DNA from: Williamsia limnetica
Lineage (GTDB): Bacteria > Actinomycetota > Actinomycetes > Mycobacteriales > Mycobacteriaceae
DNA: 64,000 bases
Reading direction: 5' to 3'
NCBI RefSeq assembly: GCF_003217475.1
Contig: NZ_QJSP01000022.1
Span: 1-64,000, forward strand
In this document: positions 1 to 64,000 of the stretch, piece after piece
Position numbering within the stretch: position 1 is the stretch's first letter
Layout of the letters: the number at the start of each line of letters is the position of its first letter
Made by a program: the position numbers and the translations under genes
Notes under the pieces: generated by a model
Seen by the model: the letters and a program-made list of their open reading frames with translations, nothing else
Database searches by the model: none
What the model was told of the DNA's origin: nothing

Positions 1-532
1 ACCACCCCCCGGATCATGGATGACAGGGGCAAGAAGTCATACCAGGTCTGGCGACCGCAGCCCCCGATTCCGAGGACTATGAAGAAGGTAACGGGGAATC
101 CAGCGATCTCGAGGAAACGGTGAAGCCGGTCGAACAACTCGACTGTCTGATCTTGTCCCGCCAAGGCGATACTCGTGACCTCGAAGGGTTTCAGTCGCAA
201 GAAGAACTCGACATCAACTTGACCGGGGCGTGGAACGGCCCAAGCTGACCTTTCCCTCGATGATTGAACGGGGCCAGGGGGTTCGGTCACCCGATGACGC
301 TCGACACGCTGATGTTCAACAACGAAACCATTCACAACCTCTTCGTCCCGGGGAAGATGGGCAGGACCAAAAAACAAGCTGCGCAAACCATCTCCACCTT
401 GACGGTCTGAACTGGACCCCTGGCTCGAGCTGGTCGACGTGAGCAACGCCGTGCTGAACCTGGCGTCACTAGGGCGACCATCGATGGCTGGCTCCTGCCT
501 GGCGCAGCGGTTGGACCGGGGAGGGCGGGGCG
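1..532. other. Left edge without a supportable gene; broken coding-like fragments
   Basis: No intact gene can be supported here. One plus-strand frame is open from about 30 to 234 and is rich in Glu, Asp and Gln. Another frame gives a short stretch from an ATG at about 293 to a stop near 410 (it begins MTLDTLMFNNETIHNLF). The two are in different frames and neither has a clear ribosome binding site. The pattern is that of a decayed gene, but I do not recognise the parent family. It may mark the left border of the catabolic island. Confidence 0.4.
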
Positions 533-1585
533 TTACGGGCCGTCAGTGTTGTGACCTGGGACGATCACCGCCCGTCCCAGCACTTCACCCCTCGCGAGGC
601 GCTCATAAGCCTGCGACGCGTCTTCGAGCGAATGGATCTCGACCGAAACGGTCAAGCGTCCGGATCTGGCCAGGTCGATCACTTCCCACAGGTCTGATCT
701 GGTGCCCCAGAACACGCTTCGAACGTTGGTCTCGAACGGGAGGCGGCGATAGCCGACCGGCAATGCGCCTTGCCCCACACCCACAATCGTGATCTGGGCG
801 TATGTGGCGGCAATGTCTCCTGCCAGCGTCACGGTCTGCTCGGACCCGACGAAATCGAAAATCGCGTCGGCACCCGCACCGTTGGTCAGTCGATTGATCA
901 GCCCTGCCGACTGGCCGTCGCCGAGGATCGCGTGGTCGGCTCCCACGTGGCGCGCGAGCTGTAACTTGTCCTCCGCGACGTCAACTGCAATGACGGTCGA
1001 TGCGCCCAGGGCGCGGATGATCTGGATCGCGAGATGTCCGAGTCCCCCGGCGCCGATGACAACAGCAAAAGTTCCTGCGCCGAGTCTGCTGACCGCGCGT
1101 TTGATGGCGTGATACGAGGTGAGGCCGGCGTCGGTCAAAGCGACCGCCTGGACTGGATCGAGGTCACCGAGAGGGATGAGATGACGTTCGTTGTCGACCA
1201 CAAGGTACTCGGCGATCGCTCCGTCAACAGCGATGCCAGGCGGCTTCACACCCCCGGGATCGGTGCAGTAGTTTTCCTCGCCCGCCGAGCAATTGCGACA
1301 CATCCCGCAGCCCCACGGGCCGTAGACGAGAACCGCGGTGCCCAGCGGATAGAAACCGGCGCCTGCACCGTGGGCGGTCACGACACCGGCGGCCTCGTGT
1401 CCGAGGGTCAGTGGTAGCGGCCCGTAGCGGTAGTCGTCCTGCGATGACGACAGGATGTGGAGATCGGAATGGCAAACTCCGGCGGCGGTGATGCGAAGGA
1501 GTACCTGGCCCGGGCCAGGGGAGGGGACCGGAACCTCGACGACCTGCGCCCGATCCTCGAATTTCCTGTACTGAAACGCTTTCAT
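533..1585 (-). CDS. Zinc-dependent NAD alcohol dehydrogenase (secondary-alcohol type)
   Basis: A 350-residue medium-chain dehydrogenase, oxidising an alcohol to a ketone or aldehyde with NAD in the cytoplasm. Catalytic zinc ligands are seen as C38 and H63-E64 (GHE). A structural-zinc loop carries C93, C96, C99 and C107. The Rossmann motif GAGGLG is at 178-183. From memory it resembles Rhodococcus ruber ADH-A over its whole length, which favours secondary alcohols. The ATG has GGAGG upstream. It lies 38 bp downstream of the SDR at 1624-2358 on the same strand, so the two are probably co-transcribed. A terpene alcohol is a reasonable but unproven substrate. Confidence 0.9.
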   Translation of the reverse strand: MKAFQYRKFEDRAQVVEVPVPSPGPGQVLLRITAAGVCHSDLHILSSSQDDYRYGPLPLTLGHEAAGVVTAHGAGAGFYPLGTAVLVYGPWGCGMCRNCSAGEENYCTDPGGVKPPGIAVDGAIAEYLVVDNERHLIPLGDLDPVQAVALTDAGLTSYHAIKRAVSRLGAGTFAVVIGAGGLGHLAIQIIRALGASTVIAVDVAEDKLQLARHVGADHAILGDGQSAGLINRLTNGAGADAIFDFVGSEQTVTLAGDIAATYAQITIVGVGQGALPVGYRRLPFETNVRSVFWGTRSDLWEVIDLARSGRLTVSVEIHSLEDASQAYERLARGEVLGRAVIVPGHNTDGP

Positions 1586-1623
1586 ATGTGCCTCCGACTC
1601 TTGCTTGTGTGAGCCCGAACGAT

Positions 1624-2358
1624 TCAGCGGGCGAGGTACCCGCCGTCGACCGAGAGCACGGAACCGGTGATGAACGACGCGGCCGGTGACGCCAAGAAAC
1701 AGACCGCCGCGGCGACTTCTGCTGCCGTTCCGAGACGACCGAGTGGGTGAGCCGCAGACAGCGTGCGGCGCGCAACATCATCGGGATCGCGCAAGAGTGG
1801 GGTGTCGATGAAGCCCGGGGCGACGGCGTTGACGCGCACGCCGGCGGCGGCGTAGTCAAGGGCTGCAGTCTTGGTAAGCCCGATCAGGCCGTGTTTGGAC
1901 GAGACATACGGGCTTGCTCCTGCTGTACCGACAAGGCCCATCACAGAGGCGACGTTGACGATGCTCGCGCCAGTAGACATCGCCGCGAGTTCCGATCGCA
2001 TACACAAGAAGACGCCGTCGAGGTTCACCGACAGCAGACGGCGCCACTCAGAGATGGCCGTCTCCGCGACCGGACTTTTGACAGGCATTCCGACGCCGGC
2101 GCAGTTGATGGCGATGTCGAGCGCGCCAAAGTGGTTGGTCACCTTGTCGACCATGTCGGCGACCTGCTCGCTCTCTGTGACGTCTACGGCGACCAGAAGT
2201 TGATTGACGACGCCGACATGATCGGCAGGCGGGCGGAGGTCGGCGAGAGCTATCCGTGCCCCCAACTGTGCCAACTCGTGGGCGCAGGCTGCGCCGATGC
2301 CCGAGCCACCGCCGGTGATCAGAGCGACCTTGCCGCTCAGATCGAGGTTCATGGTCAT
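1624..2358 (-). CDS. SDR family NAD(P)-dependent oxidoreductase
   Basis: A classical short-chain dehydrogenase of 244 residues. It has the cofactor motif TGGGSGIG near the N-terminus, a central NCAG, the catalytic Ser in NVASVMG and YVSSK as the Tyr-Lys pair. The C-terminal FITGSVLSVDGG is typical of FabG-like enzymes. I chose the ATG at 2358 because AAAGG lies about 11 bases upstream; the frame is open further but without a better start. It is divergent from the TetR gene at 2501 and leads into the alcohol dehydrogenase. Control by that TetR through the palindrome between them is likely. The substrate is unknown; a hydroxyacyl-CoA or terpene alcohol fits the context. Confidence 0.88.
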   Translation of the reverse strand: MTMNLDLSGKVALITGGGSGIGAACAHELAQLGARIALADLRPPADHVGVVNQLLVAVDVTESEQVADMVDKVTNHFGALDIAINCAGVGMPVKSPVAETAISEWRRLLSVNLDGVFLCMRSELAAMSTGASIVNVASVMGLVGTAGASPYVSSKHGLIGLTKTAALDYAAAGVRVNAVAPGFIDTPLLRDPDDVARRTLSAAHPLGRLGTAAEVAAAVCFLASPAASFITGSVLSVDGGYLAR

Positions 2359-2382
2359 GCTGTGGTGTACCTTTCGGAAAAA

Positions 2383-2421
2383 TTGTTGATGTCCACTGCC
2401 ATTGGACGTGGACATCAACAA
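2383..2421. promoter_or_regulatory. Long perfect inverted repeat, candidate TetR operator
   Basis: Two 14-bp arms, TTGTTGATGTCCAC at 2383-2396 and its exact complement at 2408-2421, flank an 11-bp spacer that itself contains the symmetric CCATTGG. The whole is centred on 2402 in the divergent gap between the SDR (start 2358) and the TetR gene (start 2501). This length and position are what a TetR-family dimer site would show. It would let the regulator control both directions. Confidence 0.7.
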
Positions 2422-2500
2422 CGTAGGACTCCGAGACGCGAGCTATTTGTCGCATCCCGCAACAAACGTTGGGGGGCGGTTGCCGAGATACCGTCAGCAC

Positions 2501-3112
2501 ATGACCCAATCAGAGTCGGCCCGCAGAATCCGGATGAGTTCCGGAGACCGCCGAGAGCAGATATTGCTGGTTGCTCAGCAATTGTTTGCTGCGCGCGCGT
2601 ACGAAGAGGTGTCGACGTCAGAGATTGCCGAGGCGGCCTGCACAACCAGAACGAATCTGCACCATCATTTCGGAACTAAGCGGGCGCTATACCTCGAAGT
2701 GGTTCGGCGATTCGCCAGGCTACCCACCCCTCCAACGCTCGAATCGCCAGCCGAGGACGTTCCCGGCAAGGTCGCCCAGACCTTCGATCGATGGCTCGAC
2801 GTGGTCGAAAGAAACAGGGAGACGTACCTGAGCATGATCGGGGCCACCTCGATCAGGCGTGATCCCGAGGTGGAAGCAGTTCTGCAGACCGGGATGAGGA
2901 TCTGGGAAGAACGTCTTCTGTCCGTTCTGGGGGCGCCGCGGACGGAGGTGAATCGAGCGCAGGTCCGGGCGTTCCAAGCGATGCTGAGTACCGCAACCGA
3001 CGAATGGCTGCGCTTGGGCGCGCTGTCCAGAACGGACGTGCACCGACTGCTGACTCGAAGTCTGCTGGCGCTGCCTACCAGCGCAGATGAGTTCTTGACA
3101 GGGTGTCAGTAG
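2501..3112 (+). CDS. TetR/AcrR family transcriptional regulator
   Basis: A 203-residue TetR-type repressor. The N-terminal helix-turn-helix is clear (ILLVAQQLFAARAYEEVSTS, then a TRTNLHHHFGTKRALY recognition region), followed by an all-helical ligand-binding domain. I prefer the ATG at 2501 to the upstream one at 2402, which would lie inside the palindrome. A paralogue is at 13990-14604: both share the FDRWLDVVERNRET-like segment and the RAFQAM...EEWL motif. It probably represses itself and the divergent SDR-ADH pair, with a terpenoid or acyl-CoA as inducer. The ligand is inferred only from context. Confidence 0.9.
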   Translation: MTQSESARRIRMSSGDRREQILLVAQQLFAARAYEEVSTSEIAEAACTTRTNLHHHFGTKRALYLEVVRRFARLPTPPTLESPAEDVPGKVAQTFDRWLDVVERNRETYLSMIGATSIRRDPEVEAVLQTGMRIWEERLLSVLGAPRTEVNRAQVRAFQAMLSTATDEWLRLGALSRTDVHRLLTRSLLALPTSADEFLTGCQ

Positions 3113-3188
3113 TGGGTCACACTCAAAATGCGACGGCCGGGTCGGGCGGGGTCGGTAGCTCTGGACGCTAACTCGGAGGTTTGAGCGG

Positions 3189-5057
3189 TTGAACACAGGT
3201 CTTTCGACCCAGCGGGAGAATGGCGCGTCATCGTCTGGCGGTGGTGAAGCGCTCCGGCGGGGGCTCGCCGATGTGGACTCCGCTGCATTCCGTAAAGTCC
3301 GCGAGGCTTTTCTCTCGACGGGCAAAGCTGATGACGGAGACGTCGCGAGAGCCGGAATCGCTCCCGCATTACTCGATTCCTGGCGGCGGTGCCTTCGCTA
3401 TGGGCTCAACTCCCACTCGAACCGCGCAGTGAATGTCGGTGAGGTCGATGTCAGCAGTCCACTGGTGCGACTGGCCGATTCGGTAGTGTCCACGCGTGAA
3501 GCCGTACTAGAGCAATCGATGAGCGGTCTGTCCCTGACCGATGCAGATGGTCTGGTGCTCCGGCAGTGGGTGGGTGATCCGGCGCTGGGTCGGTGGTTCG
3601 ACCAGCATGACATCGTGCCGTCGGTGTCCGTGGATGAGTCTGCGGTCGGAACCACCAGTGGCATATGCCTTCTTAACGAGCACCCGACCATGATTCGGGG
3701 ACTTGAACACTTTTATGACGACTACAGTGGCGTCACCTCGGCTGGTGTTCCGGTGGTGCACCCGGTGACCCGTCGGATCGTCGGCTCACTGAACCTCACC
3801 AGTCGGTATAGCGACACCAGTCCGGTTCTGCTGGCGTGGGTCATGGACCTCGTGCGTGACATCCAGAATGCGTTCCTTCAGGCCGCCACACGTCGTGAAC
3901 GCGCGCTTCTCAACGCGTATCTCACTGAGAACCGCGATTCACGTCATCCGCTGATGGCGCTCAACGATCAAACGATCATCACCAATGCCACAGCCGCTCG
4001 GTTGATCACATCGGTGGACCAAGCGATGCTCTGGGAACAGGCGTCGCGGGCCATCCGGGGGGATATCCGAGACCCGCGCCAAGTGGTCCTGACAGACGGG
4101 ACCGTGGTGTCGGTGCAATGCCGGGAGGTCTCGGACAGCGTGGAGTCCGCCGGCGCGGTGGTTCGTATCCGTCCGGTCGTGGACGAGGCACCTCGCCGGA
4201 ACGTGGCAGTGCGTGCACCTGGCTTGCCTGGACTGGTTGGAGACGGATCCCGCTGGAGGGATCTCTGTCGACGCGCTGCCGCGGCCGGGCAGGAGAAACA
4301 CATCTTGATCGTCGGAGAACAGGGCACGGGGAAAACTGATGTGGCGCGGGCGATGGCAGGCGATCGTGCGACAGTACTCGACACATCCGCCTGTGCCGAT
4401 CGGACTTTCGATGCGTGGATCGGTCGCCTCGGACAATCGTTGGAGTCGGATACGGAGTCATCGGTGGTCATTCGCCGCATCGACCAGCTCACCGAGCAGG
4501 CGGCTGCGGGTGTTGCGGAGCTGATCCGATTGCATCGTCGTGGACCGTGTCGGGTGTTCGCGACAACGACCCAATCGGCACATCAAGGGCACTTGAGTCG
4601 CCTGCACGCAGAGTTCCCAGTTGTTCTCGCGGTCCCCGCATTGCGTGATCGGCTGGAAGATCTTCCGGCGCTCCTGGATGCTCTGACTCGCGTTGTCGGC
4701 GATCGACTGGGCAGGGACCCGACGCCCGTCCGGTGGATGCCTGACGCGGTTCAAGCCTTGTCGAGACTGGATTGGAACGGCAATGTGGCGGAGTTGGAGA
4801 CGGTTGTACTTCGAGTGCTCCAAGGGACGAGCAACCGATATGTCAACGCGGCGGACCTGCCCAGCGATGTCGTGGCCAATGCCTCGCGGCGCAGGCTCGT
4901 CGGGCTCGAGCACGTCGAAGCCCAAGCCATCACGGCAGCCCTGCGTGAGGCGCGCGGTAATAAGCACCGAGCTGCGGAAAGCCTTGGAATTGCGCGCTCG
5001 ACACTCTATCGCAAAATCCGCACCCTCGGCATCGACTTGTCCACTGCAGCATTCTGA
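3189..5057 (+). CDS. AcoR-like GAF/AAA+/Fis-type regulator, sigma-54-independent form
   Basis: A 622-residue transcriptional activator. A GAF-like sensory region covers about residues 60-235. A degenerate AAA+ domain follows, with Walker A GEQGTGKT at 376-383 and DRLEDLPALLDAL near its end. A Fis-type helix-turn-helix closes the protein (NKHRAAESLGIARSTLYRKI). The GAFTGA loop that contacts sigma-54 is absent and the AAA+ domain is shortened, so it should work with ordinary RNA polymerase. The start is TTG, decided by GGAGGT eight bases upstream. It is a paralogue of 29880-31649. It precedes a MaoC hydratase and an SDR, which may be among its targets. Confidence 0.9.
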   Translation: MNTGLSTQRENGASSSGGGEALRRGLADVDSAAFRKVREAFLSTGKADDGDVARAGIAPALLDSWRRCLRYGLNSHSNRAVNVGEVDVSSPLVRLADSVVSTREAVLEQSMSGLSLTDADGLVLRQWVGDPALGRWFDQHDIVPSVSVDESAVGTTSGICLLNEHPTMIRGLEHFYDDYSGVTSAGVPVVHPVTRRIVGSLNLTSRYSDTSPVLLAWVMDLVRDIQNAFLQAATRRERALLNAYLTENRDSRHPLMALNDQTIITNATAARLITSVDQAMLWEQASRAIRGDIRDPRQVVLTDGTVVSVQCREVSDSVESAGAVVRIRPVVDEAPRRNVAVRAPGLPGLVGDGSRWRDLCRRAAAAGQEKHILIVGEQGTGKTDVARAMAGDRATVLDTSACADRTFDAWIGRLGQSLESDTESSVVIRRIDQLTEQAAAGVAELIRLHRRGPCRVFATTTQSAHQGHLSRLHAEFPVVLAVPALRDRLEDLPALLDALTRVVGDRLGRDPTPVRWMPDAVQALSRLDWNGNVAELETVVLRVLQGTSNRYVNAADLPSDVVANASRRRLVGLEHVEAQAITAALREARGNKHRAAESLGIARSTLYRKIRTLGIDLSTAAF

Positions 5058-5138
5058 TTGAAGCGTCGGAGAGGCGGTTGCCTGAGTTGTCGCCTTGCCG
5101 ATGTAGCGATGAGCTACACCACCGCGGAGGCGCCATGG

Positions 5139-5639
5139 GTGACAATCGAGCGCATGACCACATCTGAACAACAGCACGCGGGCGTGCGCAGATTCGAGAA
5201 CCTGGACGCTTTTAAAGCCGCCGTGGGTACCGAGCTCGGAACAAGCGAATGGTTGACGGTTACCCAGGAGCAGGTGAACATGTTCGCGGACGCGACCGGT
5301 GATCGCCAATGGATTCACGTGGATCAACAACGGGCAGCGGCCGGACCTTTCGGGGGCACGATCGCTCACGGGTATCTCACGCTATCGCTCGTGCCGACCC
5401 TCGCCGAATCGATCTACACCATTGACGGATTGGCCATGGGGGTGAATTACGGTGCAGACAAATTGCGATTTCCTCATCCGGTGGCGGTGGGTTCTCGGAT
5501 CCGCGAAACCGCGACGCTGACAGCGATCTCCGACCGTGGGACCGGCACAGAGGCGCACGTCAAGTTCGTAGTCGAGATCGACGGCATCAGCAAGCCGGCC
5601 TGCGTCGTCGACGTAATCTACGTGCTGGCTGCCGCATGA
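5139..5639 (+). CDS. MaoC-like (R)-specific enoyl-CoA hydratase
   Basis: A 166-residue single hot-dog protein of the NodN/MaoC hydratase group. The hydratase motif is visible: FADATGDRQWIHVD supplies the catalytic Asp and His, followed by GTIAHGYLTLSL. It should add water to a 2-enoyl-CoA. I chose GTG at 5139, which has GGAGG eight bases upstream; an ATG at 5154 is the alternative. The end overlaps the next SDR by four bases (ATGA), so the two are translationally coupled. A hydratase followed by a dehydrogenase suits two consecutive beta-oxidation steps. Confidence 0.87.
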   Translation: MTIERMTTSEQQHAGVRRFENLDAFKAAVGTELGTSEWLTVTQEQVNMFADATGDRQWIHVDQQRAAAGPFGGTIAHGYLTLSLVPTLAESIYTIDGLAMGVNYGADKLRFPHPVAVGSRIRETATLTAISDRGTGTEAHVKFVVEIDGISKPACVVDVIYVLAAA

Positions 5640-6376
5640 GCGCGAATCCGGCCGCACTTGTCACCGGTGCATCGCGCGGTATCGGACGGGAGATCGCCCG
5701 ACGGCTTGCCGTCGAGGGTCATGATCTCACGGTCAGTGCGCGTGGACGAGAACCCTTGGATGCATTGGCTGCCGAGCTCGAGTCGGAACACGGCGTCAAG
5801 GTGGTGGTCGCACCGACGGACATGTCGTCCACCGACGACGTACATGCACTGGCCGAGGCCCACGCGACAGCACATGGGCGAACCGACGTGATCGTTCTCA
5901 ATGCCGGTATGGGTGCCATCGGTGCGTTTGCCGACTTTCCGGTTCGGCGACTCGAGAAGTTGTTCGCCATCAACGTCCGTTCGGCGTACGTGCTCACACA
6001 GGATCTGTTGCCGCAGTTGCGAGAAGCTGGTCGGTCCACGCACCACGGTGGGAAGGTTCTTGCGATCGCGTCGACGACCGGTGTTGTCGGCGAGCCACTC
6101 AACAGTGCTTACGGCGCCACCAAAGCGGCGCTGATCTCCTGGTGCGAGGCGGTGACCACCGAGGAGTCCGCGGCGGGCGTGATCGCGACCGCGGTCTGTC
6201 CGGGATATGTGCAGACCGCCATGACCGAGCATTTGCCCGGTGAGGTCGCCTGGGAGGATATGCTGCCGGTGGATGACGTGGCCGAGGCGGTGGTCTCGTT
6301 GACCCGGCTCAGCCGACGCACGGTGGTGCCTCAACTCGTGCTGACGCGGCCCGGTCGCCACCTGTGGCGTGCTTGA
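5636..6376 (+). CDS. SDR family oxidoreductase coupled to MaoC hydratase
   Basis: A 246-residue short-chain dehydrogenase with TGASRGIG, a central LNAG, IASTTG and YGATK as the catalytic elements. It lacks the usual C-terminal VDGG and ends with VLTRPGRHLWRA, so it is not a standard FabG. The ATGA overlap with the MaoC gene indicates one transcript and coupled translation. By position it may oxidise the hydroxyacyl-CoA made by that hydratase. The gene ends in a short gap before the convergent SDR at 6461. Confidence 0.86.
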   Translation: MSANPAALVTGASRGIGREIARRLAVEGHDLTVSARGREPLDALAAELESEHGVKVVVAPTDMSSTDDVHALAEAHATAHGRTDVIVLNAGMGAIGAFADFPVRRLEKLFAINVRSAYVLTQDLLPQLREAGRSTHHGGKVLAIASTTGVVGEPLNSAYGATKAALISWCEAVTTEESAAGVIATAVCPGYVQTAMTEHLPGEVAWEDMLPVDDVAEAVVSLTRLSRRTVVPQLVLTRPGRHLWRA

Positions 6377-6460
6377 CGAAGACCGGATCGGAGCGCGCCG
6401 AGTAGTCGCTCGCTGCAACGTATTCGGGGCGTCCGGTCCGGCTGTAGTCGGCGCGTCCGG

Positions 6461-7222
6461 CTAGCGGGGTGCCATCCGGATCGCGCCATCGAGCCGGATG
6501 TTCTCCCCATTGAGCATCGGGTTCGAGACTATGTGTGCGACAAGGTCGGCGTACTCGCTTGGTTGTCCCAGGCGGGACGGGTGCGGCACCTGGGCCTCCA
6601 GGGAGGCTCGGGCCTCGTCGGTCAGGCCTTCCAGGATCGGGGTCGCGAACATCCCAGGCGCGATGGCCACGACCCTGATCAGGGACCGGGCAAGGTCTCG
6701 GGCAATCGGCAAGGTCATACCGACGATGCCCCCTTTCGACGCCGAATAGGACGCTTGGCCGACCTGGCCGTCGTAGGCCGCAACAGAAGCGGTGTTGACG
6801 ATCACGCCGCGCTCACCGTCGATGGGTTCGGTAGCTGAGATAGATTGTGCAGCAAGTCGGATGACGTTGAAGGTTCCGATCAGGTTGATCTCCACCACCC
6901 TGCGGAACCGGTCGAGATCGAGAGGTGCAGTTCGTCCGATCGTCCTGGCCGGATCACCGATACCGGCGCAATTGACGGCAACGCGTAAGGGTGCTTGGTC
7001 GGTGGCCACAGCAATCGCAGCGGCCACCTGCTCCTCGTCGCGCACGTCGGCAGCGGCGAAGAAGGCGTGCGGTCCGAGCTCGTCGGCCACAGACTTGCCC
7101 GCTGACGACGGGAGGTCGAGGATGACGACCTGCGCACCTGCGGCCAGTAGCCGTTTCGCGGTCGCGAGTCCGAGCCCGGATGCTCCTCCGGTGATGAGTG
7201 CGGCCGACCCGTTGATGTCCAT
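6461..7222 (-). CDS. HSD10-like 3-hydroxyacyl-CoA dehydrogenase (SDR)
   Basis: A 253-residue SDR that closely follows the type 10 17-beta-hydroxysteroid/3-hydroxy-2-methylacyl-CoA dehydrogenase family. Conserved blocks include TGGASGLGLATAKRL, INLIGTFNVIRLAA, ASYSASKGGIVGMTLPIARD and the C-terminal NGENIRLDGAIRM, all hallmarks of that family. It should oxidise a 3-hydroxy or 3-hydroxy-2-methyl acyl-CoA with NAD. The ATG at 7222 was chosen for the GAGAGG upstream and for the family's usual start just before the first beta strand. It is divergent from the epoxide hydrolase at 7365. Oxidation of methyl-branched acyl-CoA is a natural need in terpene breakdown. Confidence 0.9.
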   Translation of the reverse strand: MDINGSAALITGGASGLGLATAKRLLAAGAQVVILDLPSSAGKSVADELGPHAFFAAADVRDEEQVAAAIAVATDQAPLRVAVNCAGIGDPARTIGRTAPLDLDRFRRVVEINLIGTFNVIRLAAQSISATEPIDGERGVIVNTASVAAYDGQVGQASYSASKGGIVGMTLPIARDLARSLIRVVAIAPGMFATPILEGLTDEARASLEAQVPHPSRLGQPSEYADLVAHIVSNPMLNGENIRLDGAIRMAPR

Positions 7223-7364
7223 GGTGAACCTCTCTTCGTGTGACGTGTACGGCTGAATTCTGGCAGAGATGACCGCGGGTCCCGTGTCGCAGTTCGCTCC
7301 GCGTCGGCGCATGATCGACGTGGTTCGATACAAGGGAACAGGCTGCGGGTAATTCGAATGGGAG

Positions 7365-8489
7365 ATGATGCGCGTGGGTGGCGACAAGAACGTCGAGATG
7401 CCCGCTTATTCGTGGGAGAGGGTGTCGAACAACGCAATCGAAGATCTGCACCGCCGATTGCGGAGCTTTCGGCCGGCGGCAACCTCACCTACGACCGACT
7501 GGGATCGGGGGATCCCCGCGGAGTACCTCGACAAGGTCGTGAAGTACTGGCTGGAATTATTCGACTGGCGGGCGCAGGAGGACCGGATCGCCTCATACCC
7601 CTGGGTGCGTGGAACTTTGGAGGGTACCGTGGCCACCGCGATTCACCAGCGATCGGCGAATCACGGCGCCAAAGCCTTGGTGCTGCTGCACGGTTGGCCG
7701 GATTCGATGCTGAGATTCGAACGGGTGCTGCCGTTGCTGTCCGATGTCCACGTCGTTGTTCCCTGTCTACCCGGGTACCCCGGTGCGCTCCACCTCCCGG
7801 ACCGGGTGGCGACCCCGACGGTCATGGCCGGCGACATCGCCGCGATGATGCGGGCGCTCGGATACGCCGACTATGTGGTCTCGGGTGGGGACGTTGGCGC
7901 GATCGTCGCGCACATCATGGCGAGCCGCTATCCCGACGCGGTTACCGCGCTTCACCTGACCGATATACCTGCGATCCGGCTGCCGGCCGATCTGCGGAGC
8001 CAGTTGTCCGACGTGGAACAGGAGTACTACCGCGACGCGCGACGGTGGCGTAGCGCGGAAGGAGCATATCGGGCCGAACAGGCGACAAAGCCGCACACGT
8101 TGGCGGCCGGCCTATCCGATTCGCCGGCCGGTGTGGCCGCGTGGATCATCGAGAAGCTACACGGGTGGTCGGACTGCAACGGTGACGTCGAGTCGGTGTT
8201 CCCGTTGGACGACATGCTGACCTGGGTGAGTTTGTACTGGTTCACCAACTGCATCGGCACCTCGTTCGATCCTTACTCCGCACCGGCGCTCGACTTCGGA
8301 CCCATCACGGCGCCCGCCGCGATCTCGATGTTCAGACATGGTCTAGTTCCCGCCGATCGCCCTCTCGTGGAACGGATTTACGATGTCAAGGCTTGGGCCA
8401 CCCACGATTCTGGTGGGCATTTTGCGGCCTGGGAGCGCCCCGCGGAGTTTGTTCGCGGCGTCCGCGAGGCGCTCGAGCTGACGATCTGA
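7365..8489 (+). CDS. Microsomal-type epoxide hydrolase (alpha/beta hydrolase)
   Basis: A 374-residue alpha/beta hydrolase with the N-terminal lid segment of EPHX1-like epoxide hydrolases (about residues 15-95). The oxyanion motif HGWPDS is at 109-114, the nucleophile is D176 in GGDVGA, and the catalytic histidine is H352 in SGGHFAAWE. It would open an epoxide to a diol through a covalent ester. This fold is unrelated to the LimA-type hydrolases in the same window. An in-frame GTG at 7374 has a better-spaced GGAG than the ATG at 7365, so the true start may be three codons later. It is convergent with the SDR at 8508. Confidence 0.9.
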   Translation: MMRVGGDKNVEMPAYSWERVSNNAIEDLHRRLRSFRPAATSPTTDWDRGIPAEYLDKVVKYWLELFDWRAQEDRIASYPWVRGTLEGTVATAIHQRSANHGAKALVLLHGWPDSMLRFERVLPLLSDVHVVVPCLPGYPGALHLPDRVATPTVMAGDIAAMMRALGYADYVVSGGDVGAIVAHIMASRYPDAVTALHLTDIPAIRLPADLRSQLSDVEQEYYRDARRWRSAEGAYRAEQATKPHTLAAGLSDSPAGVAAWIIEKLHGWSDCNGDVESVFPLDDMLTWVSLYWFTNCIGTSFDPYSAPALDFGPITAPAAISMFRHGLVPADRPLVERIYDVKAWATHDSGGHFAAWERPAEFVRGVREALELTI

Positions 8490-8507
8490 CAGACCTGCCG
8501 TTTCGTC

Positions 8508-9341
8508 CTACTTCACTACACAGCCGGCATCGACGGGAAGGGTGGCACCGGTGATGTAGCGCGCTTCGTCGGAGGCCAGGAACAGCACGGCGTTGCTGAC
8601 GTCCACCGGTTCGACCCAGGGGATGGGCAGGATGTTGGTGGTGGCTGAAGCCGGTTCGAAGTCTTCGCGAGTCGGCTTCTCCAGATCAGGCCGGAAAATT
8701 CGGTACGTCGACTCGTTCTGGATCATTGGGGTATCGACCTGGGTGGGATGGATCGAGTTGACGCGGATACCCTGCGGCCCCAGTTCTTGTGTCAGCGAAC
8801 GCATGAGACCGACGACCCCATGCTTCGCCGCCACGTAGTGGGCGATCGACGCGTAGCCTTTGAGCCCGGCGGCCGAGCTGGTGAGGATGATCGAGCCACC
8901 GTTTCCCGCGGCCAGCATGTGGGGGACACCTGCCTTGACGGTGTGCCAGACGCCGGTCAGATTGATGTCCAGCATCTGTTGCCAGGCGTCCTCGGGGATC
9001 TCATGACCGGCATGTGGCGACGCGGCTATGCCGGCATTCGCTGAGATGATGTCGAGCCGACCGAGTTCGGCGACGGATGACGTGACGGCCGCGGTCAAAG
9101 CGTCAATGTCACGGACGTCGACTGCGGCCGTGATGATGCGCCGATCGAGCGCCTCGACTGCCGCTGCGGTGTCCGCGAGTTCTGCTTCGGTCCCCATGGG
9201 GTATCCGATGTCGATGACTTCGCGAGGGATGTCGACGGCGATGATGTCGGCGCCTTCTTCTGCCAACCTGATGGCGTGGGCGCGGCCCTGCCCCCGCGCG
9301 GCACCGGTGATCAGAGCCACCTTGTTCTGTAACCGATTCAT
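8508..9341 (-). CDS. Mycofactocin-coupled SDR, carveol dehydrogenase-like
   Basis: A 277-residue SDR with the marks of the mycofactocin-coupled subfamily (TIGR03971): TGAARGQGRAHA, then a family-specific insert (YPMGTEAEL), ANAGIA, SSAAGLKGY, YVAAKHG and VDAG at the end. From memory it is very close to carveol dehydrogenase of Rhodococcus erythropolis DCL14, including the region around YRIFRPDLE and PIPWVEPVDVSNA. It should oxidise carveol or limonene-1,2-diol using a tightly held nicotinamide re-oxidised by mycofactocin. The ATG is followed at once by the first beta strand and has GGAGG upstream. No mycofactocin biosynthesis gene is in the window. Confidence 0.92.
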   Translation of the reverse strand: MNRLQNKVALITGAARGQGRAHAIRLAEEGADIIAVDIPREVIDIGYPMGTEAELADTAAAVEALDRRIITAAVDVRDIDALTAAVTSSVAELGRLDIISANAGIAASPHAGHEIPEDAWQQMLDINLTGVWHTVKAGVPHMLAAGNGGSIILTSSAAGLKGYASIAHYVAAKHGVVGLMRSLTQELGPQGIRVNSIHPTQVDTPMIQNESTYRIFRPDLEKPTREDFEPASATTNILPIPWVEPVDVSNAVLFLASDEARYITGATLPVDAGCVVK

Positions 9342-9530
9342 TCGAACCTCCTTGTCCGCACGACGCTGTCGCTGTCCACTGTCCGCTCAATCACCCGCCG
9401 CGTATGTCCCAAAAAGCTACGTCCGAACAACGAGTCCGCGGCGTCGCATATTGGCACAGTTTGTGACCGGCGACACCCCTATCGTCGGGCGGGACAGGAT
9501 TCAGTCGGACAACGGATTGGAAGATCAACC

Positions 9531-10382
9531 ATGGGAACACTCGAAGGCAAGGTCGCGCTGATCACCGGAGCTGCACGGGGACAGGGTTTGTCACACGCGA
9601 CCGCACTCGCCGAGCAGGGTGCGGCTGTTGTGCTCGTCGACATCTGCGAGGACATCGGATCTGTGCCTTACGGTCTTGCGACGGACGAAGATCTGACTCT
9701 GGCCGAGAAGACAGTCGCTGCGATCGGTGGCCGAGTGCTGGCACGCAAAGTCGATGCCCGATCAGCTGAACAACTCGACGCCGTTGTAGCCGAGGTGGTC
9801 GAATCGTTCGGTTCGATCGACATCGTCGTCGTCAATCATGGGATCTGGAGCAGGGGTGCGCTGTGGGAATTGAGTGAGACCGACTGGCAAGACATGATGG
9901 ATGTCTCGTTGACCAGCGTGTGGCGGGTATTGAAGGCGACTGCGGCGCAACTCATTGCACAACGTTCGGGATCGGTGATCCTGACGGCGTCGGTCAACGG
10001 GGTCGAGGGTCAGCCGGGGTCGGCGCACTATACGGCGGCCAAACACGGCGTTCTCGGTTTGATGAAAGCCGCTGCGCTCGAGTTCGCGCCTCACGGTGTT
10101 CGCGTCAACGCAGTGTGCCCGGGATTCGTCGACACTGCGATGACCAACTGGCAAGGCTGCTACGACATGACCGGTGGCAAGCCCGGCTCGACACGGGCCG
10201 AGCACGAAAAGAACGCCCACCACTGGCACGCTATCGGTGGGCTGATCCAGCCCGGTGAGATCAGCGGTGCCGTTGTGTGGTTGGCATCTGACGGCGCTGC
10301 CCGGGTCACCGGCGTGGCGTTGCCGGTCGACGGTGGTCACCTGGTGCTGCCGGCCTTCAACCCCGGGCCTGTCTTCTCGTGA
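9531..10382 (+). CDS. Mycofactocin-coupled SDR oxidoreductase
   Basis: A 283-residue SDR with TGAARGQGLSHA, the extended segment after the second beta strand, VNHGIW in place of NNAG, TASVNGVEG and YTAAKHG. It falls in the mycofactocin-coupled group but in a different subgroup from the carveol dehydrogenase-like gene at 8508; 54665-55489 has the same VNHGIW signature. Alcohol or diol oxidation in the terpene pathway is likely. It is divergent from 8508 across a 189-bp gap that probably holds promoters for both. Its stop codon lies inside a 23-bp tandem repeat. Confidence 0.9.
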   Translation: MGTLEGKVALITGAARGQGLSHATALAEQGAAVVLVDICEDIGSVPYGLATDEDLTLAEKTVAAIGGRVLARKVDARSAEQLDAVVAEVVESFGSIDIVVVNHGIWSRGALWELSETDWQDMMDVSLTSVWRVLKATAAQLIAQRSGSVILTASVNGVEGQPGSAHYTAAKHGVLGLMKAAALEFAPHGVRVNAVCPGFVDTAMTNWQGCYDMTGGKPGSTRAEHEKNAHHWHAIGGLIQPGEISGAVVWLASDGAARVTGVALPVDGGHLVLPAFNPGPVFS

Positions 10383-10408
10383 GTGCCGGGCCTGCCTTCT
10401 CGTGAGTG
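10363..10408 (+). repeat. 23-bp tandem duplication across the SDR stop codon
   Basis: Two adjacent units at 10363-10385 and 10386-10408 differ by one base (T or C in the CCTGTCTTCT part). The stop codon of the SDR (10380-10382) falls in the first unit. It looks like a recent slippage duplication and does not change the protein. Confidence 0.8.
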
Positions 10409-10411
10409 CAC

Positions 10412-10441
10412 TGCCGCCTCCTGCGTGTGCGGGAGGCGGCA
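10412..10441. terminator. Hairpin between convergent genes
   Basis: TGCCGCCTCC at 10412-10421 pairs exactly with GGAGGCGGCA at 10432-10441 across a 10-base loop. It lies between the ends of the convergent SDR and ribBA genes and probably terminates both. No T-run follows. Confidence 0.55.
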
Positions 10442-10445
10442 CTCG

Positions 10446-11681
10446 TCACGCGGTGTTGCTGGGCTTTTCGCCGAGATCGATCAGGTGGCCCATCCGGTCG
10501 CGCTTGGTACGCAGGTACGCAATGTTCTCGTCAGTCACACGGCCGGGAACTCCGATCCGCTCCTGCACCACGATTCCGTTGCCGGCCAGAGCCGAGCACT
10601 TGTCGGGGTTGTTCGTGATCAACCGAACGTGCCGAGTACCGAGCTCGGCGAGAATGTGTGCGCCGACCGAGTAGTCGCGGCTGTCGATGGGTAGTCCCAG
10701 CTCGGCGTTCGCATCAACGGTGTCACGCCCGCGTTCTTGCAGCGAATAGGCCTCGAGCTTCCGGCCCAGTCCGATCCCGCGGCCTTCGTGGCCGCAGAGG
10801 TAGACGAGGACGCCCTTGCCTTCGGCGGCGATCAAGGTCAACGACTCACGTAGTTGATGTCCGCAGTCGCAGCGCAGCGATCCAGCGAGGTCTCCGGTGA
10901 GACATTCGCTGTGCAGCCTCACCAGCGGCGCCACGTCGGAGCGTTCCGCGACGTCACCCATCGTCAGCGCCAGGTGCTCGACTCCGGTGGTGTTGTCGAA
11001 GAATGCGTGTGCGCGAAAGTTCCCGTACTCCGTGGGCAGATCGGCGCTGCCACGACGTTGCAATGCTGGGCCTGCGGGTCGCATCACCTCGACGAGCTGA
11101 GCGACAGAGATCATCGGTAGCTGGTGCCGGTCTGCGAACTCACTCAGTGCAGCGCCGCGCAACATTCCACCGTCGTCGTCAATGAGCTCACCGATCACTC
11201 CCACCTCGGTGAGACCGGACAGCCGCATCAGGTCGACGGCGGCCTCGGTGTGCCCGGGCCGCTCCAGCACACCCCCGGCGCGGGCCCGAAGTGGGAAGAC
11301 ATGTCCGGGCATTCGGAGATCACTCTGCCGGGTCGCTGATGCCGCGAGAGCCCGGATGGTGTGGGCGCGATCAGCCGCGCTCACACCCGTGCCCGAGCCC
11401 AGGGCATCGACAGTGACGGTGAACGCGGTCCCGTGGGCGTCGGTATTGTCCTCGACCATCAAGGGAAGCCCTAGGTCGTCGGCTCGGCTCGCTCCCATCG
11501 GTACACAGATGATTCCGGTGGTATGGCGGACCATGAAAGCCAATCGGCCGGTGGTCGCGAACTCTGCCGCCATGATCAGATCGCCTTCGTTCTCACGATC
11601 CGGATCATCGACGACAACCACCATGCCGCCCGCTCGGAGCGCTCGCAGCGCGGCATCGATGTCTGGTCGGGCAGTGTTCAT
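10446..11681 (-). CDS. ribBA: Bifunctional DHBP synthase / GTP cyclohydrolase II
   Basis: A 411-residue RibBA that makes both precursors of riboflavin. The N-terminal half (about 1-200) is 3,4-dihydroxy-2-butanone-4-phosphate synthase, with DDPDRENEGDL and the GHVFPLRAR segment. The C-terminal half is GTP cyclohydrolase II, with zinc cysteines in SECLTGDLAGSLRCDCG and GHEGRGIGLGRK. I chose the ATG at 11681, which follows GGGGA and lies 16 bp past the flavin reductase stop. It is co-directional with that reductase. A housekeeping-type riboflavin gene inside a catabolic island suggests a dedicated flavin supply for the FMN-dependent monooxygenases. No FMN riboswitch is visible upstream. Confidence 0.95.
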   Translation of the reverse strand: MNTARPDIDAALRALRAGGMVVVVDDPDRENEGDLIMAAEFATTGRLAFMVRHTTGIICVPMGASRADDLGLPLMVEDNTDAHGTAFTVTVDALGSGTGVSAADRAHTIRALAASATRQSDLRMPGHVFPLRARAGGVLERPGHTEAAVDLMRLSGLTEVGVIGELIDDDGGMLRGAALSEFADRHQLPMISVAQLVEVMRPAGPALQRRGSADLPTEYGNFRAHAFFDNTTGVEHLALTMGDVAERSDVAPLVRLHSECLTGDLAGSLRCDCGHQLRESLTLIAAEGKGVLVYLCGHEGRGIGLGRKLEAYSLQERGRDTVDANAELGLPIDSRDYSVGAHILAELGTRHVRLITNNPDKCSALAGNGIVVQERIGVPGRVTDENIAYLRTKRDRMGHLIDLGEKPSNTA

Positions 11682-11697
11682 TGTGATCCCCGATCTG

Positions 11698-12189
11698 TCA
11701 GAGCTGGGTGAGTGCGTGAAATGCACGATCGCGATAGACCGTCGGTGGTGGGTTGCCCTGGAAGCACGCCGATACGGCGCCGACCAGGATTGTGTGATCG
11801 CCCCCCGGATGGCGAGCGTAGGTGCTGCAATCGAGGGTGATCGATGAGCCGCTCAGTCGCGGCAGGCCGCGGTGATCGGGCTCGAAGGAGCCGCCGGCGA
11901 ACTTGTCGGCGCCCCGCGTCGCGAACCGCAGTGCGAGATCTACCTGATCGGCGTGGATGATGTGCACGACCCAGTGTTCGGCCTCGGCGAAGACCGGATG
12001 GCATTCAGCGCCGGTCGAGAGGCACACCAGGATCAAGGCGGGATCGACTGACACCGAACAGAATGCGCTCGCGGTGAAACCCCATGACTTGCCGTCGGCG
12101 TCTACGGTGGTCACGATGGTGACACCGCTGGGAAACCGTGCCATCGCGTCTCGAAAACTGATGACCTGATCCATTTCGGGTGGTAGCAC
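11698..12189 (-). CDS. NAD(P)H:flavin reductase (HpaC/DszD-like)
   Basis: A 163-residue flavin reductase domain protein. Family blocks are FPSGVTIVTT, GFTASAFCSVSVDPALILVCL and the C-terminal GGDHTILVGAV with the GDH motif. It reduces free FMN or FAD for a partner monooxygenase. The start is GTG with GGAGG six bases upstream. It precedes ribBA by 16 bp, forming a reduced-flavin supply unit. Its likely clients are the LimB-type enzymes at 32423 and 45078. A second, diverged reductase is at 42001. Confidence 0.92.
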   Translation of the reverse strand: MLPPEMDQVISFRDAMARFPSGVTIVTTVDADGKSWGFTASAFCSVSVDPALILVCLSTGAECHPVFAEAEHWVVHIIHADQVDLALRFATRGADKFAGGSFEPDHRGLPRLSGSSITLDCSTYARHPGGDHTILVGAVSACFQGNPPPTVYRDRAFHALTQL

Positions 12190-12371
12190 CGGTGACCTCC
12201 TTCAGTTCGATGAGTCTGTGGCATGAGCTTAGAAACTCCACGCCTGCGGTTATGTCTCACATCACTACAGCGTGGCAACACTGTCGCGGAATGCGACGTT
12301 CGACTTGTCGTTGAAGATGCGACCCTGATGCAGGATTCACCCGACTGGACTGCGAGGAGGTGGCGATCGAC

Positions 12372-12695
12372 ATGATCATCGAAGTGACGGGCGACGACCG
12401 AGGTGTGGTCGTTCGCGACACCGACGATTTAAAACGTCTACACGTGGAGTACCGTGCTCCGGCTACCGCGTCGCAACGAACACTGACCGACTCACACCTG
12501 TGCGCCGGCGTCGACGACAACGGCGCGAACATCTATGCCGACGTCCTGCGACAAGTCGCGGGCTCGGCGTCAGAACCTGCTTGGCACCGAAACTTCGACG
12601 CCATGCTCGGTTATGCCGAGGGCAAAGGGTGGTACGACCCTCAGACGCGGATCATCGCCGTACATGTCGTGACCAATGCAGACGTCGCCCACTGA
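12372..12695 (+). CDS. Hypothetical protein upstream of thiolase
   Basis: A 107-residue soluble protein that I do not recognise. It has no signal peptide, no membrane segment and one cysteine. The C-terminal half (WHRNFDAMLGYAEGKGWYDP, then RIIAVHVV) looks well folded. I chose ATG 12372, which has GAGGAGG 11 bases upstream. It lies 42 bp before the thiolase on the same strand and is divergent from the flavin reductase, so it is probably made together with the thiolase. No function can be assigned. Confidence 0.6.
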   Translation: MIIEVTGDDRGVVVRDTDDLKRLHVEYRAPATASQRTLTDSHLCAGVDDNGANIYADVLRQVAGSASEPAWHRNFDAMLGYAEGKGWYDPQTRIIAVHVVTNADVAH

Positions 12696-12737
12696 CCGGC
12701 ACTCCCCCTATTCCGAATATCGAATGGAGATTCACCC

Positions 12738-13922
12738 ATGACCATCAATGCCGTGATCGTCGACGCGATCCGAAGCCCATCAGGAAAAGGCAAGCCCGGC
12801 GGGGCGCTGTCGGGTTTGCACCCTGTCAACATGTTGCAGCAAACCCTCGAAGAGCTCCTGCGCCGCAACGACTTCGATCCCGTTCTCGTCGACGACGTCA
12901 TCGCCGGGTGCGTGTCGCAGACCGGCGAGCAAGCCCTTAACATCGCACGGACGGCGGCGTTGGCGGCCGGACTACCGGAGTCGGTACCGGGCACCACCGT
13001 GGACCGCCAGTGCGGGTCGAGTCAACAGGCCGCGCACTTTGCCGCTCAGGGCGTCATCGCCGGCGCCTACGACGTGGTCATCGCGTGCGGTGTCGAGTCG
13101 ATGAGCAGGATTCCGATGGGTGCCAGTTCGCAGGGGCAGGATCCCAATGGCGCTCCTCTCGCTTCCAGATACCCGGAAGGTCTGGTCGGCCAGGGCATCT
13201 CGGCGGAACTGATCGCTGCGAAGTGGAAGCTCGACCGCACGACCCTCGACCAGTACTCCGCCCGCTCCCACCAGCTGGCCGCCAAGACGGTCGCCGACGG
13301 TGGGTTCGACAAGGAACTGATCTCGCTACAGCTGCCCGACGGCGCGCGACACACCGCCGATGAAACCGTTAGGGCGTCGACGACGGTGGACGGCCTCGGG
13401 AACCTTCGCCCGTCGTTCGAATCGGTGCAATTCGCGGAGCGCTTCCCCCAGATCAACTGGAGCATCACGCCTGGGAACTCGTCGCCGCTCACCGACGGCG
13501 CATCGGCGGTGCTGATCATGTCCGAGACAAAAGCGCGCGAACTCGGACTCACCCCGCGGGCGCGATTCCACTCGTTTGCGGTGACCGGTAGCGATCCGTT
13601 GTACATGCTGACCGGCGTCATCCCGGCCACCGAGAAAGTATTCGCTCGCTCCGGACTCTCGGTCGGCGACATCGACACGTTCGAGGTCAACGAAGCCTTC
13701 GCGCCGGTGCCGCTTGCATGGGCGCACGAGGTGGGTGCCGACCTCGACAGGGTCAACCCCCGCGGCGGTGCGATCGCGCTCGGACATGCTCTCGGCGCGT
13801 CGGGCACCCGACTGCTGACGACGATGCTCGGCAGCCTGGAGGCGACCGGCGGCCGCTATGGACTGCAAACGATGTGCGAGGGCGGCGGCATGGCGAACGC
13901 GACGATCATCGAACGGCTCTGA
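12738..13922 (+). CDS. Acetyl-CoA C-acyltransferase (FadA-type thiolase)
   Basis: A full-length 394-residue degradative thiolase. The nucleophilic cysteine C92 is in DRQCGSSQQA. NEAFAPV, GGAIALGHALGASGTR and the second cysteine in CEGGGMA complete the active site. It should cleave 3-ketoacyl-CoA with CoA to release acetyl-CoA or propionyl-CoA. An ATG with upstream GGAG supports the start. It contrasts with the thiolase-like pair at 17084 and 18266, which lack these cysteines, so ordinary thiolysis in this island is probably done by this enzyme. The paralogous TetR follows at 13990. Confidence 0.94.
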   Translation: MTINAVIVDAIRSPSGKGKPGGALSGLHPVNMLQQTLEELLRRNDFDPVLVDDVIAGCVSQTGEQALNIARTAALAAGLPESVPGTTVDRQCGSSQQAAHFAAQGVIAGAYDVVIACGVESMSRIPMGASSQGQDPNGAPLASRYPEGLVGQGISAELIAAKWKLDRTTLDQYSARSHQLAAKTVADGGFDKELISLQLPDGARHTADETVRASTTVDGLGNLRPSFESVQFAERFPQINWSITPGNSSPLTDGASAVLIMSETKARELGLTPRARFHSFAVTGSDPLYMLTGVIPATEKVFARSGLSVGDIDTFEVNEAFAPVPLAWAHEVGADLDRVNPRGGAIALGHALGASGTRLLTTMLGSLEATGGRYGLQTMCEGGGMANATIIERL

Positions 13923-13935
13923 TCTACCGGTCGAC

Positions 13936-13976
13936 ACCACCTGTGTCCTTCGGCGACGGACCAGGGCACAGGTGGT
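13936..13976. promoter_or_regulatory. Inverted repeat before TetR gene
   Basis: ACCACCTGTG at 13936-13945 is repeated in exact inverse at 13967-13976, with a 21-bp spacer. It lies between the thiolase stop and the TetR start 14 bp further on. It could be an operator for that TetR or a terminator of the thiolase transcript; the wide spacer makes either uncertain. Confidence 0.45.
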
Positions 13977-13989
13977 TACGGTGGTCCCC

Positions 13990-14604
13990 ATGACCACCGA
14001 CTCGAGCGCACCGGACACGACTCGTCGTGTCCGGCTCGAAGCCGATGACCGGCGCGCGCAGATGATCAACGCCGCGATGACGGTTTTCGCCGGTAAACCG
14101 TATGAAAGCGTGTCCACCGAGGAATTGGCGCGCGCAGCAGGTACGACCCGGACGAATCTGAATTATCACTTCGGCAACAAGCGCAATCTGTATCTTGAGG
14201 CTCTGACTCAGTTCGCAACCCTGCCGTCGAAGCTTCCCCGAGTCGCCCTTGACGGCCCGGTGGAAGCGGGCGTCGACCGGTTGTTCGAGCGGTGGCTCGA
14301 TCTTGTGGAGCGCAACCGCGAGACCTTCATGGTGTTGATGCACGCCCAACGTGCACCGGCCGACGATGTGGTGAGCGGGATCATCCAGGGCAGCCTGGCA
14401 GCCTGGGAGGACCGGCTGCTCGCGGTCCTCGGCCTACCGGAGGACGACTCGTCCGCGCGCGCCCGGATGCGGGCGTTCCAGGCAATGGTCGGAGCTGCCA
14501 CCGAGGAGTGGCTGGCCACCGGCAACCTTTCGAAGCAACAGGTCCAAGAAATGCTGACCGGTGCGCTCCTGGCGCTCGGTCGTGCCGATCGAGCGGCCTC
14601 ATAG
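13990..14604 (+). CDS. TetR/AcrR family transcriptional regulator
   Basis: A 204-residue TetR protein, paralogous to 2501-3112. The helix-turn-helix region is RRAQMINAAMTVFAGKPYES followed by TRTNLNYHFGNKRNLY. The ligand domain keeps the WLDLVERNRETF and RAFQAMVGAATEEWL motifs of the paralogue. I chose ATG 13990; the longer frame upstream runs into the thiolase gene. Targets probably include the thiolase region or the SDRs downstream. The inducer is unknown. Confidence 0.88.
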   Translation: MTTDSSAPDTTRRVRLEADDRRAQMINAAMTVFAGKPYESVSTEELARAAGTTRTNLNYHFGNKRNLYLEALTQFATLPSKLPRVALDGPVEAGVDRLFERWLDLVERNRETFMVLMHAQRAPADDVVSGIIQGSLAAWEDRLLAVLGLPEDDSSARARMRAFQAMVGAATEEWLATGNLSKQQVQEMLTGALLALGRADRAAS

Positions 14605-14832
14605 AGTCACTGCCCGCTGCGATCAGGGTGTGGGCGTGGCCGGTTTGGTCGAAGTGATCGCCCAGATGCTCAGTAAACCTGCATGGGTGTCGTCGCGGAT
14701 TGCAACACTTCTGCGGCGCTACCAGGCGGGATGATGGTGGTGCAGCTCACATCAGGGAGCGGTCGGGGTCACGCTCGGCACGCGCTGAGCGCGGCGGGCT
14801 GCATCGAGCCGAACTGGGAAGGGTTGAGACAC

Positions 14833-15639
14833 ATGATCGATCTGCACGGGCGTGTAGCCGTGATAACGGGCGTCGCCGACAGCCGCGGGCAGGGTGCCGC
14901 CACGGCCCGCCGATTGGCGGAGCTGGGCGCCAGCGTGGTCCTGTCCGACATCAAGTCCGATGAAACCGAACTGCGCGCCAAAGAGATCGAAGAAGCCGGC
15001 GGTCGGGCGATCTCGGTTCACGCTGATGTGCGCAGCGAAGACGACGTGGTCAATCTTTATCAACAGGCGAGCGAGGCGTTCGGTCGGATCGACATCCTGC
15101 ACAGCCAGGCCGCGGACCTTCGCGGGCTCGGGGACCCCGGTGATCCGGATCTGGTCAACAGCACCGTGGAGATCTGGCGTCGGCAGTTCGAGACGATCGC
15201 GCTCGGGTCATTCCTCACGTGTAAGCACGTCATCCCGTTCATGAAGAAGAACGACGGGGGCGGCAGCATCATCTGCACAACGTCGATCTCGGGACTGACC
15301 GGCGAGGCCGGACTCACGACCTATGGTTCGGCGAAGGCTGCGGTCAATCAGTTGGTTCGGTCGGTTGCGGCCCAGTACGGCAAGTACAACATCCGTTGCA
15401 ACGCAGTGGCTCCCGGTCTGGTCCTGACGCCGCCGGCACTGGACCTGGGCCAGGCCGCTGTCGACGTGTACGTCAAACACAGCGCACTGCCGCACGTCGC
15501 AGACCCCGAAGACATCGCGAACATCGTCGCCTTTCTGGCATCGGACGTCTCGCGGGCGATCACGGGCGAGGTCATCCGGGCCGACAGCGGCGTCACTGCG
15601 CACACACCACTATTGGCCGACACGTTGGTCCTCGAATGA
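14833..15639 (+). CDS. SDR family oxidoreductase with altered NNAG motif
   Basis: A 268-residue SDR. The N-terminus reads TGVADSRGQGAA, so the glycine-rich loop is longer than usual. The structural NNAG motif is replaced by HSQA, while the catalytic Ser (TTSISG) and YGSAK are kept. The C-terminus lacks the usual VDGG (RADSGVT instead). The ATG at 14833 has GGAAGGG upstream. It is followed 55 bp later by a mycofactocin-type SDR. The odd motifs suggest a specialised substrate; I cannot name it. Confidence 0.85.
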   Translation: MIDLHGRVAVITGVADSRGQGAATARRLAELGASVVLSDIKSDETELRAKEIEEAGGRAISVHADVRSEDDVVNLYQQASEAFGRIDILHSQAADLRGLGDPGDPDLVNSTVEIWRRQFETIALGSFLTCKHVIPFMKKNDGGGSIICTTSISGLTGEAGLTTYGSAKAAVNQLVRSVAAQYGKYNIRCNAVAPGLVLTPPALDLGQAAVDVYVKHSALPHVADPEDIANIVAFLASDVSRAITGEVIRADSGVTAHTPLLADTLVLE

Positions 15640-15694
15640 TTCGGATTGATCGGTACCAAAGCGTAGCCAACTATCAGGAGAGGCAGGGTCGACA

Positions 15695-16543
15695 GTGAGT
15701 AGTGATCGCAACAAGCGATTCGCCGGAAAGGTCGCGCTCGTCACCGGAGCGGGGCGAGGGCAGGGCAGGAGCCACGCGGTTCGGCTCGCTGAAGAAGGCG
15801 CTGATGTCATCGCCATCGACATTTGTCGGCCCGTCGCGTCGGTGTCGTACGAGATGGCGTCCGAAGCAGATCTCGAGGAGACGAAGAATCTCGTGGAGAA
15901 GCACGGGGGCAGGGCGGTCACTGATGTCGTCGACATCCGGGACTACATCAAACTCGAGAAGGTACTCGCGGCGGCGGTCTCTGAACTCGGCGGCCTCGAT
16001 GTGGTGGTCGCCAACGCTGGGATCGCCAGTTACGCACCGGGACACGAGATCACCGAAGAGGCGTGGAACGACATGGTGGGCATCAACCTCACCGGCACCT
16101 GGCATACGCTCAAGGCCGCGGTGCCGCATCTTCTTGCTCGTGGAAGTGGATCGTCTGTCGTCCTGATCAGTTCGGCTGCCGGGTTGATCGGGCCACCCAA
16201 CCTGGCGCACTATGTGGCGGCAAAGCACGGCATCACCGGGTTGATGCGGAGCTTCGCGAACGAACTGGCTGCCAGCGGTATTCGGGTCAACAGTGTGCAC
16301 CCGACGCAGGTCGAGACTCCGATGATCATGAATGACGAGATTTTCCAGATGTTCCGCCCGGACCTGCAGGATCCGACGAGGGAGGACATCATCGAGGTCT
16401 CGACCGGCATGAACGCGTTGCCGACCCCCTGGGTTCAGCCGGACGATGTGTCGAATGCGGTGCTCTTCCTCGCGTCCGACGAGGCCCGGTTCATCACCGG
16501 TGTGGCACTGCCGGTCGATGCCGGCATCATCAACAAGGTCTGA
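15695..16543 (+). CDS. Mycofactocin-coupled SDR oxidoreductase
   Basis: A 282-residue SDR with TGAGRGQGRSHA, the family insert after IDIC, ANAGIA, SSAAGLIG, YVAAKHG and PVDAG. It is close to the carveol dehydrogenase-like enzymes at 8508 and 42885, including HPTQVETPMI and PTPWVQPDDVSNA. The start is GTG. It probably oxidises a monoterpene alcohol or diol and passes electrons to mycofactocin. A terminator-like hairpin follows the stop. Confidence 0.9.
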   Translation: MSSDRNKRFAGKVALVTGAGRGQGRSHAVRLAEEGADVIAIDICRPVASVSYEMASEADLEETKNLVEKHGGRAVTDVVDIRDYIKLEKVLAAAVSELGGLDVVVANAGIASYAPGHEITEEAWNDMVGINLTGTWHTLKAAVPHLLARGSGSSVVLISSAAGLIGPPNLAHYVAAKHGITGLMRSFANELAASGIRVNSVHPTQVETPMIMNDEIFQMFRPDLQDPTREDIIEVSTGMNALPTPWVQPDDVSNAVLFLASDEARFITGVALPVDAGIINKV

Positions 16544-16567
16544 CCCGGGGCGGTCGGAACAGAAGAG

Positions 16568-16596
16568 CCGGGAGGTGCCCGATGGGCGCCTCCCGG
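16568..16596. terminator. Hairpin terminator between convergent genes
   Basis: CCGGGAGGTGCCC at 16568-16580 pairs with GGGCGCCTCCCGG at 16584-16596 (one T-G wobble) over a 3-base loop. It lies between the convergent ends of the SDR (16543) and the DUF35 gene (16625). Confidence 0.7.
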
Positions 16597-16624
16597 TTCG
16601 TCTAGTAAGTGTGGACAGAAGAGA

Positions 16625-17080
16625 TCAGACAGCGGGCTCGAAGTGTGCGATGTCGAGTATCTGACCGGACCGTTCTTCGGCCCAGACCGCGCGGACACGA
16701 GAGCCCTTGGGCAACTGGGACCGGATGTTCGCGGGGTCGGAGAAGTCGAGTCCGACGACGTAGTGCATGAGCAGAGTGTCTGCGCCGTCGAGCCTGATGC
16801 CGCCGATGGCGTACGGGGTCTTCGGGCCGCCGCGAAAGCCCTGCCAGGCCACGGTGAAGACCTCGAGATCGCCTTCGCCGGAGAGCTCAACCCACGTGTC
16901 GTTCGGGCGAAAGCTTTCCTCGCAATACGCCATCGGGGGAACATAGACCTTGTTGGAACCGCCGGTGTTGGCGTAGATCTTTTTGTCTTTGAGCCCGGTC
17001 ATGAACTTGCCCCAGGTCTCGCCGAGGTGGATGTCGTAGTGCAGATCCCAGTGGACCTGCTGGGTGGTCGGTGAAGTCAT
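16625..17080 (-). CDS. DUF35 OB-fold protein, partner of thiolase-like pair
   Basis: A 151-residue DUF35-type protein. The C-terminal OB-fold pattern is recognisable (TPYAIGGIRLDGADTLLMHY, then LPKGSRVRAVW). The N-terminal rubredoxin-like zinc ribbon is degenerate: only a single cysteine (AYCEES) remains where two CxxC pairs are usual. DUF35 proteins pair with thiolase-fold enzymes, for example Ltp2 with the DUF35 part of ChsH2 in steroid side-chain cleavage, and archaeal thiolase/HMG-CoA synthase. It starts 3 bp after the stop of the thiolase-like gene at 17084. It should be a structural or CoA-binding partner of that enzyme. Confidence 0.85.
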   Translation of the reverse strand: MTSPTTQQVHWDLHYDIHLGETWGKFMTGLKDKKIYANTGGSNKVYVPPMAYCEESFRPNDTWVELSGEGDLEVFTVAWQGFRGGPKTPYAIGGIRLDGADTLLMHYVVGLDFSDPANIRSQLPKGSRVRAVWAEERSGQILDIAHFEPAV

Positions 17081-17083
17081 GGT

Positions 17084-18265
17084 CTACCTGCTTTCTCTGG
17101 TGCTTTCGAAGACTGCGAGATTCTCGAACTGGAAGAATGTTCCGCCGGTGCCGTGGGCGAGTGCGCGGCGCGCGCCATCGACCTGCATGACGTCCGGTGC
17201 GTCCCCCAAGATCTGCCACGCAGCGTAGATGTACGGCGCCAGCTCTCCGGCCACCCCCGCATTGGTGCACTTGGGCCCACCCGACAGATTGACCGGGAGC
17301 GAGCCGCCGTAGCGACTCTCTGCAGACCTGATGAGGTCGATACCCTCGCCGGGCCCGCACAATTGCAGGGCCTCGAGCTGCATTGGCTGCATGTGCGCGT
17401 AGGGGGCGAAGACCTCGACGAGATCGAAGTCTTCTCGGGGATTGCGGATATCGGCCAATGAGTAAACGCGTCGGGCCAGGATTGCCAGATTCTCCATGAC
17501 GGCGAAATCGCCTTTGCCGCCACCGAGATACGGGTCGCCGGAGGTTCCGATCGCCTTGATGAGCGCCGGGGTGGTTCGCAGGTCTGCAGCTGATTCCCTG
17601 GTCGTCACCAACATCGCGTTCGCAGATGTCGAGACCGGGCAGACCATGGCCTGGGTCAGCGGGGACGACAACGGCGGAGATGCCAATACGTCCTCTACGG
17701 TCAGGGTGTATCGCAGATGCGCATACGGGTTGAGCGAGGCCTTTTCGTGGTCGGCGACCGCGATCGCCGCGTAGTCCTCGGCGGTGGTCCCGTGCCGTGC
17801 CTGGTAGGCGCTGGCAGCGAAGGCGCCCATGTGGAAACCGCCCATCCCCAGTGGCTGCTCCACGATCATGGGGGAGTTCGTGTTGATTGCCGCCTGCAGA
17901 TCCTGCGCACCGTAGAACGTCGGGCCGCCCAGACACAGCACGCGCTGGTGTGTTCCGGAGCGGACCATTCGCGCCGCAACCTGCATGAGGTTGCCGCCCG
18001 TGGTGCCACCGGTGTTGAGGACCACGACGGGAACGTCGGATCCGATGCCGAGTTGTCTCGTCTGGAACTTGCCGCCGAGCACGGTTCCCTCGAAACCGTC
18101 GATGTTGCCGACGACGATGGCGTCCAATGATGACGGACTCGCCCCGGCATGTTCGAGTGCGGCGTGTGCGGCTTCTCTGCAGAGTTCGGTGAACGATTTG
18201 GTCTGTTTGCGCGGAGAGGCTGCCTCGGTGATGCCCACTCCGGCGACCACAGCCTGATATGCCAT
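17084..18265 (-). CDS. Cysteine-less thiolase-like protein, subunit 1
   Basis: A 393-residue SCP2-thiolase-fold protein. Where thiolases have the nucleophilic Cys in a N-x-A-C-A-S-G-G pattern, this protein reads LNTGGTTGG, so the Cys is a Gly. The C-terminal region keeps LPVNLSGG but then has PKCTN instead of the GHP histidine motif. It therefore cannot do normal thiolysis. The family includes Ltp2-type retro-aldolases, which also lack the Cys. It is directly downstream of a second such protein (18266; no gap) and upstream of a DUF35 gene, so all three should form one complex. I propose a retro-aldol C-C lyase for a tertiary beta-hydroxyacyl-CoA. Confidence 0.85.
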   Translation of the reverse strand: MAYQAVVAGVGITEAASPRKQTKSFTELCREAAHAALEHAGASPSSLDAIVVGNIDGFEGTVLGGKFQTRQLGIGSDVPVVVLNTGGTTGGNLMQVAARMVRSGTHQRVLCLGGPTFYGAQDLQAAINTNSPMIVEQPLGMGGFHMGAFAASAYQARHGTTAEDYAAIAVADHEKASLNPYAHLRYTLTVEDVLASPPLSSPLTQAMVCPVSTSANAMLVTTRESAADLRTTPALIKAIGTSGDPYLGGGKGDFAVMENLAILARRVYSLADIRNPREDFDLVEVFAPYAHMQPMQLEALQLCGPGEGIDLIRSAESRYGGSLPVNLSGGPKCTNAGVAGELAPYIYAAWQILGDAPDVMQVDGARRALAHGTGGTFFQFENLAVFESTRESR

Positions 18266-19411
18266 CTACACGCCTTCCACGATGAGTACGGTGCTGTCGA
18301 GGACGACGGTCCCCGTGATGGTGTCGACGGAATGTGCCACCGCGGTGTGCAGGTTGTGGTCGGACTCCAGCCGTTCAATGACCTCGAGCAGACGCAGGGC
18401 CCCGTTGGCCAGCCCGGGGTAGTTTGTCGCTGCGCCGCCGGATGGGTTGATGTGTTCGGGCGTCAAGGATTTGTCGAGCCCAAGTGCTGCGAGAAGCGGC
18501 TGATGGAGTGCTGCTGACGGGGCGGTGAACTCGACCAGATCGACGGTGTCCGCGGCGTCGCCGATCCCGGACGACCGGTACGCGCTCGCCGCGGCCCGTG
18601 CAGTCGACGCACCGGGATCCTTGAGCCAGTCGGTGTTCTCGAGATAGCTTCCCGTCGCGTGCCCGACTCCGGTGATGAGGGCGCCACGCGCTGTCAATCG
18701 GGCAGCTCGCGCCGGTGAGGCGAGTACCACCGCCGCTGCGCCTGTGCTGTACGCGGGAAGCATGAGTTCGGTCAACGGCCAGGCCGACGGGGGTGATCCC
18801 AGGATCTTCTGCGCGCTGGCCAATTCGGGCCGCATGGACCGCGCTGATCCGGCGCCGGCCGCGATGGCACGGGAGGTCAGTTCGGCCAGCTCCTCGAGCG
18901 TGGTGTGCTGCTGTTCGATGGCCCAGGCGGCGTGCAGACCGTACGACGTTCGGGTGGTCATGCCCACGGGCCGCGCGAAGTGCGCGTCGAAGGCCAGGTT
19001 CGACAACTGATCGAGAAACTCCTGCCGCAGGGCTCCGCGAGTCGACGTCTCGGGGTTGTAGGCGCCGACGGCGACCGCAATGTCGACATCGCCCGATGAG
19101 ATCGCCTGTGCGGCAGCAATGATGGCGGTACCGACATCGGATTCCAGCCGGTAGGAGTCTTTCAGGTATCCGCCCGATGCGGAATTGGTGAGCCCGCTGG
19201 AGATGCTGCGGCCGTCCAAAATGTCCATCGATGCGGTGATCGTCAGACCGATCTCGTTCCGATTGACGTTCGCGGCGCGTAGCGCATCCGCTGTGGCCTG
19301 ATAGACGAGTTCGTCGACCACCGCGTTGTGCTCCTCGCGCCACGAGGTCGTCGCGATCCCGGCGACGTGGACGGGGTCGAAGGGGCGATGCCGGCGGAGC
19401 GGGTCAACCAC
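18266..19411 (-). CDS. Cysteine-less thiolase-like protein, subunit 2
   Basis: A 381-residue thiolase-fold protein, more diverged than its neighbour. The N-terminal half has VHVAGIATTSW and SSGLTNSASGG; at the nucleophile position it reads ESDVGTAIIAAAQ, again without Cys. The C-terminal part has HINPSGGAATNYPG, a relic of the thiolase N-x-x-G-G motif without the GHP histidine. The GTG start is 123 bp downstream of the ligase stop on the same strand, and the gene abuts 17084-18265. A heteromeric complex with 17084 and the DUF35 protein is likely; the two thiolase-like chains may split catalytic and structural roles. Confidence 0.82.
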   Translation of the reverse strand: MVDPLRRHRPFDPVHVAGIATTSWREEHNAVVDELVYQATADALRAANVNRNEIGLTITASMDILDGRSISSGLTNSASGGYLKDSYRLESDVGTAIIAAAQAISSGDVDIAVAVGAYNPETSTRGALRQEFLDQLSNLAFDAHFARPVGMTTRTSYGLHAAWAIEQQHTTLEELAELTSRAIAAGAGSARSMRPELASAQKILGSPPSAWPLTELMLPAYSTGAAAVVLASPARAARLTARGALITGVGHATGSYLENTDWLKDPGASTARAAASAYRSSGIGDAADTVDLVEFTAPSAALHQPLLAALGLDKSLTPEHINPSGGAATNYPGLANGALRLLEVIERLESDHNLHTAVAHSVDTITGTVVLDSTVLIVEGV

Positions 19412-19534
19412 GGTGCACCAGCCCTGCGGGTGGCGGTGAGCCGTGAGCCGAATTCGGCGGCGTTTGCATACTAAGGACTCCTAGTCGGTTGGCCGGCAAG
19501 GCTGCCGGGAGGCGTGCGGGAGCGCTGCAGTTCT

Positions 19535-21049
19535 CTACACGAAGCGCTTTTTCAAGAGAGGCCTGTCGATCTTGTTGGTTGCCGTGCGGGGTATCGAGTC
19601 GACGATTTCGATCCGGCGGGGTCTCTGGAGCCCACGCAGGTTGGGATCGGACTCGCAGTACGCTGCGATATCCGCGGCACTGACACCGGGTTCGGTCGGT
19701 ACGACGATGGCAGTCACTTGATTCGAGAGCCGCTCGTGCGGGGTACCGATGACGGCAACCTCGGCGACGAGCGGTGATGCGCTGAGAAAACCCTCGACCA
19801 TCTGTGGAAAGACGTTCTCACCGCCGCTGATGATCATGTCGTCCGTGCGGTCCACGTAGTAGAGGTATCCGTCTTCGGCTCGGCGAACGAGATCGCTTGT
19901 CCGGAACCATCCTTCGGGAGTGAACTTATTCGAGTTCGCCTCCGGGAGTTGCCAATAGCCTGGTGTCACCGCGTCACCGCGCACCCAGAGTTCACCGATG
20001 TCACCGGTACCGACGTCTTCCCCGAGAGGCGTGACGATGCGGATCTCGACGATCTGTTCCAGTGGTTTGCCCATCGAACCCTCGCGGCGGTCCTCATGCG
20101 GAGGTTCGGTGATCGAGACACCGCTCTGCTCGGTCTGCCCGTAGATGTTGACCGGCACGATGTTCGTGGCGGCGGTCAACGCCGTCAGGCGGCTCTGGGG
20201 CAGCGCCGACCCGCCGATCGCACACACCCGGATCGAATCGAGTGGCAATCGGGTGTCGCCGAGTTCGTTGACGATGTCGATCATCATCGCGGGTACGAGA
20301 GCTGTCACGGTGATCTGCAAGCGCGCTGCATCCTTGAGCCACTCCCGCACCGCCCACCTGCGCAGCGTCGTGGTCCCGCCGGCCAGCAGCATCGGCAACA
20401 GGACCAACTGGAGGCCACCCACGTGGAACAGCGGTGTACAGACCAGGGCGCGGTCATCGCGCGTGATCGACCAGACGTCGATGGCGGCCTCGCTGACGGC
20501 GCCACAGTTGCGATGGGTCTGTCGGACACCTTTGGGCTGCCCGGTGGATCCACTCGTGTACATGAGTACGGCGTCGTCGCTGTCGAGGCGTGGCACGACG
20601 TCGGTGATCGGTTCGGTGGTCGAGATGATCGCCGGAAGCGTGGTGAAGACGCCCTCGGTGTCGTCCGACGAGACGATGCGACCCAGAATGTCGAGCCCCT
20701 CGAGGGCGTCCACGGTGCGGGGGACGTCGACCGCGGTGGTGAAGACCCATTGCACATCGGCGTCGATCGTGGTGTGGCGCAAGGCGGACGGATGGAACAG
20801 GTAGTTGTAGGGAACAACCACGGCGCCCGCCTGCCAGATCCCCAGCAACGTGACGATCCACTCGGGTTGGTTGTGCATCAGGATGCCGACGCGTTGCCCG
20901 GGCAGAACGCCTCGGTCGACCAGAAACCGTGCCACCCGCGCAGCCCTGTCGAAGAGGTCGACGTAGGTCACTTCGTGCGTGTCGTGGCGGATCGCCACTG
21001 CGTTCGGAGTCCGGTCGGCAGTCCGGCGGAGGTTGGTGTAGAAGTTCAA
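19535..21049 (-). CDS. AMP-forming acyl-CoA ligase
   Basis: A 504-residue ANL-family ligase that activates a carboxylic acid to its CoA thioester with ATP. The P-loop is MYTSGSTGQPKG, the hinge region is WFRTSDLVRRAEDGYLYYVDR, and the catalytic lysine is in RTATNKIDRP near the C-terminus. The start is TTG at 21049 with GGAAGGAAG upstream; the frame is open further but without a better site. It heads the minus-strand set with the thiolase-like pair and DUF35. It may activate the keto acid formed after ring opening. Divergent from the enoyl-CoA hydratase gene. Confidence 0.92.
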   Translation of the reverse strand: MNFYTNLRRTADRTPNAVAIRHDTHEVTYVDLFDRAARVARFLVDRGVLPGQRVGILMHNQPEWIVTLLGIWQAGAVVVPYNYLFHPSALRHTTIDADVQWVFTTAVDVPRTVDALEGLDILGRIVSSDDTEGVFTTLPAIISTTEPITDVVPRLDSDDAVLMYTSGSTGQPKGVRQTHRNCGAVSEAAIDVWSITRDDRALVCTPLFHVGGLQLVLLPMLLAGGTTTLRRWAVREWLKDAARLQITVTALVPAMMIDIVNELGDTRLPLDSIRVCAIGGSALPQSRLTALTAATNIVPVNIYGQTEQSGVSITEPPHEDRREGSMGKPLEQIVEIRIVTPLGEDVGTGDIGELWVRGDAVTPGYWQLPEANSNKFTPEGWFRTSDLVRRAEDGYLYYVDRTDDMIISGGENVFPQMVEGFLSASPLVAEVAVIGTPHERLSNQVTAIVVPTEPGVSAADIAAYCESDPNLRGLQRPRRIEIVDSIPRTATNKIDRPLLKKRFV

Positions 21050-21270
21050 CGTTTCTTCCTTCCGTCGCGAGTGATCGCGACATCGCCCGGCGTTCACAAG
21101 GCGCTGACCTCGATGTTTCCCGAGCGTAATCCGATCGACCGACCAAAAGTTGTCGCACTATGCGACGCGGGACTCGCTCGAGGTGTCCCGGAAAGCAACA
21201 GATTTGCGGCCGGGCGAATGCATACGGTCGAAGTGAACAACCCGGTTCGAGGAGCAGGAGGCTCAGACAC

Positions 21271-22068
21271 ATGGTGGACAATCCGGCCGATGACACCGCG
21301 GACGGCGATGTCAGGCTCGACCTTTCCGATCACGTCGCGACGATCACCATCGATCGTCCGTCGGCGCACAATGCGTTGACCGTGGACATGATCCGGACGT
21401 TGGCGGCCGCCATCGATAGCGTTCGCGGCGATGACGAAGTCCGGGCTGTGATCGTCACCGGCGCCGGCGACAAGGCCTTCAGTGCCGGGGGAGACCTGGG
21501 TGAGCTGATCCCTCGGCTCACGGCCGGGGAGCTCGAGGTTCTCATCCCGGACGCGTCAAAACGCTTCTTCTCTGACGTCTACAAGCCGATCATCGCCGCT
21601 GTCAACGGATTCTGCCTGGCGGGCGGGCTGGAGATATTGTTGGGTACTGATCTGCGTATCGCGGCTGATCACGCGACGTTCGGTCTGCCCGAGGTGCACT
21701 GGGGTGTCATCCCGGGGGGTGGTTCCCACGTCCGGCTACCTCAGCAACTCGCCTGGCCACAAGCGATGCACCTTTTGCTCGCGGCAGAGTCGATCGATGC
21801 GGCAGAAGCGTTGCGGATCGGCCTGATCAACGAGGTGGTCGCGCCCGATGAGGTGATGCCCCGGGCGCGGGAGCTCGCTCAGAAGATCGCCGCCCACGCA
21901 CCCGTCGCCGTTCAGACCGCGAAGGAGATCGCCGTCAAGGCTCTGGGCAACGAACCGCGTTTCAATCTGGAGACCGCGCTGAACGAGCGGGTGCTGGCCA
22001 CGCGCGACGCTCGCGAAGGACCGAGAGCATTCATCGAAAAACGTCAACCTCGATATGAGGGCAAGTGA
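21271..22068 (+). CDS. Enoyl-CoA hydratase/isomerase (crotonase fold)
   Basis: A 265-residue crotonase. The oxyanion loop FSAGGDLGEL and the second glycine GGLEILLG are present. Both catalytic acids are seen, in GGLE and GLPEVHWG. It should hydrate a trans-2-enoyl-CoA, though isomerase or other crotonase chemistry is possible. I chose ATG 21271, preceded by GGAG. It is followed 19 bp later by an acyl-CoA dehydrogenase, consistent with consecutive beta-oxidation steps. Confidence 0.9.
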   Translation: MVDNPADDTADGDVRLDLSDHVATITIDRPSAHNALTVDMIRTLAAAIDSVRGDDEVRAVIVTGAGDKAFSAGGDLGELIPRLTAGELEVLIPDASKRFFSDVYKPIIAAVNGFCLAGGLEILLGTDLRIAADHATFGLPEVHWGVIPGGGSHVRLPQQLAWPQAMHLLLAAESIDAAEALRIGLINEVVAPDEVMPRARELAQKIAAHAPVAVQTAKEIAVKALGNEPRFNLETALNERVLATRDAREGPRAFIEKRQPRYEGK

Positions 22069-22087
22069 AGAGCACAGGAGATTCCCG

Positions 22088-23269
22088 ATGACCCATGACC
22101 TCCCCCCGACCGTGCACGCAGACAGTCGCGAACTCGTCGAGTCCATCTACGAGGCGGTGGACGGTGTGGCCGCGGCCTACCCGCGGGCAACCTTTCTCAA
22201 GCGAGCCCGTGAAAAGGGAGATGCGGCCGAGCTGTGGCAGGCACTCGTGGATGCTGGACTCCTGGCGATCGGTGTGCCGGAGTCGCTGGGTGGTGCGGGT
22301 GGTGGGCTGACCGGCAACACTGCGGTCATGGAAGCCCTTGCCAGGGCCGGTATCCCACCGTTGCTCTACTCGCTGACGTCCTTCTCGCGTGAAGCGATCA
22401 TCCGCTATGGCAGTGAACAGCAGATCAACGATCACGTGCTGAGCACCCTGTCGGGCGAACGAAAGATCTGTTTCGGCGTCACCGAGCCCGAGGCCGGTAC
22501 CAACTCCTTTGCGCTGCGTACGACGGCCAAGAAGACAGACGACGGCTACCGTATCTCGGGACAGAAGGTATTCATCTCGGGGGCCGATCAGGCGGACCAC
22601 ATCCTGCTGTTGGCGCGTACCGCCGCGCCTGGTGAAAAACTCACCCGGCGTACTGGTTTCGGCCTCTTCATCATTGATCTGTCTACCCCCGGAATCACGC
22701 TGAATCGCCTCGACATCGAGTGGTACGCACCCGAGAACCAGTACGAGATCTTCTTCGACGACGTTGCGGTGGGAGAGTCCGCGCTGATCGGGGAGGACGG
22801 CCTGGGTTTCGATTACCTCCTGGATTCGTTGAACCAGGAACGGGTGACGATCGCGGCCTGGGCACTGGGCCTCGGGAACGTGGCACTGGAGAAGGCAGTC
22901 GTCTACGCGAAGGAACGCGCACCATTCGGGAAACCGATCGGTGCGAATCAAGCGGTGCAGCATCCCCTGGCCCTGGCGAAGGCTCAGATGGAAGCGGCCA
23001 GGCATGTTATGTACGCCGCTGCAGCCGGTTACGACTCCGGGCTCGACGCCGGTGGACAGGCGAATATGGCGAAGCTGCTCGGTAGCAAGGCCGCTCTGGC
23101 GGCCGTCGAAGCCGCGATACAGACGCACGGTGGCTCGGCGTTCGTCTACGAGACCGATGTGGTCACCCTGTGGCCGATGATCAGGATCCTGCAGATCGCG
23201 CCGCTGAACAACGAGTCGATCCTCAACTTCATAGCCGAACGAGTTCTCGGCCTGCCGCGCAGTTCTTGA
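22088..23269 (+). CDS. Acyl-CoA dehydrogenase (unusual C-terminus)
   Basis: A 393-residue FAD-dependent acyl-CoA dehydrogenase. FGVTEPEAGTNS and the KVFISGADQADH region are typical. Near the C-terminus, QIYEGT, which carries the catalytic Glu in most members, is replaced by QIAPLN. A Glu in LNQERV lies where isovaleryl- and long-chain enzymes have their base and may serve instead. The same change is in 28546-29748. This points to branched or bulky acyl-CoA. The ATG at 22088 has GGAG upstream. It follows the enoyl-CoA hydratase in one transcript. Confidence 0.9.
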   Translation: MTHDLPPTVHADSRELVESIYEAVDGVAAAYPRATFLKRAREKGDAAELWQALVDAGLLAIGVPESLGGAGGGLTGNTAVMEALARAGIPPLLYSLTSFSREAIIRYGSEQQINDHVLSTLSGERKICFGVTEPEAGTNSFALRTTAKKTDDGYRISGQKVFISGADQADHILLLARTAAPGEKLTRRTGFGLFIIDLSTPGITLNRLDIEWYAPENQYEIFFDDVAVGESALIGEDGLGFDYLLDSLNQERVTIAAWALGLGNVALEKAVVYAKERAPFGKPIGANQAVQHPLALAKAQMEAARHVMYAAAAGYDSGLDAGGQANMAKLLGSKAALAAVEAAIQTHGGSAFVYETDVVTLWPMIRILQIAPLNNESILNFIAERVLGLPRSS

Positions 23270-23754
23270 TTGAAGTCCCGCAAATCTGTCGTCCGACGGG
23301 GTCCGCTCCCGCTGCACCTCGACGTCGAACCAACTGGCAAGGACCAGGCGACGCGGCGAGGCGCCGGTGGTCATCGTTGCAGTGATGCGTATCCCAGGGC
23401 AGACCACGATTTTCGAGACGGCGGCGGTCAACCGGTCATCAAGGCTCTCCAGTCGGCGGATCAGGGCACGGTCGCTTCCGAGGTGCATACCGTGCGGAGA
23501 TTCTGCAGGAACCCGAGGCCATCTGCGGCGTTCGAGCTCGCGTGGATCACCGTGACCGCCGCCGAAATGCTTGTCGACCCTGTCTCGTGAGAAAAACGGA
23601 CAATGTGATTCGGGTCATGGTGTGTCTCTGAGTCCGGAACGGTGATGACTCAGAGTGCGACAACGTGGATCCGATCTGAGATGTCACAGTCGTGAGGATG
23701 ATGCGCGTGCGTTAGATGCGCGACCCAACTCTCGACAGGAGGCCACGCGGAGCG
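23270..23754. other. Gap without a supportable gene
   Basis: About 485 bp between two acyl-CoA dehydrogenase genes. Short open frames exist on both strands, but none has a ribosome binding site or recognisable sequence. The long minus-strand frame entering from 22031 is the antisense of the upstream gene. The last 100 bp probably hold the promoter of the next gene, whose AGGAGG is at 23737-23742. Confidence 0.5.
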
Positions 23755-24942
23755 ATGGCAGACGACGACATCTCACTGTTGCGCAAAGAAATCGGTGAGT
23801 TCTTGCAGACTCATGACCCGGCCGACACCCCTCGGACCGAGTTCTTACGGGCCCGTTTCGACGCCGGACTGGCATGGGTGCACTATCCGGAGGGCTTGGG
23901 CGGGCGGGGTCTCGATGCTGCTCTGCAGCCGGCCGTCGACGCGGAGTTCGCGGCCGCGGGCGCACCGGACAACGCCCCGCACCGCAACGTGATCGGCCTG
24001 GGGATGGCGGCACCGACGTTGCTGAAATACGCGACCGAGGCGGATCAGCGTCGCTGGCTCCGACCGTTGTGGACCGGCGAGGAGATCTGGTGCCAGCTGT
24101 TCAGTGAACCCGGGGCCGGTTCGGACCTGGCCACAGCAGGGACCCGGGCTGTTCGCGAGGGCGATGACTGGGTGGTCAACGGGCAGAAGGTATGGACCTC
24201 GCTCGCCCACGAGGCGTCGTGGGCGCTGCTGATCGCGCGTACCGACCCCGACGTCCCCAAACATCGAGGACTGTCGTACTTTGTCTGCGATATGTCGTCG
24301 CCAGGCATAGAGGTGCGCGCACTGCGGCAACTCACCGGCGAAGCCGAGTTCAACGAAGTCTTCCTGGGCGATGTGCGGGTTCCCGACGCGAATCGTCTAG
24401 GCGAACTGGGGGAGGGGTGGAAGGTCACCCAGACGACCCTGATGAACGAAAGGGTCGCGATCGGGGCTGGGATCGCACCCCGTGAAGGCGGCCCCATCGG
24501 GTTTCTCACCCAAGCCTGGCGTGATCAGACCGGCGCGCGCTCCGGGGCACTGCACGATCGGACGCTGTCCCTCTGGGCGCGCGCGGAGGCGGCCCGGCTC
24601 ACCACGGCACGACTGAGACAGCAGATGGCCGCGGGCCTGCCCGGACCAGAGGGTTCGGGTGCCAAGCTGAGTTACGCGCTTCTGGCCCAGGATGTCTCGA
24701 ACGCAGAGGTCGACCTGCAGGGTCATCTCGGCATGCGTTTCGACGACTACTCCTCGCGGCGGCCCGATCTCGACGAGGAAGGCCGCCGACCGGCTGGCTA
24801 CAGGTTTCTGCGGACCAAAGGTAACTCCATCGAGGGCGGCACCTCCGAGATCATGCGCACCATCATCGCCGAGCGGGTACTCGGGCTGCCGGCCGAGCCA
24901 CGAGTCGATGTGGACATCCCCTGGAAGGAACTCAAGCGATGA
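23755..24942 (+). CDS. Acyl-CoA dehydrogenase, catalytic subunit of a likely heteromer
   Basis: A 395-residue acyl-CoA dehydrogenase. CQLFSEPGAGSDLA and VNGQKVWTS are the flavin and substrate motifs. SIEGGTSEIMRTIIAERVLG retains the EGGT Glu region. The ATG at 23755 has AGGAGG upstream. Its end overlaps the next dehydrogenase gene by four bases (ATGA). Paired genes of this kind encode alpha2-beta2 dehydrogenases that act on polycyclic or branched acyl-CoA, such as FadE28-FadE29 in steroid degradation. This is probably the subunit carrying the catalytic base. Confidence 0.9.
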   Translation: MADDDISLLRKEIGEFLQTHDPADTPRTEFLRARFDAGLAWVHYPEGLGGRGLDAALQPAVDAEFAAAGAPDNAPHRNVIGLGMAAPTLLKYATEADQRRWLRPLWTGEEIWCQLFSEPGAGSDLATAGTRAVREGDDWVVNGQKVWTSLAHEASWALLIARTDPDVPKHRGLSYFVCDMSSPGIEVRALRQLTGEAEFNEVFLGDVRVPDANRLGELGEGWKVTQTTLMNERVAIGAGIAPREGGPIGFLTQAWRDQTGARSGALHDRTLSLWARAEAARLTTARLRQQMAAGLPGPEGSGAKLSYALLAQDVSNAEVDLQGHLGMRFDDYSSRRPDLDEEGRRPAGYRFLRTKGNSIEGGTSEIMRTIIAERVLGLPAEPRVDVDIPWKELKR

Positions 24943-26075
24943 CGACAGTGATCAACCCGGCCATCCCTGACCTGCTCTACTCCGAGACCGAGGAGTCGTT
25001 GCGAGAAGCCTTGGTGGATGCGCTCGATCGTTCGAATGATTGGCCGGTCAGGCTGGCCCGTTCGGAATCAGAAGCAACGGTCGACTCGACCTTGTGGCGG
25101 ACACTCGCGGCCGACATGGGACTGGCCGGGCTGCCGATCGGCGAGCCCGAAGGCGGCGCCGGTGCCTCGTGGCGGGAGTCGGCGGTGGTCATGGAGGAAC
25201 TCGGGCGGCGGGTCGAGGCGGTGCCGTTCCTTGGGTCCGCGATCACCGCGACTGCGTTGCTCGACGCGGTCGGCGGCGGCGACGTGCTCCGCCAGGTCGC
25301 GGCCGGCGAGATGGTCGCGGTGTTGGCGGTGGCTGCCGACACCCCACCGTGGCATCGGCCGCACGCTGTGGTTCGTTCGGATACCGGGGCCCTGGTCGGG
25401 CGGGTTCCGTCGGTCACTGACGCGTTGATCGCAGACCTGTTTCTCGTAGTGGTCAGTGATGAGCTGTATGCCGTACCGGCACGGTCTGTCTCAGTCACCC
25501 CTGTGACGTCTCTGGATATGACCCGGCAATTGGCGGACCTGCATTTCGACGATGCAGAAGGCATGCTGATCGCCTCCGGCCCGGACGTCACATTGGCAGC
25601 CGAACGTGCGCTGACCCTGTCGGTCGCGATGCTCGCGTCCGAGCAGCTCGGCGTGGCCGAGGCCTGTCTGACGATGGCCGTCGAGTACCTCAAAGAGCGG
25701 CGGCAGTTCGGACGTGTCCTCGGCTCCTATCAAGCGCTCAAGCACCGCCTCGCGGATCTATGGGTCGACATCACCCACGCTCGCGCGGCGGCGCGGCATG
25801 CTGCCGGGTGCGCCGCAGACGACAATCCGGACTTGCCGATCGCAAGTGCATTGGCGGGCATCGTCTGTGCTGAGGTGGCACTGAAAGCGGCCCAGGAGTG
25901 CATTCAACTGCACGGCGGGATCGGCTTCACCTGGGAACATCCGGCCCACCTGTTCCTCAAGAGGGCCAAGTCATCGACATTGATGTTCGGTGGGGTCGAT
26001 GGCCGGCGCGAGCATCTAGGGACGCTCGTCGGAATCACCAGCGATGCTGGCTGGGAAGGCGACTCGACACCATGA
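24939..26075 (+). CDS. Acyl-CoA dehydrogenase, second subunit
   Basis: A 378-residue acyl-CoA dehydrogenase homologue. The middle is diverged and the C-terminal part keeps KERRQFGRVLGSYQALKHRL and QLHGGIGFTWEHPAHL. It lacks the EGT base motif at its C-terminus, as expected for the non-catalytic partner in a heterotetramer. It overlaps the preceding gene by four bases and the following SDR by four bases (ATGA at 26072), so the three genes are translationally coupled. It should bind part of the FAD or substrate site together with 23755. Confidence 0.88.
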   Translation: MTTVINPAIPDLLYSETEESLREALVDALDRSNDWPVRLARSESEATVDSTLWRTLAADMGLAGLPIGEPEGGAGASWRESAVVMEELGRRVEAVPFLGSAITATALLDAVGGGDVLRQVAAGEMVAVLAVAADTPPWHRPHAVVRSDTGALVGRVPSVTDALIADLFLVVVSDELYAVPARSVSVTPVTSLDMTRQLADLHFDDAEGMLIASGPDVTLAAERALTLSVAMLASEQLGVAEACLTMAVEYLKERRQFGRVLGSYQALKHRLADLWVDITHARAAARHAAGCAADDNPDLPIASALAGIVCAEVALKAAQECIQLHGGIGFTWEHPAHLFLKRAKSSTLMFGGVDGRREHLGTLVGITSDAGWEGDSTP

Positions 26076-26827
26076 GTGACTTGACTGGAAAGACGGCCGT
26101 GGTGACGGGCGGCAACGGCGGGCTCGGTCTCGGCCTGGCGACGGGGTTGGCCGCAGCGGGCGCCGACATCGCGATCTGGGCGCGGAACGTGGAGAAGAGT
26201 CAGGCTGCGGTCGAGACTTTGCGGAAACACGGCGTGAGGGTGGAAGCGGTCGCGTGCGATGTCGGCGACGAAGCCGCCGTGGTGCGCGCGACGGCAGAAA
26301 CAGTCGAGGCGTTCGGCAAGATCGACTGCCTTGTGGCCAACGCCGGAATCGCCAGTGCCGACAGGTATGTCGACACCTCACTCGATGAATGGCATCGTGT
26401 TCTTCGCACCAACCTCGACGGCACATTTCTGACGACCCGCGAGGTGGCCCGCCACATGATCGACCGCGGCGAAGGTGGGTCGATGATCGTCTTGTCCTCG
26501 ACGATCACCAAGTACGGCGCGGCCGGCCAGGCGGCGTATGCCGCGAGCAAGAGTGGATGCGCTGCGCTCGGCCGGACCCTGGCGGTGGAAATGGCGCGCT
26601 ACCGAATCCGCTGCAACGTGCTGATCCCCGGGTGGGTGGCGACCGATATGAACACGCATCTGCAGGCCGATGAACGGTTTGTCGACAGCACCACTCGGCG
26701 GACCCCAGTACGCCGGTGGGCGACTCCCGACGAGTTCCATTCGGTTGCATCCTTTCTGGCCGATCCGAGTTTGACGTTTCACACCGGTAACGAAGTGATC
26801 GTCGACGGTGGCTACACGATCTTTTGA
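26072..26827 (+). CDS. SDR family oxidoreductase
   Basis: A 251-residue FabG-like SDR with TGGNGGLGLG, VANAGIA, LSSTITKYG, YAASK and VIVDGG. The ATG at 26072 overlaps the stop of the acyl-CoA dehydrogenase gene, so the upstream extension of the frame is not used. As part of the coupled acyl-CoA dehydrogenase set it may oxidise a hydroxyacyl-CoA. The next SDR starts 28 bp later. Confidence 0.88.
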   Translation: MSDLTGKTAVVTGGNGGLGLGLATGLAAAGADIAIWARNVEKSQAAVETLRKHGVRVEAVACDVGDEAAVVRATAETVEAFGKIDCLVANAGIASADRYVDTSLDEWHRVLRTNLDGTFLTTREVARHMIDRGEGGSMIVLSSTITKYGAAGQAAYAASKSGCAALGRTLAVEMARYRIRCNVLIPGWVATDMNTHLQADERFVDSTTRRTPVRRWATPDEFHSVASFLADPSLTFHTGNEVIVDGGYTIF

Positions 26828-26855
26828 CCCTGCATTCTGATCTGAAAGGCTCGAC

Positions 26856-27596
26856 GTGACACTTAGTTTTGATTTCTCCGGTCGCACCGTGTTGGTGACG
26901 GGCGCCGCCCAGGGCATCGGGAAGGCGCTTGCCGATCACTTCGTCGGCGCGGCGGCCCGCGTGGTTGTCGCCGACCGCGATGCCGAACTGTTGAAGCAGC
27001 AATGGCCCGACGAGGGCGAATCGGTCCTGCGCCTAGAACTCGACGTCGCCGACGCCGAGTCCGTGCGCGTCGGGATCGAGCAAGTGGTCCGCACGTGGGG
27101 GTCGATCGATGTGGTGGTGAACAACGCGGGCGTCGCCCGTGACGCGGTGGTGTGGAAGATGACCGATGAGCAGTGGGACACCGTGCTCGCGGTCCACGTC
27201 ACCGGCACGTTCAACCTCACCCGCGCCGCAGTTCCACATATGCGCACGGCCGGCTTCGGTCGAATCATCAACGTGACTTCCTACACCGGTATGCACGGCA
27301 ACATCGGGCAATCCAATTACGCCGCGGCAAAGGGCGGGATCATCGGGTTCACCAAGTCGGTGGCGAAGGAGACTGCCCGGTTTGGGATCACGTGCAACGC
27401 CATTTCGCCGAACGCCGCCACGGCGATGGTAGCTGCCGTGCCACCGGAGAAGTTGGCAGAGATGACGGCGACCGTCCCGATGGGCCGGTTCGCCGATCCT
27501 TCGGAAATGGCTGCGGCGGTGGCTTTTCTGGCGTCGGACGAGGCGGCGTACATCACCGGGGTGGTCCTGCCTGTCGACGGTGGGGTGTCGATGTAG
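26856..27596 (+). CDS. SDR family oxidoreductase (FabG-like)
   Basis: A 246-residue SDR with TGAAQGIGKALA, VNNAGVARD, NVTSYTGMHG, YAAAK and PVDGG. The start is GTG. It resembles 3-oxoacyl-ACP/CoA reductases and probably works as a 3-hydroxyacyl-CoA dehydrogenase here. It is the last gene of the plus-strand run from 21271 and is followed by a strong terminator. Confidence 0.9.
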   Translation: MTLSFDFSGRTVLVTGAAQGIGKALADHFVGAAARVVVADRDAELLKQQWPDEGESVLRLELDVADAESVRVGIEQVVRTWGSIDVVVNNAGVARDAVVWKMTDEQWDTVLAVHVTGTFNLTRAAVPHMRTAGFGRIINVTSYTGMHGNIGQSNYAAAKGGIIGFTKSVAKETARFGITCNAISPNAATAMVAAVPPEKLAEMTATVPMGRFADPSEMAAAVAFLASDEAAYITGVVLPVDGGVSM

Positions 27597-27618
27597 CGGT
27601 CGTGCAGCTGGATTGAGA

Positions 27619-27646
27619 AACGCCCCGGGAAGTTCCCCGGGGCGTT
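27619..27646. terminator. Strong bidirectional terminator hairpin
   Basis: AACGCCCCGGG at 27619-27629 pairs exactly with its complement at 27636-27646 over a 6-base loop, followed by CTTGTTC. It separates the convergent SDR and MaoC genes. Confidence 0.8.
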
Positions 27647-27660
27647 CTTGTTCACGGAGC

Positions 27661-28068
27661 CTATGGCAGAGCTACGGTTGCGGCGCCATCGAGGACCCGC
27701 GTTCCATCGGCGAGGTCGGCCCAAACATCGCACACCGCAGCGCCTCCCGAGATATCAGTGACCACTCCACCCGCTATCACCTCGTCGCCCGCTCGGACGT
27801 TTCCGCGGAAGCGGCACTTGATCCCCGAGAGCGCGGCACCCGATCCGACCCAAGCGGTGAGCATGTCGACGATGTAGGCCATCGTCACGCCGCCCTGGTT
27901 GATCTCGCGATCCCCGAGTCCGGCAGCGGCCACCGCGTCCAGGTCGAAGTGAATCGGGTTGGGATCTCGCAGGATCAAGGCCATCTGGCGAATGTGCTCG
28001 CCACTGACCGCCTTGACCTGGAAACGCGGGATCTCGGTGCCGATTGCGATAGTGGTCCCGATCGTCAT
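27661..28068 (-). CDS. MaoC-like hydratase, small subunit
   Basis: A 135-residue hot-dog protein with the hydratase motif in LRDPNPIHFDLDA (Asp and His) and NQGGVTMAYIVDML. It overlaps the preceding gene 28065-28511 by four bases. Two short MaoC-fold genes in tandem suggest a heteromeric hydratase like ChsH1-ChsH2, where the chain with the D-x-x-x-x-H motif is catalytic. It is the last gene of the operon running from the regulator at 31649 through the dehydrogenase at 29748. It should hydrate a bulky or branched enoyl-CoA. Confidence 0.85.
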   Translation of the reverse strand: MTIGTTIAIGTEIPRFQVKAVSGEHIRQMALILRDPNPIHFDLDAVAAAGLGDREINQGGVTMAYIVDMLTAWVGSGAALSGIKCRFRGNVRAGDEVIAGGVVTDISGGAAVCDVWADLADGTRVLDGAATVALP

Positions 28069-28511
28069 TCTCGTCCTCTCTTGAACAGGTACACACTTTC
28101 GACAGAGCCCATGTCACGTTCCGTGTCGTCGAACACGGTGACCACCACCGTGACGCTGTCGAGGACTGACCCGTCCCGGGTGGTGCGGCGACCTGTGTCG
28201 GTGATCGTAGCGGTGGTCCGGTAGGTTGAACCCACTTCGAGCGGATGTCGTTGTTCGATCTCGCAGGTGCCGAACAGCAATGTGTCCTGGGGTCGTTTGT
28301 GAGCCAGCGTGCAGAGCTCCTCGACACTGATTCCCATGCCGCGCAATGCGATCACCAGGAACCAGAGGGAATGTGCCTGCGTTCGGTCATCGCTCGGACG
28401 GAGTAGCGCGTGGTCTGCGATCCGGCTCTCGTATTCTGTGACGGTCGTGTGGTCGCCGGGTAATTCGCGTCCGGCGAGGTCCGGACTCAGTTCGGCCAGA
28501 GATGTGGTCAC
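28065..28511 (-). CDS. MaoC/FAS1-like dehydratase partner subunit
   Basis: A 148-residue protein resembling the N-terminal hot-dog half of double-hot-dog MaoC proteins. DHALLRPSDDRTQAHSLW and LLFGTCEIEQRHPLEVG are the recognisable parts; the catalytic D-to-H pattern of MaoC is not clear, so it may be the non-catalytic partner. The GTG start has AAGGGAG upstream; the longer frame runs into the acyl-CoA dehydrogenase gene. It is coupled to 27661-28068. Substrate is inferred from the adjacent dehydrogenase. Confidence 0.78.
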   Translation of the reverse strand: MTTSLAELSPDLAGRELPGDHTTVTEYESRIADHALLRPSDDRTQAHSLWFLVIALRGMGISVEELCTLAHKRPQDTLLFGTCEIEQRHPLEVGSTYRTTATITDTGRRTTRDGSVLDSVTVVVTVFDDTERDMGSVESVYLFKRGRE

Positions 28512-28545
28512 CTGGGGTGACTCCCTTCGTGGATGATCTGCTCCG

Positions 28546-29748
28546 TCAGTAGGACCGTGGGAGGCCGAGTGTGTGCTGCGCGATGTGGTTGAGAACCATC
28601 TCGGTCGACACCGGCGCGATCTGCTGCAACCGGATGATGCTCCAGAGATCGGCGAGCCCGTACTCGTGGGCCAGCCCGTTTCCGCCGTGCACCTGGATCG
28701 CGGTGTCGAGGGCGGTGTGGCCGGCCTTGGACGCGAGGTACTTTGCCATGTTCGCTTGTTCGCCGGACGGAAGGCCGGCATCGAACAGGGCGGCCGCGCG
28801 CCACGTCATCCCGCGGGCGGCTTCGAGCTGGATCTTCGCCGCCGCCAGCGGATGCTGCACTGCCTGGTAGTTGGCAATCGGGGTGTTGTTCCAGACCGCG
28901 CGGGTCTTGGTGTACTCGCACGCCCGATCGATCGCGTACTGCGCGATACCGGTGCAGATCACAGCGCTGAGCACACGCTCGGGATTGAGACCGTCGAAGA
29001 GTGGTACAAGCCCACGATCGACCTCGCCGACGATGTCGGCGGCCGGGACGCGCACGTTGTCGAAGAACAGCGTGAATTGCCGCTCCGGCGCGGACAATGC
29101 GGTCGGGATCATCTCCATCGAGAGGCCCTCGACCTTCGGATCGACGATGAACAGCGAAAGCTTTCCCCGGCCGGTGGACTCGTCTTTGCCGGTCCGGGCC
29201 ACGAGCAGAAACTTGTCGCAGTGATCCACGCCGGAGATGTAGTACTTGGACCCCCGGATGACCCATTCGTCGCCTTCCAGGGTGGCGGTGGTCGACACGT
29301 TGTGCGAGTTGGAGCCGGCATCGGGTTCGGTCAGCGCGAAGACGAACTTGAGCGCACCGCTGGCGATCCCGGGGAGGAACGCCTGCTTCTGCGCTTCGGT
29401 TCCGTGAAGAGAGAACACGCTGCCGGCGATCCCCTGGGACAGCACCATCGCGAGCTCGGGGCACCCCCCGGCAGACATCTCTTCGAGAACGATGGCCTGC
29501 TGGGTCAGGCCGGCCCCACTGCCGCCGTACTCCTCAGGGATGTTGAGACCGAGGTATCCGCCTGCGCCCAGTTCGTCCCAGAGTTCCTGCATGGGCTCGC
29601 CTGTGATCGAGCGTTCGCGATAGTACGAATGGCCGTACTTTCCGACGATCTTCGACACCGTGGACCGCAGCATGACTTCTTCGTCAGTGGGCAGCAAAGG
29701 CAACGAGGCGGCCTGATCGGTGTGTGACTCTGTAGCGGTAGACACCAT
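28546..29748 (-). CDS. Acyl-CoA dehydrogenase (unusual C-terminus)
   Basis: A 400-residue acyl-CoA dehydrogenase, paralogous to 22088. FALTEPDAGSNSH and the KYYISGVDHCDKF region are typical. Again the YEGT base motif is missing (QIAPVS), and a Glu is kept in LNPERV as a possible base. Both paralogues end in LGLPRS plus one residue. The ATG at 29748 has AGGAGG ten bases upstream, so the upstream extension of the frame was dropped. It lies 131 bp after the regulator gene and 34 bp before the MaoC pair, forming a dehydrogenation and hydration unit. Confidence 0.9.
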   Translation of the reverse strand: MVSTATESHTDQAASLPLLPTDEEVMLRSTVSKIVGKYGHSYYRERSITGEPMQELWDELGAGGYLGLNIPEEYGGSGAGLTQQAIVLEEMSAGGCPELAMVLSQGIAGSVFSLHGTEAQKQAFLPGIASGALKFVFALTEPDAGSNSHNVSTTATLEGDEWVIRGSKYYISGVDHCDKFLLVARTGKDESTGRGKLSLFIVDPKVEGLSMEMIPTALSAPERQFTLFFDNVRVPAADIVGEVDRGLVPLFDGLNPERVLSAVICTGIAQYAIDRACEYTKTRAVWNNTPIANYQAVQHPLAAAKIQLEAARGMTWRAAALFDAGLPSGEQANMAKYLASKAGHTALDTAIQVHGGNGLAHEYGLADLWSIIRLQQIAPVSTEMVLNHIAQHTLGLPRSY

Positions 29749-29879
29749 GTGACGCGAGACCTCCTGGGGGATCGGGACGGTCGGCTGGGGTGGTTCACTG
29801 CAGCCAACATGCTCTGATAACGATGGCATGCGGTCGGCGGTGCGAGATGTCTCTTTTCGAGCCACATCCCCTCCGGGCC

Positions 29880-31649
29880 TCAGAAGTTGGTAGAACTCAG
29901 ATCGATTCCGAGAGCCCGGACCTTCCGGTACAGAGTGGACCGGGCAATTCCTAGCTTGTCCGCGGCAAGTCGTTTGTTGCCGCGTGTCTCACGTAACGCG
30001 TTGATGATCGCCCGTGCCTCGACCTGCTCGAGACCGGCCAGCCGGCGACGCGAGGCGCGGACGCGGTAGTCCGAGGGGAGGTCCTGTGCGCCGATGTAGT
30101 CACGATGTCCAGTCCTCAGCAGGGTGCGGACTAGGGTTTCGATCGAGGCGACGTTCCGGTCCCAGTCGAGCCGGCTCAGCGTCTGCACGGCATCAGACAT
30201 CCAGTGCACCTTGCGGTCACTGTCCGAGTACCGCGCGCTGAAGGTGTCGAGTAGCAGTGGGAGATCATCGAATCGCTCGGCCAGGGGCGGCACTTCCAGC
30301 ACACAGTCGAACCACTCGACCAGTGGAATGGCCGCGTTGCCTGCCTCATCGGTCGTCATCGTTGCCGCGACCGGTACGCCCCGGTCGCGCGCCACCGCCA
30401 GAGAACTGGCGACCGTGCGTTGGACGTCGTCGTCGATGAGCTCGAGGTGGCGCAGTATCACCGGTGATTCGCCGTCGCAGGACGCACTATGGACGGCCGA
30501 CAACCACTCCTGCGACTGATCAGATCGATAGGCGCGGGCATCAATGACCGACGCGCTGGTTCCGAGCATGCTCGTCAGCACCGCGAACTTTCCGGTGCCG
30601 GCCTCGCCGACGGCAAGCGTGGACAGCTCCGTCACCGCGGTTGCCTTGTCGCACAGACGTTGCCAGGCCGAACTGTTGCCGACCAAGCCGGGTAGCACCG
30701 ACTTCCGAAAGGTGGGAAGGGGCGCCGCAGAGTCGGAGACCGGCTTGACTCGCATGAGGGCGCCGACCAATTCGGGACCGTCAGAGACCGGCGTGACGTG
30801 CACGTCTACGAATGAGCCGTCGGAAAGGGTCAGTGATCGCACCTCGGTGGTGGTGTTGACCGCCATCGCTCGCGCCGCGTGCTCCCACAGGATGGGCTGA
30901 TCAGCGGTGGAGACGATCCTGGACGCGGCGGCGTTGCTGATGACGGTGTGCTGGTCGAGACAGATCACGGGATGGCGACTGTCCCGGTTGTCAGACAAAA
31001 AGGCGTTGAACAGAAGGTGTTCGCGGCGCGTCGCCACGACTGCGAGTTCGCGCTCGATGGCCGCGGCGACCTCGCGGACCCAGGACAGCATGATCGGACT
31101 GGTGTCCTCGTACCGGCAGGTGAGATTGAGGGTGCCGATGATGCGCTTGCTCACCGGATGCGTGATCGGCGCGCCGGCGCACGTCAACTGCAAAGACTGC
31201 TCGAAGAAGTGCTCGGGCCCGGCGACCATCGACGCACGACCGGTCTCCAAGACCATCCCGCCGCTGTTGGTTCCCACGGACGTTTCCGCGAACGAAAAGC
31301 CCGGGAGTACATCGTGCTGGTCGAGTCGGCGAGTCAGTCGAGAGTCCTCCACACATCGCTGCAAGACCTGACCCTCGGAATCAGTGATTGTCAGACTGCT
31401 GAAAGAGTCGACCAGTGTGGCGCGGCGGGCCTCGATGATCGGACCGGCGACGGTCAAGAGATGCTCGTTCGGTGCCGCGTTCTTCTCGTGTACCGGCCGG
31501 GACCGCTCGGGCTCGAGGCCGTACATCATCGACCGGCGCCACGATTGCATGATCTCGCCCCGAACAACCCCGTTGTGGACCTCCGCGTCTCCCGACAGAA
31601 ATCTTTCACGAACCTGGAGGAGGGTGCGAGTGCGTTCGTCTAGTGCCAC
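29880..31649 (-). CDS. AcoR-like GAF/AAA+/Fis-type regulator, second copy
   Basis: A 589-residue paralogue of 3189-5057. It has the GAF-like sensory region, a reduced AAA+ domain and a C-terminal Fis-type helix-turn-helix (NKRLAADKLGIARSTLYRKV). No GAFTGA loop is present, and the Walker A is altered to GEAGTGKF, so ATP use may be weak or lost. The GTG start is decided by AAAGGAG seven bases upstream. It is divergent from limA at 31918, which makes it the best candidate for the activator of limAB and of its own downstream dehydrogenase and hydratase genes. Confidence 0.9.
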   Translation of the reverse strand: MALDERTRTLLQVRERFLSGDAEVHNGVVRGEIMQSWRRSMMYGLEPERSRPVHEKNAAPNEHLLTVAGPIIEARRATLVDSFSSLTITDSEGQVLQRCVEDSRLTRRLDQHDVLPGFSFAETSVGTNSGGMVLETGRASMVAGPEHFFEQSLQLTCAGAPITHPVSKRIIGTLNLTCRYEDTSPIMLSWVREVAAAIERELAVVATRREHLLFNAFLSDNRDSRHPVICLDQHTVISNAAASRIVSTADQPILWEHAARAMAVNTTTEVRSLTLSDGSFVDVHVTPVSDGPELVGALMRVKPVSDSAAPLPTFRKSVLPGLVGNSSAWQRLCDKATAVTELSTLAVGEAGTGKFAVLTSMLGTSASVIDARAYRSDQSQEWLSAVHSASCDGESPVILRHLELIDDDVQRTVASSLAVARDRGVPVAATMTTDEAGNAAIPLVEWFDCVLEVPPLAERFDDLPLLLDTFSARYSDSDRKVHWMSDAVQTLSRLDWDRNVASIETLVRTLLRTGHRDYIGAQDLPSDYRVRASRRRLAGLEQVEARAIINALRETRGNKRLAADKLGIARSTLYRKVRALGIDLSSTNF

Positions 31650-32370
<721 letters not shown>

Positions 32371-32422
32371 ACTCATCGGGCCGTCAATACTCACCGCACA
32401 CCTAGCATCAGGAGATCGCACC

Positions 32423-33586
32423 ATGGCAAGCAACTACGGAAATGTCGAGTTCGGGGCGTTCTTGGCGCCTTGGCACAAAGCCGAGACCGACGCGAACTAC
32501 GCCATCCATTCCGACCTCGAACTGGTCGAGCACATGGACCGACTCGGTTTCGCGGAGTTCTGGATCGGCGAGCACCATTCGGGGGGAGTCGAGATCGTCT
32601 CTTCACCGGAGGTCTTCCTCGCCGCCGCTTCGCAGCGGACCTCGCGGATCAAGCTTGGTCTCGGCGTGGTGTCACTGCCTTATCACCACCCGTTCATGGT
32701 GGCCGAGCGTCTCGTGCTCCTGGACCACTTGTCGCGCGGGCGTGTGGTTTTCGGTGCGGGACCGGGGCAGCTGGTCGATGACGCCAACATTCTCGGTATC
32801 GACCCGGTCCAGAGCCGTAAAAAGATGGAAGACGCGTTCGACGTCATTCACCGGTTGCTCAACGGTGAGACCGTCACCAAACAGACCGATTGGTTCACGT
32901 GCAACGACGCTTACCTGCACGTCACGCCATACTCGACGATAGACAAGGCCGTCACCGCCACCGTGTCGCCGACCGGTCCGAAGCTTGCCGGAAAGTACGG
33001 TGCAGGGATCCTCTCCCTGGCTGCGACCAACCCGGATGCGATTGGCCTGCTCGCCGACCATTGGCAGATCGCGGAGCAGCTGGCGGCGGAGAACGGCCAG
33101 GTGGTCGATCGACGGAACTGGCGCCTGACCGGGATCATGCACGTTGCCGAAACTGAAGAGCAGGCACGAGAGGACGTCCGGCACGGGCTGCTCTATCTGC
33201 TGAACTACCTCTCCGAGGTGACCCCCGGATTCCCGAAGTTCCCCGATGTGGACTCCCTGATCGACGGGATCACCAGCAGTGGTCTGGCTGTGATCGGAAC
33301 ACCGGAAATGGCCATCGCGCAGATCGAACGGCTGCAAGACGCTTCGGGTGGTTTCGGCAAGTTCCTCGTGCTCCACGGTGAGTGGGCCCGCCCGGCGGCG
33401 GGGCTCAAGAGCTTCGAACTCATCGCCGAGAAGGTGGCACCAGTCTTCAACGGCACGGCCGCGTCCCGCCGGCGCGGATACGACCAGACGGTCAACAGCA
33501 ACCGTGCGGGAGCGGCTGCTACTGAAGCGGGTCAGGCCGAAGCTCGGCAGCGGTTCGATGCCGAACGCAGCGTCGTTGCCAACTGA
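32423..33586 (+). CDS. limB: Limonene 1,2-monooxygenase-like flavin monooxygenase
   Basis: A 387-residue luciferase-family (TIM-barrel) FMN-dependent monooxygenase. Typical blocks are MDRLGFAEFWIGEHHSGG, SLPYHHPFMVAERLVLLD and VIGTPEMAIAQIERLQ. From memory it aligns along its length with limonene 1,2-monooxygenase LimB of R. erythropolis DCL14. It would epoxidise the ring double bond, using reduced flavin from a separate reductase. The ATG has AGGAG upstream. Its product is the substrate of LimA encoded just before it. A hairpin follows downstream. Confidence 0.92.
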   Translation: MASNYGNVEFGAFLAPWHKAETDANYAIHSDLELVEHMDRLGFAEFWIGEHHSGGVEIVSSPEVFLAAASQRTSRIKLGLGVVSLPYHHPFMVAERLVLLDHLSRGRVVFGAGPGQLVDDANILGIDPVQSRKKMEDAFDVIHRLLNGETVTKQTDWFTCNDAYLHVTPYSTIDKAVTATVSPTGPKLAGKYGAGILSLAATNPDAIGLLADHWQIAEQLAAENGQVVDRRNWRLTGIMHVAETEEQAREDVRHGLLYLLNYLSEVTPGFPKFPDVDSLIDGITSSGLAVIGTPEMAIAQIERLQDASGGFGKFLVLHGEWARPAAGLKSFELIAEKVAPVFNGTAASRRRGYDQTVNSNRAGAAATEAGQAEARQRFDAERSVVAN

Positions 33587-34217
33587 CGCGCCGGCTTCGC
33601 GTCGTCCTTCAAGTCGGCGCGGGAGCTGTTGTCGGCGGTCAGATGTGGGAGGTGCCCGTGCTGTCTCCCGCATCTGTGAAGGGATCGGCAGTTCGCTCTC
33701 CTTCAGGTGTTCGATGCCGCGAATGTGCGCACCGACGTCCTCGCCAATAACGCCAGAGATTTCTCAGGGCGCCAGGACCAAAACCGTGCACAACTCTGTT
33801 GATGAATAGTCCCTCGTCGTCAGTTGGATCTCGCCGTCTGTTGACCACCATTCCGAACACTCACGACATCTGATTTGGCCTGGCAGGGTAAACCAGGGGC
33901 GACTGGATTCCCCGACGAGACTCGCGCGCCCAGAGTGAGCTCTCGTCAGGGAAGGCACGCCCAGCTCGTCGAGCCTTGGTTTCGATACTCATCGGTATAC
34001 CTGGTCCAGCAACGAAGTCGCCGGAACAACAGTGCTAGCTGTAAAGACGTGTCACAACAGGTTTCGAATATGGTGATCTAGTGGCACTGCAGCACAACGG
34101 GTTACATTGATGCCCGAGGGGTGCCTATTCTCGGTTCAGCACAGAATTGGCCTGTACTGAGTGAGCGCCGCCGGCCGCTGGTGGGCAGTGTCGGACCATC
34201 GCGGGTGTGTGGACGGG
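33587..34217. other. Gap without a supportable gene; hairpin after limB
   Basis: About 630 bp with no convincing gene on either strand. The clearest feature is a hairpin: CAGATGTGGGAG at 33640-33651 pairs with CTCCCGCATCTG at 33665-33676 (one wobble), a likely terminator for limAB. Base composition from about 33800 to 34100 is less GC-rich than the flanks, and short frames there lack ribosome binding sites. It may be remnant DNA. Confidence 0.5.
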
Positions 34218-34880
34218 TTATGTTTCACTGTTAGGAGATATTAGCGCCGCTCGGATAGCCGTGGCGACGAGTTCGGTCTTGGTCCGGGCACCGACCCGTT
34301 CTTTGAGCGCTTGCACGTGGAAGCGGACCGTCGACTGTGAAATCGACAGTTTCTGGGCGATTTCCGAGTAGGTCAGGCCTTCGGCGACCAACTCGAGGAC
34401 TCGGATTTGGCGGGGCGTGAGGGACTTTCCTCCGCCGCCACCGGCCTGCTGGGAGGACTCTGCCGCGAATAGGCGATGAACGATGGAGGCGGTACTGGCG
34501 GGTCGGGTGCCCGGTTCCGTTGTTGCTATCTCGCGCAGAGCTTTCCGTAGTTCGTCCAAACCGCTTGCTTTGGTGACGAATGCGACTGCGCCTGCGGCAA
34601 GTGATTGACGCACGACCTCCTCGTTGAGATAGGTCGTCAAGATGATCACCGCTGTCGCGGGGGAGGTTTCCAGGATTTGGCGACATAGTTGATCACCCGT
34701 CGTATCCGGCAAGCGATAGTCCACCACAGCGGCATTGGGTTGAGTCTGCTTGATGCGATCGAGCGCCTCCGCGCCGGTCCCGGCTTCACCCACGACCTCG
34801 ATATCGGCATCCTTCTGCAGAACCGTCCTGAGCCCCTCACGTACGATTTCGTGGTCGTCGACAATGAAGACCCGCATCAT
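34218..34880 (-). CDS. NarL/LuxR-type response regulator
   Basis: A 220-residue response regulator. The receiver domain has the acidic pair in IVDDHE, the phosphorylated Asp D54 in VVDYRLPD and the Lys in FVTKAS. The C-terminal LuxR-type helix-turn-helix is LTPRQIRVLELVAEGLTYSE followed by the SISQSTVRFHVQALKER recognition helix. GGAG sits three bases before the first ATG and six before the second (34877), so the start may be the latter. Its likely kinase is at 40124-41773, same strand, about 5 kb away. It probably controls the metabolic genes between them. Confidence 0.92.
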   Translation of the reverse strand: MMRVFIVDDHEIVREGLRTVLQKDADIEVVGEAGTGAEALDRIKQTQPNAAVVDYRLPDTTGDQLCRQILETSPATAVIILTTYLNEEVVRQSLAAGAVAFVTKASGLDELRKALREIATTEPGTRPASTASIVHRLFAAESSQQAGGGGGKSLTPRQIRVLELVAEGLTYSEIAQKLSISQSTVRFHVQALKERVGARTKTELVATAIRAALISPNSET

Positions 34881-34923
34881 GAACTCCTTCTTCGGTGCTC
34901 GGAGTGGTGACTCGTCGCACCAG

Positions 34924-35862
34924 TCAACGCCGTGCCAGGGCGTCTCGGCAATAGTCCGCTACCTCGGTCAGTGCATCGTCGGCGTCGTCGACGAGGCCGA
35001 TCAAGGGCGCAAATCCGTGAATCATGTTTGGATAGCGTTTGATACGAACCTCCACCCCGTGCGTCGCCAGCATCGCGGCGTACTCGAGGGCTCCGTCGCG
35101 GAGGATGTCATGCTCGGCAACCACAAGCAGCGTTGAGGGCGACCTTCGCAGATCGGGGGCGTGAAGTGGTGAGATCTCCGCTCTCGACCGCACCGCAGGG
35201 TCGGGGGCGTAGTTGTCCCAGAACCACGCCATATCGGCTTCGGTCATCAAAAGTCCGGGGCCACCGAACTCGGCGAAGGAGTCGCGGCTGTCGTCGGTGT
35301 CTACGACGGGATAGATCAGCACCTGCCCTGTGACAGGTAGGCCCTGATCGCCCGCATAGAGCGTAGTGACGGTGGCCAAGTTCCCGCCCGCGCTGTCACC
35401 GCCCAGGACGATAGAGTCACCTGGACACTCGCGGGCAACCCATTCGAGAGCGGCGCGAGCATCGTCGAGCGCCGCCGGATAGGGATGCTCAGGTGCAAGC
35501 CGGTATCCAACGCTGATGACTCGATGTCCGCTGGCGACGGCGAGGTGGCGGCAGTATCCATCCGAGTCTTCGATCCCGCCAAGCGTCCAGCCCCCACCGT
35601 GGAAGTAGAGAATCGTGCCACGTCGTGACGATGGAGTTGGCAGGTATGTCCGGAACGGGACTACACCGCCCGCCCGGGGAAGCACTCGATCGCGCACCGA
35701 GTGAACCGGTGGAGCCGGTGGAAGCAGGCCGCGGATCGCCGAGACCCGCGCCCTAGCGTCAGCAAGCGGGATCTGGTGTAGGCCAGGTGCTCCCGCGGAC
35801 TGTTCCAGCAGGCGTCGGATCTGCGGGTCTACCGGCCACCGTGCCGGTCTGGTGCTCGTCAC
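34924..35862 (-). CDS. HSL-family esterase/lactonase (alpha/beta hydrolase)
   Basis: A 312-residue hydrolase of the hormone-sensitive lipase family. The oxyanion motif HGGGW is at 88-92, the nucleophile S157 is in GDSAGG, and the C-terminal part has EHDILRDG (Asp) and NMIHGFA (His). Monoterpene epsilon-lactone hydrolase of R. erythropolis belongs to this family, so opening of the Baeyer-Villiger lactone is a fitting role. The GTG start has AAGGAG eight bases upstream. It lies 43 bp before the response regulator gene on the same strand, and is divergent from the aldehyde dehydrogenase. Confidence 0.88.
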   Translation of the reverse strand: MTSTRPARWPVDPQIRRLLEQSAGAPGLHQIPLADARARVSAIRGLLPPAPPVHSVRDRVLPRAGGVVPFRTYLPTPSSRRGTILYFHGGGWTLGGIEDSDGYCRHLAVASGHRVISVGYRLAPEHPYPAALDDARAALEWVARECPGDSIVLGGDSAGGNLATVTTLYAGDQGLPVTGQVLIYPVVDTDDSRDSFAEFGGPGLLMTEADMAWFWDNYAPDPAVRSRAEISPLHAPDLRRSPSTLLVVAEHDILRDGALEYAAMLATHGVEVRIKRYPNMIHGFAPLIGLVDDADDALTEVADYCRDALARR

Positions 35863-36078
35863 ACTGTCACTCCTTGGTTCGCACTAGTTTCCCTCCACGA
35901 GTTTGGCCTCTCAACACGGATGAGTGAAGCGATACCGAAGAACGTCGCTGCCGACTGGCTGTAGTGACAGGTGCGGCAAACGGATTGTCGACGCATGCGT
36001 TCGTACTGGCTGAAATGCCAGTGGGCGGCGTGATCCACCTCGCATCTAATGGGTTGTGAGGCAACAGGAGGATGGAAC

Positions 36079-37599
36079 TTGAGCACACTGATTGATCTTG
36101 ACGCTGTCGAGGCGACCGCGGAATTGCAGACGCTGCCGCAATTCATCGGTGGTGAGATGGTCGAATCCGATGGCGACGACGTCATCGACACCGTCAACCC
36201 CTATAGCGGCAAAGTCTGGGCCCGAGTGTCCAATGCCACCGCGACCGATGTCGATAGAGCGGTCGTAGCGGCCCGTGCCGCATTCGACGGCGGATGGGGC
36301 CAATCGACGGGGCATACCCGCGCGACAATCATGCGCCGACTGGCGGTCCTGCTCTCTGAGAACGCCGAGCATCTCGCCCGCGTCGAGAGCAACGATAACG
36401 GCAAGCTCGTCCGTGAGACGCTGGCCGTCGCCCAGAATCTTCCGCGATGGTTCAACTACTATGCAGGATCTGCCGAGCGGATGTTCGGGTCAAGCGTGCC
36501 GGTAGCCAATCCCAACTATCTCGTCTACACACTCCGTGAGCCGATCGGCGTGGTCGCGGCGGTGGTGCCGTGGAATGCGCCCCTGATGCTGTTCACCATG
36601 AAGGTTGCGCCAGCCCTGGCGGCCGGGTGCACTTTGGTGGTCAAGACATCTGAGCAGACCAGTGCATCGGCGTTGGAGTTCGCGAAACTCGCAGCCGAGG
36701 CTGGCCTACCTGCCGGCGTCCTGAACATCATCACCGGTACCGGACAGACCACAGGCCGCGCACTCGTCGGACACCGCGGTGTTGACAAAGTGTCATTCAC
36801 CGGCTCGACCCGCGCCGGTGTCCAGGTGATGAAGGACGCTGCCGAGAACATCGCGCCGGTCACGCTGGAACTCGGCGGCAAATCGGCGAACATCGTGTTC
36901 GCCGACTCTGATCTGGATGCCGCCGCCAATGGCGTCGTTGCGAGCGTTTTTGCTGCCGCGGGCCAGATGTGCATCGCGGGAAGCCGTCTGCTGGTGGAAC
37001 GTCCCATCTTGGATGCGTTGGTGGACAAAGTTGTTGAGCGTGCAGGATCTATCAAGCAGGGTGACCCGTTTGATCCGGCCAGTGAGATGGGTCCACTGGC
37101 CACTGCGGAACAACTTGAGCGGGTACTGGGCATGCTCGACAACGCCAGGGCCGACGGCGCCACCTTGCGCTGCGGCGGGCGTCGATCTCAAGGAGCTGGC
37201 GTCGACGACGGATATTTCATTGAACCCACCGTATTCACCGACGTCAGCCAGGATATGCAGATCGCCAGGGAAGAGATCTTCGGGCCGGTCCTCGGCGTCT
37301 ACCCGTTTGATACCGAAGAACAGGCCATCGCAATGGCCAACGACACTGAATACGGTCTGGCGGGCGGGGTGTGGACCAACGACCTGGCCCGTGGCCATCG
37401 GATGGCGCGCGCAGTGCGTGCTGGGACCGTCTGGCTCAACAGCTACCGCGTCACCGATCCAGCGGTTCCGTTCGGTGGCATGGGCGCCAGCGGCATGGGC
37501 CGCGAGAACGGTGACGAGGCCGTTGACGCCTACACCGAAACCAAGGCGGTGTGGGTCGAGCTCAGTGGAGAGACCCGCGATCCGTTCAAGATGGGCTGA
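36079..37599 (+). CDS. NAD(P)-dependent aldehyde dehydrogenase
   Basis: A 506-residue aldehyde dehydrogenase. The catalytic Glu is in LELGGKSANIVF, the nucleophilic Cys in AAGQMCIAGSR, and FTGSTRAG is the cofactor segment. It oxidises an aldehyde to a carboxylic acid. TTG at 36079 was chosen because AGGAGG lies seven bases upstream; an ATG inside that stretch is out of frame. It heads a plus-strand set with a zinc alcohol dehydrogenase and a CoA transferase: alcohol to aldehyde to acid to CoA ester. Confidence 0.93.
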   Translation: MSTLIDLDAVEATAELQTLPQFIGGEMVESDGDDVIDTVNPYSGKVWARVSNATATDVDRAVVAARAAFDGGWGQSTGHTRATIMRRLAVLLSENAEHLARVESNDNGKLVRETLAVAQNLPRWFNYYAGSAERMFGSSVPVANPNYLVYTLREPIGVVAAVVPWNAPLMLFTMKVAPALAAGCTLVVKTSEQTSASALEFAKLAAEAGLPAGVLNIITGTGQTTGRALVGHRGVDKVSFTGSTRAGVQVMKDAAENIAPVTLELGGKSANIVFADSDLDAAANGVVASVFAAAGQMCIAGSRLLVERPILDALVDKVVERAGSIKQGDPFDPASEMGPLATAEQLERVLGMLDNARADGATLRCGGRRSQGAGVDDGYFIEPTVFTDVSQDMQIAREEIFGPVLGVYPFDTEEQAIAMANDTEYGLAGGVWTNDLARGHRMARAVRAGTVWLNSYRVTDPAVPFGGMGASGMGRENGDEAVDAYTETKAVWVELSGETRDPFKMG

Positions 37600-37650
37600 C
37601 TCGCCCCCAGCGTTCACAGCATTTGACCGACTATTCAGCAAGGACATCGA

Positions 37651-38811
37651 ATGACAACCATCAACGGGCGGGCCGCCGTCTTGGCCGACTACAACGAACC
37701 TTTCGTGACACGCGAGTTCCCGGTTCCGACACCAGAGCCCGGCGGCATTGTCGTCAAGATCGACGTCGCAACTGTCTGCGGATCCGATGTGCACGTCTGG
37801 CTGGGGCACCTCAAGGACACGACACCGATCACACCGCCGCTCATCCTCGGTCACGAGATGGTCGGTATCGTCGAAACCCTCGGCGACGGCGCTGAGTTCG
37901 ACAGCCTAGGTGAACGGATCGAGGTTGGCGACCGGATCGTGTGGGCCCACACCCCGTGCGGCCAATGCCGCGAATGCACCATCGAACGCCAGCCCCAACT
38001 GTGCAGCAAGCGGTACATCGCCTACCTGAACGATTGCTCTAAGCCGCCTTACTTCACCGGCTCATTTGCCGAATACAACTATGTCGTTCCGCGCGCCGGC
38101 CGATTGCGCGTCCCGGACGGGGTCCAGAGTAGGTGGGCGGCCGCCGGCAGTTGTGCGCTCCGCACTGTGATCAAGGGTGCTGAGGTGGCCGGCCCTATCG
38201 ACTTCACCGATTCGATAGTGATCCAGGGCGCAGGCCCGCTGGGGCTGTTCGCAACTGCTCTGCTGTCCACCCACAACCCGCGCCAGTTGGTTGTTGTCGG
38301 AGGCCCTGAGGATCGTCTGGCACTAGCCCGCGAATGGGGCGCCACCCACACGGTGTCGATCGCCGACTATCCGACCGCGACGGATCGGATAGAACGAGTT
38401 CAAGAGATCACCGGTGGCGGCGCCGATCTTGCGTTCGAGTATGCAGGTGCCCCCGGCGCCGTCGCCGAAGGCATCGAGCTGGTGCGGAGGAACGGTCGAT
38501 ATATTGTGATGGGGACGCTCGGCGGCGCGCCGCAATCGGTGGATGTTGCCAAAATCGCCCACCGTGGCATCCGCATCACCGGCTCGATGAGCGGTGAGAT
38601 CGGCAACTACAGAACCGCTTTGGAGTTCCTCGACAGGTTCTCGGAACGCTTTGATTGGGATCGGATGTTCGGCGCCTCGTACGGTCTCGACGATCTGGCC
38701 GAGGCGATGGACGCAATGGTGTCCATGCGCGAGATCAAGCCCGTGATCGTGCCAGGCATACGTTCCTCGGAGCCACAGCAGTCCGCCACCGCGTCCACGA
38801 GCGCACACTAG
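37651..38811 (+). CDS. Zinc-binding alcohol dehydrogenase (MDR)
   Basis: A 386-residue medium-chain dehydrogenase. Catalytic zinc residues are in VCGSDVHVW and GHEMVG. A lobe-zinc loop is reduced (HTPCGQCRECTIERQPQLC keeps four Cys). The Rossmann motif is QGAGPLGLFA. It probably oxidises a terpene alcohol to the aldehyde used by the preceding dehydrogenase. Gaps of 51 and 39 bp to its neighbours support one operon. The C-terminal 15 residues are Ser/Ala/Gln-rich and look like a disordered tail. Confidence 0.9.
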   Translation: MTTINGRAAVLADYNEPFVTREFPVPTPEPGGIVVKIDVATVCGSDVHVWLGHLKDTTPITPPLILGHEMVGIVETLGDGAEFDSLGERIEVGDRIVWAHTPCGQCRECTIERQPQLCSKRYIAYLNDCSKPPYFTGSFAEYNYVVPRAGRLRVPDGVQSRWAAAGSCALRTVIKGAEVAGPIDFTDSIVIQGAGPLGLFATALLSTHNPRQLVVVGGPEDRLALAREWGATHTVSIADYPTATDRIERVQEITGGGADLAFEYAGAPGAVAEGIELVRRNGRYIVMGTLGGAPQSVDVAKIAHRGIRITGSMSGEIGNYRTALEFLDRFSERFDWDRMFGASYGLDDLAEAMDAMVSMREIKPVIVPGIRSSEPQQSATASTSAH

Positions 38812-38850
38812 ACCGCACCGCCCAATTCTATTTCCCAGTAGGAGATCTCG

Positions 38851-40098
38851 ATGACTGATCCGCAAACGGTGTCCCCGGCCGACGAACAGGCGAGCGCCGC
38901 AGGCAAGGGTCCCTTGCGGGGCGTCAAGGTGGTCGAATTCGCCCAGGTCATCGCCGGACCGCTGGCCGGCACCCTGATGGCGGACCTCGGGGCAGAGGTG
39001 GTCCATGTCGAGGCGCCGCTGGTCGGAGACAACGCCCGGCACATGGGACCTGCAAAAGACGGGCACCATCTGTGGTGGAAAGTGCTGGGGCGCAACAAAA
39101 GATCGGTCACCTTGGACTTAGGCAACCCGGATGCTCGAAGTCTCACCGACAAACTCGTGCAGTGGGCTGATGTGGTGATCGTGACGTTCCGCAGTAGCAC
39201 CGTCAAACGGTTCGGGCTGGACTGGGCGACGGTGTCGACGACGAACCCGTCAGCGATCCTTCTGCAGATCTCGGGTTATGGTGCGAACACCAGTAACCGG
39301 GACGAGCCGGGATTCGGCAAGATGGGGGAGGCACGGAGCGGTCTTGTTCACCTGACCGGGTTTGAGGACGGAGCACCGATCCACACCGGATTCTCGCATG
39401 GGGATGCAACCACCGGATTGATGGGTGCCTTCGCTGTGTCCGCGGCGCTGGTCCGTCGAAATGCCTATCCCGAGCGGAAAGGGGAGTGGATCGACCTGGC
39501 ACTGTTCGAGACGCTCTTTCGCCTGGTCGAATGGCAGGTCATCATCCATGATCAGCTGGGTGCTGTACCGCAGCGGTCCGGCAACTCTCTGGCCGTCGCG
39601 CCGGCGGCGGTGATCAATACCTATCGAAGCGCTGACGACGAGTGGATAACCGTCACCTCAGGAACACTGCGTTCGGTACTGAACATCGTGCGGCTGCTTG
39701 GCCTGGACGAAGCGGAATACTCGACCAGAGAGGCTCAGCATGCCGGGCGTGGGTTTCTCGATCAGCAACTTGCAGTGTGGATATCCGAACGCAGCACATC
39801 TTGCGCGGTGGAGGCATTGCAGAGGGCGAAGGTCGTGGCCTCGAAGATCTACGACATCGAGGACATCTTCGCCGACCAGACGTACCGTGAGCGTGACGAC
39901 ATAGTCACCGTCACAGACGCTGATCTCGGAGATGTTCGTATGCAGGGGGTCATTCCCCACTTCGCTGTCAATCCAGGGGCAGTTTGGCGAACGGGAGCAG
40001 CTCTTGGCGAAGACAACGACTTGGTCTTCGGTGAATGGCTCGACCTCGACGACACCGAAATGGCCCGCCTGCACCAGGCAGGGGTGATCGGAGACTGA
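38851..40098 (+). CDS. Class III CoA transferase (CaiB/BaiF)
   Basis: A 415-residue family III CoA transferase. Recognisable parts are LRGVKVVEFAQVIAGPLAG, GAEVVHVEAP, the NKRSVTLDLGN segment and the C-terminal IPHFAVNPG. It would move CoA from a donor acyl-CoA to an acid, giving a CoA ester without ATP. The ATG has AGGAG upstream. After the alcohol and aldehyde dehydrogenases it completes activation of a terpenoid acid. It is convergent with the sensor kinase. Confidence 0.9.
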   Translation: MTDPQTVSPADEQASAAGKGPLRGVKVVEFAQVIAGPLAGTLMADLGAEVVHVEAPLVGDNARHMGPAKDGHHLWWKVLGRNKRSVTLDLGNPDARSLTDKLVQWADVVIVTFRSSTVKRFGLDWATVSTTNPSAILLQISGYGANTSNRDEPGFGKMGEARSGLVHLTGFEDGAPIHTGFSHGDATTGLMGAFAVSAALVRRNAYPERKGEWIDLALFETLFRLVEWQVIIHDQLGAVPQRSGNSLAVAPAAVINTYRSADDEWITVTSGTLRSVLNIVRLLGLDEAEYSTREAQHAGRGFLDQQLAVWISERSTSCAVEALQRAKVVASKIYDIEDIFADQTYRERDDIVTVTDADLGDVRMQGVIPHFAVNPGAVWRTGAALGEDNDLVFGEWLDLDDTEMARLHQAGVIGD

Positions 40099-40123
40099 TC
40101 GGACGGACCGTCGTGCACTGAAG

Positions 40124-41773
40124 TTACTCCGAGAGCGGCAGAATGACCTCGAATCGCATGAGTGGCGGCTCGTTTCGCGAAAGCCGCACTGATCCGCCGA
40201 ACTGACGGATCAACCGTCGGATCGCCGATAGCCCGTGGCCATCGGACCGGTTGGCGGAGGTTCCGAGGCCGTCGTCGATGACGGCAACCAGGAACCGGTG
40301 ATCGCCGGCGGGTTTCAAAACCACCGTCACCCGGCACGGACCCGCGTGTTTGGCCGCGTTGACCATCCCTTCCCTGGCCGCGCGTAGAGCCGCGTCGGCC
40401 ACTTGTGGGGCGATGTTCTCCAACGTGGGGAAGTCGGCGTCGTTGATCTCCAGCCGGATTGGGATCTGAAACTCTTCTTCGACCTGCGCTACCACGGATC
40501 TGAGTCGGTCGACCAGAAACTCCGACTCAGTGACAGTTAGATGGTCGATGGAGTCGCGCAGAGCCAGCTCGCTGCGTACGAGCAGTTCGCGGGCGCGGTT
40601 CACCGGCGCGGCTGCCGCGTCCGTGGCATCAAGATCTTCTGATAGCGACTGCAATGTCAACTTTGCGCTGAATAGGATCTGCGCCACGTGGTCATGCAGG
40701 TCGTCTGCAATTCGTTGACGTTCCTGGACCCTGGCCACGTGCGCTTTTCCAAGTTCGTATGACTCGGTGGCCCACGCGAGTGCGATGACGTTCGTGAGTC
40801 GCTGAATGGACCATTGTTCAGCTCTGGAGAAGGGCACGCCGGGGATGCGAAGAAGCGACAGTGTGGCCTGCCGTTTTCCACCGACAACGACCGGGACGTG
40901 TACGGCAGAAGCGCCGGCGTCGCCGACGCCGACCGGCCGGAGCAGTTGCAGCCAAATGCGGGGCCGATTTTGAGGCGCTTCGCGAACGAAGTCCTCAATC
41001 GCTTGATCCGGCACATCCGACTTGCACGAAAAAATGCGAGGACTCTGGTCGGAGGCGAACGAGATGGCCAGGGCAACGCACCCGGCAGCCTCCTGGTAGC
41101 GGCGAAGTGGCCCGGCCGCCACATGTTCGAGTGTCCTGCCCCCGGCGATGGAACTTGCGGTTTCAGCAACGATCTTGGACAGCGCTTCGCTCTTACGTAG
41201 CGCCGTTCGTCGTCGCACATGCTCGACCGCCGCTGCTACGAACGGGGCCAGCGTCTCCACCTGGGCAAGATTGGCGGGGATGAATCCAGAATGCCTGTTC
41301 GCTACGTGAAGGACTCCGTTGCTGACTCCCCCGGTCACCAACGGCGCGGTGAGAAGTTGGTCGATACCGAAGCCCCGCATCCACCCTTCGAAACCGGGAA
41401 TCTCACCGACCGCGTCGTTCGTGTAGTACGCCTGGCCGGTACTGATCACCCGGGCCGCTCCGCTGCGACGGTCCGTCGCATCCACCTGCGAGGAAGCAAC
41501 CATGTCCGCTGACGCGCCGAACGATCCCGGTACGAGCTGCAAGTAGCGTTTCGCGTCGGACCAAATCGCTATCCCAACGCTCTGCGCACCGACAATCGGG
41601 AGCAAGGCGTCTGAGATGCCCTGCACCACGTGATCGTACGTGCTGGCGTTCAAACCGACTTCCGCGAGAACTGCAGTCGCGCGGCGGAACTCGGGCAAGG
41701 GCACAAGTCGTTCCACCATGCCTCGAGCGGCGAACTCGTCGTCGGCCGGCATGTTCTCACCAACGGTCGCCAT
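40124..41773 (-). CDS. GAF-domain sensor histidine kinase (NarL-type partner)
   Basis: A 549-residue soluble-looking kinase. Two GAF-like regions fill about residues 50-350. The HisKA_3 phosphoacceptor is in ERQRIADDLHDHVAQ and the HATPase C-terminal domain has NAAKHAG and DDGLG. There is no membrane segment or signal peptide, so it should sense a cytoplasmic signal, perhaps the substrate or an intermediate. I chose ATG 41773, preceded by GTGAGGG; TTG at 41791 is possible. Its partner regulator is most likely 34218-34880. Confidence 0.9.
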   Translation of the reverse strand: MATVGENMPADDEFAARGMVERLVPLPEFRRATAVLAEVGLNASTYDHVVQGISDALLPIVGAQSVGIAIWSDAKRYLQLVPGSFGASADMVASSQVDATDRRSGAARVISTGQAYYTNDAVGEIPGFEGWMRGFGIDQLLTAPLVTGGVSNGVLHVANRHSGFIPANLAQVETLAPFVAAAVEHVRRRTALRKSEALSKIVAETASSIAGGRTLEHVAAGPLRRYQEAAGCVALAISFASDQSPRIFSCKSDVPDQAIEDFVREAPQNRPRIWLQLLRPVGVGDAGASAVHVPVVVGGKRQATLSLLRIPGVPFSRAEQWSIQRLTNVIALAWATESYELGKAHVARVQERQRIADDLHDHVAQILFSAKLTLQSLSEDLDATDAAAAPVNRARELLVRSELALRDSIDHLTVTESEFLVDRLRSVVAQVEEEFQIPIRLEINDADFPTLENIAPQVADAALRAAREGMVNAAKHAGPCRVTVVLKPAGDHRFLVAVIDDGLGTSANRSDGHGLSAIRRLIRQFGGSVRLSRNEPPLMRFEVILPLSE

Positions 41774-42000
41774 GGCAACCCTCACCGACAATCATCGGCC
41801 TGGTTTCGAGTAATAGTCCATCTGCTTGATGGTAGTCAGCGTGCTGTCGAGGGTGGCGGTTTCCTCGTCGTAGTAACAAAGGCTGGCGATAGTGTCAGCT
41901 GGTCAGTGACGTTGCGGCGGAACTATCGTCGTAAGCAATGGCGGTCACCGACCTTGTGTCGGGACCTGTGACACGTTACGAGCTCAGCGAGGTAGTGGAG

Positions 42001-42528
42001 ATGCACACCAATTCCGAACCGACTGTCAACCACATTACCAAGGAACACGCGGAGTTCTCATCTGAAGAACTACGCGCGGTGATGGGCAACTTTGTCTCGG
42101 GCATCGTGGTCGTCAGTGCGATGAGTTCGCAGGGGCCTGTCGGATTCACCTGCCAGTCCTTCTCGTCGTTGTCCCTCGAGCCCGCGCTGGTCTCTTTCAG
42201 CCCTGCGCGGACCTCCTCAACCTGGCCGCAGATCCGGGGATTGCGGAGTTTCTGCGTCAACGTCCTCGCCGCAGAACAAGAAGCGCTGAGCAACCAGTTC
42301 GCGAAATCGGGCACTGACAAGTTCGCCGGCGTGCAGTGGCGACCGGCGACAACCGGGGCGCCGATGCTTGCCGGGTCGCTCGCGTGGATTGTCTGCGAAC
42401 TGTGGGCGGAGTATGACGGCGGTGACCACACGATGGTGGTCGGAAAAGTTGTGGAAATGGAGGCGGCTCAGGGTGGTTCAGCTCTGACCTTCCATCGTGG
42501 AAGGTACGGCGTCACCGCGGGCAATTGA
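42001..42528 (+). CDS. Flavin reductase domain protein
   Basis: A 175-residue flavin reductase. MGNFVSGIVVVSAM, GFTCQSFSSLSLEPALVSF and YDGGDHTMVVGKV are the family blocks. It would supply reduced flavin to a two-component monooxygenase. I chose ATG 42001 with GAGG upstream. It lies about 2.5 kb before the second LimB-like enzyme at 45078, so it may serve that one, while 11698 serves the other; this pairing is inferred. A hairpin-rich gap follows. Confidence 0.9.
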   Translation: MHTNSEPTVNHITKEHAEFSSEELRAVMGNFVSGIVVVSAMSSQGPVGFTCQSFSSLSLEPALVSFSPARTSSTWPQIRGLRSFCVNVLAAEQEALSNQFAKSGTDKFAGVQWRPATTGAPMLAGSLAWIVCELWAEYDGGDHTMVVGKVVEMEAAQGGSALTFHRGRYGVTAGN

Positions 42529-42884
42529 ATTCGTATGAAATTAGTGCGGCGGCGGTGCACCGGAGGCGCCGCCGCTGCGTCAACTCGCCACCGTGAATGT
42601 TCAGACGGGACGACCTCGGAGGGTTGGTCGCGGGGTTGCACGAAGTGGCTCTCGCCAGGGCACGTACTCCGTGCAGAGATTTGATCTCCAGCGGCTTCCA
42701 GGCGAGCGTGATCCTACTGTTGAACTTCTGTGCCCGAGACGGTCAGGTCAGCCCGATCGAGGGCGCGGGGACTGCCCTCGATCGGGCGCGCACGCACATG
42801 CTGCGCGCGCAGGCCACAAGCCCGATCGTATCGGGCGTCCGCCAGCGGTCGCCGAAAGCTAGTCCGGCTCCACTGATGGTGGTA
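42529..42884. repeat. Gap with a cluster of hairpins
   Basis: No gene is supported. Three inverted repeats are clear. GCGGCGGCG at 42546-42554 pairs with 42567-42575. GCCCGATCGAGGGC at 42751-42764 pairs exactly with 42774-42787. GCCCGAT at 42820-42826 pairs with ATCGGGC at 42830-42836, repeating the outer arms of the second. They lie between the convergent flavin reductase and SDR genes and probably act as terminators; the shared arm sequence is unusual. Confidence 0.6.
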
Positions 42885-43715
42885 CTACCCCTTGATGTCT
42901 GCCCCAAGGTCGACGGGCAGGGGAACCCCTGTGATGTAGCGTCCTTCGTCGGAGGCAAGGAAGACGATCGCGTTGGAGATGTCCACCGGTTCGACCCACG
43001 CGACCGGCATCGTGTGCATGGCCATCGACGGACCCTTGATGTCGTCGACGGTCGGGTTCTCCACATCGGGGGCGAACAATTTGTACACGTAGTCGTTCAT
43101 CAACATAGGGGTGTTGACCTGGGTCGGGTGAATGCTGTTGACGCGGATCATATCCGGTCCCAACTCCAAGGCCATCGCTCGCATCAGCCCAACCAGACCA
43201 TGTTTCGCCGAGACGTAGTGTGCGAGACCTCCGATGGCGTGCAGACCCGCCGCGGAACTGGTGATCGTGATCGAACCACCCCCCTGCTTCTGGAGGTGGG
43301 GGACCGCTACTTTGCAGGTGTTCCACACGCCGGTCAGGTTGACGTCGAGCATCTGCTGCCAATTCTCGCGCGAAAGGCTCTGCACAGGGCCGTACCCGGA
43401 GATCCCTGCGTTGGCGACGACGATGTCGAGGTGGCCGAGTTCCGCGACTCCATCAGCGACCACCTGTTTGAGATGCTCGTCGTCGCGGACGTCGGCCTTG
43501 ACCGCGATGATGCGACGATCCAGGGCCTCGACCAGGGACGCTGTTTCTTCGAGGTCCGCTTCGGTGCCCATGGGATAACCGACGGTCTCGAGTTGGTCGC
43601 AGATGTCGACGGCGATAATGTCGGCTCCTTCTTCGGCCAGTCGGATCGCATGGCTGCGGCCCTGACCGCGTGCCGCTCCGGATACGAATGCGACTTTGTT
43701 TTCTAGGCGTCCCAC
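42885..43715 (-). CDS. Mycofactocin-coupled SDR, carveol dehydrogenase-like
   Basis: A 276-residue SDR with SGAARGQGRSHA, the insert YPMGTEADLEET, ANAGIS, SSAAGLH, YVSAKHG and PVDLG. It is close to 8508 and 15695. HPTQVNTPMLMND and PVAWVEPVDISNA match the carveol dehydrogenase type. The GTG start has AAGGAG seven bases upstream. It is divergent from the quinone-oxidoreductase-like gene. Likely role: oxidation of a monoterpene alcohol or diol such as that made by one of the LimA enzymes. Confidence 0.9.
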   Translation of the reverse strand: MGRLENKVAFVSGAARGQGRSHAIRLAEEGADIIAVDICDQLETVGYPMGTEADLEETASLVEALDRRIIAVKADVRDDEHLKQVVADGVAELGHLDIVVANAGISGYGPVQSLSRENWQQMLDVNLTGVWNTCKVAVPHLQKQGGGSITITSSAAGLHAIGGLAHYVSAKHGLVGLMRAMALELGPDMIRVNSIHPTQVNTPMLMNDYVYKLFAPDVENPTVDDIKGPSMAMHTMPVAWVEPVDISNAIVFLASDEGRYITGVPLPVDLGADIKG

Positions 43716-43931
43716 TGTTTTCTCCTTGCTCGTGACCTGCTCACGTCCATGTGGAGGGAGCGTGTACTGCCGACCTGCGCCGGGCATCCTGTGATGGACA
43801 CTACGCACGGGCGAGCCGGGCGAACAACTGGCGGAACTGACAGCTGGACAGTGACTTTCGAGTCGTGCGAGGGTCGACTGCCGAACCTTCCGCGCACGGC
43901 GGTAGGGCAGCGAGAGCCTGAGGTGCTATCC

Positions 43932-44912
43932 ATGAAAGCAGTAGTGTTCGACGCATACGGTTCGGCAGATCGCCTCGGCGCCGCCGAGGTGCCGGACCCG
44001 GCGGAGCGATCCGGATGGGTCACCGTCGAGCTGCGCGCCAGCGCGCTGAACTGGCACGACGTGCTTGTGCGGCAGGGGCGATATGGGTCGCCGCTACCAC
44101 ACGTACCCGGTGCGGACGGAGCCGGAGTCCGGGTCGACACCGGCGAGCCCGTTGTCATCTTGCCCTCGCTGTTTTGGGGTACTGATCCCGCGGCCCCGGG
44201 GCCGGACTTCGAAATACTGGGGGACCGGACCCGGGGAACCTACGCAGAACTCGTGTCAGTACCCGCCGAGTGCCTTGCGCCCAAACCCTCCGGCTACAGC
44301 TGGGCACAGGCCGCGGCACTGCCTCTCGTTGGTGTTACGACCTATCGAGCCTTGTCGACACGCGGACAACTCCGTCCAGGTGAGAGTGTGTTGGTCATCG
44401 GCGCCGGTGGAGGCATTGCTACGTCCGCACTCGCGATGGCCCGCGCGCTGGGGGCGAACGTGTGGGTTACGGCATCGAATCAGCAGAAGCTGGACCGGGC
44501 AGTGGCCTCCGGTGCGGAGGGAGGTGTCATCCATTCCGGTCCCCAGTGGGACGGCGACGCCAAAGCTCTCTCACCTAGCGGGAGAGGCTTCGATCTGGTC
44601 CTCGATGCAGTCGGTCTCTGGGACAGGTCAGTGCAGACTCTTCGCCCGGGGGGACGTGTGGTCGTCTTGGGCGCCAACGTGGCGTCTACGGCGACACTCG
44701 ATATCAGGCACTTCTTCTTCGGTCAGTTCGACATCCGCGGTACGACGATGGGCAGCCCCGCAGACTTGGCCGGCCTGCTGCGTCTTATCGACGGCGGCAC
44801 TCTTCCACCGCCTGTGATCGACACCGAGTTCGACCTCGCCGATGCCGCCGACGCGCACCAGCATCTCGAAGCCGGCACTGGGGTAGGAAAAGTGGTGTTG
44901 ACGATGAACTGA
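43932..44912 (+). CDS. Quinone oxidoreductase-like MDR dehydrogenase
   Basis: A 326-residue medium-chain reductase without the zinc-ligand set, so of the quinone oxidoreductase or enone reductase type. The cofactor motif is GAGGGIATSAL in the second half, and the N-terminal LRASALNWHDVLVR is typical. It uses NADPH to reduce an activated double bond or quinone. The ATG at 43932 starts the usual MKAVVFDAYG sequence. In a terpene cluster, reduction of a carvone-like enone is possible. It precedes the second LimB gene by 165 bp. Confidence 0.85.
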   Translation: MKAVVFDAYGSADRLGAAEVPDPAERSGWVTVELRASALNWHDVLVRQGRYGSPLPHVPGADGAGVRVDTGEPVVILPSLFWGTDPAAPGPDFEILGDRTRGTYAELVSVPAECLAPKPSGYSWAQAAALPLVGVTTYRALSTRGQLRPGESVLVIGAGGGIATSALAMARALGANVWVTASNQQKLDRAVASGAEGGVIHSGPQWDGDAKALSPSGRGFDLVLDAVGLWDRSVQTLRPGGRVVVLGANVASTATLDIRHFFFGQFDIRGTTMGSPADLAGLLRLIDGGTLPPPVIDTEFDLADAADAHQHLEAGTGVGKVVLTMN

Positions 44913-45077
44913 TCCTGTCACCCGTCCCGTCAGCCATGCGCCGCAGCGCACTAACTCATATGTCAGTGGTGGCGATCACAAGTTCGTAGTGTCATAGAAC
45001 GAAGTAATTCGGCGGGCCCGACGGCAAACACCTGTCGCCACGGCGAGCCAGAACAGACATGAAAGGTTGCTCCCCAA

Positions 45078-46229
45078 ATGCGTCCACTTCGATTCGGCGT
45101 TGAGATTTTTCCGTACCACTCACCGCTGCACAACCCAACGCTCCAGTTCGAAGAGGACATCGATCTCGCTGTCCACCTCGACCGCCTCGGCTTCGATGAG
45201 ATGTGGTTCGGTGAGCATCACTCCACAGGCTGGGAGACCATCGCCTCTCCAGAACTGATGGCCGTGGCCGTCGCCGAACGCACCAAACACATCAAGATCG
45301 GCCTCGGAGTTACCTCGATCCCGTATCACCACCCCTTCATGCTGGCCGACAGGATCATCCAGCTCGACCACATCACTCGAGGACGGGTCATCTGGGGGAT
45401 GGGGACCGGTTCGGTCGCCCAGGATGCCTCCATGCTCGGTCTCGACACCCGGGAACTGCGACGGATGTCCGAGGAAGGCGTCGAGGCCATCGCCCGCTTG
45501 CTCGAATACGGCGATCCGGTGACACGCAAGACCGACTGGTTCGTCATGAACGAGGCGGCACTGCAACTGCGTCCGTACAGCCGTGATCTTGACATCCGAG
45601 TCGCAGGAATGATCTCACCCAGCGGCCCCAGGCTTGCTGGTAGGCACGGGCACGGACTCTTCCAGTTCGCAGCGATGGGCGAAGGCGTGTTGTCGAACAC
45701 TTGGAACGTGTGGGAGGAGACCGCCCAAGAGTACGGTCAGGTCGCGAGCCGTGACCGGTGGAGTTTGCTGCACCACATCTACATCGCCGAGACCGAAGAA
45801 CAGGCGCGGGAAGACGTCAAGTGGAACCTGCGAGGTGTCTTTGAATCCCTGCAGAGCACTACACCCCTCATCCGCGGCGATGTGCCGTCCGACCACGACG
45901 GATTGGTCGATGAGCTGAACAACTTGATGGTGATCGGGACGCCTGAAATGGCGATCGAGCGTTTGGAAACTCTTCAGCGCCAATCCGGCGGTGTCGGCAC
46001 CGTCATCATCGGCAATCTCGAAGCGGCGGAGCCGGAGAAGGTCAAGAAGTCCTTCGAATTGTTTGCCCGCCACGTGATGCCGCACTTCAACGGGCAGAAA
46101 GATCTCAGACTCCAGGCTGTTGCGCGTAAAGAAGCGTTCGGTGAGAACGCTTCCCGTCTCGCCGAGGCCCAAGCAAATGCCGCCGCCGAGTACGAGGCGC
46201 ACAAAGCTGTTCGAGATATCAAGGTCTAA
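45078..46229 (+). CDS. Second LimB-like luciferase-family monooxygenase
   Basis: A 383-residue FMN-dependent luciferase-fold monooxygenase, paralogous to limB at 32423 but clearly diverged. Shared blocks are HLDRLGFDEMWFGEHHS, SIPYHHPFMLADRIIQLDHI and MVIGTPEMAIERLETLQ. The N-terminus FGVEIFPYHSPLHNPTLQF differs from limB. The ATG has AAAGG upstream. It is followed 25 bp later by a LimA-like hydrolase, so the monooxygenase and hydrolase order is the reverse of the first pair. A different ring alkene or cyclic terpene is the likely substrate. Confidence 0.9.
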   Translation: MRPLRFGVEIFPYHSPLHNPTLQFEEDIDLAVHLDRLGFDEMWFGEHHSTGWETIASPELMAVAVAERTKHIKIGLGVTSIPYHHPFMLADRIIQLDHITRGRVIWGMGTGSVAQDASMLGLDTRELRRMSEEGVEAIARLLEYGDPVTRKTDWFVMNEAALQLRPYSRDLDIRVAGMISPSGPRLAGRHGHGLFQFAAMGEGVLSNTWNVWEETAQEYGQVASRDRWSLLHHIYIAETEEQAREDVKWNLRGVFESLQSTTPLIRGDVPSDHDGLVDELNNLMVIGTPEMAIERLETLQRQSGGVGTVIIGNLEAAEPEKVKKSFELFARHVMPHFNGQKDLRLQAVARKEAFGENASRLAEAQANAAAEYEAHKAVRDIKV

Positions 46230-46254
46230 GAGGATCAGCCAACAGGAGGTTCTA

Positions 46255-46665
46255 ATGTCAGTCGTGCGCCAGAATGCAGTTCCCCAGAATGATCTCGAAA
46301 AGCTCTCTCTTGAGTTCTTCGACGCATGGTCCAGATCTGATGTGGAGGAGCTGCTCGCCTACTTCGCGCCGGACGCCGTTTATCACAATGTGCCGCTGGA
46401 GCCACTGAAAGGAACCGGGGAGATACAGACGTTCCTCGAAGGGTACTTCTCCGCGGTTCACCTGGAGATCGTGACGCCGCTGCTCGCCACAGTTGGTTCC
46501 ACAGTTCTCAGTGAGCGGATCGACATCTTGACGGTCGCTGGACGTCCTCCGTTTGACCTGCCAGTCGCCGGCGTCATGACGTTCAACGACTCGGGGGCGA
46601 TTAGCGAATGGCGGGACTACTTCGATCTGGGTGCCGCCGAGCGCGGCACCGGGATGATCTTCTAA
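46255..46665 (+). CDS. Second LimA-like epoxide hydrolase (NTF2 fold)
   Basis: A 136-residue protein of the limonene-1,2-epoxide hydrolase family. The catalytic set is complete: Y43 and N45 (YHNVPLEP), R88 and D90 (SERID), D121 (WRDYFD). The N-terminus is about ten residues shorter than limA, and the loop after the Asn differs (PLKGTGE instead of PAYGRDA), which should change the substrate pocket. The ATG has AGGAGG upstream. Paired with the monooxygenase before it, it forms a second epoxidation and hydrolysis unit. Confidence 0.92.
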   Translation: MSVVRQNAVPQNDLEKLSLEFFDAWSRSDVEELLAYFAPDAVYHNVPLEPLKGTGEIQTFLEGYFSAVHLEIVTPLLATVGSTVLSERIDILTVAGRPPFDLPVAGVMTFNDSGAISEWRDYFDLGAAERGTGMIF

Positions 46666-46727
46666 ATCGATAGCCCGCAAACCTCTGTAAGCAGCGGTCA
46701 CCGGTAGGACCGAGACGCTGTGCCACA

Positions 46728-46766
46728 AACTTTTAGCCGTGAGCGATTCGCTCACGGCTAAAAGTT
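46728..46766. promoter_or_regulatory. 39-bp near-perfect palindrome, candidate operator
   Basis: AACTTTTAGCCGTGAGCGA at 46728-46746 is mirrored exactly at 46748-46766 around one central base (46747). It lies 63 bp after the LimA-like gene and 145 bp before the Baeyer-Villiger monooxygenase start. No T-run follows either arm and the loop is a single base, so an operator for a dimeric regulator is more likely than a terminator, though a transcript would also fold here. Confidence 0.65.
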
Positions 46767-46910
46767 GTTACTATAAAACCTCGGTCGTTTCTTGCGACGC
46801 TCATGTCGGAACAGCACTTGATACCGACGTTGCCAGCGGTGAGACTTTCGCTCTCGACACTAGTGCTTTGGACAGTTATGCCGGAATACGTAGGGACCTA
46901 TTTTCGTGTT

Positions 46911-48611
46911 ATGACTCATTCACCTTCAACGGCCGACGCGAAGCGTCGACCGACTGAGATCGTCGACGTGGTCGTTGTCGGCGCAGGATTCGGCGGACTA
47001 TACGCGCTAAAGCGCATACGGGATGCGGGCATGTCGGTTCGCGTCTTCGAGGCCGGATCCGGCGTCGGTGGCACGTGGTTTTGGAACCGGTATCCTGGCG
47101 CTCGTTGCGACATTGAAAGTGTCGACTATTCTTATTCCTTTTCCGAAGATCTGCAGATTGATTGGAATTGGACAGAAAAATACGCCAAGCAATCCGAAAT
47201 TTTGGCGTATCTGAACCACGTCGCCGATCGCTTCGACCTCCGCGGCGACATCGTTTTGAACACCCGCGTTCTGTCGGCCCATTTCGACGAGGCAGGAGCG
47301 ATGTGGAGCGTGACGACGTCCGACGGCAGGACGGTCTCGGCCACCTACTGCGTGATGGCCTCCGGGGTCCTGTCGTCGATCAAGGAGCCAGACTTCCCCG
47401 GCCTGGCCGACTTCAGTGGCGATGTCTACCAGACGTCGCGGTGGCCTGATGGTGGCGTCGACTTCTCAGGCCGGCGAGTTGCCGTCATCGGAACCGGCTC
47501 GACTGGCGTGCAGGCAATTCCTCTCATCGCCAAGCAGGCTGCGCAGCTCACCGTGTTCCAACGGACGCCCAACTTCAGCGTGCCGGCCAGGAACCGGCCA
47601 CTGGCCGCGGGCGAGCTTGATCAAGTTCGGGCGACCTACGCCGAGCGGCGTCAGTCGGCTCGGATGTCACTGGCTGGATTTCCTGAGGTACCGAGCCCCG
47701 GGAGGGCGGTTGACCACACCCCCGAGCAGCGGCAGGAAATCTATGAGGCGGCTTGGGCTGCGGGTGGCGGGCCCCGGCTGCTGCGAGCATTCAGCGACAT
47801 CGGGACCAGCCCCGAGGCCAATGCTTCCGCGGCGGACTTCATCAGGAGCAAGATCGCCGAGATAGTGAAAGACCCGGACACCGCTGATCGACTGAGCCCG
47901 AAAACGTATCCGCTCGGCACCAAGCGCATCTGTGTGGACACGAACTACTTCGACACCTACAACCGGCCGAACGTCACCCTCGTTGACGTCATGGCCGACC
48001 CGATCGTGGAGTTCTCTCCCACCGGTCTGCGCACTACCGGAGCCGAGTACGATTTCGACGCAGTGGTCCTCGCTCTAGGTTTCGACGCCGTCACCGGCGC
48101 GCTCATGGAGATCGACATCAAGGGACGCGACGGTGAGAAACTGACCGATCGCTGGAAGCATGGTCCCCGTAGCTACCTCGGAGTCGCGGTTTCCGGCTTC
48201 CCGAACCTGTTCACCGTGACAGGGCCCGGCAGCCCATCGGTCCTTGGCAATGTCGTCACCTCGATCGAACAACACGTCGACTTCATCACCGACTGCATCG
48301 AGTTTGCCAATCGCAAAGGCCACGACATCATTGAGGCTGCCGATGCCGCTGAGGACAGTTGGGTCAGACACGTCGCGGAAAAAGCTTCGGAGAGTCTCAT
48401 CTCCACCTCGACCACCTCGTGGTACCGCGGAGCAAACATTCCGGGCAAGCCGCTGGTCGTGTTGCCGTACACCGGCGGTGTGGGAACTTTCCGAGAGATC
48501 TGTGAGCGTATCGCGCGCAATGACTTCGAAGGATTTCTGTTCGGTGCAGCTAAAGACTCGTTGGATGACTTGGCCGACGACACCGTCGCCGAGGCCAGAC
48601 AATGGCGATGA
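46911..48611 (+). CDS. Baeyer-Villiger flavin monooxygenase
   Basis: A 566-residue FAD/NADPH monooxygenase of the cyclohexanone monooxygenase type. Two Rossmann motifs are seen: GAGFGG at 24-29 and GTGSTG at 194-199. GTWFWNRYPGARCD is typical. The type I fingerprint F-x-G-x-x-x-H-x-x-x-W-P reads FSGDVYQTSRWP (168-179), with Gln174 where His is expected. It should insert oxygen next to a cyclic ketone to give a lactone. Start ATG 46911 was chosen by homology; the ribosome site is weak and an upstream in-frame ATG at 46803 exists. It overlaps the next gene by ten bases. Confidence 0.9.
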   Translation: MTHSPSTADAKRRPTEIVDVVVVGAGFGGLYALKRIRDAGMSVRVFEAGSGVGGTWFWNRYPGARCDIESVDYSYSFSEDLQIDWNWTEKYAKQSEILAYLNHVADRFDLRGDIVLNTRVLSAHFDEAGAMWSVTTSDGRTVSATYCVMASGVLSSIKEPDFPGLADFSGDVYQTSRWPDGGVDFSGRRVAVIGTGSTGVQAIPLIAKQAAQLTVFQRTPNFSVPARNRPLAAGELDQVRATYAERRQSARMSLAGFPEVPSPGRAVDHTPEQRQEIYEAAWAAGGGPRLLRAFSDIGTSPEANASAADFIRSKIAEIVKDPDTADRLSPKTYPLGTKRICVDTNYFDTYNRPNVTLVDVMADPIVEFSPTGLRTTGAEYDFDAVVLALGFDAVTGALMEIDIKGRDGEKLTDRWKHGPRSYLGVAVSGFPNLFTVTGPGSPSVLGNVVTSIEQHVDFITDCIEFANRKGHDIIEAADAAEDSWVRHVAEKASESLISTSTTSWYRGANIPGKPLVVLPYTGGVGTFREICERIARNDFEGFLFGAAKDSLDDLADDTVAEARQWR

Positions 48612-49540
48612 GCGCCGCGCCACTGCGGTCGATGCTGTTCATTCCTGCCAACAGGACCAAGCTGTTCGGCAAGGCCGTCAAATGTGGCGCGGACGGCGTG
48701 GTGTTCGATTTGGAGGACGCGGTTCCCGCCGCGGAGCGCGCAAGTGCGCGGGCAGAGGTGCGCGAGCTGATCGGCTCTGTCAGCGCGAGCGATCCATTGA
48801 TCTTCGTTCGTATCAACGAAGTTCACACGCTGGCGGCGATGCAGGATCTCGCTGCCGTGGCCATCCCCGGTCTTGCTGGAGTTCTGATACCGAAGGTCGA
48901 GTCGTCCAAAGACGTCGTCATAGTCGATCAAATGCTCACGTGGCTCGAGGAGTCTGAGGGCGTCAGACAGGGGACCGTCAAGATTGTTCCGATTCTTGAA
49001 ACTGCCGCCGGAATGCGTTCGGCGTTCGAGATCGCGATCGCCAGTGACCGCACCGCTTACATGGGTGGGCTTGGGGTCAAAGGTGGCGACGTAGAGCGAT
49101 CGATCGGGTACCGGTGGTCGGCCACAGGAGAAGAGACATTGCACATTCGAAGCCGCATTCTCGTCGACCTGCGCGCGGCCAAGGTCCCCAATCCGATGTC
49201 AGGTCTCTGGTCTGATACCACGGACCTGGATGGTCTCGAGGCCTTCGCCCAACAGAATCGGTCGCTGGGCTACGAGGCGATGCAGGCAATCCACCCTACT
49301 CATGTTCCGATCATCAACCGGGTCTTCAGCACAACGCCCGAAGAATACGAGAACGATCTCCGGCTCATCGAAACAGTCCGCTCGGCCGCGGCGGCGGGAT
49401 CGGGCGCCATCGTCTTCGACGGGCACATGGTCGACGAGGCCATGGCGGCACGTGCGAAATTTCGTGTCGAACAGTACCGGCGCCAATCCGGTTCAGAATC
49501 CACGCCACAACTGGGAGATGGCAATGAGCTCAATACATGA
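48602..49540 (+). CDS. HpcH/HpaI aldolase / CitE-like lyase
   Basis: A 312-residue TIM-barrel protein of the citrate lyase beta/malyl-CoA lyase family. SMLFIPANRTKLFGKA, VVFDLEDAVP (metal and substrate residues), PILETAAGM and AMQAIHPTHVPIIN are family motifs. It would cleave or condense a hydroxyacyl-CoA, such as a malyl- or citramalyl-like CoA, in the lower pathway. It overlaps the monooxygenase gene by ten bases and the next gene by 17, so the three are one transcriptional unit. Confidence 0.9.
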   Translation: MAMSAAPLRSMLFIPANRTKLFGKAVKCGADGVVFDLEDAVPAAERASARAEVRELIGSVSASDPLIFVRINEVHTLAAMQDLAAVAIPGLAGVLIPKVESSKDVVIVDQMLTWLEESEGVRQGTVKIVPILETAAGMRSAFEIAIASDRTAYMGGLGVKGGDVERSIGYRWSATGEETLHIRSRILVDLRAAKVPNPMSGLWSDTTDLDGLEAFAQQNRSLGYEAMQAIHPTHVPIINRVFSTTPEEYENDLRLIETVRSAAAAGSGAIVFDGHMVDEAMAARAKFRVEQYRRQSGSESTPQLGDGNELNT

Positions 49541-50090
49541 GAATCGCCAACCATATCTAATCGGTCTAGAGGTCCCCGACTCGTCGGGGACGTGGTCGCA
49601 CGATACGTGGCAGCTGTTGTCGCGGACAGCAGCGCGGTCTATCGACCGGTTTGGTGATGTCACGCGCGCGGCCGCAGCGACTCTCGGCGACGCACAGAAG
49701 CTGGGAAGCCGGGGCGCGATAGCCCACAAACCCGCCGTTCTTGTTGATCTCCACGTTGTCGTCGCCGACGATGCCGGCACTGCCCGCAGGTGTGTTCGCG
49801 ACAATGCCGTCGTCGGCCTGACGGCTGCATCACGGCCTTCGATCGGCTACGTCGGAACGTCGGCGGGGCTAGTCGGCCTCATCACCGACATGCACACTCT
49901 CGGTATCTGCGATGGTGTGACCCTATTGGTCCCGCCGCTCGATCCGGTCCTTGCTGTTGTTGCCGATTCGGTGCTGCCGAGTCTGCGTGCGAGCGGTGTG
50001 GTTGATCTGACGCGTGATTCTTTCACCATCGTGTCGGCCCTGCGCGCAAGGTGGCTGGCGGAGGACACTCGCAACAGTGTCTGTGTTTGA
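49524..50090 (+). CDS. Short luciferase-like monooxygenase fragment protein
   Basis: A 188-residue protein. The C-terminal half (VDLHVVVADD, then VGTSAGLVGLITDMH and CDGVTLLVPPLDPVLAVVAD) resembles the end of NtaA/DszA-type luciferase-family monooxygenases, where a similar segment precedes the final helix. A full enzyme has about 400 residues, so most of the TIM barrel is missing. The ATG at 49524 has GGGAG six bases upstream, and the gene overlaps the CitE gene by 17 bases, suggesting it is translated rather than debris. It may be an accessory chain or a decayed enzyme. Function unknown. Confidence 0.6.
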   Translation: MSSIHENRQPYLIGLEVPDSSGTWSHDTWQLLSRTAARSIDRFGDVTRAAAATLGDAQKLGSRGAIAHKPAVLVDLHVVVADDAGTARRCVRDNAVVGLTAASRPSIGYVGTSAGLVGLITDMHTLGICDGVTLLVPPLDPVLAVVADSVLPSLRASGVVDLTRDSFTIVSALRARWLAEDTRNSVCV

Positions 50091-50110
50091 GACTTTCTCT
50101 CAGCGTGTTT

Positions 50111-50152
50111 CGGCGCCCATCCTGTGACTCGGGATGGGCGCCGCGTTTGTTT
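50111..50152 (+). terminator. Terminator after the monooxygenase operon
   Basis: CGGCGCCCATCC at 50111-50122 pairs exactly with 50132-50143 over a 9-base loop, followed by a T-rich CGTTTGTTT. It closes the plus-strand operon 46911-50090. The next 290 bp up to 50443 hold no supportable gene. Confidence 0.82.
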
Positions 50153-50443
50153 GCCGGTTCGCTCTATGCCGAAGGCCCCGGTCACACGAGGTCCTCGGTC
50201 AATCTGAGATTGCGACGATGACCGATCATTGAGCGGTCCGCAAGAGCTTGGCTGTAGCAGCGGCCCAGATTGTGTCCCGGAAACCTGGAGCGCGGGCTCG
50301 CTGTCGAAGTTTGACCGGCAGCACAGGAAGTCTGAGCACCGCAGACGCAGTCGCTGCGTCCGGGCAACTGTTGGCAAATATCGTGGCAGTAAGGACCTAT
50401 TCGAGTAGGGGGGCCGGCCTCTGTATCTGGGCGGCTCAGTGCG

Positions 50444-50476
50444 TCGAGCCGCCCCGGGGTTTCCGGGGCGGCTCGA
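50444..50476. terminator. Terminator after the ABC importer operon
   Basis: TCGAGCCGCCCCGG at 50444-50457 pairs exactly with 50463-50476 over a 5-base loop. It lies 12 bp past the stop of the minus-strand permease gene. Confidence 0.78.
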
Positions 50477-50488
50477 GGCGTTCGACTG

Positions 50489-51730
50489 CTAGCGGTTGGA
50501 CCTGCGCATCGCCGTCGAGAGTGCGACGGCGATCAGCAGCACGCCACCATTGACGATGTTGGTCCAGGTTGGCGGGAGGCCGCCGGCGATCAGAGCTTGG
50601 CTGACCCACACCACGAAGATTCCGCCCGCGAGCGTTCCCCATACGGTGAAGCGACCCGTCGAGAACACGACGGTGGACAAGAAAGCGGCGGCAAACGCCG
50701 GAAGCAGGTATGCGCCGGCGATATCAGGCGACGCAGAACCCTGGGTGGCACTCAGCACGACACCCGCCCCGGCGGCCAGCACGCCACCGAGTACGAACGC
50801 GCGGATGACGACGCCCGACGTGCGGATACCGGCCAGTCGTGCCGCGATGGCATTGGAACCGCTTGCCTTGAGGTTGCGACCGTAGACCGTATAGTCGACC
50901 AGGGTCCACAGCAGAACGCCGACGACCAGAAGCAACCCGACAAGCCATGTGATCCCGTCGAGCACCGAACTCAGACCCAACGCGAAGAGAATCGCGGCGA
51001 CCGCGACCACGGCTACTGCGCTCGCTGCCGTCCACGATGTGGCGGACAGTGATTGGGGACGGGCGAGCCGCAGCTTGTTGAACACCAATACCATCAGAAG
51101 TGCGAAGACGACGGTGGGCACCCAGAAGGGGAGCTTGGAGGTGAAGGCCCCCAGCGTGGTGAACCACTCCGGGATGGGAGTGGAGTCCGCAGTCGGAATG
51201 ATCGCTGCGCCATCGGAATACACGCTCGACAAGCCAAGCAGCACGCCGCCGGTGCCGAGCGTGGCTATGAAGGCGTTGACCTTTAGTTTCTCGACCAGCA
51301 AACCGTTGATGAGTCCCCCGAGTGCTCCGACGCCCAGGCAGATTGCGATCACCAGTAGGAACGGAAGCCCCTGATCGGCTCGCAAACCCACAGCGAGGAA
51401 GGCGCACAACGAAGCCATCGACGCGACGGAGAGGTCGAACATGCCACATACGAGCGTGGTCATCGCGGCCAGGCCGAGGAGCAGCAGTGGAACGCTTTGG
51501 TGGATGTTGAGAATGCGGGCGTTGACGTCGAGAAACTTGCTGCCCAGCCACAATCCGAAGATGGCAAAGATCACCAGGAACGCCACGAACGTGAACGACG
51601 CCTGAACCACCGGTATGTTGACGAGCCGGCGAAACGCAGATGGCAGTGCGTGTGTTCCCGCGGTCTCTGTTGCTGTCTTCGCGGTAGCCTTCTTGTCGGT
51701 TGTTGGGGTCTCCGGGGGTGAGACGGTCAT
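50489..51730 (-). CDS. Ribose-type ABC transporter permease
   Basis: A 413-residue integral membrane permease of the CUT2 (RbsC) family with about ten hydrophobic segments and a Pro/Thr/Lys-rich cytoplasmic N-terminus of roughly 35 residues. GMFDLSVASMASLCAF and KLKVNAFIATLGTGG are family hallmarks. It moves the substrate delivered by the binding protein at 53222, powered by the ATPase at 51727. Its ATG overlaps the ATPase stop by four bases. Despite the sugar-transporter family, the location suggests a catabolic substrate of this island. Confidence 0.92.
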   Translation of the reverse strand: MTVSPPETPTTDKKATAKTATETAGTHALPSAFRRLVNIPVVQASFTFVAFLVIFAIFGLWLGSKFLDVNARILNIHQSVPLLLLGLAAMTTLVCGMFDLSVASMASLCAFLAVGLRADQGLPFLLVIAICLGVGALGGLINGLLVEKLKVNAFIATLGTGGVLLGLSSVYSDGAAIIPTADSTPIPEWFTTLGAFTSKLPFWVPTVVFALLMVLVFNKLRLARPQSLSATSWTAASAVAVVAVAAILFALGLSSVLDGITWLVGLLLVVGVLLWTLVDYTVYGRNLKASGSNAIAARLAGIRTSGVVIRAFVLGGVLAAGAGVVLSATQGSASPDIAGAYLLPAFAAAFLSTVVFSTGRFTVWGTLAGGIFVVWVSQALIAGGLPPTWTNIVNGGVLLIAVALSTAMRRSNR

Positions 51731-53214
51731 AGGATTTCCTCCATGAGATCGGCGGACTGACCGTTCAGGCGCCGCGGTTCTGAAATAGCGCCGTCTGTGA
51801 TCACGCTGACGTGATCACAGAGGGCGAAAAGATCTTCGGCATCGGAGGTGACCACTAGAACAGCGGCGCCCTCCGACCGAAGTTGATGGACGAGCCGGTA
51901 GATATCCGCCCGGGCCGCGATGTCGACGCCCCGTGTTGGCTCGCAGAGAACGTAAATGTCCGCTTGGGTGAACAAGGCTCTAGCAAAGATCACCTTCTGC
52001 TTGTTGCCCCCGGACAGCACTCCGAACTCGGCGTCCGCGCGACCGGGGACCACCTCGAGCGAGGCGATCATGTCCTGGCTGTCGGTCTTTTCGCGTTTGG
52101 TATCCAAGATGCCCAGAGCCCGAACCCAGCGCCGCAGTGACGAAATGGTCGAGTTCTCTCGCAATGACATCGCCGCAAAACCGCCCTGGGTCTCCCGGTG
52201 AGGAGGGACTAGCGCAGAGCGAGCGTGGTCGCGGACCATCCGGGTCCCCGAGTCCGGGCGCAGCGAACCGTGCGCAAGGTACGCGACATCGTGCAGGCCT
52301 GATCCGGGCAGGCCGGTGATGCCCAGAACGTGTCCGGCCCGAAGTTCGAGATTCACCGGACCGACGTGCTGCCACACCGCGTCACGGAGGGTGAGTACGA
52401 CCTCACCGGGACCGTTGTCGTCGCGGTGGTCGGTGGAGTCGGCGGACTCGACGACGTCGTGCTCGTGCTGTGCCAGCAGTCTGACCAGCCCGGCACGCCC
52501 GAGGCCATTGGTCGGTTTGTCGGCCGCGATCCGGCCGTCGAGCAACAGTACAACCCGATCGGTTGCTTCTAGGATCTCTCCCAGCTTGTGACTGACCATG
52601 ACCACCGTTGCACCCTGGGCGACAATAGATTTCAGAGTCTCGATCACCTTGGCCGCATCGCGTGGTGCCAAGGTTGAGGTCGCCTCGTCGACGAACAGCA
52701 GTCTTGCTCCCTTGGAAAAAAGCCGCGCGATGGCGACCAGTGTCTTCTCGCCGGGTGACAGTTCGCCGACCTTCGTCGAGACCGGAACGGTCAGTCCGAT
52801 GGCGGCCAGCGACTTGGCAGCGGACTTGTTCTCACCGTGGTGATCGAGGATAGGGCCGAGCAGGCGGATCGGGGGCTCGCCCAACCGAAGATTCTCCGAC
52901 ACCGACAGGTCGTCGACCAGTCCGAGATCTTGATGGATGAATCCCACCTCCGCCTGCCCACCAATGTTCGCGACCGGCTTGCCCCCGAGTTCAATCGTTC
53001 CACTCGTCGCCGAATACACGCCATCGAGGATCTTGACCAGTGTTGACTTGCCCGCGCCGTTGGGGCCCATCAGTCCGACGAACTCGCCGCTCCGGACTTC
53101 CAGGTTCAGATCGGCGAGTACTTTCGCAGACCCGAACGACTTGCACACATTCGAGATCTTCAGACTGGGTGCAGTCTTGTCCGCATCCACGTCAATCTCC
53201 TCGATGGTCGTCAT
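51727..53214 (-). CDS. Ribose-type ABC transporter ATPase (two-domain)
   Basis: A 495-residue RbsA-like ATPase with two nucleotide-binding domains. The first has Walker A GPNGAGKST, signature LSPGEKTLVAIAR and Walker B LLFVDEAT. The second has a degenerate Walker A (GLPGSGLHD) but a good signature LSGGNKQKVIFAR and CEPTRGVD; this asymmetry is normal for the family. ATG 53214 was chosen over the longer frame, which would run into the binding-protein gene. It lies 7 bp after that gene. Confidence 0.93.
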   Translation of the reverse strand: MTTIEEIDVDADKTAPSLKISNVCKSFGSAKVLADLNLEVRSGEFVGLMGPNGAGKSTLVKILDGVYSATSGTIELGGKPVANIGGQAEVGFIHQDLGLVDDLSVSENLRLGEPPIRLLGPILDHHGENKSAAKSLAAIGLTVPVSTKVGELSPGEKTLVAIARLFSKGARLLFVDEATSTLAPRDAAKVIETLKSIVAQGATVVMVSHKLGEILEATDRVVLLLDGRIAADKPTNGLGRAGLVRLLAQHEHDVVESADSTDHRDDNGPGEVVLTLRDAVWQHVGPVNLELRAGHVLGITGLPGSGLHDVAYLAHGSLRPDSGTRMVRDHARSALVPPHRETQGGFAAMSLRENSTISSLRRWVRALGILDTKREKTDSQDMIASLEVVPGRADAEFGVLSGGNKQKVIFARALFTQADIYVLCEPTRGVDIAARADIYRLVHQLRSEGAAVLVVTSDAEDLFALCDHVSVITDGAISEPRRLNGQSADLMEEIL

Positions 53215-53221
53215 CCTTGCC

Positions 53222-54355
53222 TCAGCCCTTGCCCCACAGAGTGGTGAACTGTGCTTGCCAGTCACCAGCGGGAGCGAGATACGGGGTGTACTGCTCTGCG
53301 TTGTCGGCGGTGATCAAAACGCTTGGCAGATCAGACGACTCCCATAGCGGCAATCCGGCTTTCGACCGGGCGATCTGGTCGAGTGCGCCCCAGGTCGCGA
53401 ACTCGTACGGCTCACCGACGGTGGCGCCAAAGCCACCTTTACCGCTGCGCAAGATCTCGACGGTGCTCGTGTCGGCGTCATAGCCGTTGACGGTGATCCC
53501 TTCGACACCAGTCTGGGTCAGAGTGTCGAACATCGGCTTGGCAAGTCCGTCGTAGTACGCGACGGCGTCAGTGACGCTTCCCGCATTGGCGGTCAAAAAC
53601 GACGACCACTGGGGAGGCCCCGGCAGAACCGAATCGGCCGACGGGATCGTGAGGCTCTCGACAGAGCATCCTGGGCAGTTCGTGTCGATCACCGATTTGA
53701 GGCCTTCGGCGCGCTTCACGGTCTGCGGTGCGGCCGGTTCGACCGTGCTGAGGATCTTGCTCTTGCCTTCCGAACTGGCGATCAGGTACCAACCCATGTA
53801 TTCGCCCTGCGTCTGGAAGTTCACCGCGACATCAATGACGCCCTTGTCTCGGTATTCCTGACCGGAATCGCACATGACGCAGGCGACTTTAACTCCGGCG
53901 GTAAGGGCACGGTCGATCGAACCCTTGATGGCACTGACGTCGACCGCGATCATGACGACGCCGGTCGCCTTCGCTTGCACCGCCTGGTCGACGTATCCGC
54001 CCTGGACGGCCGGCGAGAACTTGCCGTCGAAAGGACCCAGGACGTTCCAGCCCATGACGCCTGCGGCGACCTGCGCGTTCTTGGCTTGTTCGGCGTGGAT
54101 CGGAGCGGTGAAACCGCCGCCGAGAATCGCAACCGTTCCGGTCCCCGGAGTCACAGGCTCGGTCGGCATGGGGAACTTTTGGTCCAAAGCGGAGAACTTC
54201 GTGACGTTTTCTTTGGCGGTCGCAATGGTTTCGGGCGAGGTGGTCCCGCCGCCGCCTCCACCGCTGCCGCCGTCATCGGAGGAGCAGGCGCCTACTAAAA
54301 CTGCCGTTGCAGTTGCCAGGGCCATCACCCCCATCGTTGATGTCTTCCAGCGCAT
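53222..54355 (-). CDS. ABC transporter substrate-binding lipoprotein
   Basis: A 377-residue periplasmic-binding-type (RbsB-like) lipoprotein. The signal peptide ends in the lipobox LVGAC with C24 as the lipidated residue, followed by a Ser/Asp/Gly linker. The mature part shows the two-lobe pattern with VAILGGGFTAPIHAEQAKNA and GYDADTSTVEILRSG. It captures the substrate outside the membrane. ATG 54355 has AGAGGAG upstream. It is the first gene of the importer operon and divergent from the SDR at 54665. The ligand is unknown. Confidence 0.92.
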   Translation of the reverse strand: MRWKTSTMGVMALATATAVLVGACSSDDGGSGGGGGGTTSPETIATAKENVTKFSALDQKFPMPTEPVTPGTGTVAILGGGFTAPIHAEQAKNAQVAAGVMGWNVLGPFDGKFSPAVQGGYVDQAVQAKATGVVMIAVDVSAIKGSIDRALTAGVKVACVMCDSGQEYRDKGVIDVAVNFQTQGEYMGWYLIASSEGKSKILSTVEPAAPQTVKRAEGLKSVIDTNCPGCSVESLTIPSADSVLPGPPQWSSFLTANAGSVTDAVAYYDGLAKPMFDTLTQTGVEGITVNGYDADTSTVEILRSGKGGFGATVGEPYEFATWGALDQIARSKAGLPLWESSDLPSVLITADNAEQYTPYLAPAGDWQAQFTTLWGKG

Positions 54356-54664
54356 TGAGAACTCCTCTGGTTCAATCCGCCACTCGGGCGGTGGTGACAA
54401 ACGTTGTCGCGTTGAACGTAGGGACCAGCGGTGATGTGCCACAACTGACAGATACGACAGGAGAGTGACGACTGTCACGAATGGGGGGCTGGAAGTGTGT
54501 CTTCGAGATTTCAACCGAGCCAGATGCCCCGGATGCAGATGGTGTGCGCGACTGGCGGATACGTCAGTTGGCCACATCACTTGTTGAGCGAAGACTGAAG
54601 GCCGTCACAATCTGTCAAAGCCCGGTCGTCCTGAGGGTCGATCGAGAGAATCGGGAGTAGCACC
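54356..54664. promoter_or_regulatory. Divergent gap between importer and SDR
   Basis: A 309-bp region with no gene. It must contain the promoters of the minus-strand importer operon and of the plus-strand SDR. I see no strong inverted repeat in it. Confidence 0.5.
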
Positions 54665-55489
54665 GTGGGACGCCTCGAAGGTAAAGTCGCCGTCATCTCT
54701 GGAGCAGCTCGCGGGCAGGGCCGAGCCCACGCCGAGACCCTGGCCAGAGAAGGCGCGGACATCGTTGCATTCGACATCTGCGCCCCGCTGCGACACCCTT
54801 TGCACCCCGGTGCGACTGAGGAAGACCTGGCCGAGACCGCCCTCCTTGTGGAGAAGCAGGGACGCAAGTGCCTGACTGCAAAGGTTGATGCGCGGGATCT
54901 GCCGGCACTCAAGGAACTTGCCGATCGCGCCGTGGTCGAGCTCGGCGGAATCGACATCCTTGTGGTCAATCACGGCATCTGGAGTGTCTCGCCCAATTCG
55001 TGGGAACTGCCCGAAGACGATTGGGACGAGTCCATCAGTGTGCTGCTGACTGGAGCGTGGAAGACGACGACTGCGTTCATACCGAAGATCATCGCCGGCG
55101 GCAAGGGCGGCGCAGTTGTGGTCACCGGCTCGACCAACGCCGTGCAACCCCAGCCGTCCGCAGTCTCCTACACCGCCGCCAAACACGGTCTCATGGGTTT
55201 GATGAAGACTCTGGCTGTAGAGCTGGGCGAGTACAACATTCGCGTGAACGCCGTCAACCCCGCCGCCATCCACACCCCGATGGTGTTCGAGGGTGGCACC
55301 CTGGAACGAGCGCTCGAGTTCCGGCCCGAGTACATCGGCCACGCCCGAAATGTCATCCCCATGCCTGACGGAGACGGATGGGCATCACCCCAGCGTGTCG
55401 CCGATGCAGTTGTCTGGCTCGTGTCCGATGAGGCCAAGTACATCACCGGCGTGATGTTGCCCGTTGACGGTGGCTGGGCCATGTCCTGA
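54665..55489 (+). CDS. Mycofactocin-coupled SDR oxidoreductase
   Basis: A 274-residue SDR with SGAARGQGRAHA, the family insert after FDIC, VNHGIW, TGSTNAVQ, YTAAKHG and PVDGG. It shares VNHGIW with 9531-10382 and so belongs to that subgroup rather than to the carveol dehydrogenase-like one. The GTG start has GGGAG upstream. It is followed 57 bp later by the acetoacetate-CoA ligase and then by an epoxide hydrolase, probably one operon. Alcohol oxidation is likely; substrate unknown. Confidence 0.9.
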   Translation: MGRLEGKVAVISGAARGQGRAHAETLAREGADIVAFDICAPLRHPLHPGATEEDLAETALLVEKQGRKCLTAKVDARDLPALKELADRAVVELGGIDILVVNHGIWSVSPNSWELPEDDWDESISVLLTGAWKTTTAFIPKIIAGGKGGAVVVTGSTNAVQPQPSAVSYTAAKHGLMGLMKTLAVELGEYNIRVNAVNPAAIHTPMVFEGGTLERALEFRPEYIGHARNVIPMPDGDGWASPQRVADAVVWLVSDEAKYITGVMLPVDGGWAMS

Positions 55490-55546
55490 CCGGTGTTCCG
55501 GTCAACCTGTAATCGATGTCCACCCCGATAGGACCACGAGCAACGT

Positions 55547-57583
55547 ATGAGCGAGACCAGTGTATCCACCGACGTGTTGTGGGCGCCAACTGCCAAGCGT
55601 CGTGCGGCGTCCAGGATGGCAGTATTCCAGCGGTGGGTCGACGACACCAAAGGTGTGAAAACCACGGACTACCAATCCCTGTGGAAGTGGTCGGTGAGCG
55701 ACGTCGGCGACTTTTGGTCGGCGATCTGGGAGTTCTTCGACGTCAAGGCATCGGTCGCGCCCACCGACGTGGTGGCCGTATCGGCGATGCCTGGTGCGCG
55801 CTGGTTCGAGGGTGCGCGCCTGAACTGGGCCGAGAATCTGTTGCGAGCGGCAGCTACGCGTCCCGATGATGTTGCGATCAAAGCGGTCTCGGAAGATGGT
55901 CTCACTGTGGCGACAACGTGGTCGAAACTCGAACAACAAACTGCCAACCTTGCCGACTGGCTCCGCACAGAGGGTGTCGGGCCCGGGGACCGGGTGGCCG
56001 CTGTGTTGCCGAATATTGCACAGACCGTTGTGGCGCTTCTCGCAACAGCCTCCGTCGGAGCCATCTGGACGTGCTGTGCACCGGATTTCGGTTCAAAAGG
56101 GATCATCGATCGGCTGGAGCAGACCCGACCCAAAGTGCTGATCGGTGTTGACGGTTACATATACAACGGTAAGAAGGTTGGCCGTCTCGACGTTTTCGCA
56201 GAGGTGGCGACCGCGCTCACAGCGGAGAAGGTAATTCTGGTTCGCAATCTCAACGACGAGACATCGACCTTCGATGGCGTCACGGAGTTCGCGCATCTGG
56301 TAGAGGGCGAGGCCTCCCCGCACTACGAGCAGGTGCCTTTCGATCATCCGCTATGGATTCTCTACAGCAGCGGGACAACGGGCAAACCCAAAGGGATAGT
56401 CCATTCGCACGGCGGAATTCTGTTGGAGTCACTTAAGGCCAACGCACTTCACTACGATCTCGATGAGTCCGATAATGTGTTGATCGCGGCGAATACCGCG
56501 TGGGTGGTGTGGAATATGTTAGTCGACTCCATGTTCAGCGGTGCGTCGATCGTGGTGTACGACGGGAGTCCCACCGCCGCCGGACCAGATACCATGTTCA
56601 GGCTCATCTCCGAGCACGAGGTCACCAGATTCGGGACGGGCGCCGCGTACTTGACGTTGTGCGAACGAGCCGGTGCAACCCCGGGCCAAGATTATGATCT
56701 CGTCGGTTTGCGATCGATTCTGAGCACCGGTTCGCCTCTCCCGCAGTCCACTTATCGCTGGATTTACTCAGCAGTGTCGGCCGACGTGCACCTGGGATCT
56801 GACAGCGGCGGGACCGATGTTGCGACTGCTTTTGTTGGGGCCAACCCGTTTGATCCAGTCCGTGTCGGCGAGTTGCAGGGTGCATGCCTGGGGTGCGACG
56901 TGCAGGCCTGGGATTCGGAGGGACAGCCCGTCGTCGGGGCTGTGGGAGAAATGGTGATCACACAGCCAATGCCATCGATGCCGGTGTCGCTTTGGAACGA
57001 CGCAGATGGAGGGCGCTATCGAGATTCCTACTTCGACATGTACCCGGGCGTGTGGCGCCAGGGTGACTGGATCACCATCCACGAATCTGGGGCGAGTGAG
57101 ATACACGGACGTTCCGACTCCACGATCAATCGGGGCGGGGTTCGCATGGGGTCCTCAGACATCTACGACGCGATCGAGGCTTTGCCAGAAGTCGCAGCAT
57201 CTCTTGTCATCGGCGCAGAGCTACCTGACGGCGGCTACTTCATGCCGCTCTTCGTTAGTCTGATCGAGGATGTCGAACTCACCGAGGCTCTGGTTGATTC
57301 GATCAAACAATCCATCCGCCAGGGGGTGTCGCCACGCCATGTTCCCGACGTGATCGTCAGCGCGCCTGGAATTCCACTGACACGGACCGGAAAACGCTTG
57401 GAAGTGCCGATCAAGAGGCTGTTTCAGGGTGCTCCTGTCGCCAGCGCAGTCAACCCTGCAACCGTCTTGGACACGGAGATTCTGCAGTGGTACATCGATT
57501 ATGTCGAGAAGTATCGTGCGGAGACGCTGAACGTCTCAGGCAGTGTCGGTAGCGGCGACCCTCAAGTGAGTTCCCCACGTTAG
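55547..57583 (+). CDS. Acetoacetate-CoA ligase
   Basis: A 678-residue ANL-family ligase of the acetoacetyl-CoA synthetase type, with the N-terminal extension typical of that family (FFDVKASVAP, GARWFEGARLNWAENLL). The P-loop is YSSGTTGKPKG and the catalytic Lys is in TRTGKRLEVPIKR. It activates acetoacetate or a similar keto acid with ATP. Acetoacetate is a usual end product when branched units are broken down, so the enzyme fits the last steps of the pathway. The ATG start is plausible though without a strong ribosome site. Confidence 0.92.
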   Translation: MSETSVSTDVLWAPTAKRRAASRMAVFQRWVDDTKGVKTTDYQSLWKWSVSDVGDFWSAIWEFFDVKASVAPTDVVAVSAMPGARWFEGARLNWAENLLRAAATRPDDVAIKAVSEDGLTVATTWSKLEQQTANLADWLRTEGVGPGDRVAAVLPNIAQTVVALLATASVGAIWTCCAPDFGSKGIIDRLEQTRPKVLIGVDGYIYNGKKVGRLDVFAEVATALTAEKVILVRNLNDETSTFDGVTEFAHLVEGEASPHYEQVPFDHPLWILYSSGTTGKPKGIVHSHGGILLESLKANALHYDLDESDNVLIAANTAWVVWNMLVDSMFSGASIVVYDGSPTAAGPDTMFRLISEHEVTRFGTGAAYLTLCERAGATPGQDYDLVGLRSILSTGSPLPQSTYRWIYSAVSADVHLGSDSGGTDVATAFVGANPFDPVRVGELQGACLGCDVQAWDSEGQPVVGAVGEMVITQPMPSMPVSLWNDADGGRYRDSYFDMYPGVWRQGDWITIHESGASEIHGRSDSTINRGGVRMGSSDIYDAIEALPEVAASLVIGAELPDGGYFMPLFVSLIEDVELTEALVDSIKQSIRQGVSPRHVPDVIVSAPGIPLTRTGKRLEVPIKRLFQGAPVASAVNPATVLDTEILQWYIDYVEKYRAETLNVSGSVGSGDPQVSSPR

Positions 57584-57655
57584 ATATCTGAAAGTGTTTG
57601 TTGCGGTGCAAATCTCGCATCGGAGTCATCGAACGTGACGATCAAGGAGTAACGC

Positions 57656-58642
57656 GTGAACAGAAATCCGGACGTTGATCCAGCACGATTCCCCGTGCTT
57701 CGCTGGACTGCAGATGATGGTGTCGAGATTGCTTATGTGCGACAAGGGCATGGCGGTGTACCACTACTCCTTCACCATGGATGGCCAGGCAGCAAGCGTC
57801 TATTCTGGCGTAACATCCAGCCACTAGCGGACGCGGGTTTCGATGTGATCGTCCCCGATGCACGCGGATTCGGTGAGTCGTCTATACCAGAAAGCCCCGA
57901 GACGTATGCAGACATCGCCCTCAGTGCGATCGACGCTCACGGACTTCTCACTTCGCTCGGAATCGGTGAATGTGTGGCTGCCGGTGGTGATTTTGGTGCG
58001 GGCGTTGTGCAAGACCTCGCCGCTCGGTACCCAGGATTCGTCAAGCGGATGATCGTATGGAACGGCGTAACACCTGCAGTCGATGATCTCTACGCGGCGG
58101 CAGGACTTCCGACCGATCAGTTGGCAGAAATACAAATGATCAGCGACCACCTCACAGACAACGGACTCCACGCCGACGACGTCTGTGCCGGACTGGGGTC
58201 GAACCAGGCGCGGCGTGAACACGTTGGCGGATACTTCACAGAGCGGCCATGGCGGGTCGGAAATGATCCACTCAGACTATCGGCGCCAGGCGCATTCTCG
58301 GAAGATCAGCTCGACTTCCAGCTTGAAGCGTTTGGCGATGAGAGCCGGCTCAGGGCCACTCTTGGCTACTACGAGGGCCTCTTCCATCCCGAGTTCTGCA
58401 AGACGCCTACCTTGTTGGCCGAGCCTGCCCGAGACACCGAGACGCTGATCCTCTATGGAGTCGAAGACCAGATCGTGCACCCGCTGCTGACGAAGCGCCA
58501 CGCCGTTGCTTATCCGCGCCACGTAGGCCCATTTCTGATCGAGGACTGCGGCCACTTTGTGTCGTGGGAGGCCTCGGACGTCTTCAACTCTGCGGTCATC
58601 TGCTTTGCTCGAGATCTGTTAGCAGCCAGGGGAGTTGCATAA
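57656..58642 (+). CDS. Epoxide hydrolase-type alpha/beta hydrolase
   Basis: A 328-residue alpha/beta hydrolase. HGWPGS at 41-46 gives the oxyanion hole, the nucleophile is D112 in GGDFGAG and the histidine is in DCGHFVSWE. The Asp nucleophile and HGWPG point to an epoxide hydrolase rather than an esterase; a dehalogenase is less likely. The GTG start has AAGGAG upstream. It lies 72 bp after the ligase gene. It is a third epoxide-opening route in the island, besides the two LimA proteins and the one at 7365. Confidence 0.88.
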   Translation: MNRNPDVDPARFPVLRWTADDGVEIAYVRQGHGGVPLLLHHGWPGSKRLFWRNIQPLADAGFDVIVPDARGFGESSIPESPETYADIALSAIDAHGLLTSLGIGECVAAGGDFGAGVVQDLAARYPGFVKRMIVWNGVTPAVDDLYAAAGLPTDQLAEIQMISDHLTDNGLHADDVCAGLGSNQARREHVGGYFTERPWRVGNDPLRLSAPGAFSEDQLDFQLEAFGDESRLRATLGYYEGLFHPEFCKTPTLLAEPARDTETLILYGVEDQIVHPLLTKRHAVAYPRHVGPFLIEDCGHFVSWEASDVFNSAVICFARDLLAARGVA

Positions 58643-58795
58643 GCGTTGCGTGATGGGTGATCTCGTTCGAAGGCCCGGCTGCCGAGGAGCAGCGAGGACA
58701 CGGGCATCGAGGTCACCGGACCAGTTTTAGGTGGGCTCGGCTCTTTCGATGTGTCGACTGCCTCCGTCTGCTGTTTTGGCCTCGTTGTGCAGTCG

Positions 58796-59203
58796 TTACG
58801 CCGTCTGCGCCGCCATTCGGTGTCGCCATGCCATGAGGATGGGGACGACTCCGACTTCGAGTCCGATGGCGACCATCGCGGCGGGATGCGGTTTCCCCGA
58901 TTGGTGCCAGGACAGCAGCCGTGCCATGCCGCCGACGAATATTGTTCCGAGGGCGGCGGTCACCACCGGTGAGGTGTCGGCCTTGTCGAGTTGGGACCAG
59001 ATGATGGGTCCTGCGGCCGCCTTGAACACGTTGGCGTAGCGCAGTTCCGCGTCGATGGTGGCCGAGACGTCGTGGGGATTACCCGGCGCGCCCTGCGCAC
59101 CGCGCAGTATTTGGAGCGCGCCGCTGAGGGTGGGCGCTGCTGCGGACGCCGCGAGCATCCACTGCAGTCGCCGGCGGCTCGTGTCAACGTCGTCGCTGGT
59201 CAT
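58796..59203 (-). CDS. Small membrane protein (DUF4345-like)
   Basis: A 135-residue protein with about four hydrophobic segments. The arrangement, with an acidic and polar IDAELRYANVF after the first segment, resembles DUF4345 proteins, whose function is not known. It is the last gene of the minus-strand block and starts 9 bp after the nitroreductase homologue ends. A role in the membrane is all that can be said. Confidence 0.7.
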   Translation of the reverse strand: MTSDDVDTSRRRLQWMLAASAAAPTLSGALQILRGAQGAPGNPHDVSATIDAELRYANVFKAAAGPIIWSQLDKADTSPVVTAALGTIFVGGMARLLSWHQSGKPHPAAMVAIGLEVGVVPILMAWRHRMAAQTA

Positions 59204-59212
59204 GAGTTCTCC

Positions 59213-59719
59213 TCAGCGACCGTGGTCGGTTCCGGTGGTTGCCACGGATTCGAGCACGATGACTGGTATTTCGCGGTCGGTCCACTGCTGATAAGAGTCG
59301 AAGTCGGCGTACGTCTCGACAAGATGCGGCCACAGCCGAGCGCGTTCGCGGGGGTCGGCGAGATGCGCTCTGACGGAGCGACGCCTCGATCCGATGGTGA
59401 TGTGGGTCTGCGGATGGGCGATCAGGTTGCGATACCACTGCGGGTGTTCGTCCCGGCCGCCCGCTGATGCGACGACGATGACGTCGCTCCCGTCGGCCAT
59501 GTACAGCAACGGGGTGGTGAAGGTCTTGCCGGTTTTTCTACCGACGTGGTCCAGCAACAACGTCGGTGCGGGCTTGCGGAATGCTGCGCCGATCCGCAGG
59601 TTCTTCCCCAGACGGCCTCGGCTTGCGCGGTAGGCGAAGGTGTGGAACCGACTCGCGTAGCGGGTGATGATCAGAGTCGCCCTGGAATTGAGCCGTTTCG
59701 GTTTCTGCGGTGACATCAA
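59213..59719 (-). CDS. Deazaflavin-dependent nitroreductase family protein
   Basis: A 168-residue split-barrel protein of the DDN family. KTGKTFTTPLLYMADGSDV and WYRNLIAHPQTHI are hallmark segments. Members use the deazaflavin F420 in mycobacteria and relatives to reduce quinones or nitro compounds. F420 binding cannot be proven from sequence. It sits between an SDR and the small membrane protein on the same strand, probably in one operon. Confidence 0.88.
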   Translation of the reverse strand: MMSPQKPKRLNSRATLIITRYASRFHTFAYRASRGRLGKNLRIGAAFRKPAPTLLLDHVGRKTGKTFTTPLLYMADGSDVIVVASAGGRDEHPQWYRNLIAHPQTHITIGSRRRSVRAHLADPRERARLWPHLVETYADFDSYQQWTDREIPVIVLESVATTGTDHGR

Positions 59720-59744
59720 GCTGTCCTTTCAAGCGGGTGAGGGA

Positions 59745-60566
59745 TTACCGGGTGGTGGCTGCTGCCAGGACTCGGTCGGTGACGGCTGTGGGTGTCAGTG
59801 CTGCTACGGCTTTCTGTACTCGGCTGGCGGTGTCGAGGAGATATCGCCGTTTGGGTCGTGATGCGGTGAGTGCGTGTTCGACGGCTTTGCTGACGCGTTG
59901 GGGGTCGGCGGCAATCTTCTGCATGCGGCCGAGCAACTTTCGGCTTCCGCTGAGGTGCGATCTGTAGAGTTCGCGGATGTCGTCGGTGAGTCCGGCGGTC
60001 ATGGCGTCGTAGTCCTCGAGCATGCCGCCCCACATGTCGGTGCGGATGGGGCCGGGTTCGATGAGTGAGACCGGGATTTTCCATGGCCGCAGTTCCATTC
60101 GCAGGGCGTCTGCGAGTGACTCGATTGCGTATTTGGAGGCGTTGTAGGCGCCGGTGCCGGGGGTGGTGATCAGGCCGCTGACCGAGGACATGAACACGAT
60201 TCGTCCGTGGCCGGCTCGCAGGGCGGGCAGGACGGCTTGGGTGACGGCGATCTGGGAGATGACGTTGATGTCGAGTTGTGTGGTGAGTTGGTCGGTCGTG
60301 AGTCCTTCGACCGGTCCGCTGACGATGATGCCTGCGTTGTTCACCACGCCCTGTAGTTCGTTCGGCAGCTGTTGGGGGAGTGCGGCGATGGCGTCCTTGT
60401 CGGTGATGTCGAGGGCGATCGCGTTGACGTTGGGCATTTGATCGAGCCGGGCAAACGCCGGTTCGGAGCGGGCGGTGGCGTAGACCGTCCATCCGGCGGC
60501 GCTCATGCGTTCGGTGATCGCGAGGCCGATGCCTCGACCGGCTCCGGTGACGGGAACTGATGGCAT
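59745..60566 (-). CDS. SDR family oxidoreductase
   Basis: A 273-residue SDR with TGAGRGIGLAIT, VNNAGIIVSG, MSSVSGLI and YNASK as the catalytic set. The C-terminal part is long and basic (SRPKRRYLLDTAS), like SDRs of the retinol or 17-beta-hydroxysteroid dehydrogenase group, rather than FabG. The ATG is supported by the family start. It belongs to the minus-strand block 58796-64000. Confidence 0.88.
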   Translation of the reverse strand: MPSVPVTGAGRGIGLAITERMSAAGWTVYATARSEPAFARLDQMPNVNAIALDITDKDAIAALPQQLPNELQGVVNNAGIIVSGPVEGLTTDQLTTQLDINVISQIAVTQAVLPALRAGHGRIVFMSSVSGLITTPGTGAYNASKYAIESLADALRMELRPWKIPVSLIEPGPIRTDMWGGMLEDYDAMTAGLTDDIRELYRSHLSGSRKLLGRMQKIAADPQRVSKAVEHALTASRPKRRYLLDTASRVQKAVAALTPTAVTDRVLAAATTR

Positions 60567-60610
60567 GGCGAACCTTTCGTGGTGGGTGGTGAGCTCGGCG
60601 AGGGCAGATC

Positions 60611-61609
60611 TCAGTTCTGGGTGATGACGACCTTGCCGGCTTTCGTCTTGCCGGATTCGACGTAGGCGAGTGCTTCGACGGTCTTGTCGAACGGGAATGT
60701 GGTGTCGATGACGGGCCGCAGGTGGCCGGCGTCGTAGAGTTCAGCCAGTGTCCGGAGATGCTCGCCGCTGGCTTGCATGAAGAAGAACGAGTATCGAACG
60801 CCTCGTTTCTTTGCAGCCGAACGTACTTTGCGGCTGAGTAGGGACAGGATGAGTTTGAAGGGTGCGGGGGCGCCGAGTTGGGTGGCGAATCTGGCGTCGG
60901 GTGGGCCGGTGACCCCGAGGGCGAGGCCGCCGGGGGCGAGGACGGTCAGCGTTTTCATCAGGTTGTCGCCGCCGACGGCGTCGATGGCGAGGTCGTAGCC
61001 GGAGAGCATGTCGGCGAAATCGGTGGTGCGGTAGTCGATCACGACGTCGGCGCCCAAGCTGGTGACCAGTTCCGTCGACGCGCTCCCGGCGGTGGTGGCG
61101 ACGTGGGCGCCCAGGTGTTTGGCCAATTGAATGACGGTGGATCCGAGGCCGCCGGCGCCGGCGTGGACGAGGACTTTCTGCCCGGGCTTGATGTGGGCGC
61201 GATCGACGAGCATCTGCCATGCGGCCAGGGCGACGAGCGGTACCGCGGCCGCTTCTTCGAACGACAGCGTTTTCGGCTTGTGGGCCGCGTCGTCCTGGTG
61301 GATCGCGATGTATTCGGCGAAGGTTCCGATCCTCAGGTCGCGGGGGCGGGCGTAGATTTCGTCGCCGATGGCGAAGTCGGTGACCTCGGTACCGATGTCG
61401 GTCACGACGCCGGAGACATCGTGGCCCAGGATCACCGGCATCGGATATTTGAGGAGTTGTTTGAACTCGCCGCTGCGGACCAGTTGGTCGAGTGGGTTCA
61501 CGCTGGCGGCAACTACTTTGACGTAGATGTCACGCGGCCCGACAGTGGGTGTGGGTACCTCGGCGGCGTGAATCGGGCCCTTGTATGAGTCGATGACGAA
61601 CGCTTTCAA
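60611..61609 (-). CDS. NADP-dependent quinone oxidoreductase-like protein
   Basis: A 332-residue zinc-free medium-chain reductase. LKAFVIDSYKGP begins the first domain, GHDVSGVV and GAGGLGSTVIQLAKHLGA lie in the cofactor domain. It reduces enones or quinones with NADPH. I chose TTG 61609 because it begins the usual family start; a TTG at 61678 would overlap the upstream hydrolase gene. It is 37 bp after that gene on the same strand. Confidence 0.85.
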   Translation of the reverse strand: MKAFVIDSYKGPIHAAEVPTPTVGPRDIYVKVVAASVNPLDQLVRSGEFKQLLKYPMPVILGHDVSGVVTDIGTEVTDFAIGDEIYARPRDLRIGTFAEYIAIHQDDAAHKPKTLSFEEAAAVPLVALAAWQMLVDRAHIKPGQKVLVHAGAGGLGSTVIQLAKHLGAHVATTAGSASTELVTSLGADVVIDYRTTDFADMLSGYDLAIDAVGGDNLMKTLTVLAPGGLALGVTGPPDARFATQLGAPAPFKLILSLLSRKVRSAAKKRGVRYSFFFMQASGEHLRTLAELYDAGHLRPVIDTTFPFDKTVEALAYVESGKTKAGKVVITQN

Positions 61610-61646
61610 CGGATTCTTCTTTCTCGAGTTGGTTCGATCTGCGGCA

Positions 61647-62492
61647 TCAGGTGTTGTCAGGGCCGTCGAGGAATTCAAGGACCTCCGGGACGAACCGGCG
61701 GTAGTGCTGGAAGACGCCGCCGTGGCCGGAGTCGGGATAGATCACGACTTTCGCGTTGGGCAGTCGGTTCGCCAAGTCCACCGAGTGTTCGCTGGCCACC
61801 ATCACGTCGTGGTCGCCGTTGGCCACCAGGACCGGTTGGGTGATCGTGGTCAGGTCATCGGGTGCGGCTTTGCCTCCGGCGATGATGGCCCGCAGCTGCG
61901 CCAGTCGTGCCTGCAGGGAGATGGTGTCGTCGCGGTCGGTGGTCCGCTGCGCAAGACGGTCGAAATACTCCGCTGCAGCCCGTTTGCCGCCGGGGGTGCG
62001 CGGGAAGAACAGGTAGTTGCGGGCATCTTTGCGGGTGAGTGCCGCTTTGAGGTAGGCGCCGCCGACGATGGTGGCCATCTTGTCGATGCCGCCTCCTCCT
62101 CGCGGTCCGGTGCCCGCCAGCACGATTCTGCGGACCAGGTCGGGGGCCTTGAGCGCGACGACCTGGGCTACACCACCACCGAGGGAGAAGCCGAATACGT
62201 CGACCTTGTCCAGGCCGAGGGCGCGGATGAAGGCGATGGCATCTGCGGCCATCTCATCGATGCTGCCCGGAACCTTCGATCCGGATCCGCCGACGCCGCG
62301 GTTGTCGAAGGCGATGACCCGGTGCTTGTCAGCGACGCCGTCGATGACCTGGGGATCCCAGTCGTCCAGGGTGGCGGTGAAGTGGTGCAAGAACACCACG
62401 GGCACACCGCCGGTGGGGCCGAGTTCACGGTAGACGAAGCGGACACCGTTGACGGTGATGCTCGTGGTCGGGGTGTTCTTCCAGTCGGTCAT
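61647..62492 (-). CDS. Alpha/beta hydrolase
   Basis: A 281-residue alpha/beta hydrolase of the TAP/esterase type. FLHHFTATLDDWDP, FDNRGVGGSG, the nucleophile Ser in GFSLGGGVAQ and the late histidine in DSGHGGVFQH form the active site. The ATG has GGGAG upstream and overlaps the stop of the SDR gene 62489 by four bases. It is a close paralogue of the partial gene at the right edge. A lactone or ester is a possible substrate. Confidence 0.9.
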   Translation of the reverse strand: MTDWKNTPTTSITVNGVRFVYRELGPTGGVPVVFLHHFTATLDDWDPQVIDGVADKHRVIAFDNRGVGGSGSKVPGSIDEMAADAIAFIRALGLDKVDVFGFSLGGGVAQVVALKAPDLVRRIVLAGTGPRGGGGIDKMATIVGGAYLKAALTRKDARNYLFFPRTPGGKRAAAEYFDRLAQRTTDRDDTISLQARLAQLRAIIAGGKAAPDDLTTITQPVLVANGDHDVMVASEHSVDLANRLPNAKVVIYPDSGHGGVFQHYRRFVPEVLEFLDGPDNT

Positions 62493-63214
62493 GCCTGGGC
62501 TCCCTCGGGGGTCGAGTGCAGATCGGGGTACAGGGCTTCGATGGGCCCGCTCAGAGCTGCCTTGACCATGCCGGTCAGCTCGTCGCCGAGAACTTCGTAT
62601 CCGCCTGCCGCGACGGTCTCGTACACCTGCGCCACGAGATCCTCGGGCCGCAGTTTGGGGCCGCCCGCGTGGGCGGCCATGGCGGTGTCGACGTAGCCCA
62701 TGTGCACTCCGACAACGTGGACGTCGTGGGGCGCGAGTTCGAGGCGAAGCGAGTTGGTGGCCGACCACAGCGCGGCCTTGGATCCGCTGTACACCCCACC
62801 GAAGGCGTTCCAGCTGGCCACGGAGTGGATGTCGATGAGCACCGCGCCGGGTGCCGCGATGAGCGCCGGCGCGAACGCCTTCGCCAGTAGGACGGGCCCG
62901 AAGAAGTTGGTCTCCATGCCCGCACGCAGATCGGTCTCTGACAGCTCGAGGTAGCTCGCGGTTGGCGGGATCACGCCGGCATTGTTGATCAGCACTGTCA
63001 CATCGGACGCGATCTCGGCAGCTGCGGATATCGATTGACCGTCGGTGACGTTGAGGTGCAGCGCAGTGATGCGGTCGTCTTCCCATGTGCGTGGAGATCG
63101 CGCCGCCGCGTACACCTTCCGTGCGCCGAGAGCGAGAGCTTGACGTACGAAGTGCTGACCGAGTCCGCCGTTGGCGCCGGTGACCAGGACGACGGAATTG
63201 TCGAGAGTTGCCAT
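62489..63214 (-). CDS. SDR family oxidoreductase
   Basis: A 241-residue SDR with TGANGGLGQHFV, INNAGVIPPT, IHSVASWNAFGG and YSGSK. The C-terminus is short, as in DltE-like SDRs. It is coupled by a 4-base overlap to the hydrolase 61647 and is preceded by the paralogous hydrolase at the window edge, so it sits between two hydrolase copies. Function unknown beyond the family. Confidence 0.87.
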   Translation of the reverse strand: MATLDNSVVLVTGANGGLGQHFVRQALALGARKVYAAARSPRTWEDDRITALHLNVTDGQSISAAAEIASDVTVLINNAGVIPPTASYLELSETDLRAGMETNFFGPVLLAKAFAPALIAAPGAVLIDIHSVASWNAFGGVYSGSKAALWSATNSLRLELAPHDVHVVGVHMGYVDTAMAAHAGGPKLRPEDLVAQVYETVAAGGYEVLGDELTGMVKAALSGPIEALYPDLHSTPEGAQA

Positions 63215-63277
63215 GACGGTTCTTTCTGTGTGAGCTGTTGCGGCGCAGAGGTTGCCGCTGGGAATGAGGGACTTGCT

Positions 63278-64000
63278 CTACGCAGCCAAGAATTCCAGTG
63301 CGGCAGGAACGAATTGGTCGTGGGCCTGGAAGATGCCGCCGTGCCCGGCGTCGGTGTAGATGCGCAGGGTGGCGTTGGGCAGACGGCGGGCCAGGTCGTA
63401 GGTATTGCTGGTCGGCACCATCCGGTCGTCGTCACCGTTGGCGACCAGGGCGGGTTGAGTGATCAGGCTCAGATCGGCAGGTTCTGAAAGTCCCCAGGTG
63501 TGGATCGCGCGAAGCTGGGTCCGGAAGGCTCCGAGCGAGATCTTCTTGTCGCGGTCGGTGGCCCGTTCACCCAGGCGCGTGATGAACTCGCGGGACTGCG
63601 CTTTGCCGTTGGCGGTGCGGGTGAAAAAGAGATTCTGTTTGGGGTCTTTGCCTGTCAGCACGGCTGTGATCGAGTCCGTGTAGGTCAGCCGGGTCACCTT
63701 GTCGATACCCTCACCGCCGGCCGGGCCGGTGCCGGCGAGGATGAGTTTGCGGACCAGCGCGGGGCGCTCGGCGGCGATGACCTGCGCGATGAATCCGCCC
63801 ATCGAAAAGCCGAGCAGGTCGACCTTCTCGTACCCGAAGGCGTCGATGACGGCGATCGCGTCGTGAGCCATCTCTTCGATGGTTGCCGGTGTCGTACCGC
63901 CCGATCCGCCGACACCCCGGTTGTCGATGACGAGCACCCGGTGTTTCGCGGCGATGCCGTCGACGACGCGTGGATCCCAGTTGTCGAGGGTGGCACCGAG
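63278..64000 (-). CDS. Alpha/beta hydrolase, 5-prime end outside the window
   Basis: At least 240 residues of a hydrolase paralogous to 61647: IDNRGVGGSGGTTPA, GFSMGGFIAQVI (nucleophile Ser) and DAGHGGIFQAHD. The frame stays open to the last base, reading LGATLDNWDPRVVDGI before the DNRGVG motif, so the start lies beyond the edge. It is the upstream member of the operon. The pair with 61647 looks like a tandem duplication with an SDR between. Confidence 0.88.
   Translation of the reverse strand, partial: LGATLDNWDPRVVDGIAAKHRVLVIDNRGVGGSGGTTPATIEEMAHDAIAVIDAFGYEKVDLLGFSMGGFIAQVIAAERPALVRKLILAGTGPAGGEGIDKVTRLTYTDSITAVLTGKDPKQNLFFTRTANGKAQSREFITRLGERATDRDKKISLGAFRTQLRAIHTWGLSEPADLSLITQPALVANGDDDRMVPTSNTYDLARRLPNATLRIYTDAGHGGIFQAHDQFVPAALEFLAA

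Follow-up and report, generated by a model that had tools for sequence, protein, structure and literature searches.

A cysteine-less thiolase-like pair with a DUF35 partner near limonene genes of Williamsia limnetica: a candidate heteromeric retro-aldolase

Results and discussion

In a 64,000-nucleotide stretch of the Williamsia limnetica genome (positions 1 to 64,000 of contig NZ_QJSP01000022.1; hereafter, the window), three adjacent genes encode two different thiolase-superfamily proteins (chains A and B) and a single-domain DUF35 protein (chain D). A thiolase-fold aldolase working without the nucleophilic Cys is the reading best supported by sequence comparison. A/B/D is probably a heteromeric retro-aldolase that resembles Ltp3/Ltp4 but is specialized for the lower part of cyclic monoterpene degradation, and tertiary 3-hydroxyacyl-CoAs derived from these compounds would be its most likely substrates. 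The link of the module to limonene is strong.

Gene arrangement and neighborhood

The three open reading frames that the first-pass annotation had assigned to the module are present, all on the minus strand (Table 1). The TAG stop codon of A is immediately followed by the ATG of B, and only three bases separate the TAG of B from the ATG of D. Because of this spacing, the three genes are likely to share one transcript. Both gene order and strand are kept in all 21 other loci; in locus L089 an IS element splits the D gene. Scans of the window for promoters and terminators gave results close to those for shuffled sequences (1 versus 0.6 expected and 3 versus 2.3 expected). A megablast search of positions 12000–34000 against plasmids returned only short 72–77% pieces among the best 10 of 11 records, and one scan of genome contigs for related loci yielded two loci.

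Table 1. Genes and active-site positions of the module and its neighborhood in the window
Feature	Position	Strand	Basis or remark
Canonical degradative thiolase, same cluster	12738..13922	+	Thiolase_N + Thiolase_C
Chain D, single-domain DUF35 (OB_ChsH2_C) protein	16625..17080	-	151 aa; zinc Cys lost
Chain B, Ltp3-like thiolase-superfamily protein	17084..18265	-	393 aa
Chain B Cys333, GHP loop (C-T-N)	17267..17269	-	Invariant in 22/22 clade B
Chain B Phe286, replaces Ltp2 Tyr294 / SCP2-thiolase His of HDCF	17408..17410	-	Phe in 22/22 clade B; Tyr in 26/26 Ltp3
Chain B Gly87, replaces nucleophilic Cys	18005..18007	-	Gly in 22/22 clade B and 26/26 Ltp3
Chain A, Ltp4-like thiolase-superfamily protein	18266..19411	-	381 aa; GTG start
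Chain A Tyr331, at GHP histidine position	18419..18421	-	Tyr in 21/22 clade A, Phe in 1
Chain A Glu90-x-Asp92, at/beside thiolase nucleophile position	19136..19144	-	E-x-D in 22/22 clade A and 26/26 Ltp4
Acyl-CoA ligase (FadD-like), upstream of A	19535..21097	-	AMP-binding, 5.3e-83
Acyl-CoA dehydrogenase, first of tandem pair	23716..24942	+	Pfam
Acyl-CoA dehydrogenase, second of tandem pair	24939..26075	+	Best NCBIfam IpdE2, 5.8e-55, 187 bits, below cut-off of 450
MaoC-type hydratase candidate	27661..28068	-	64% identity to annotated MaoC of Rhodococcus sp. DMU1
Small partner of MaoC protein, start uncertain	28065..28511	-	62% identity to DMU1 gene adjoining its MaoC
Limonene-1,2-epoxide hydrolase, LimA ortholog	31813..32370	+	PDB 1NWW, 2.5e-57
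LimB-type luciferase-family monooxygenase	32423..33586	+	Bac_luciferase, 9.3e-45

The surrounding genes are those of acyl-CoA degradation. The neighboring thiolase retains the Cys, GH and CxGxG-like motifs, as read by eye, and 15 of the 21 loci have a homolog of it (≥30%) no more than 10 kb from A. Within the same distance, homologs of the MaoC protein, of the acyl-CoA ligase and of each tandem acyl-CoA dehydrogenase occur in 12, 11 and 13 loci, respectively. The DMU1 MaoC protein carries the Pfam MaoC domain; the DMU1 counterpart of the small partner has neither a Pfam nor a PDB match. In the remaining eight loci the tandem dehydrogenase is outside the 10-kb range: it lies just past it in L090 and L094, and it was not seen in L096 (a 19-kb stretch) or in a five-member branch (L092, L093, L095, L105 and L106). 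Substrates may therefore differ between loci. The window also holds a crotonase-type hydratase candidate (21160–22068), and mycofactocin-coupled SDRs are found among the neighbors.

Both thiolase-like chains lack the catalytic Cys and His

Chain B matches Pfam Thiolase_N and Thiolase_C_1, with PRK08313 as its best NCBIfam model (3.7e-64). For chain A, Pfam gives no match at E ≤ 0.001, and its best NCBIfam model is PRK07937, 'lipid-transfer protein' (1.9e-25). Neither chain reaches the cut-off of its subfamily model (217 bits versus 514 for B, 90 bits versus 419 for A). We take PRK08313 to be the Ltp3-type and PRK07937 the Ltp4-type model, in line with a second set of genes elsewhere in the same genome, Ltp4/Ltp3/double-DUF35, whose pair passes both cut-offs (PRK08313, 724 bits; PRK07937, 553 bits). 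Profile–profile comparison with hhalign relates B to Ltp3 at 2.2e-54 and to Ltp4 at 8e-26, and A to Ltp4 at 5.3e-32 and to Ltp3 at 5.9e-17. The profile of the A clade (22 sequences) matches PDB thiolases at 3.4e-13 at best. The NCBIfam thiolase/lipid-transfer models, the PDB match and the alignment to Ltp4 together support a thiolase fold for chain A.

It had been proposed from the window alone that both chains are devoid of the nucleophilic Cys and of the His of the GHP motif, and closer comparison bears this out. In B, Gly87 (within NTGG) takes the Cys position and Asn335 the His position. In A, the nucleophile site reads LESD and Tyr331 is found in place of the His; Glu90 falls exactly at the Cys if the alignment is read without gaps starting from the next helix, where MAFFT places a three-residue gap. 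With the window included, none of the 22 A chains and none of the 22 B chains has the Cys, and none shows the complete thiolase signature of Cys plus His, the 22 loci containing some near-copies (e.g. L093 and L095, L097 and L098, L101–L103). Such consistency argues that the absence of the Cys is not a matter of chance. An ordinary thiolase was ruled out, as A and B have neither the Cys nor the His.

The E-x-D motif of chain A is present in 61 of the 63 Ltp4-like partner chains read. The His position, Tyr in the A clade, holds Asn in 23 of the 26 Ltp4 chains and Arg in the other three, the groups compared being set by chosen bit-score and identity cut-offs. Tyr331, at the column of the GHP His, is close to the loop Tyr of the own-genome Ltp2 and may or may not correspond to Ltp2 Tyr344. 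Chain B has no Tyr at the Tyr344 position.

The tree, built with a quick method without bootstrap from 104 of 146 pool proteins, separates each of the window A, window B, Ltp3 and Ltp4 groups from the remaining sequences by a branch whose SH-aLRT support is 100. The window A group, Ltp4 and 11 other chains share one side of a branch with support of 97, and the window B group is not joined directly to Ltp3. For the pool, duplicate or overlapping loci were skipped and only proteins of 300–480 aa kept. In an earlier selection four A candidates were left out, two for cross-hits to B (L007 and L038), one as borderline (L023) and one for a wrongly placed start (L031). Judged by this tree, the window chains form clades of their own, apart from Ltp3 and Ltp4.

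Chain D matches OB_ChsH2_C (PF01796), the OB half of DUF35, at 9.6e-10. Pfam detects no zf-ChsH2 zinc ribbon in it, but does so in the orthologs from L043 and L044. According to a reading of the printed sequences by eye, all four zinc Cys are kept in 8 of 22 D chains, and some or all are lost in the other 14, that of the window included. Thus, the first-pass description of a DUF35 protein without zinc ligands is accurate for the window, but the loss is lineage-specific. Since 8 of the 22 chains retain the four Cys, it is not diagnostic, and we rejected it as a functional mark.

The module co-occurs with limonene genes

The suggestion that the module belongs to a limonene context proved well founded. 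The LimA and LimB-type genes begin 12–13 kb from A. The structure matched by LimA, 1NWW, is the limonene-1,2-epoxide hydrolase of R. erythropolis; the name LimB for the monooxygenase is our own assignment and not that of a database match. Among 401 genomes of the family, the A clade is present in 15 and LimA in 6, and all six LimA genomes are among the 15. The probability of such co-occurrence is 9e-10 unstratified and at most 1.7e-5 when stratified by genus, using minimum genus sizes counted by hand and with related genomes that are not fully independent. LimA resides on the contig of A in five of the six genomes; one of the six copies (G043) has an internal stop.

The LimB-type gene follows the same distribution. 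Among the matches listed, the six closest (76–100%) come from the six LimA genomes, the five other than the window's own being at 76–80%, and the next is at 54%; the 76–100% cut was picked after this gap had been seen. In all six genomes the close LimB-type gene is on the contig of A. As a marker at E ≤ 1e-90 the LimB-type gene was uninformative and was dropped, at least 123 of the 401 genomes being positive.

Comparison with known thiolase-fold systems

The first-pass annotation also regarded two distinct thiolase-like chains as a new arrangement. This view has to be abandoned, since Ltp3–Ltp4, PhlABC and an archaeal complex already have two. Ltp3–Ltp4 is termed a 'heteromeric aldol-lyase' for C24-branched sterols in PMC6678751, and it takes off branched sterol side chains according to PMC6678751 and PMC6593523. 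Like the module, it combines two adjacent, different thiolase-fold chains lacking the nucleophilic Cys with DUF35; A is nearest to Ltp4 and B to Ltp3. The differences lie in the active site, where the window has FAPY (B) and TAPS (A) as opposed to YVPF (Ltp3) and HAPF/Y (Ltp4), and in the Tyr of the GHP loop of A. The Tyr of YVPF is found in all 26 Ltp3 chains and the His of HAPF/Y in 20 of 26 Ltp4 chains, but the window clades keep neither. In addition, the own-genome Ltp3/Ltp4 copy has two DUF35 domains in the order DD-A-B, as opposed to one in the order A-B-D, and the setting is sterol degradation rather than terpenes.

Ltp2 with ChsH1–ChsH2 (igr operon) shares several features with the module: a thiolase-fold aldolase is partnered by DUF35, an acyl-CoA dehydrogenase and a MaoC hydratase belong to the set, and Gly replaces the Cys, as it does in B. 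However, it has a single thiolase chain, and its DUF35 is a domain of ChsH2. In Ltp2, Tyr294 of the YDHF motif is the catalytic base and Tyr344 the catalytic acid (PMC12329534). The expected correspondence of active-site tyrosines fails at the base, which is replaced by Phe286 in B and by Thr296 in A (Thr or Ser in all 22 A chains). The bile acid aldolase Sal–Shy is another thiolase-fold aldolase with DUF35 and Gly at the Cys position, but Sal consists of a single thiolase chain whose catalytic residues, Tyr302 and Cys304, belong to a YDCY motif (PMC12329534); neither window chain retains them. Because the catalytic residues of Ltp2 and Sal are not kept as such in A or B, their mechanism cannot simply be copied over. 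In PhlABC and the archaeal thiolase/HMG-CoA synthase/DUF35 complex, two thiolase-fold chains are likewise held by a DUF35 protein (PMC6392133); in contrast to the module, these systems are biosynthetic, their thiolase-type chain retains a catalytic Cys (Cys88 in PhlC, where window B has Gly87), and their other chain resembles HMG-CoA synthase. The terpene-linked branch with its different active-site residues appears to be undescribed so far.

Proposed reaction and alternative functions

From these comparisons we infer a reaction, a substrate, a complex and a set of catalytic residues for A/B/D. The intermediate in question is 3-isopropenyl-6-oxoheptanoyl-CoA. Once the ring of limonene or carveol has been opened, the product is a heptanoate whose beta carbon bears the isopropenyl group; this acid is then oxidized and CoA-activated (PMC4097962). 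The tandem acyl-CoA dehydrogenase (23716–26075) would convert the acyl-CoA to the 2-enoyl-CoA, and either the MaoC pair (27661–28511) or the crotonase-type hydratase would hydrate this to a tertiary 3-hydroxyacyl-CoA. A tertiary alcohol is not oxidizable to a ketone, hence thiolysis is blocked. A/B/D may instead cut the C2–C3 bond, releasing acetyl-CoA and a ketone, with the canonical thiolase acting in subsequent rounds. The role of the DUF35 protein would be to hold the chains together and shape the pocket, as in ChsH2–Ltp2 and Shy–Sal. Candidate catalytic residues are Glu90, Asp92 and Tyr331 of A and Cys333 of B. A point against this scheme comes from another limonene degrader, Castellaniella, whose isopropenyl-branched intermediate has been proposed to pass through ordinary beta-oxidation-like steps (PMC4109377). 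AlphaFold models, based on alignments of the window with loci L039 and L040, were unusable for chain A by itself (3 rows; mean pLDDT 36.4, pTM 0.40) and uninformative on the complex for A-B-D as a single read-through chain (4 rows; mean pLDDT 28.6, pTM 0.21).

Might a heteromeric aldolase act mainly on another branched or alicyclic acyl-CoA, derived for instance from menthol, other cyclic ketones or naphthenic acids, with limonene as one feeder of several? We consider this rather unlikely. In its favor, 9 of the 15 module genomes lack LimA. In R. ruber MSA14 the module is borne by two plasmids, and the genes nearby include two putative Baeyer-Villiger oxygenases (45–48% to those of the window), alpha/beta hydrolases and transhydrogenase genes; this strain has no annotated limonene gene, and tblastn found no LimA homolog in the stretches fetched. 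The branch from R. opacus and R. rhodochrous also sits in a different neighborhood. On the other hand, close LimA and LimB-type genes (the latter among the matches listed) were found only with the module and are mostly linked to it, and in the window its neighbors include LimA, the LimB-type enzyme and mycofactocin-coupled SDRs.

Departures from aldolase chemistry fare worse. The thiolase superfamily includes CoA-dependent carbon–carbon ligases, acyl transferases and decarboxylase-like enzymes, and PhlABC, built of two thiolase-fold chains plus DUF35, is a Friedel-Crafts acylase (PMC6392133). The same source places the Cys nucleophile in PhlC; neither window chain has it, and the acyl-CoA dehydrogenases, hydratases and thiolase nearby speak for degradation, making such an activity improbable. 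Most improbable is that the module merely duplicates the Ltp3/Ltp4 aldolase of sterol side-chain degradation or is a degenerate, non-catalytic scaffold, for which kinship to Ltp3/Ltp4 and the loss of known catalytic residues could be cited. We rejected the sterol version on scores, clade and context: the genome has a separate pair above the cut-offs that the window chains miss, and the two sets occupy separate clades. As for a scaffold, invariant residues persist at active-site positions in both chains over 22 loci, which a dead protein presumably would not need.

Within the retro-aldolase reading, a bolder and distinctly tentative version can be outlined. The module might represent a third retro-aldol solution in the thiolase fold, in which the center has moved to the Ltp4-like chain: Glu90 (in place of the Cys), Asp92 and Tyr331 would together provide acid-base catalysis with help from Cys333 of B, the classical Tyr of B having been lost. 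The enzyme would then supply the C–C cleavage that is missing from the lower pathway of limonene and carveol, and E-x-D would generally mark an ancient family of aldolases with an obligate two-chain makeup.

Conclusions

A linked, co-inherited candidate enzyme would make the missing carbon–carbon cleaving step of the limonene/carveol pathway directly testable. More broadly, a thiolase-fold aldolase group whose active-site residues differ from those of Ltp2 and Sal may be useful for enzymology and for carbon–carbon biocatalysis.

Two thiolase-like chains and a DUF35 partner

Three tightly packed open reading frames encode chains A, B and D; the junctions read GTG-TAG-ATG between A and B and TAG-ACC-ATG between B and D. 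Pfam searches found no zinc ribbon in D and no family at all in A at E ≤ 0.001. Nonetheless, by sequence A is a member of the thiolase superfamily, because it has weak NCBIfam matches, its 22-row profile recovers solved thiolases (best 3.4e-13) and its profile alignment with Ltp4, one of the two sterol aldol-lyase partners Ltp3 and Ltp4, spans 351 columns.

Coordinates and assignments of the trio and of selected neighboring genes
Feature	Position	Strand	Assignment
Chain A	18266-19411	-	ORF, thiolase superfamily
Chain B	17084-18265	-	ORF, thiolase superfamily (Pfam)
Chain D	16625-17080	-	ORF, OB domain of DUF35
Tandem acyl-CoA dehydrogenases	23716-26075		second nearest to IpdE2
MaoC-like protein	27661-28068	-
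Small partner of MaoC-like protein	28065-28511	-	no Pfam family
RibBA-type riboflavin gene	10446-11726		inside degradation cluster
Baeyer-Villiger-like enzyme	46803-48611		best NCBIfam PtlE, 300 bits vs cut-off 1100

Active-site residues

To compare residues, A and B were aligned together with other thiolase-like proteins that the genome encodes, among them one of the Ltp2 type (YDHF) and one of the Sal type (YDCY), both picked by motif; residue roles in the single-chain aldolases Ltp2 and Sal follow the accessible text of PMC12329534. The first-pass annotation had both chains lacking the nucleophilic Cys and the GHP His, and this is borne out: B has Gly87 and Asn335 at these positions, while in A an invariant Glu90-x-Asp92 occupies the Cys position or lies next to it (the exact Glu/Cys register depends on the alignment) and Tyr331 takes the place of the GHP His. 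The likeness to the base Tyr of Ltp2 failed to appear, as the column of Tyr294 holds Phe286 in B and Thr296 in A. Across 22 loci, the window included, clade B is invariant at the three columns (Gly, Phe and Asn, each 22/22), and clade A has Thr or Ser at the Tyr294 column in 22/22 and Tyr at the GHP His in 21/22. Ltp3 chains (n=26) carry Gly, Tyr and Asn at the same columns, each in 26/26; in Ltp4 chains (n=26), the Tyr294 column holds His in 20, and the GHP column is Asn in 23 and Arg in 3. E-x-D occurs in 22/22 chains of clade A and 26/26 of Ltp4. Of 15 other partner chains, whose aligned rows were read by eye, 13 show it, L038 and L111 being the exceptions.

A divergent branch of the Ltp3/Ltp4 design

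Searching the same genome with B gave 19 matches, B itself and A among them. One of these loci sets paralogues of both chains next to a double-DUF35 gene in the order DD-A-B; this pair passes the curated models PRK07937 and PRK08313, and the window chains fall short of them. When profiles are compared, A goes with Ltp4 and B with Ltp3. In a 104-row tree (quick method, midpoint root, long branches flagged by a warning), clade A, clade B, Ltp3 and Ltp4 are each split off from all other chains by a branch of SH-aLRT 100. A branch with a value of 97 separates clade A, Ltp4 and 11 more chains from the rest, which includes four other E-x-D chains (L080, L084, L085 and L109). Some match to A at 1e-10 is present in 43 of 101 genomes, own genome counted, and most of those made into loci have B- and D-like genes next to them. 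Together with the tree, this distribution indicates an old and widespread two-chain design, of which the window trio is a divergent branch.

Wilbrink 2012 is reportedly the primary paper on Ltp3-Ltp4. The available text of PMC6678751 describes the pair as a heteromeric aldol-lyase for sterols with branched side chains, and that of PMC6593523 lists both proteins among aldol lyases. With this precedent in print and the DD-A-B set in the same genome, the idea that two thiolase-like chains are a new arrangement has to be abandoned.

Module variants were also observed. An IS21-like element, IS1415, interrupts the D gene of L089 (22315-25467; plasmid of R. qingshengii CX-1): its annotation stops short, and another D-like stretch lies beyond the transposase. 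R. ruber MSA14 has two copies on two plasmids (L090 and L094), each near genes for putative Baeyer-Villiger oxygenases and NAD(P) transhydrogenase. A second module branch (L092, 22316-26770; L093, L095, L105 and L106) is followed downstream by a thiolase-like gene whose product contains Cys and an HDAF motif; L092 and L093 are also annotated with an additional OB-fold gene.

Genomic context and the limonene link

The window holds a LimA orthologue (PDB 1NWW, 2.5e-57) adjoined by a luciferase-family monooxygenase, as well as mycofactocin-coupled SDRs, acyl-CoA dehydrogenases, hydratases, ligases and a canonical thiolase. When homologues (≥ 30% identity) no farther than 10 kb from A were counted over the 21 other loci, we found the canonical thiolase in 15, the tandem dehydrogenases in 13, MaoC in 12, its small partner in 11, FadD in 11, LimA in 3 and LimB-type genes in none. 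The module is present on seven Rhodococcus plasmid records; in all six that are annotated, A is a 'hypothetical protein'.

Among the neighbors, the MaoC-like protein and its small partner look like a two-part hydratase analogous to ChsH1-ChsH2, and the tandem dehydrogenases are possibly a steroid-type heteromeric enzyme within a terpene cluster. Homologues of RibBA and of flavin reductase each lie within 10 kb of A in 6/21 loci (both in 5), as if supplying flavin to monooxygenases.

In a family sample of 401 genomes drawn evenly from a larger group, clade A was detected at 1e-40 in 15, four of which are the model's own rows. LimA (1e-25) occurred in six, all among these 15 (P = 9e-10 by hypergeometric count; ≤ 1.7e-5 with genus strata whose sizes are minima counted by hand). 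The same six have LimB-type matches at 76-100%, the next being 54% among the matches listed. A LimB-type gene shares A's contig in 6/6, about 13-58 kb off, and LimA in 5/6, about 5-65 kb off. Against the link, 9 of the 15 genomes are without LimA, and one of the six LimA copies (in G043) is broken by a stop codon within the gene. In a phylum sample (n=396), 13 further genomes gave only weak matches to A (4e-43 to 8e-41), and their chains fall outside clade A in the tree.

Proposed function

Hydration of a 3-branched 2-enoyl-CoA gives a tertiary alcohol. Because this cannot become a 3-ketoacyl-CoA, thiolysis is blocked, which leaves retro-aldol cleavage as the chemically natural way out; Ltp2 takes this route, and it has been proposed for Ltp3-Ltp4. 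For the isopropenyl intermediate in Castellaniella, the authors proposed ordinary beta-oxidation-like steps (accessible text of PMC4109377). Neither A nor B has the residues required for thiolysis, and nearby a canonical thiolase is retained; a predicted retro-aldol role for A, B and D would fit these observations well. The literature listings searched, several of them covering the top-ranked papers and most lying outside subscription journals, gave no account of this terpene-linked branch and no aldolase in limonene degradation.

Since the Ltp2 base Tyr is Phe in B, acid-base work must be done by another residue of B or by A, the candidates being either B Cys333 or A Glu90, Asp92 and Tyr331. 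In a complex, A and B may pair in a mixed dimer, or each may form a homodimer with D holding the two together, in the manner of PhlA and PhlC, which are two homodimers held together in PhlABC (PMC6392133, available text).

Further tandem Cys-less thiolase-like pairs occur in other Actinomycetota (L080, L084, L085, L087, L107, L108 and L110-L113), most with E-x-D in one chain; they represent a larger set of two-chain enzymes. As for the window, the earlier proposal of a Cys-less retro-aldolase in a limonene context is supported in part, losing its two-chain novelty and gaining the co-occurrence with LimA. By sequence, the trio is predicted to be a new variant of the Ltp3/Ltp4 heteromeric aldolase, and there is a good case for it as a candidate for the missing step in limonene-type degradation.
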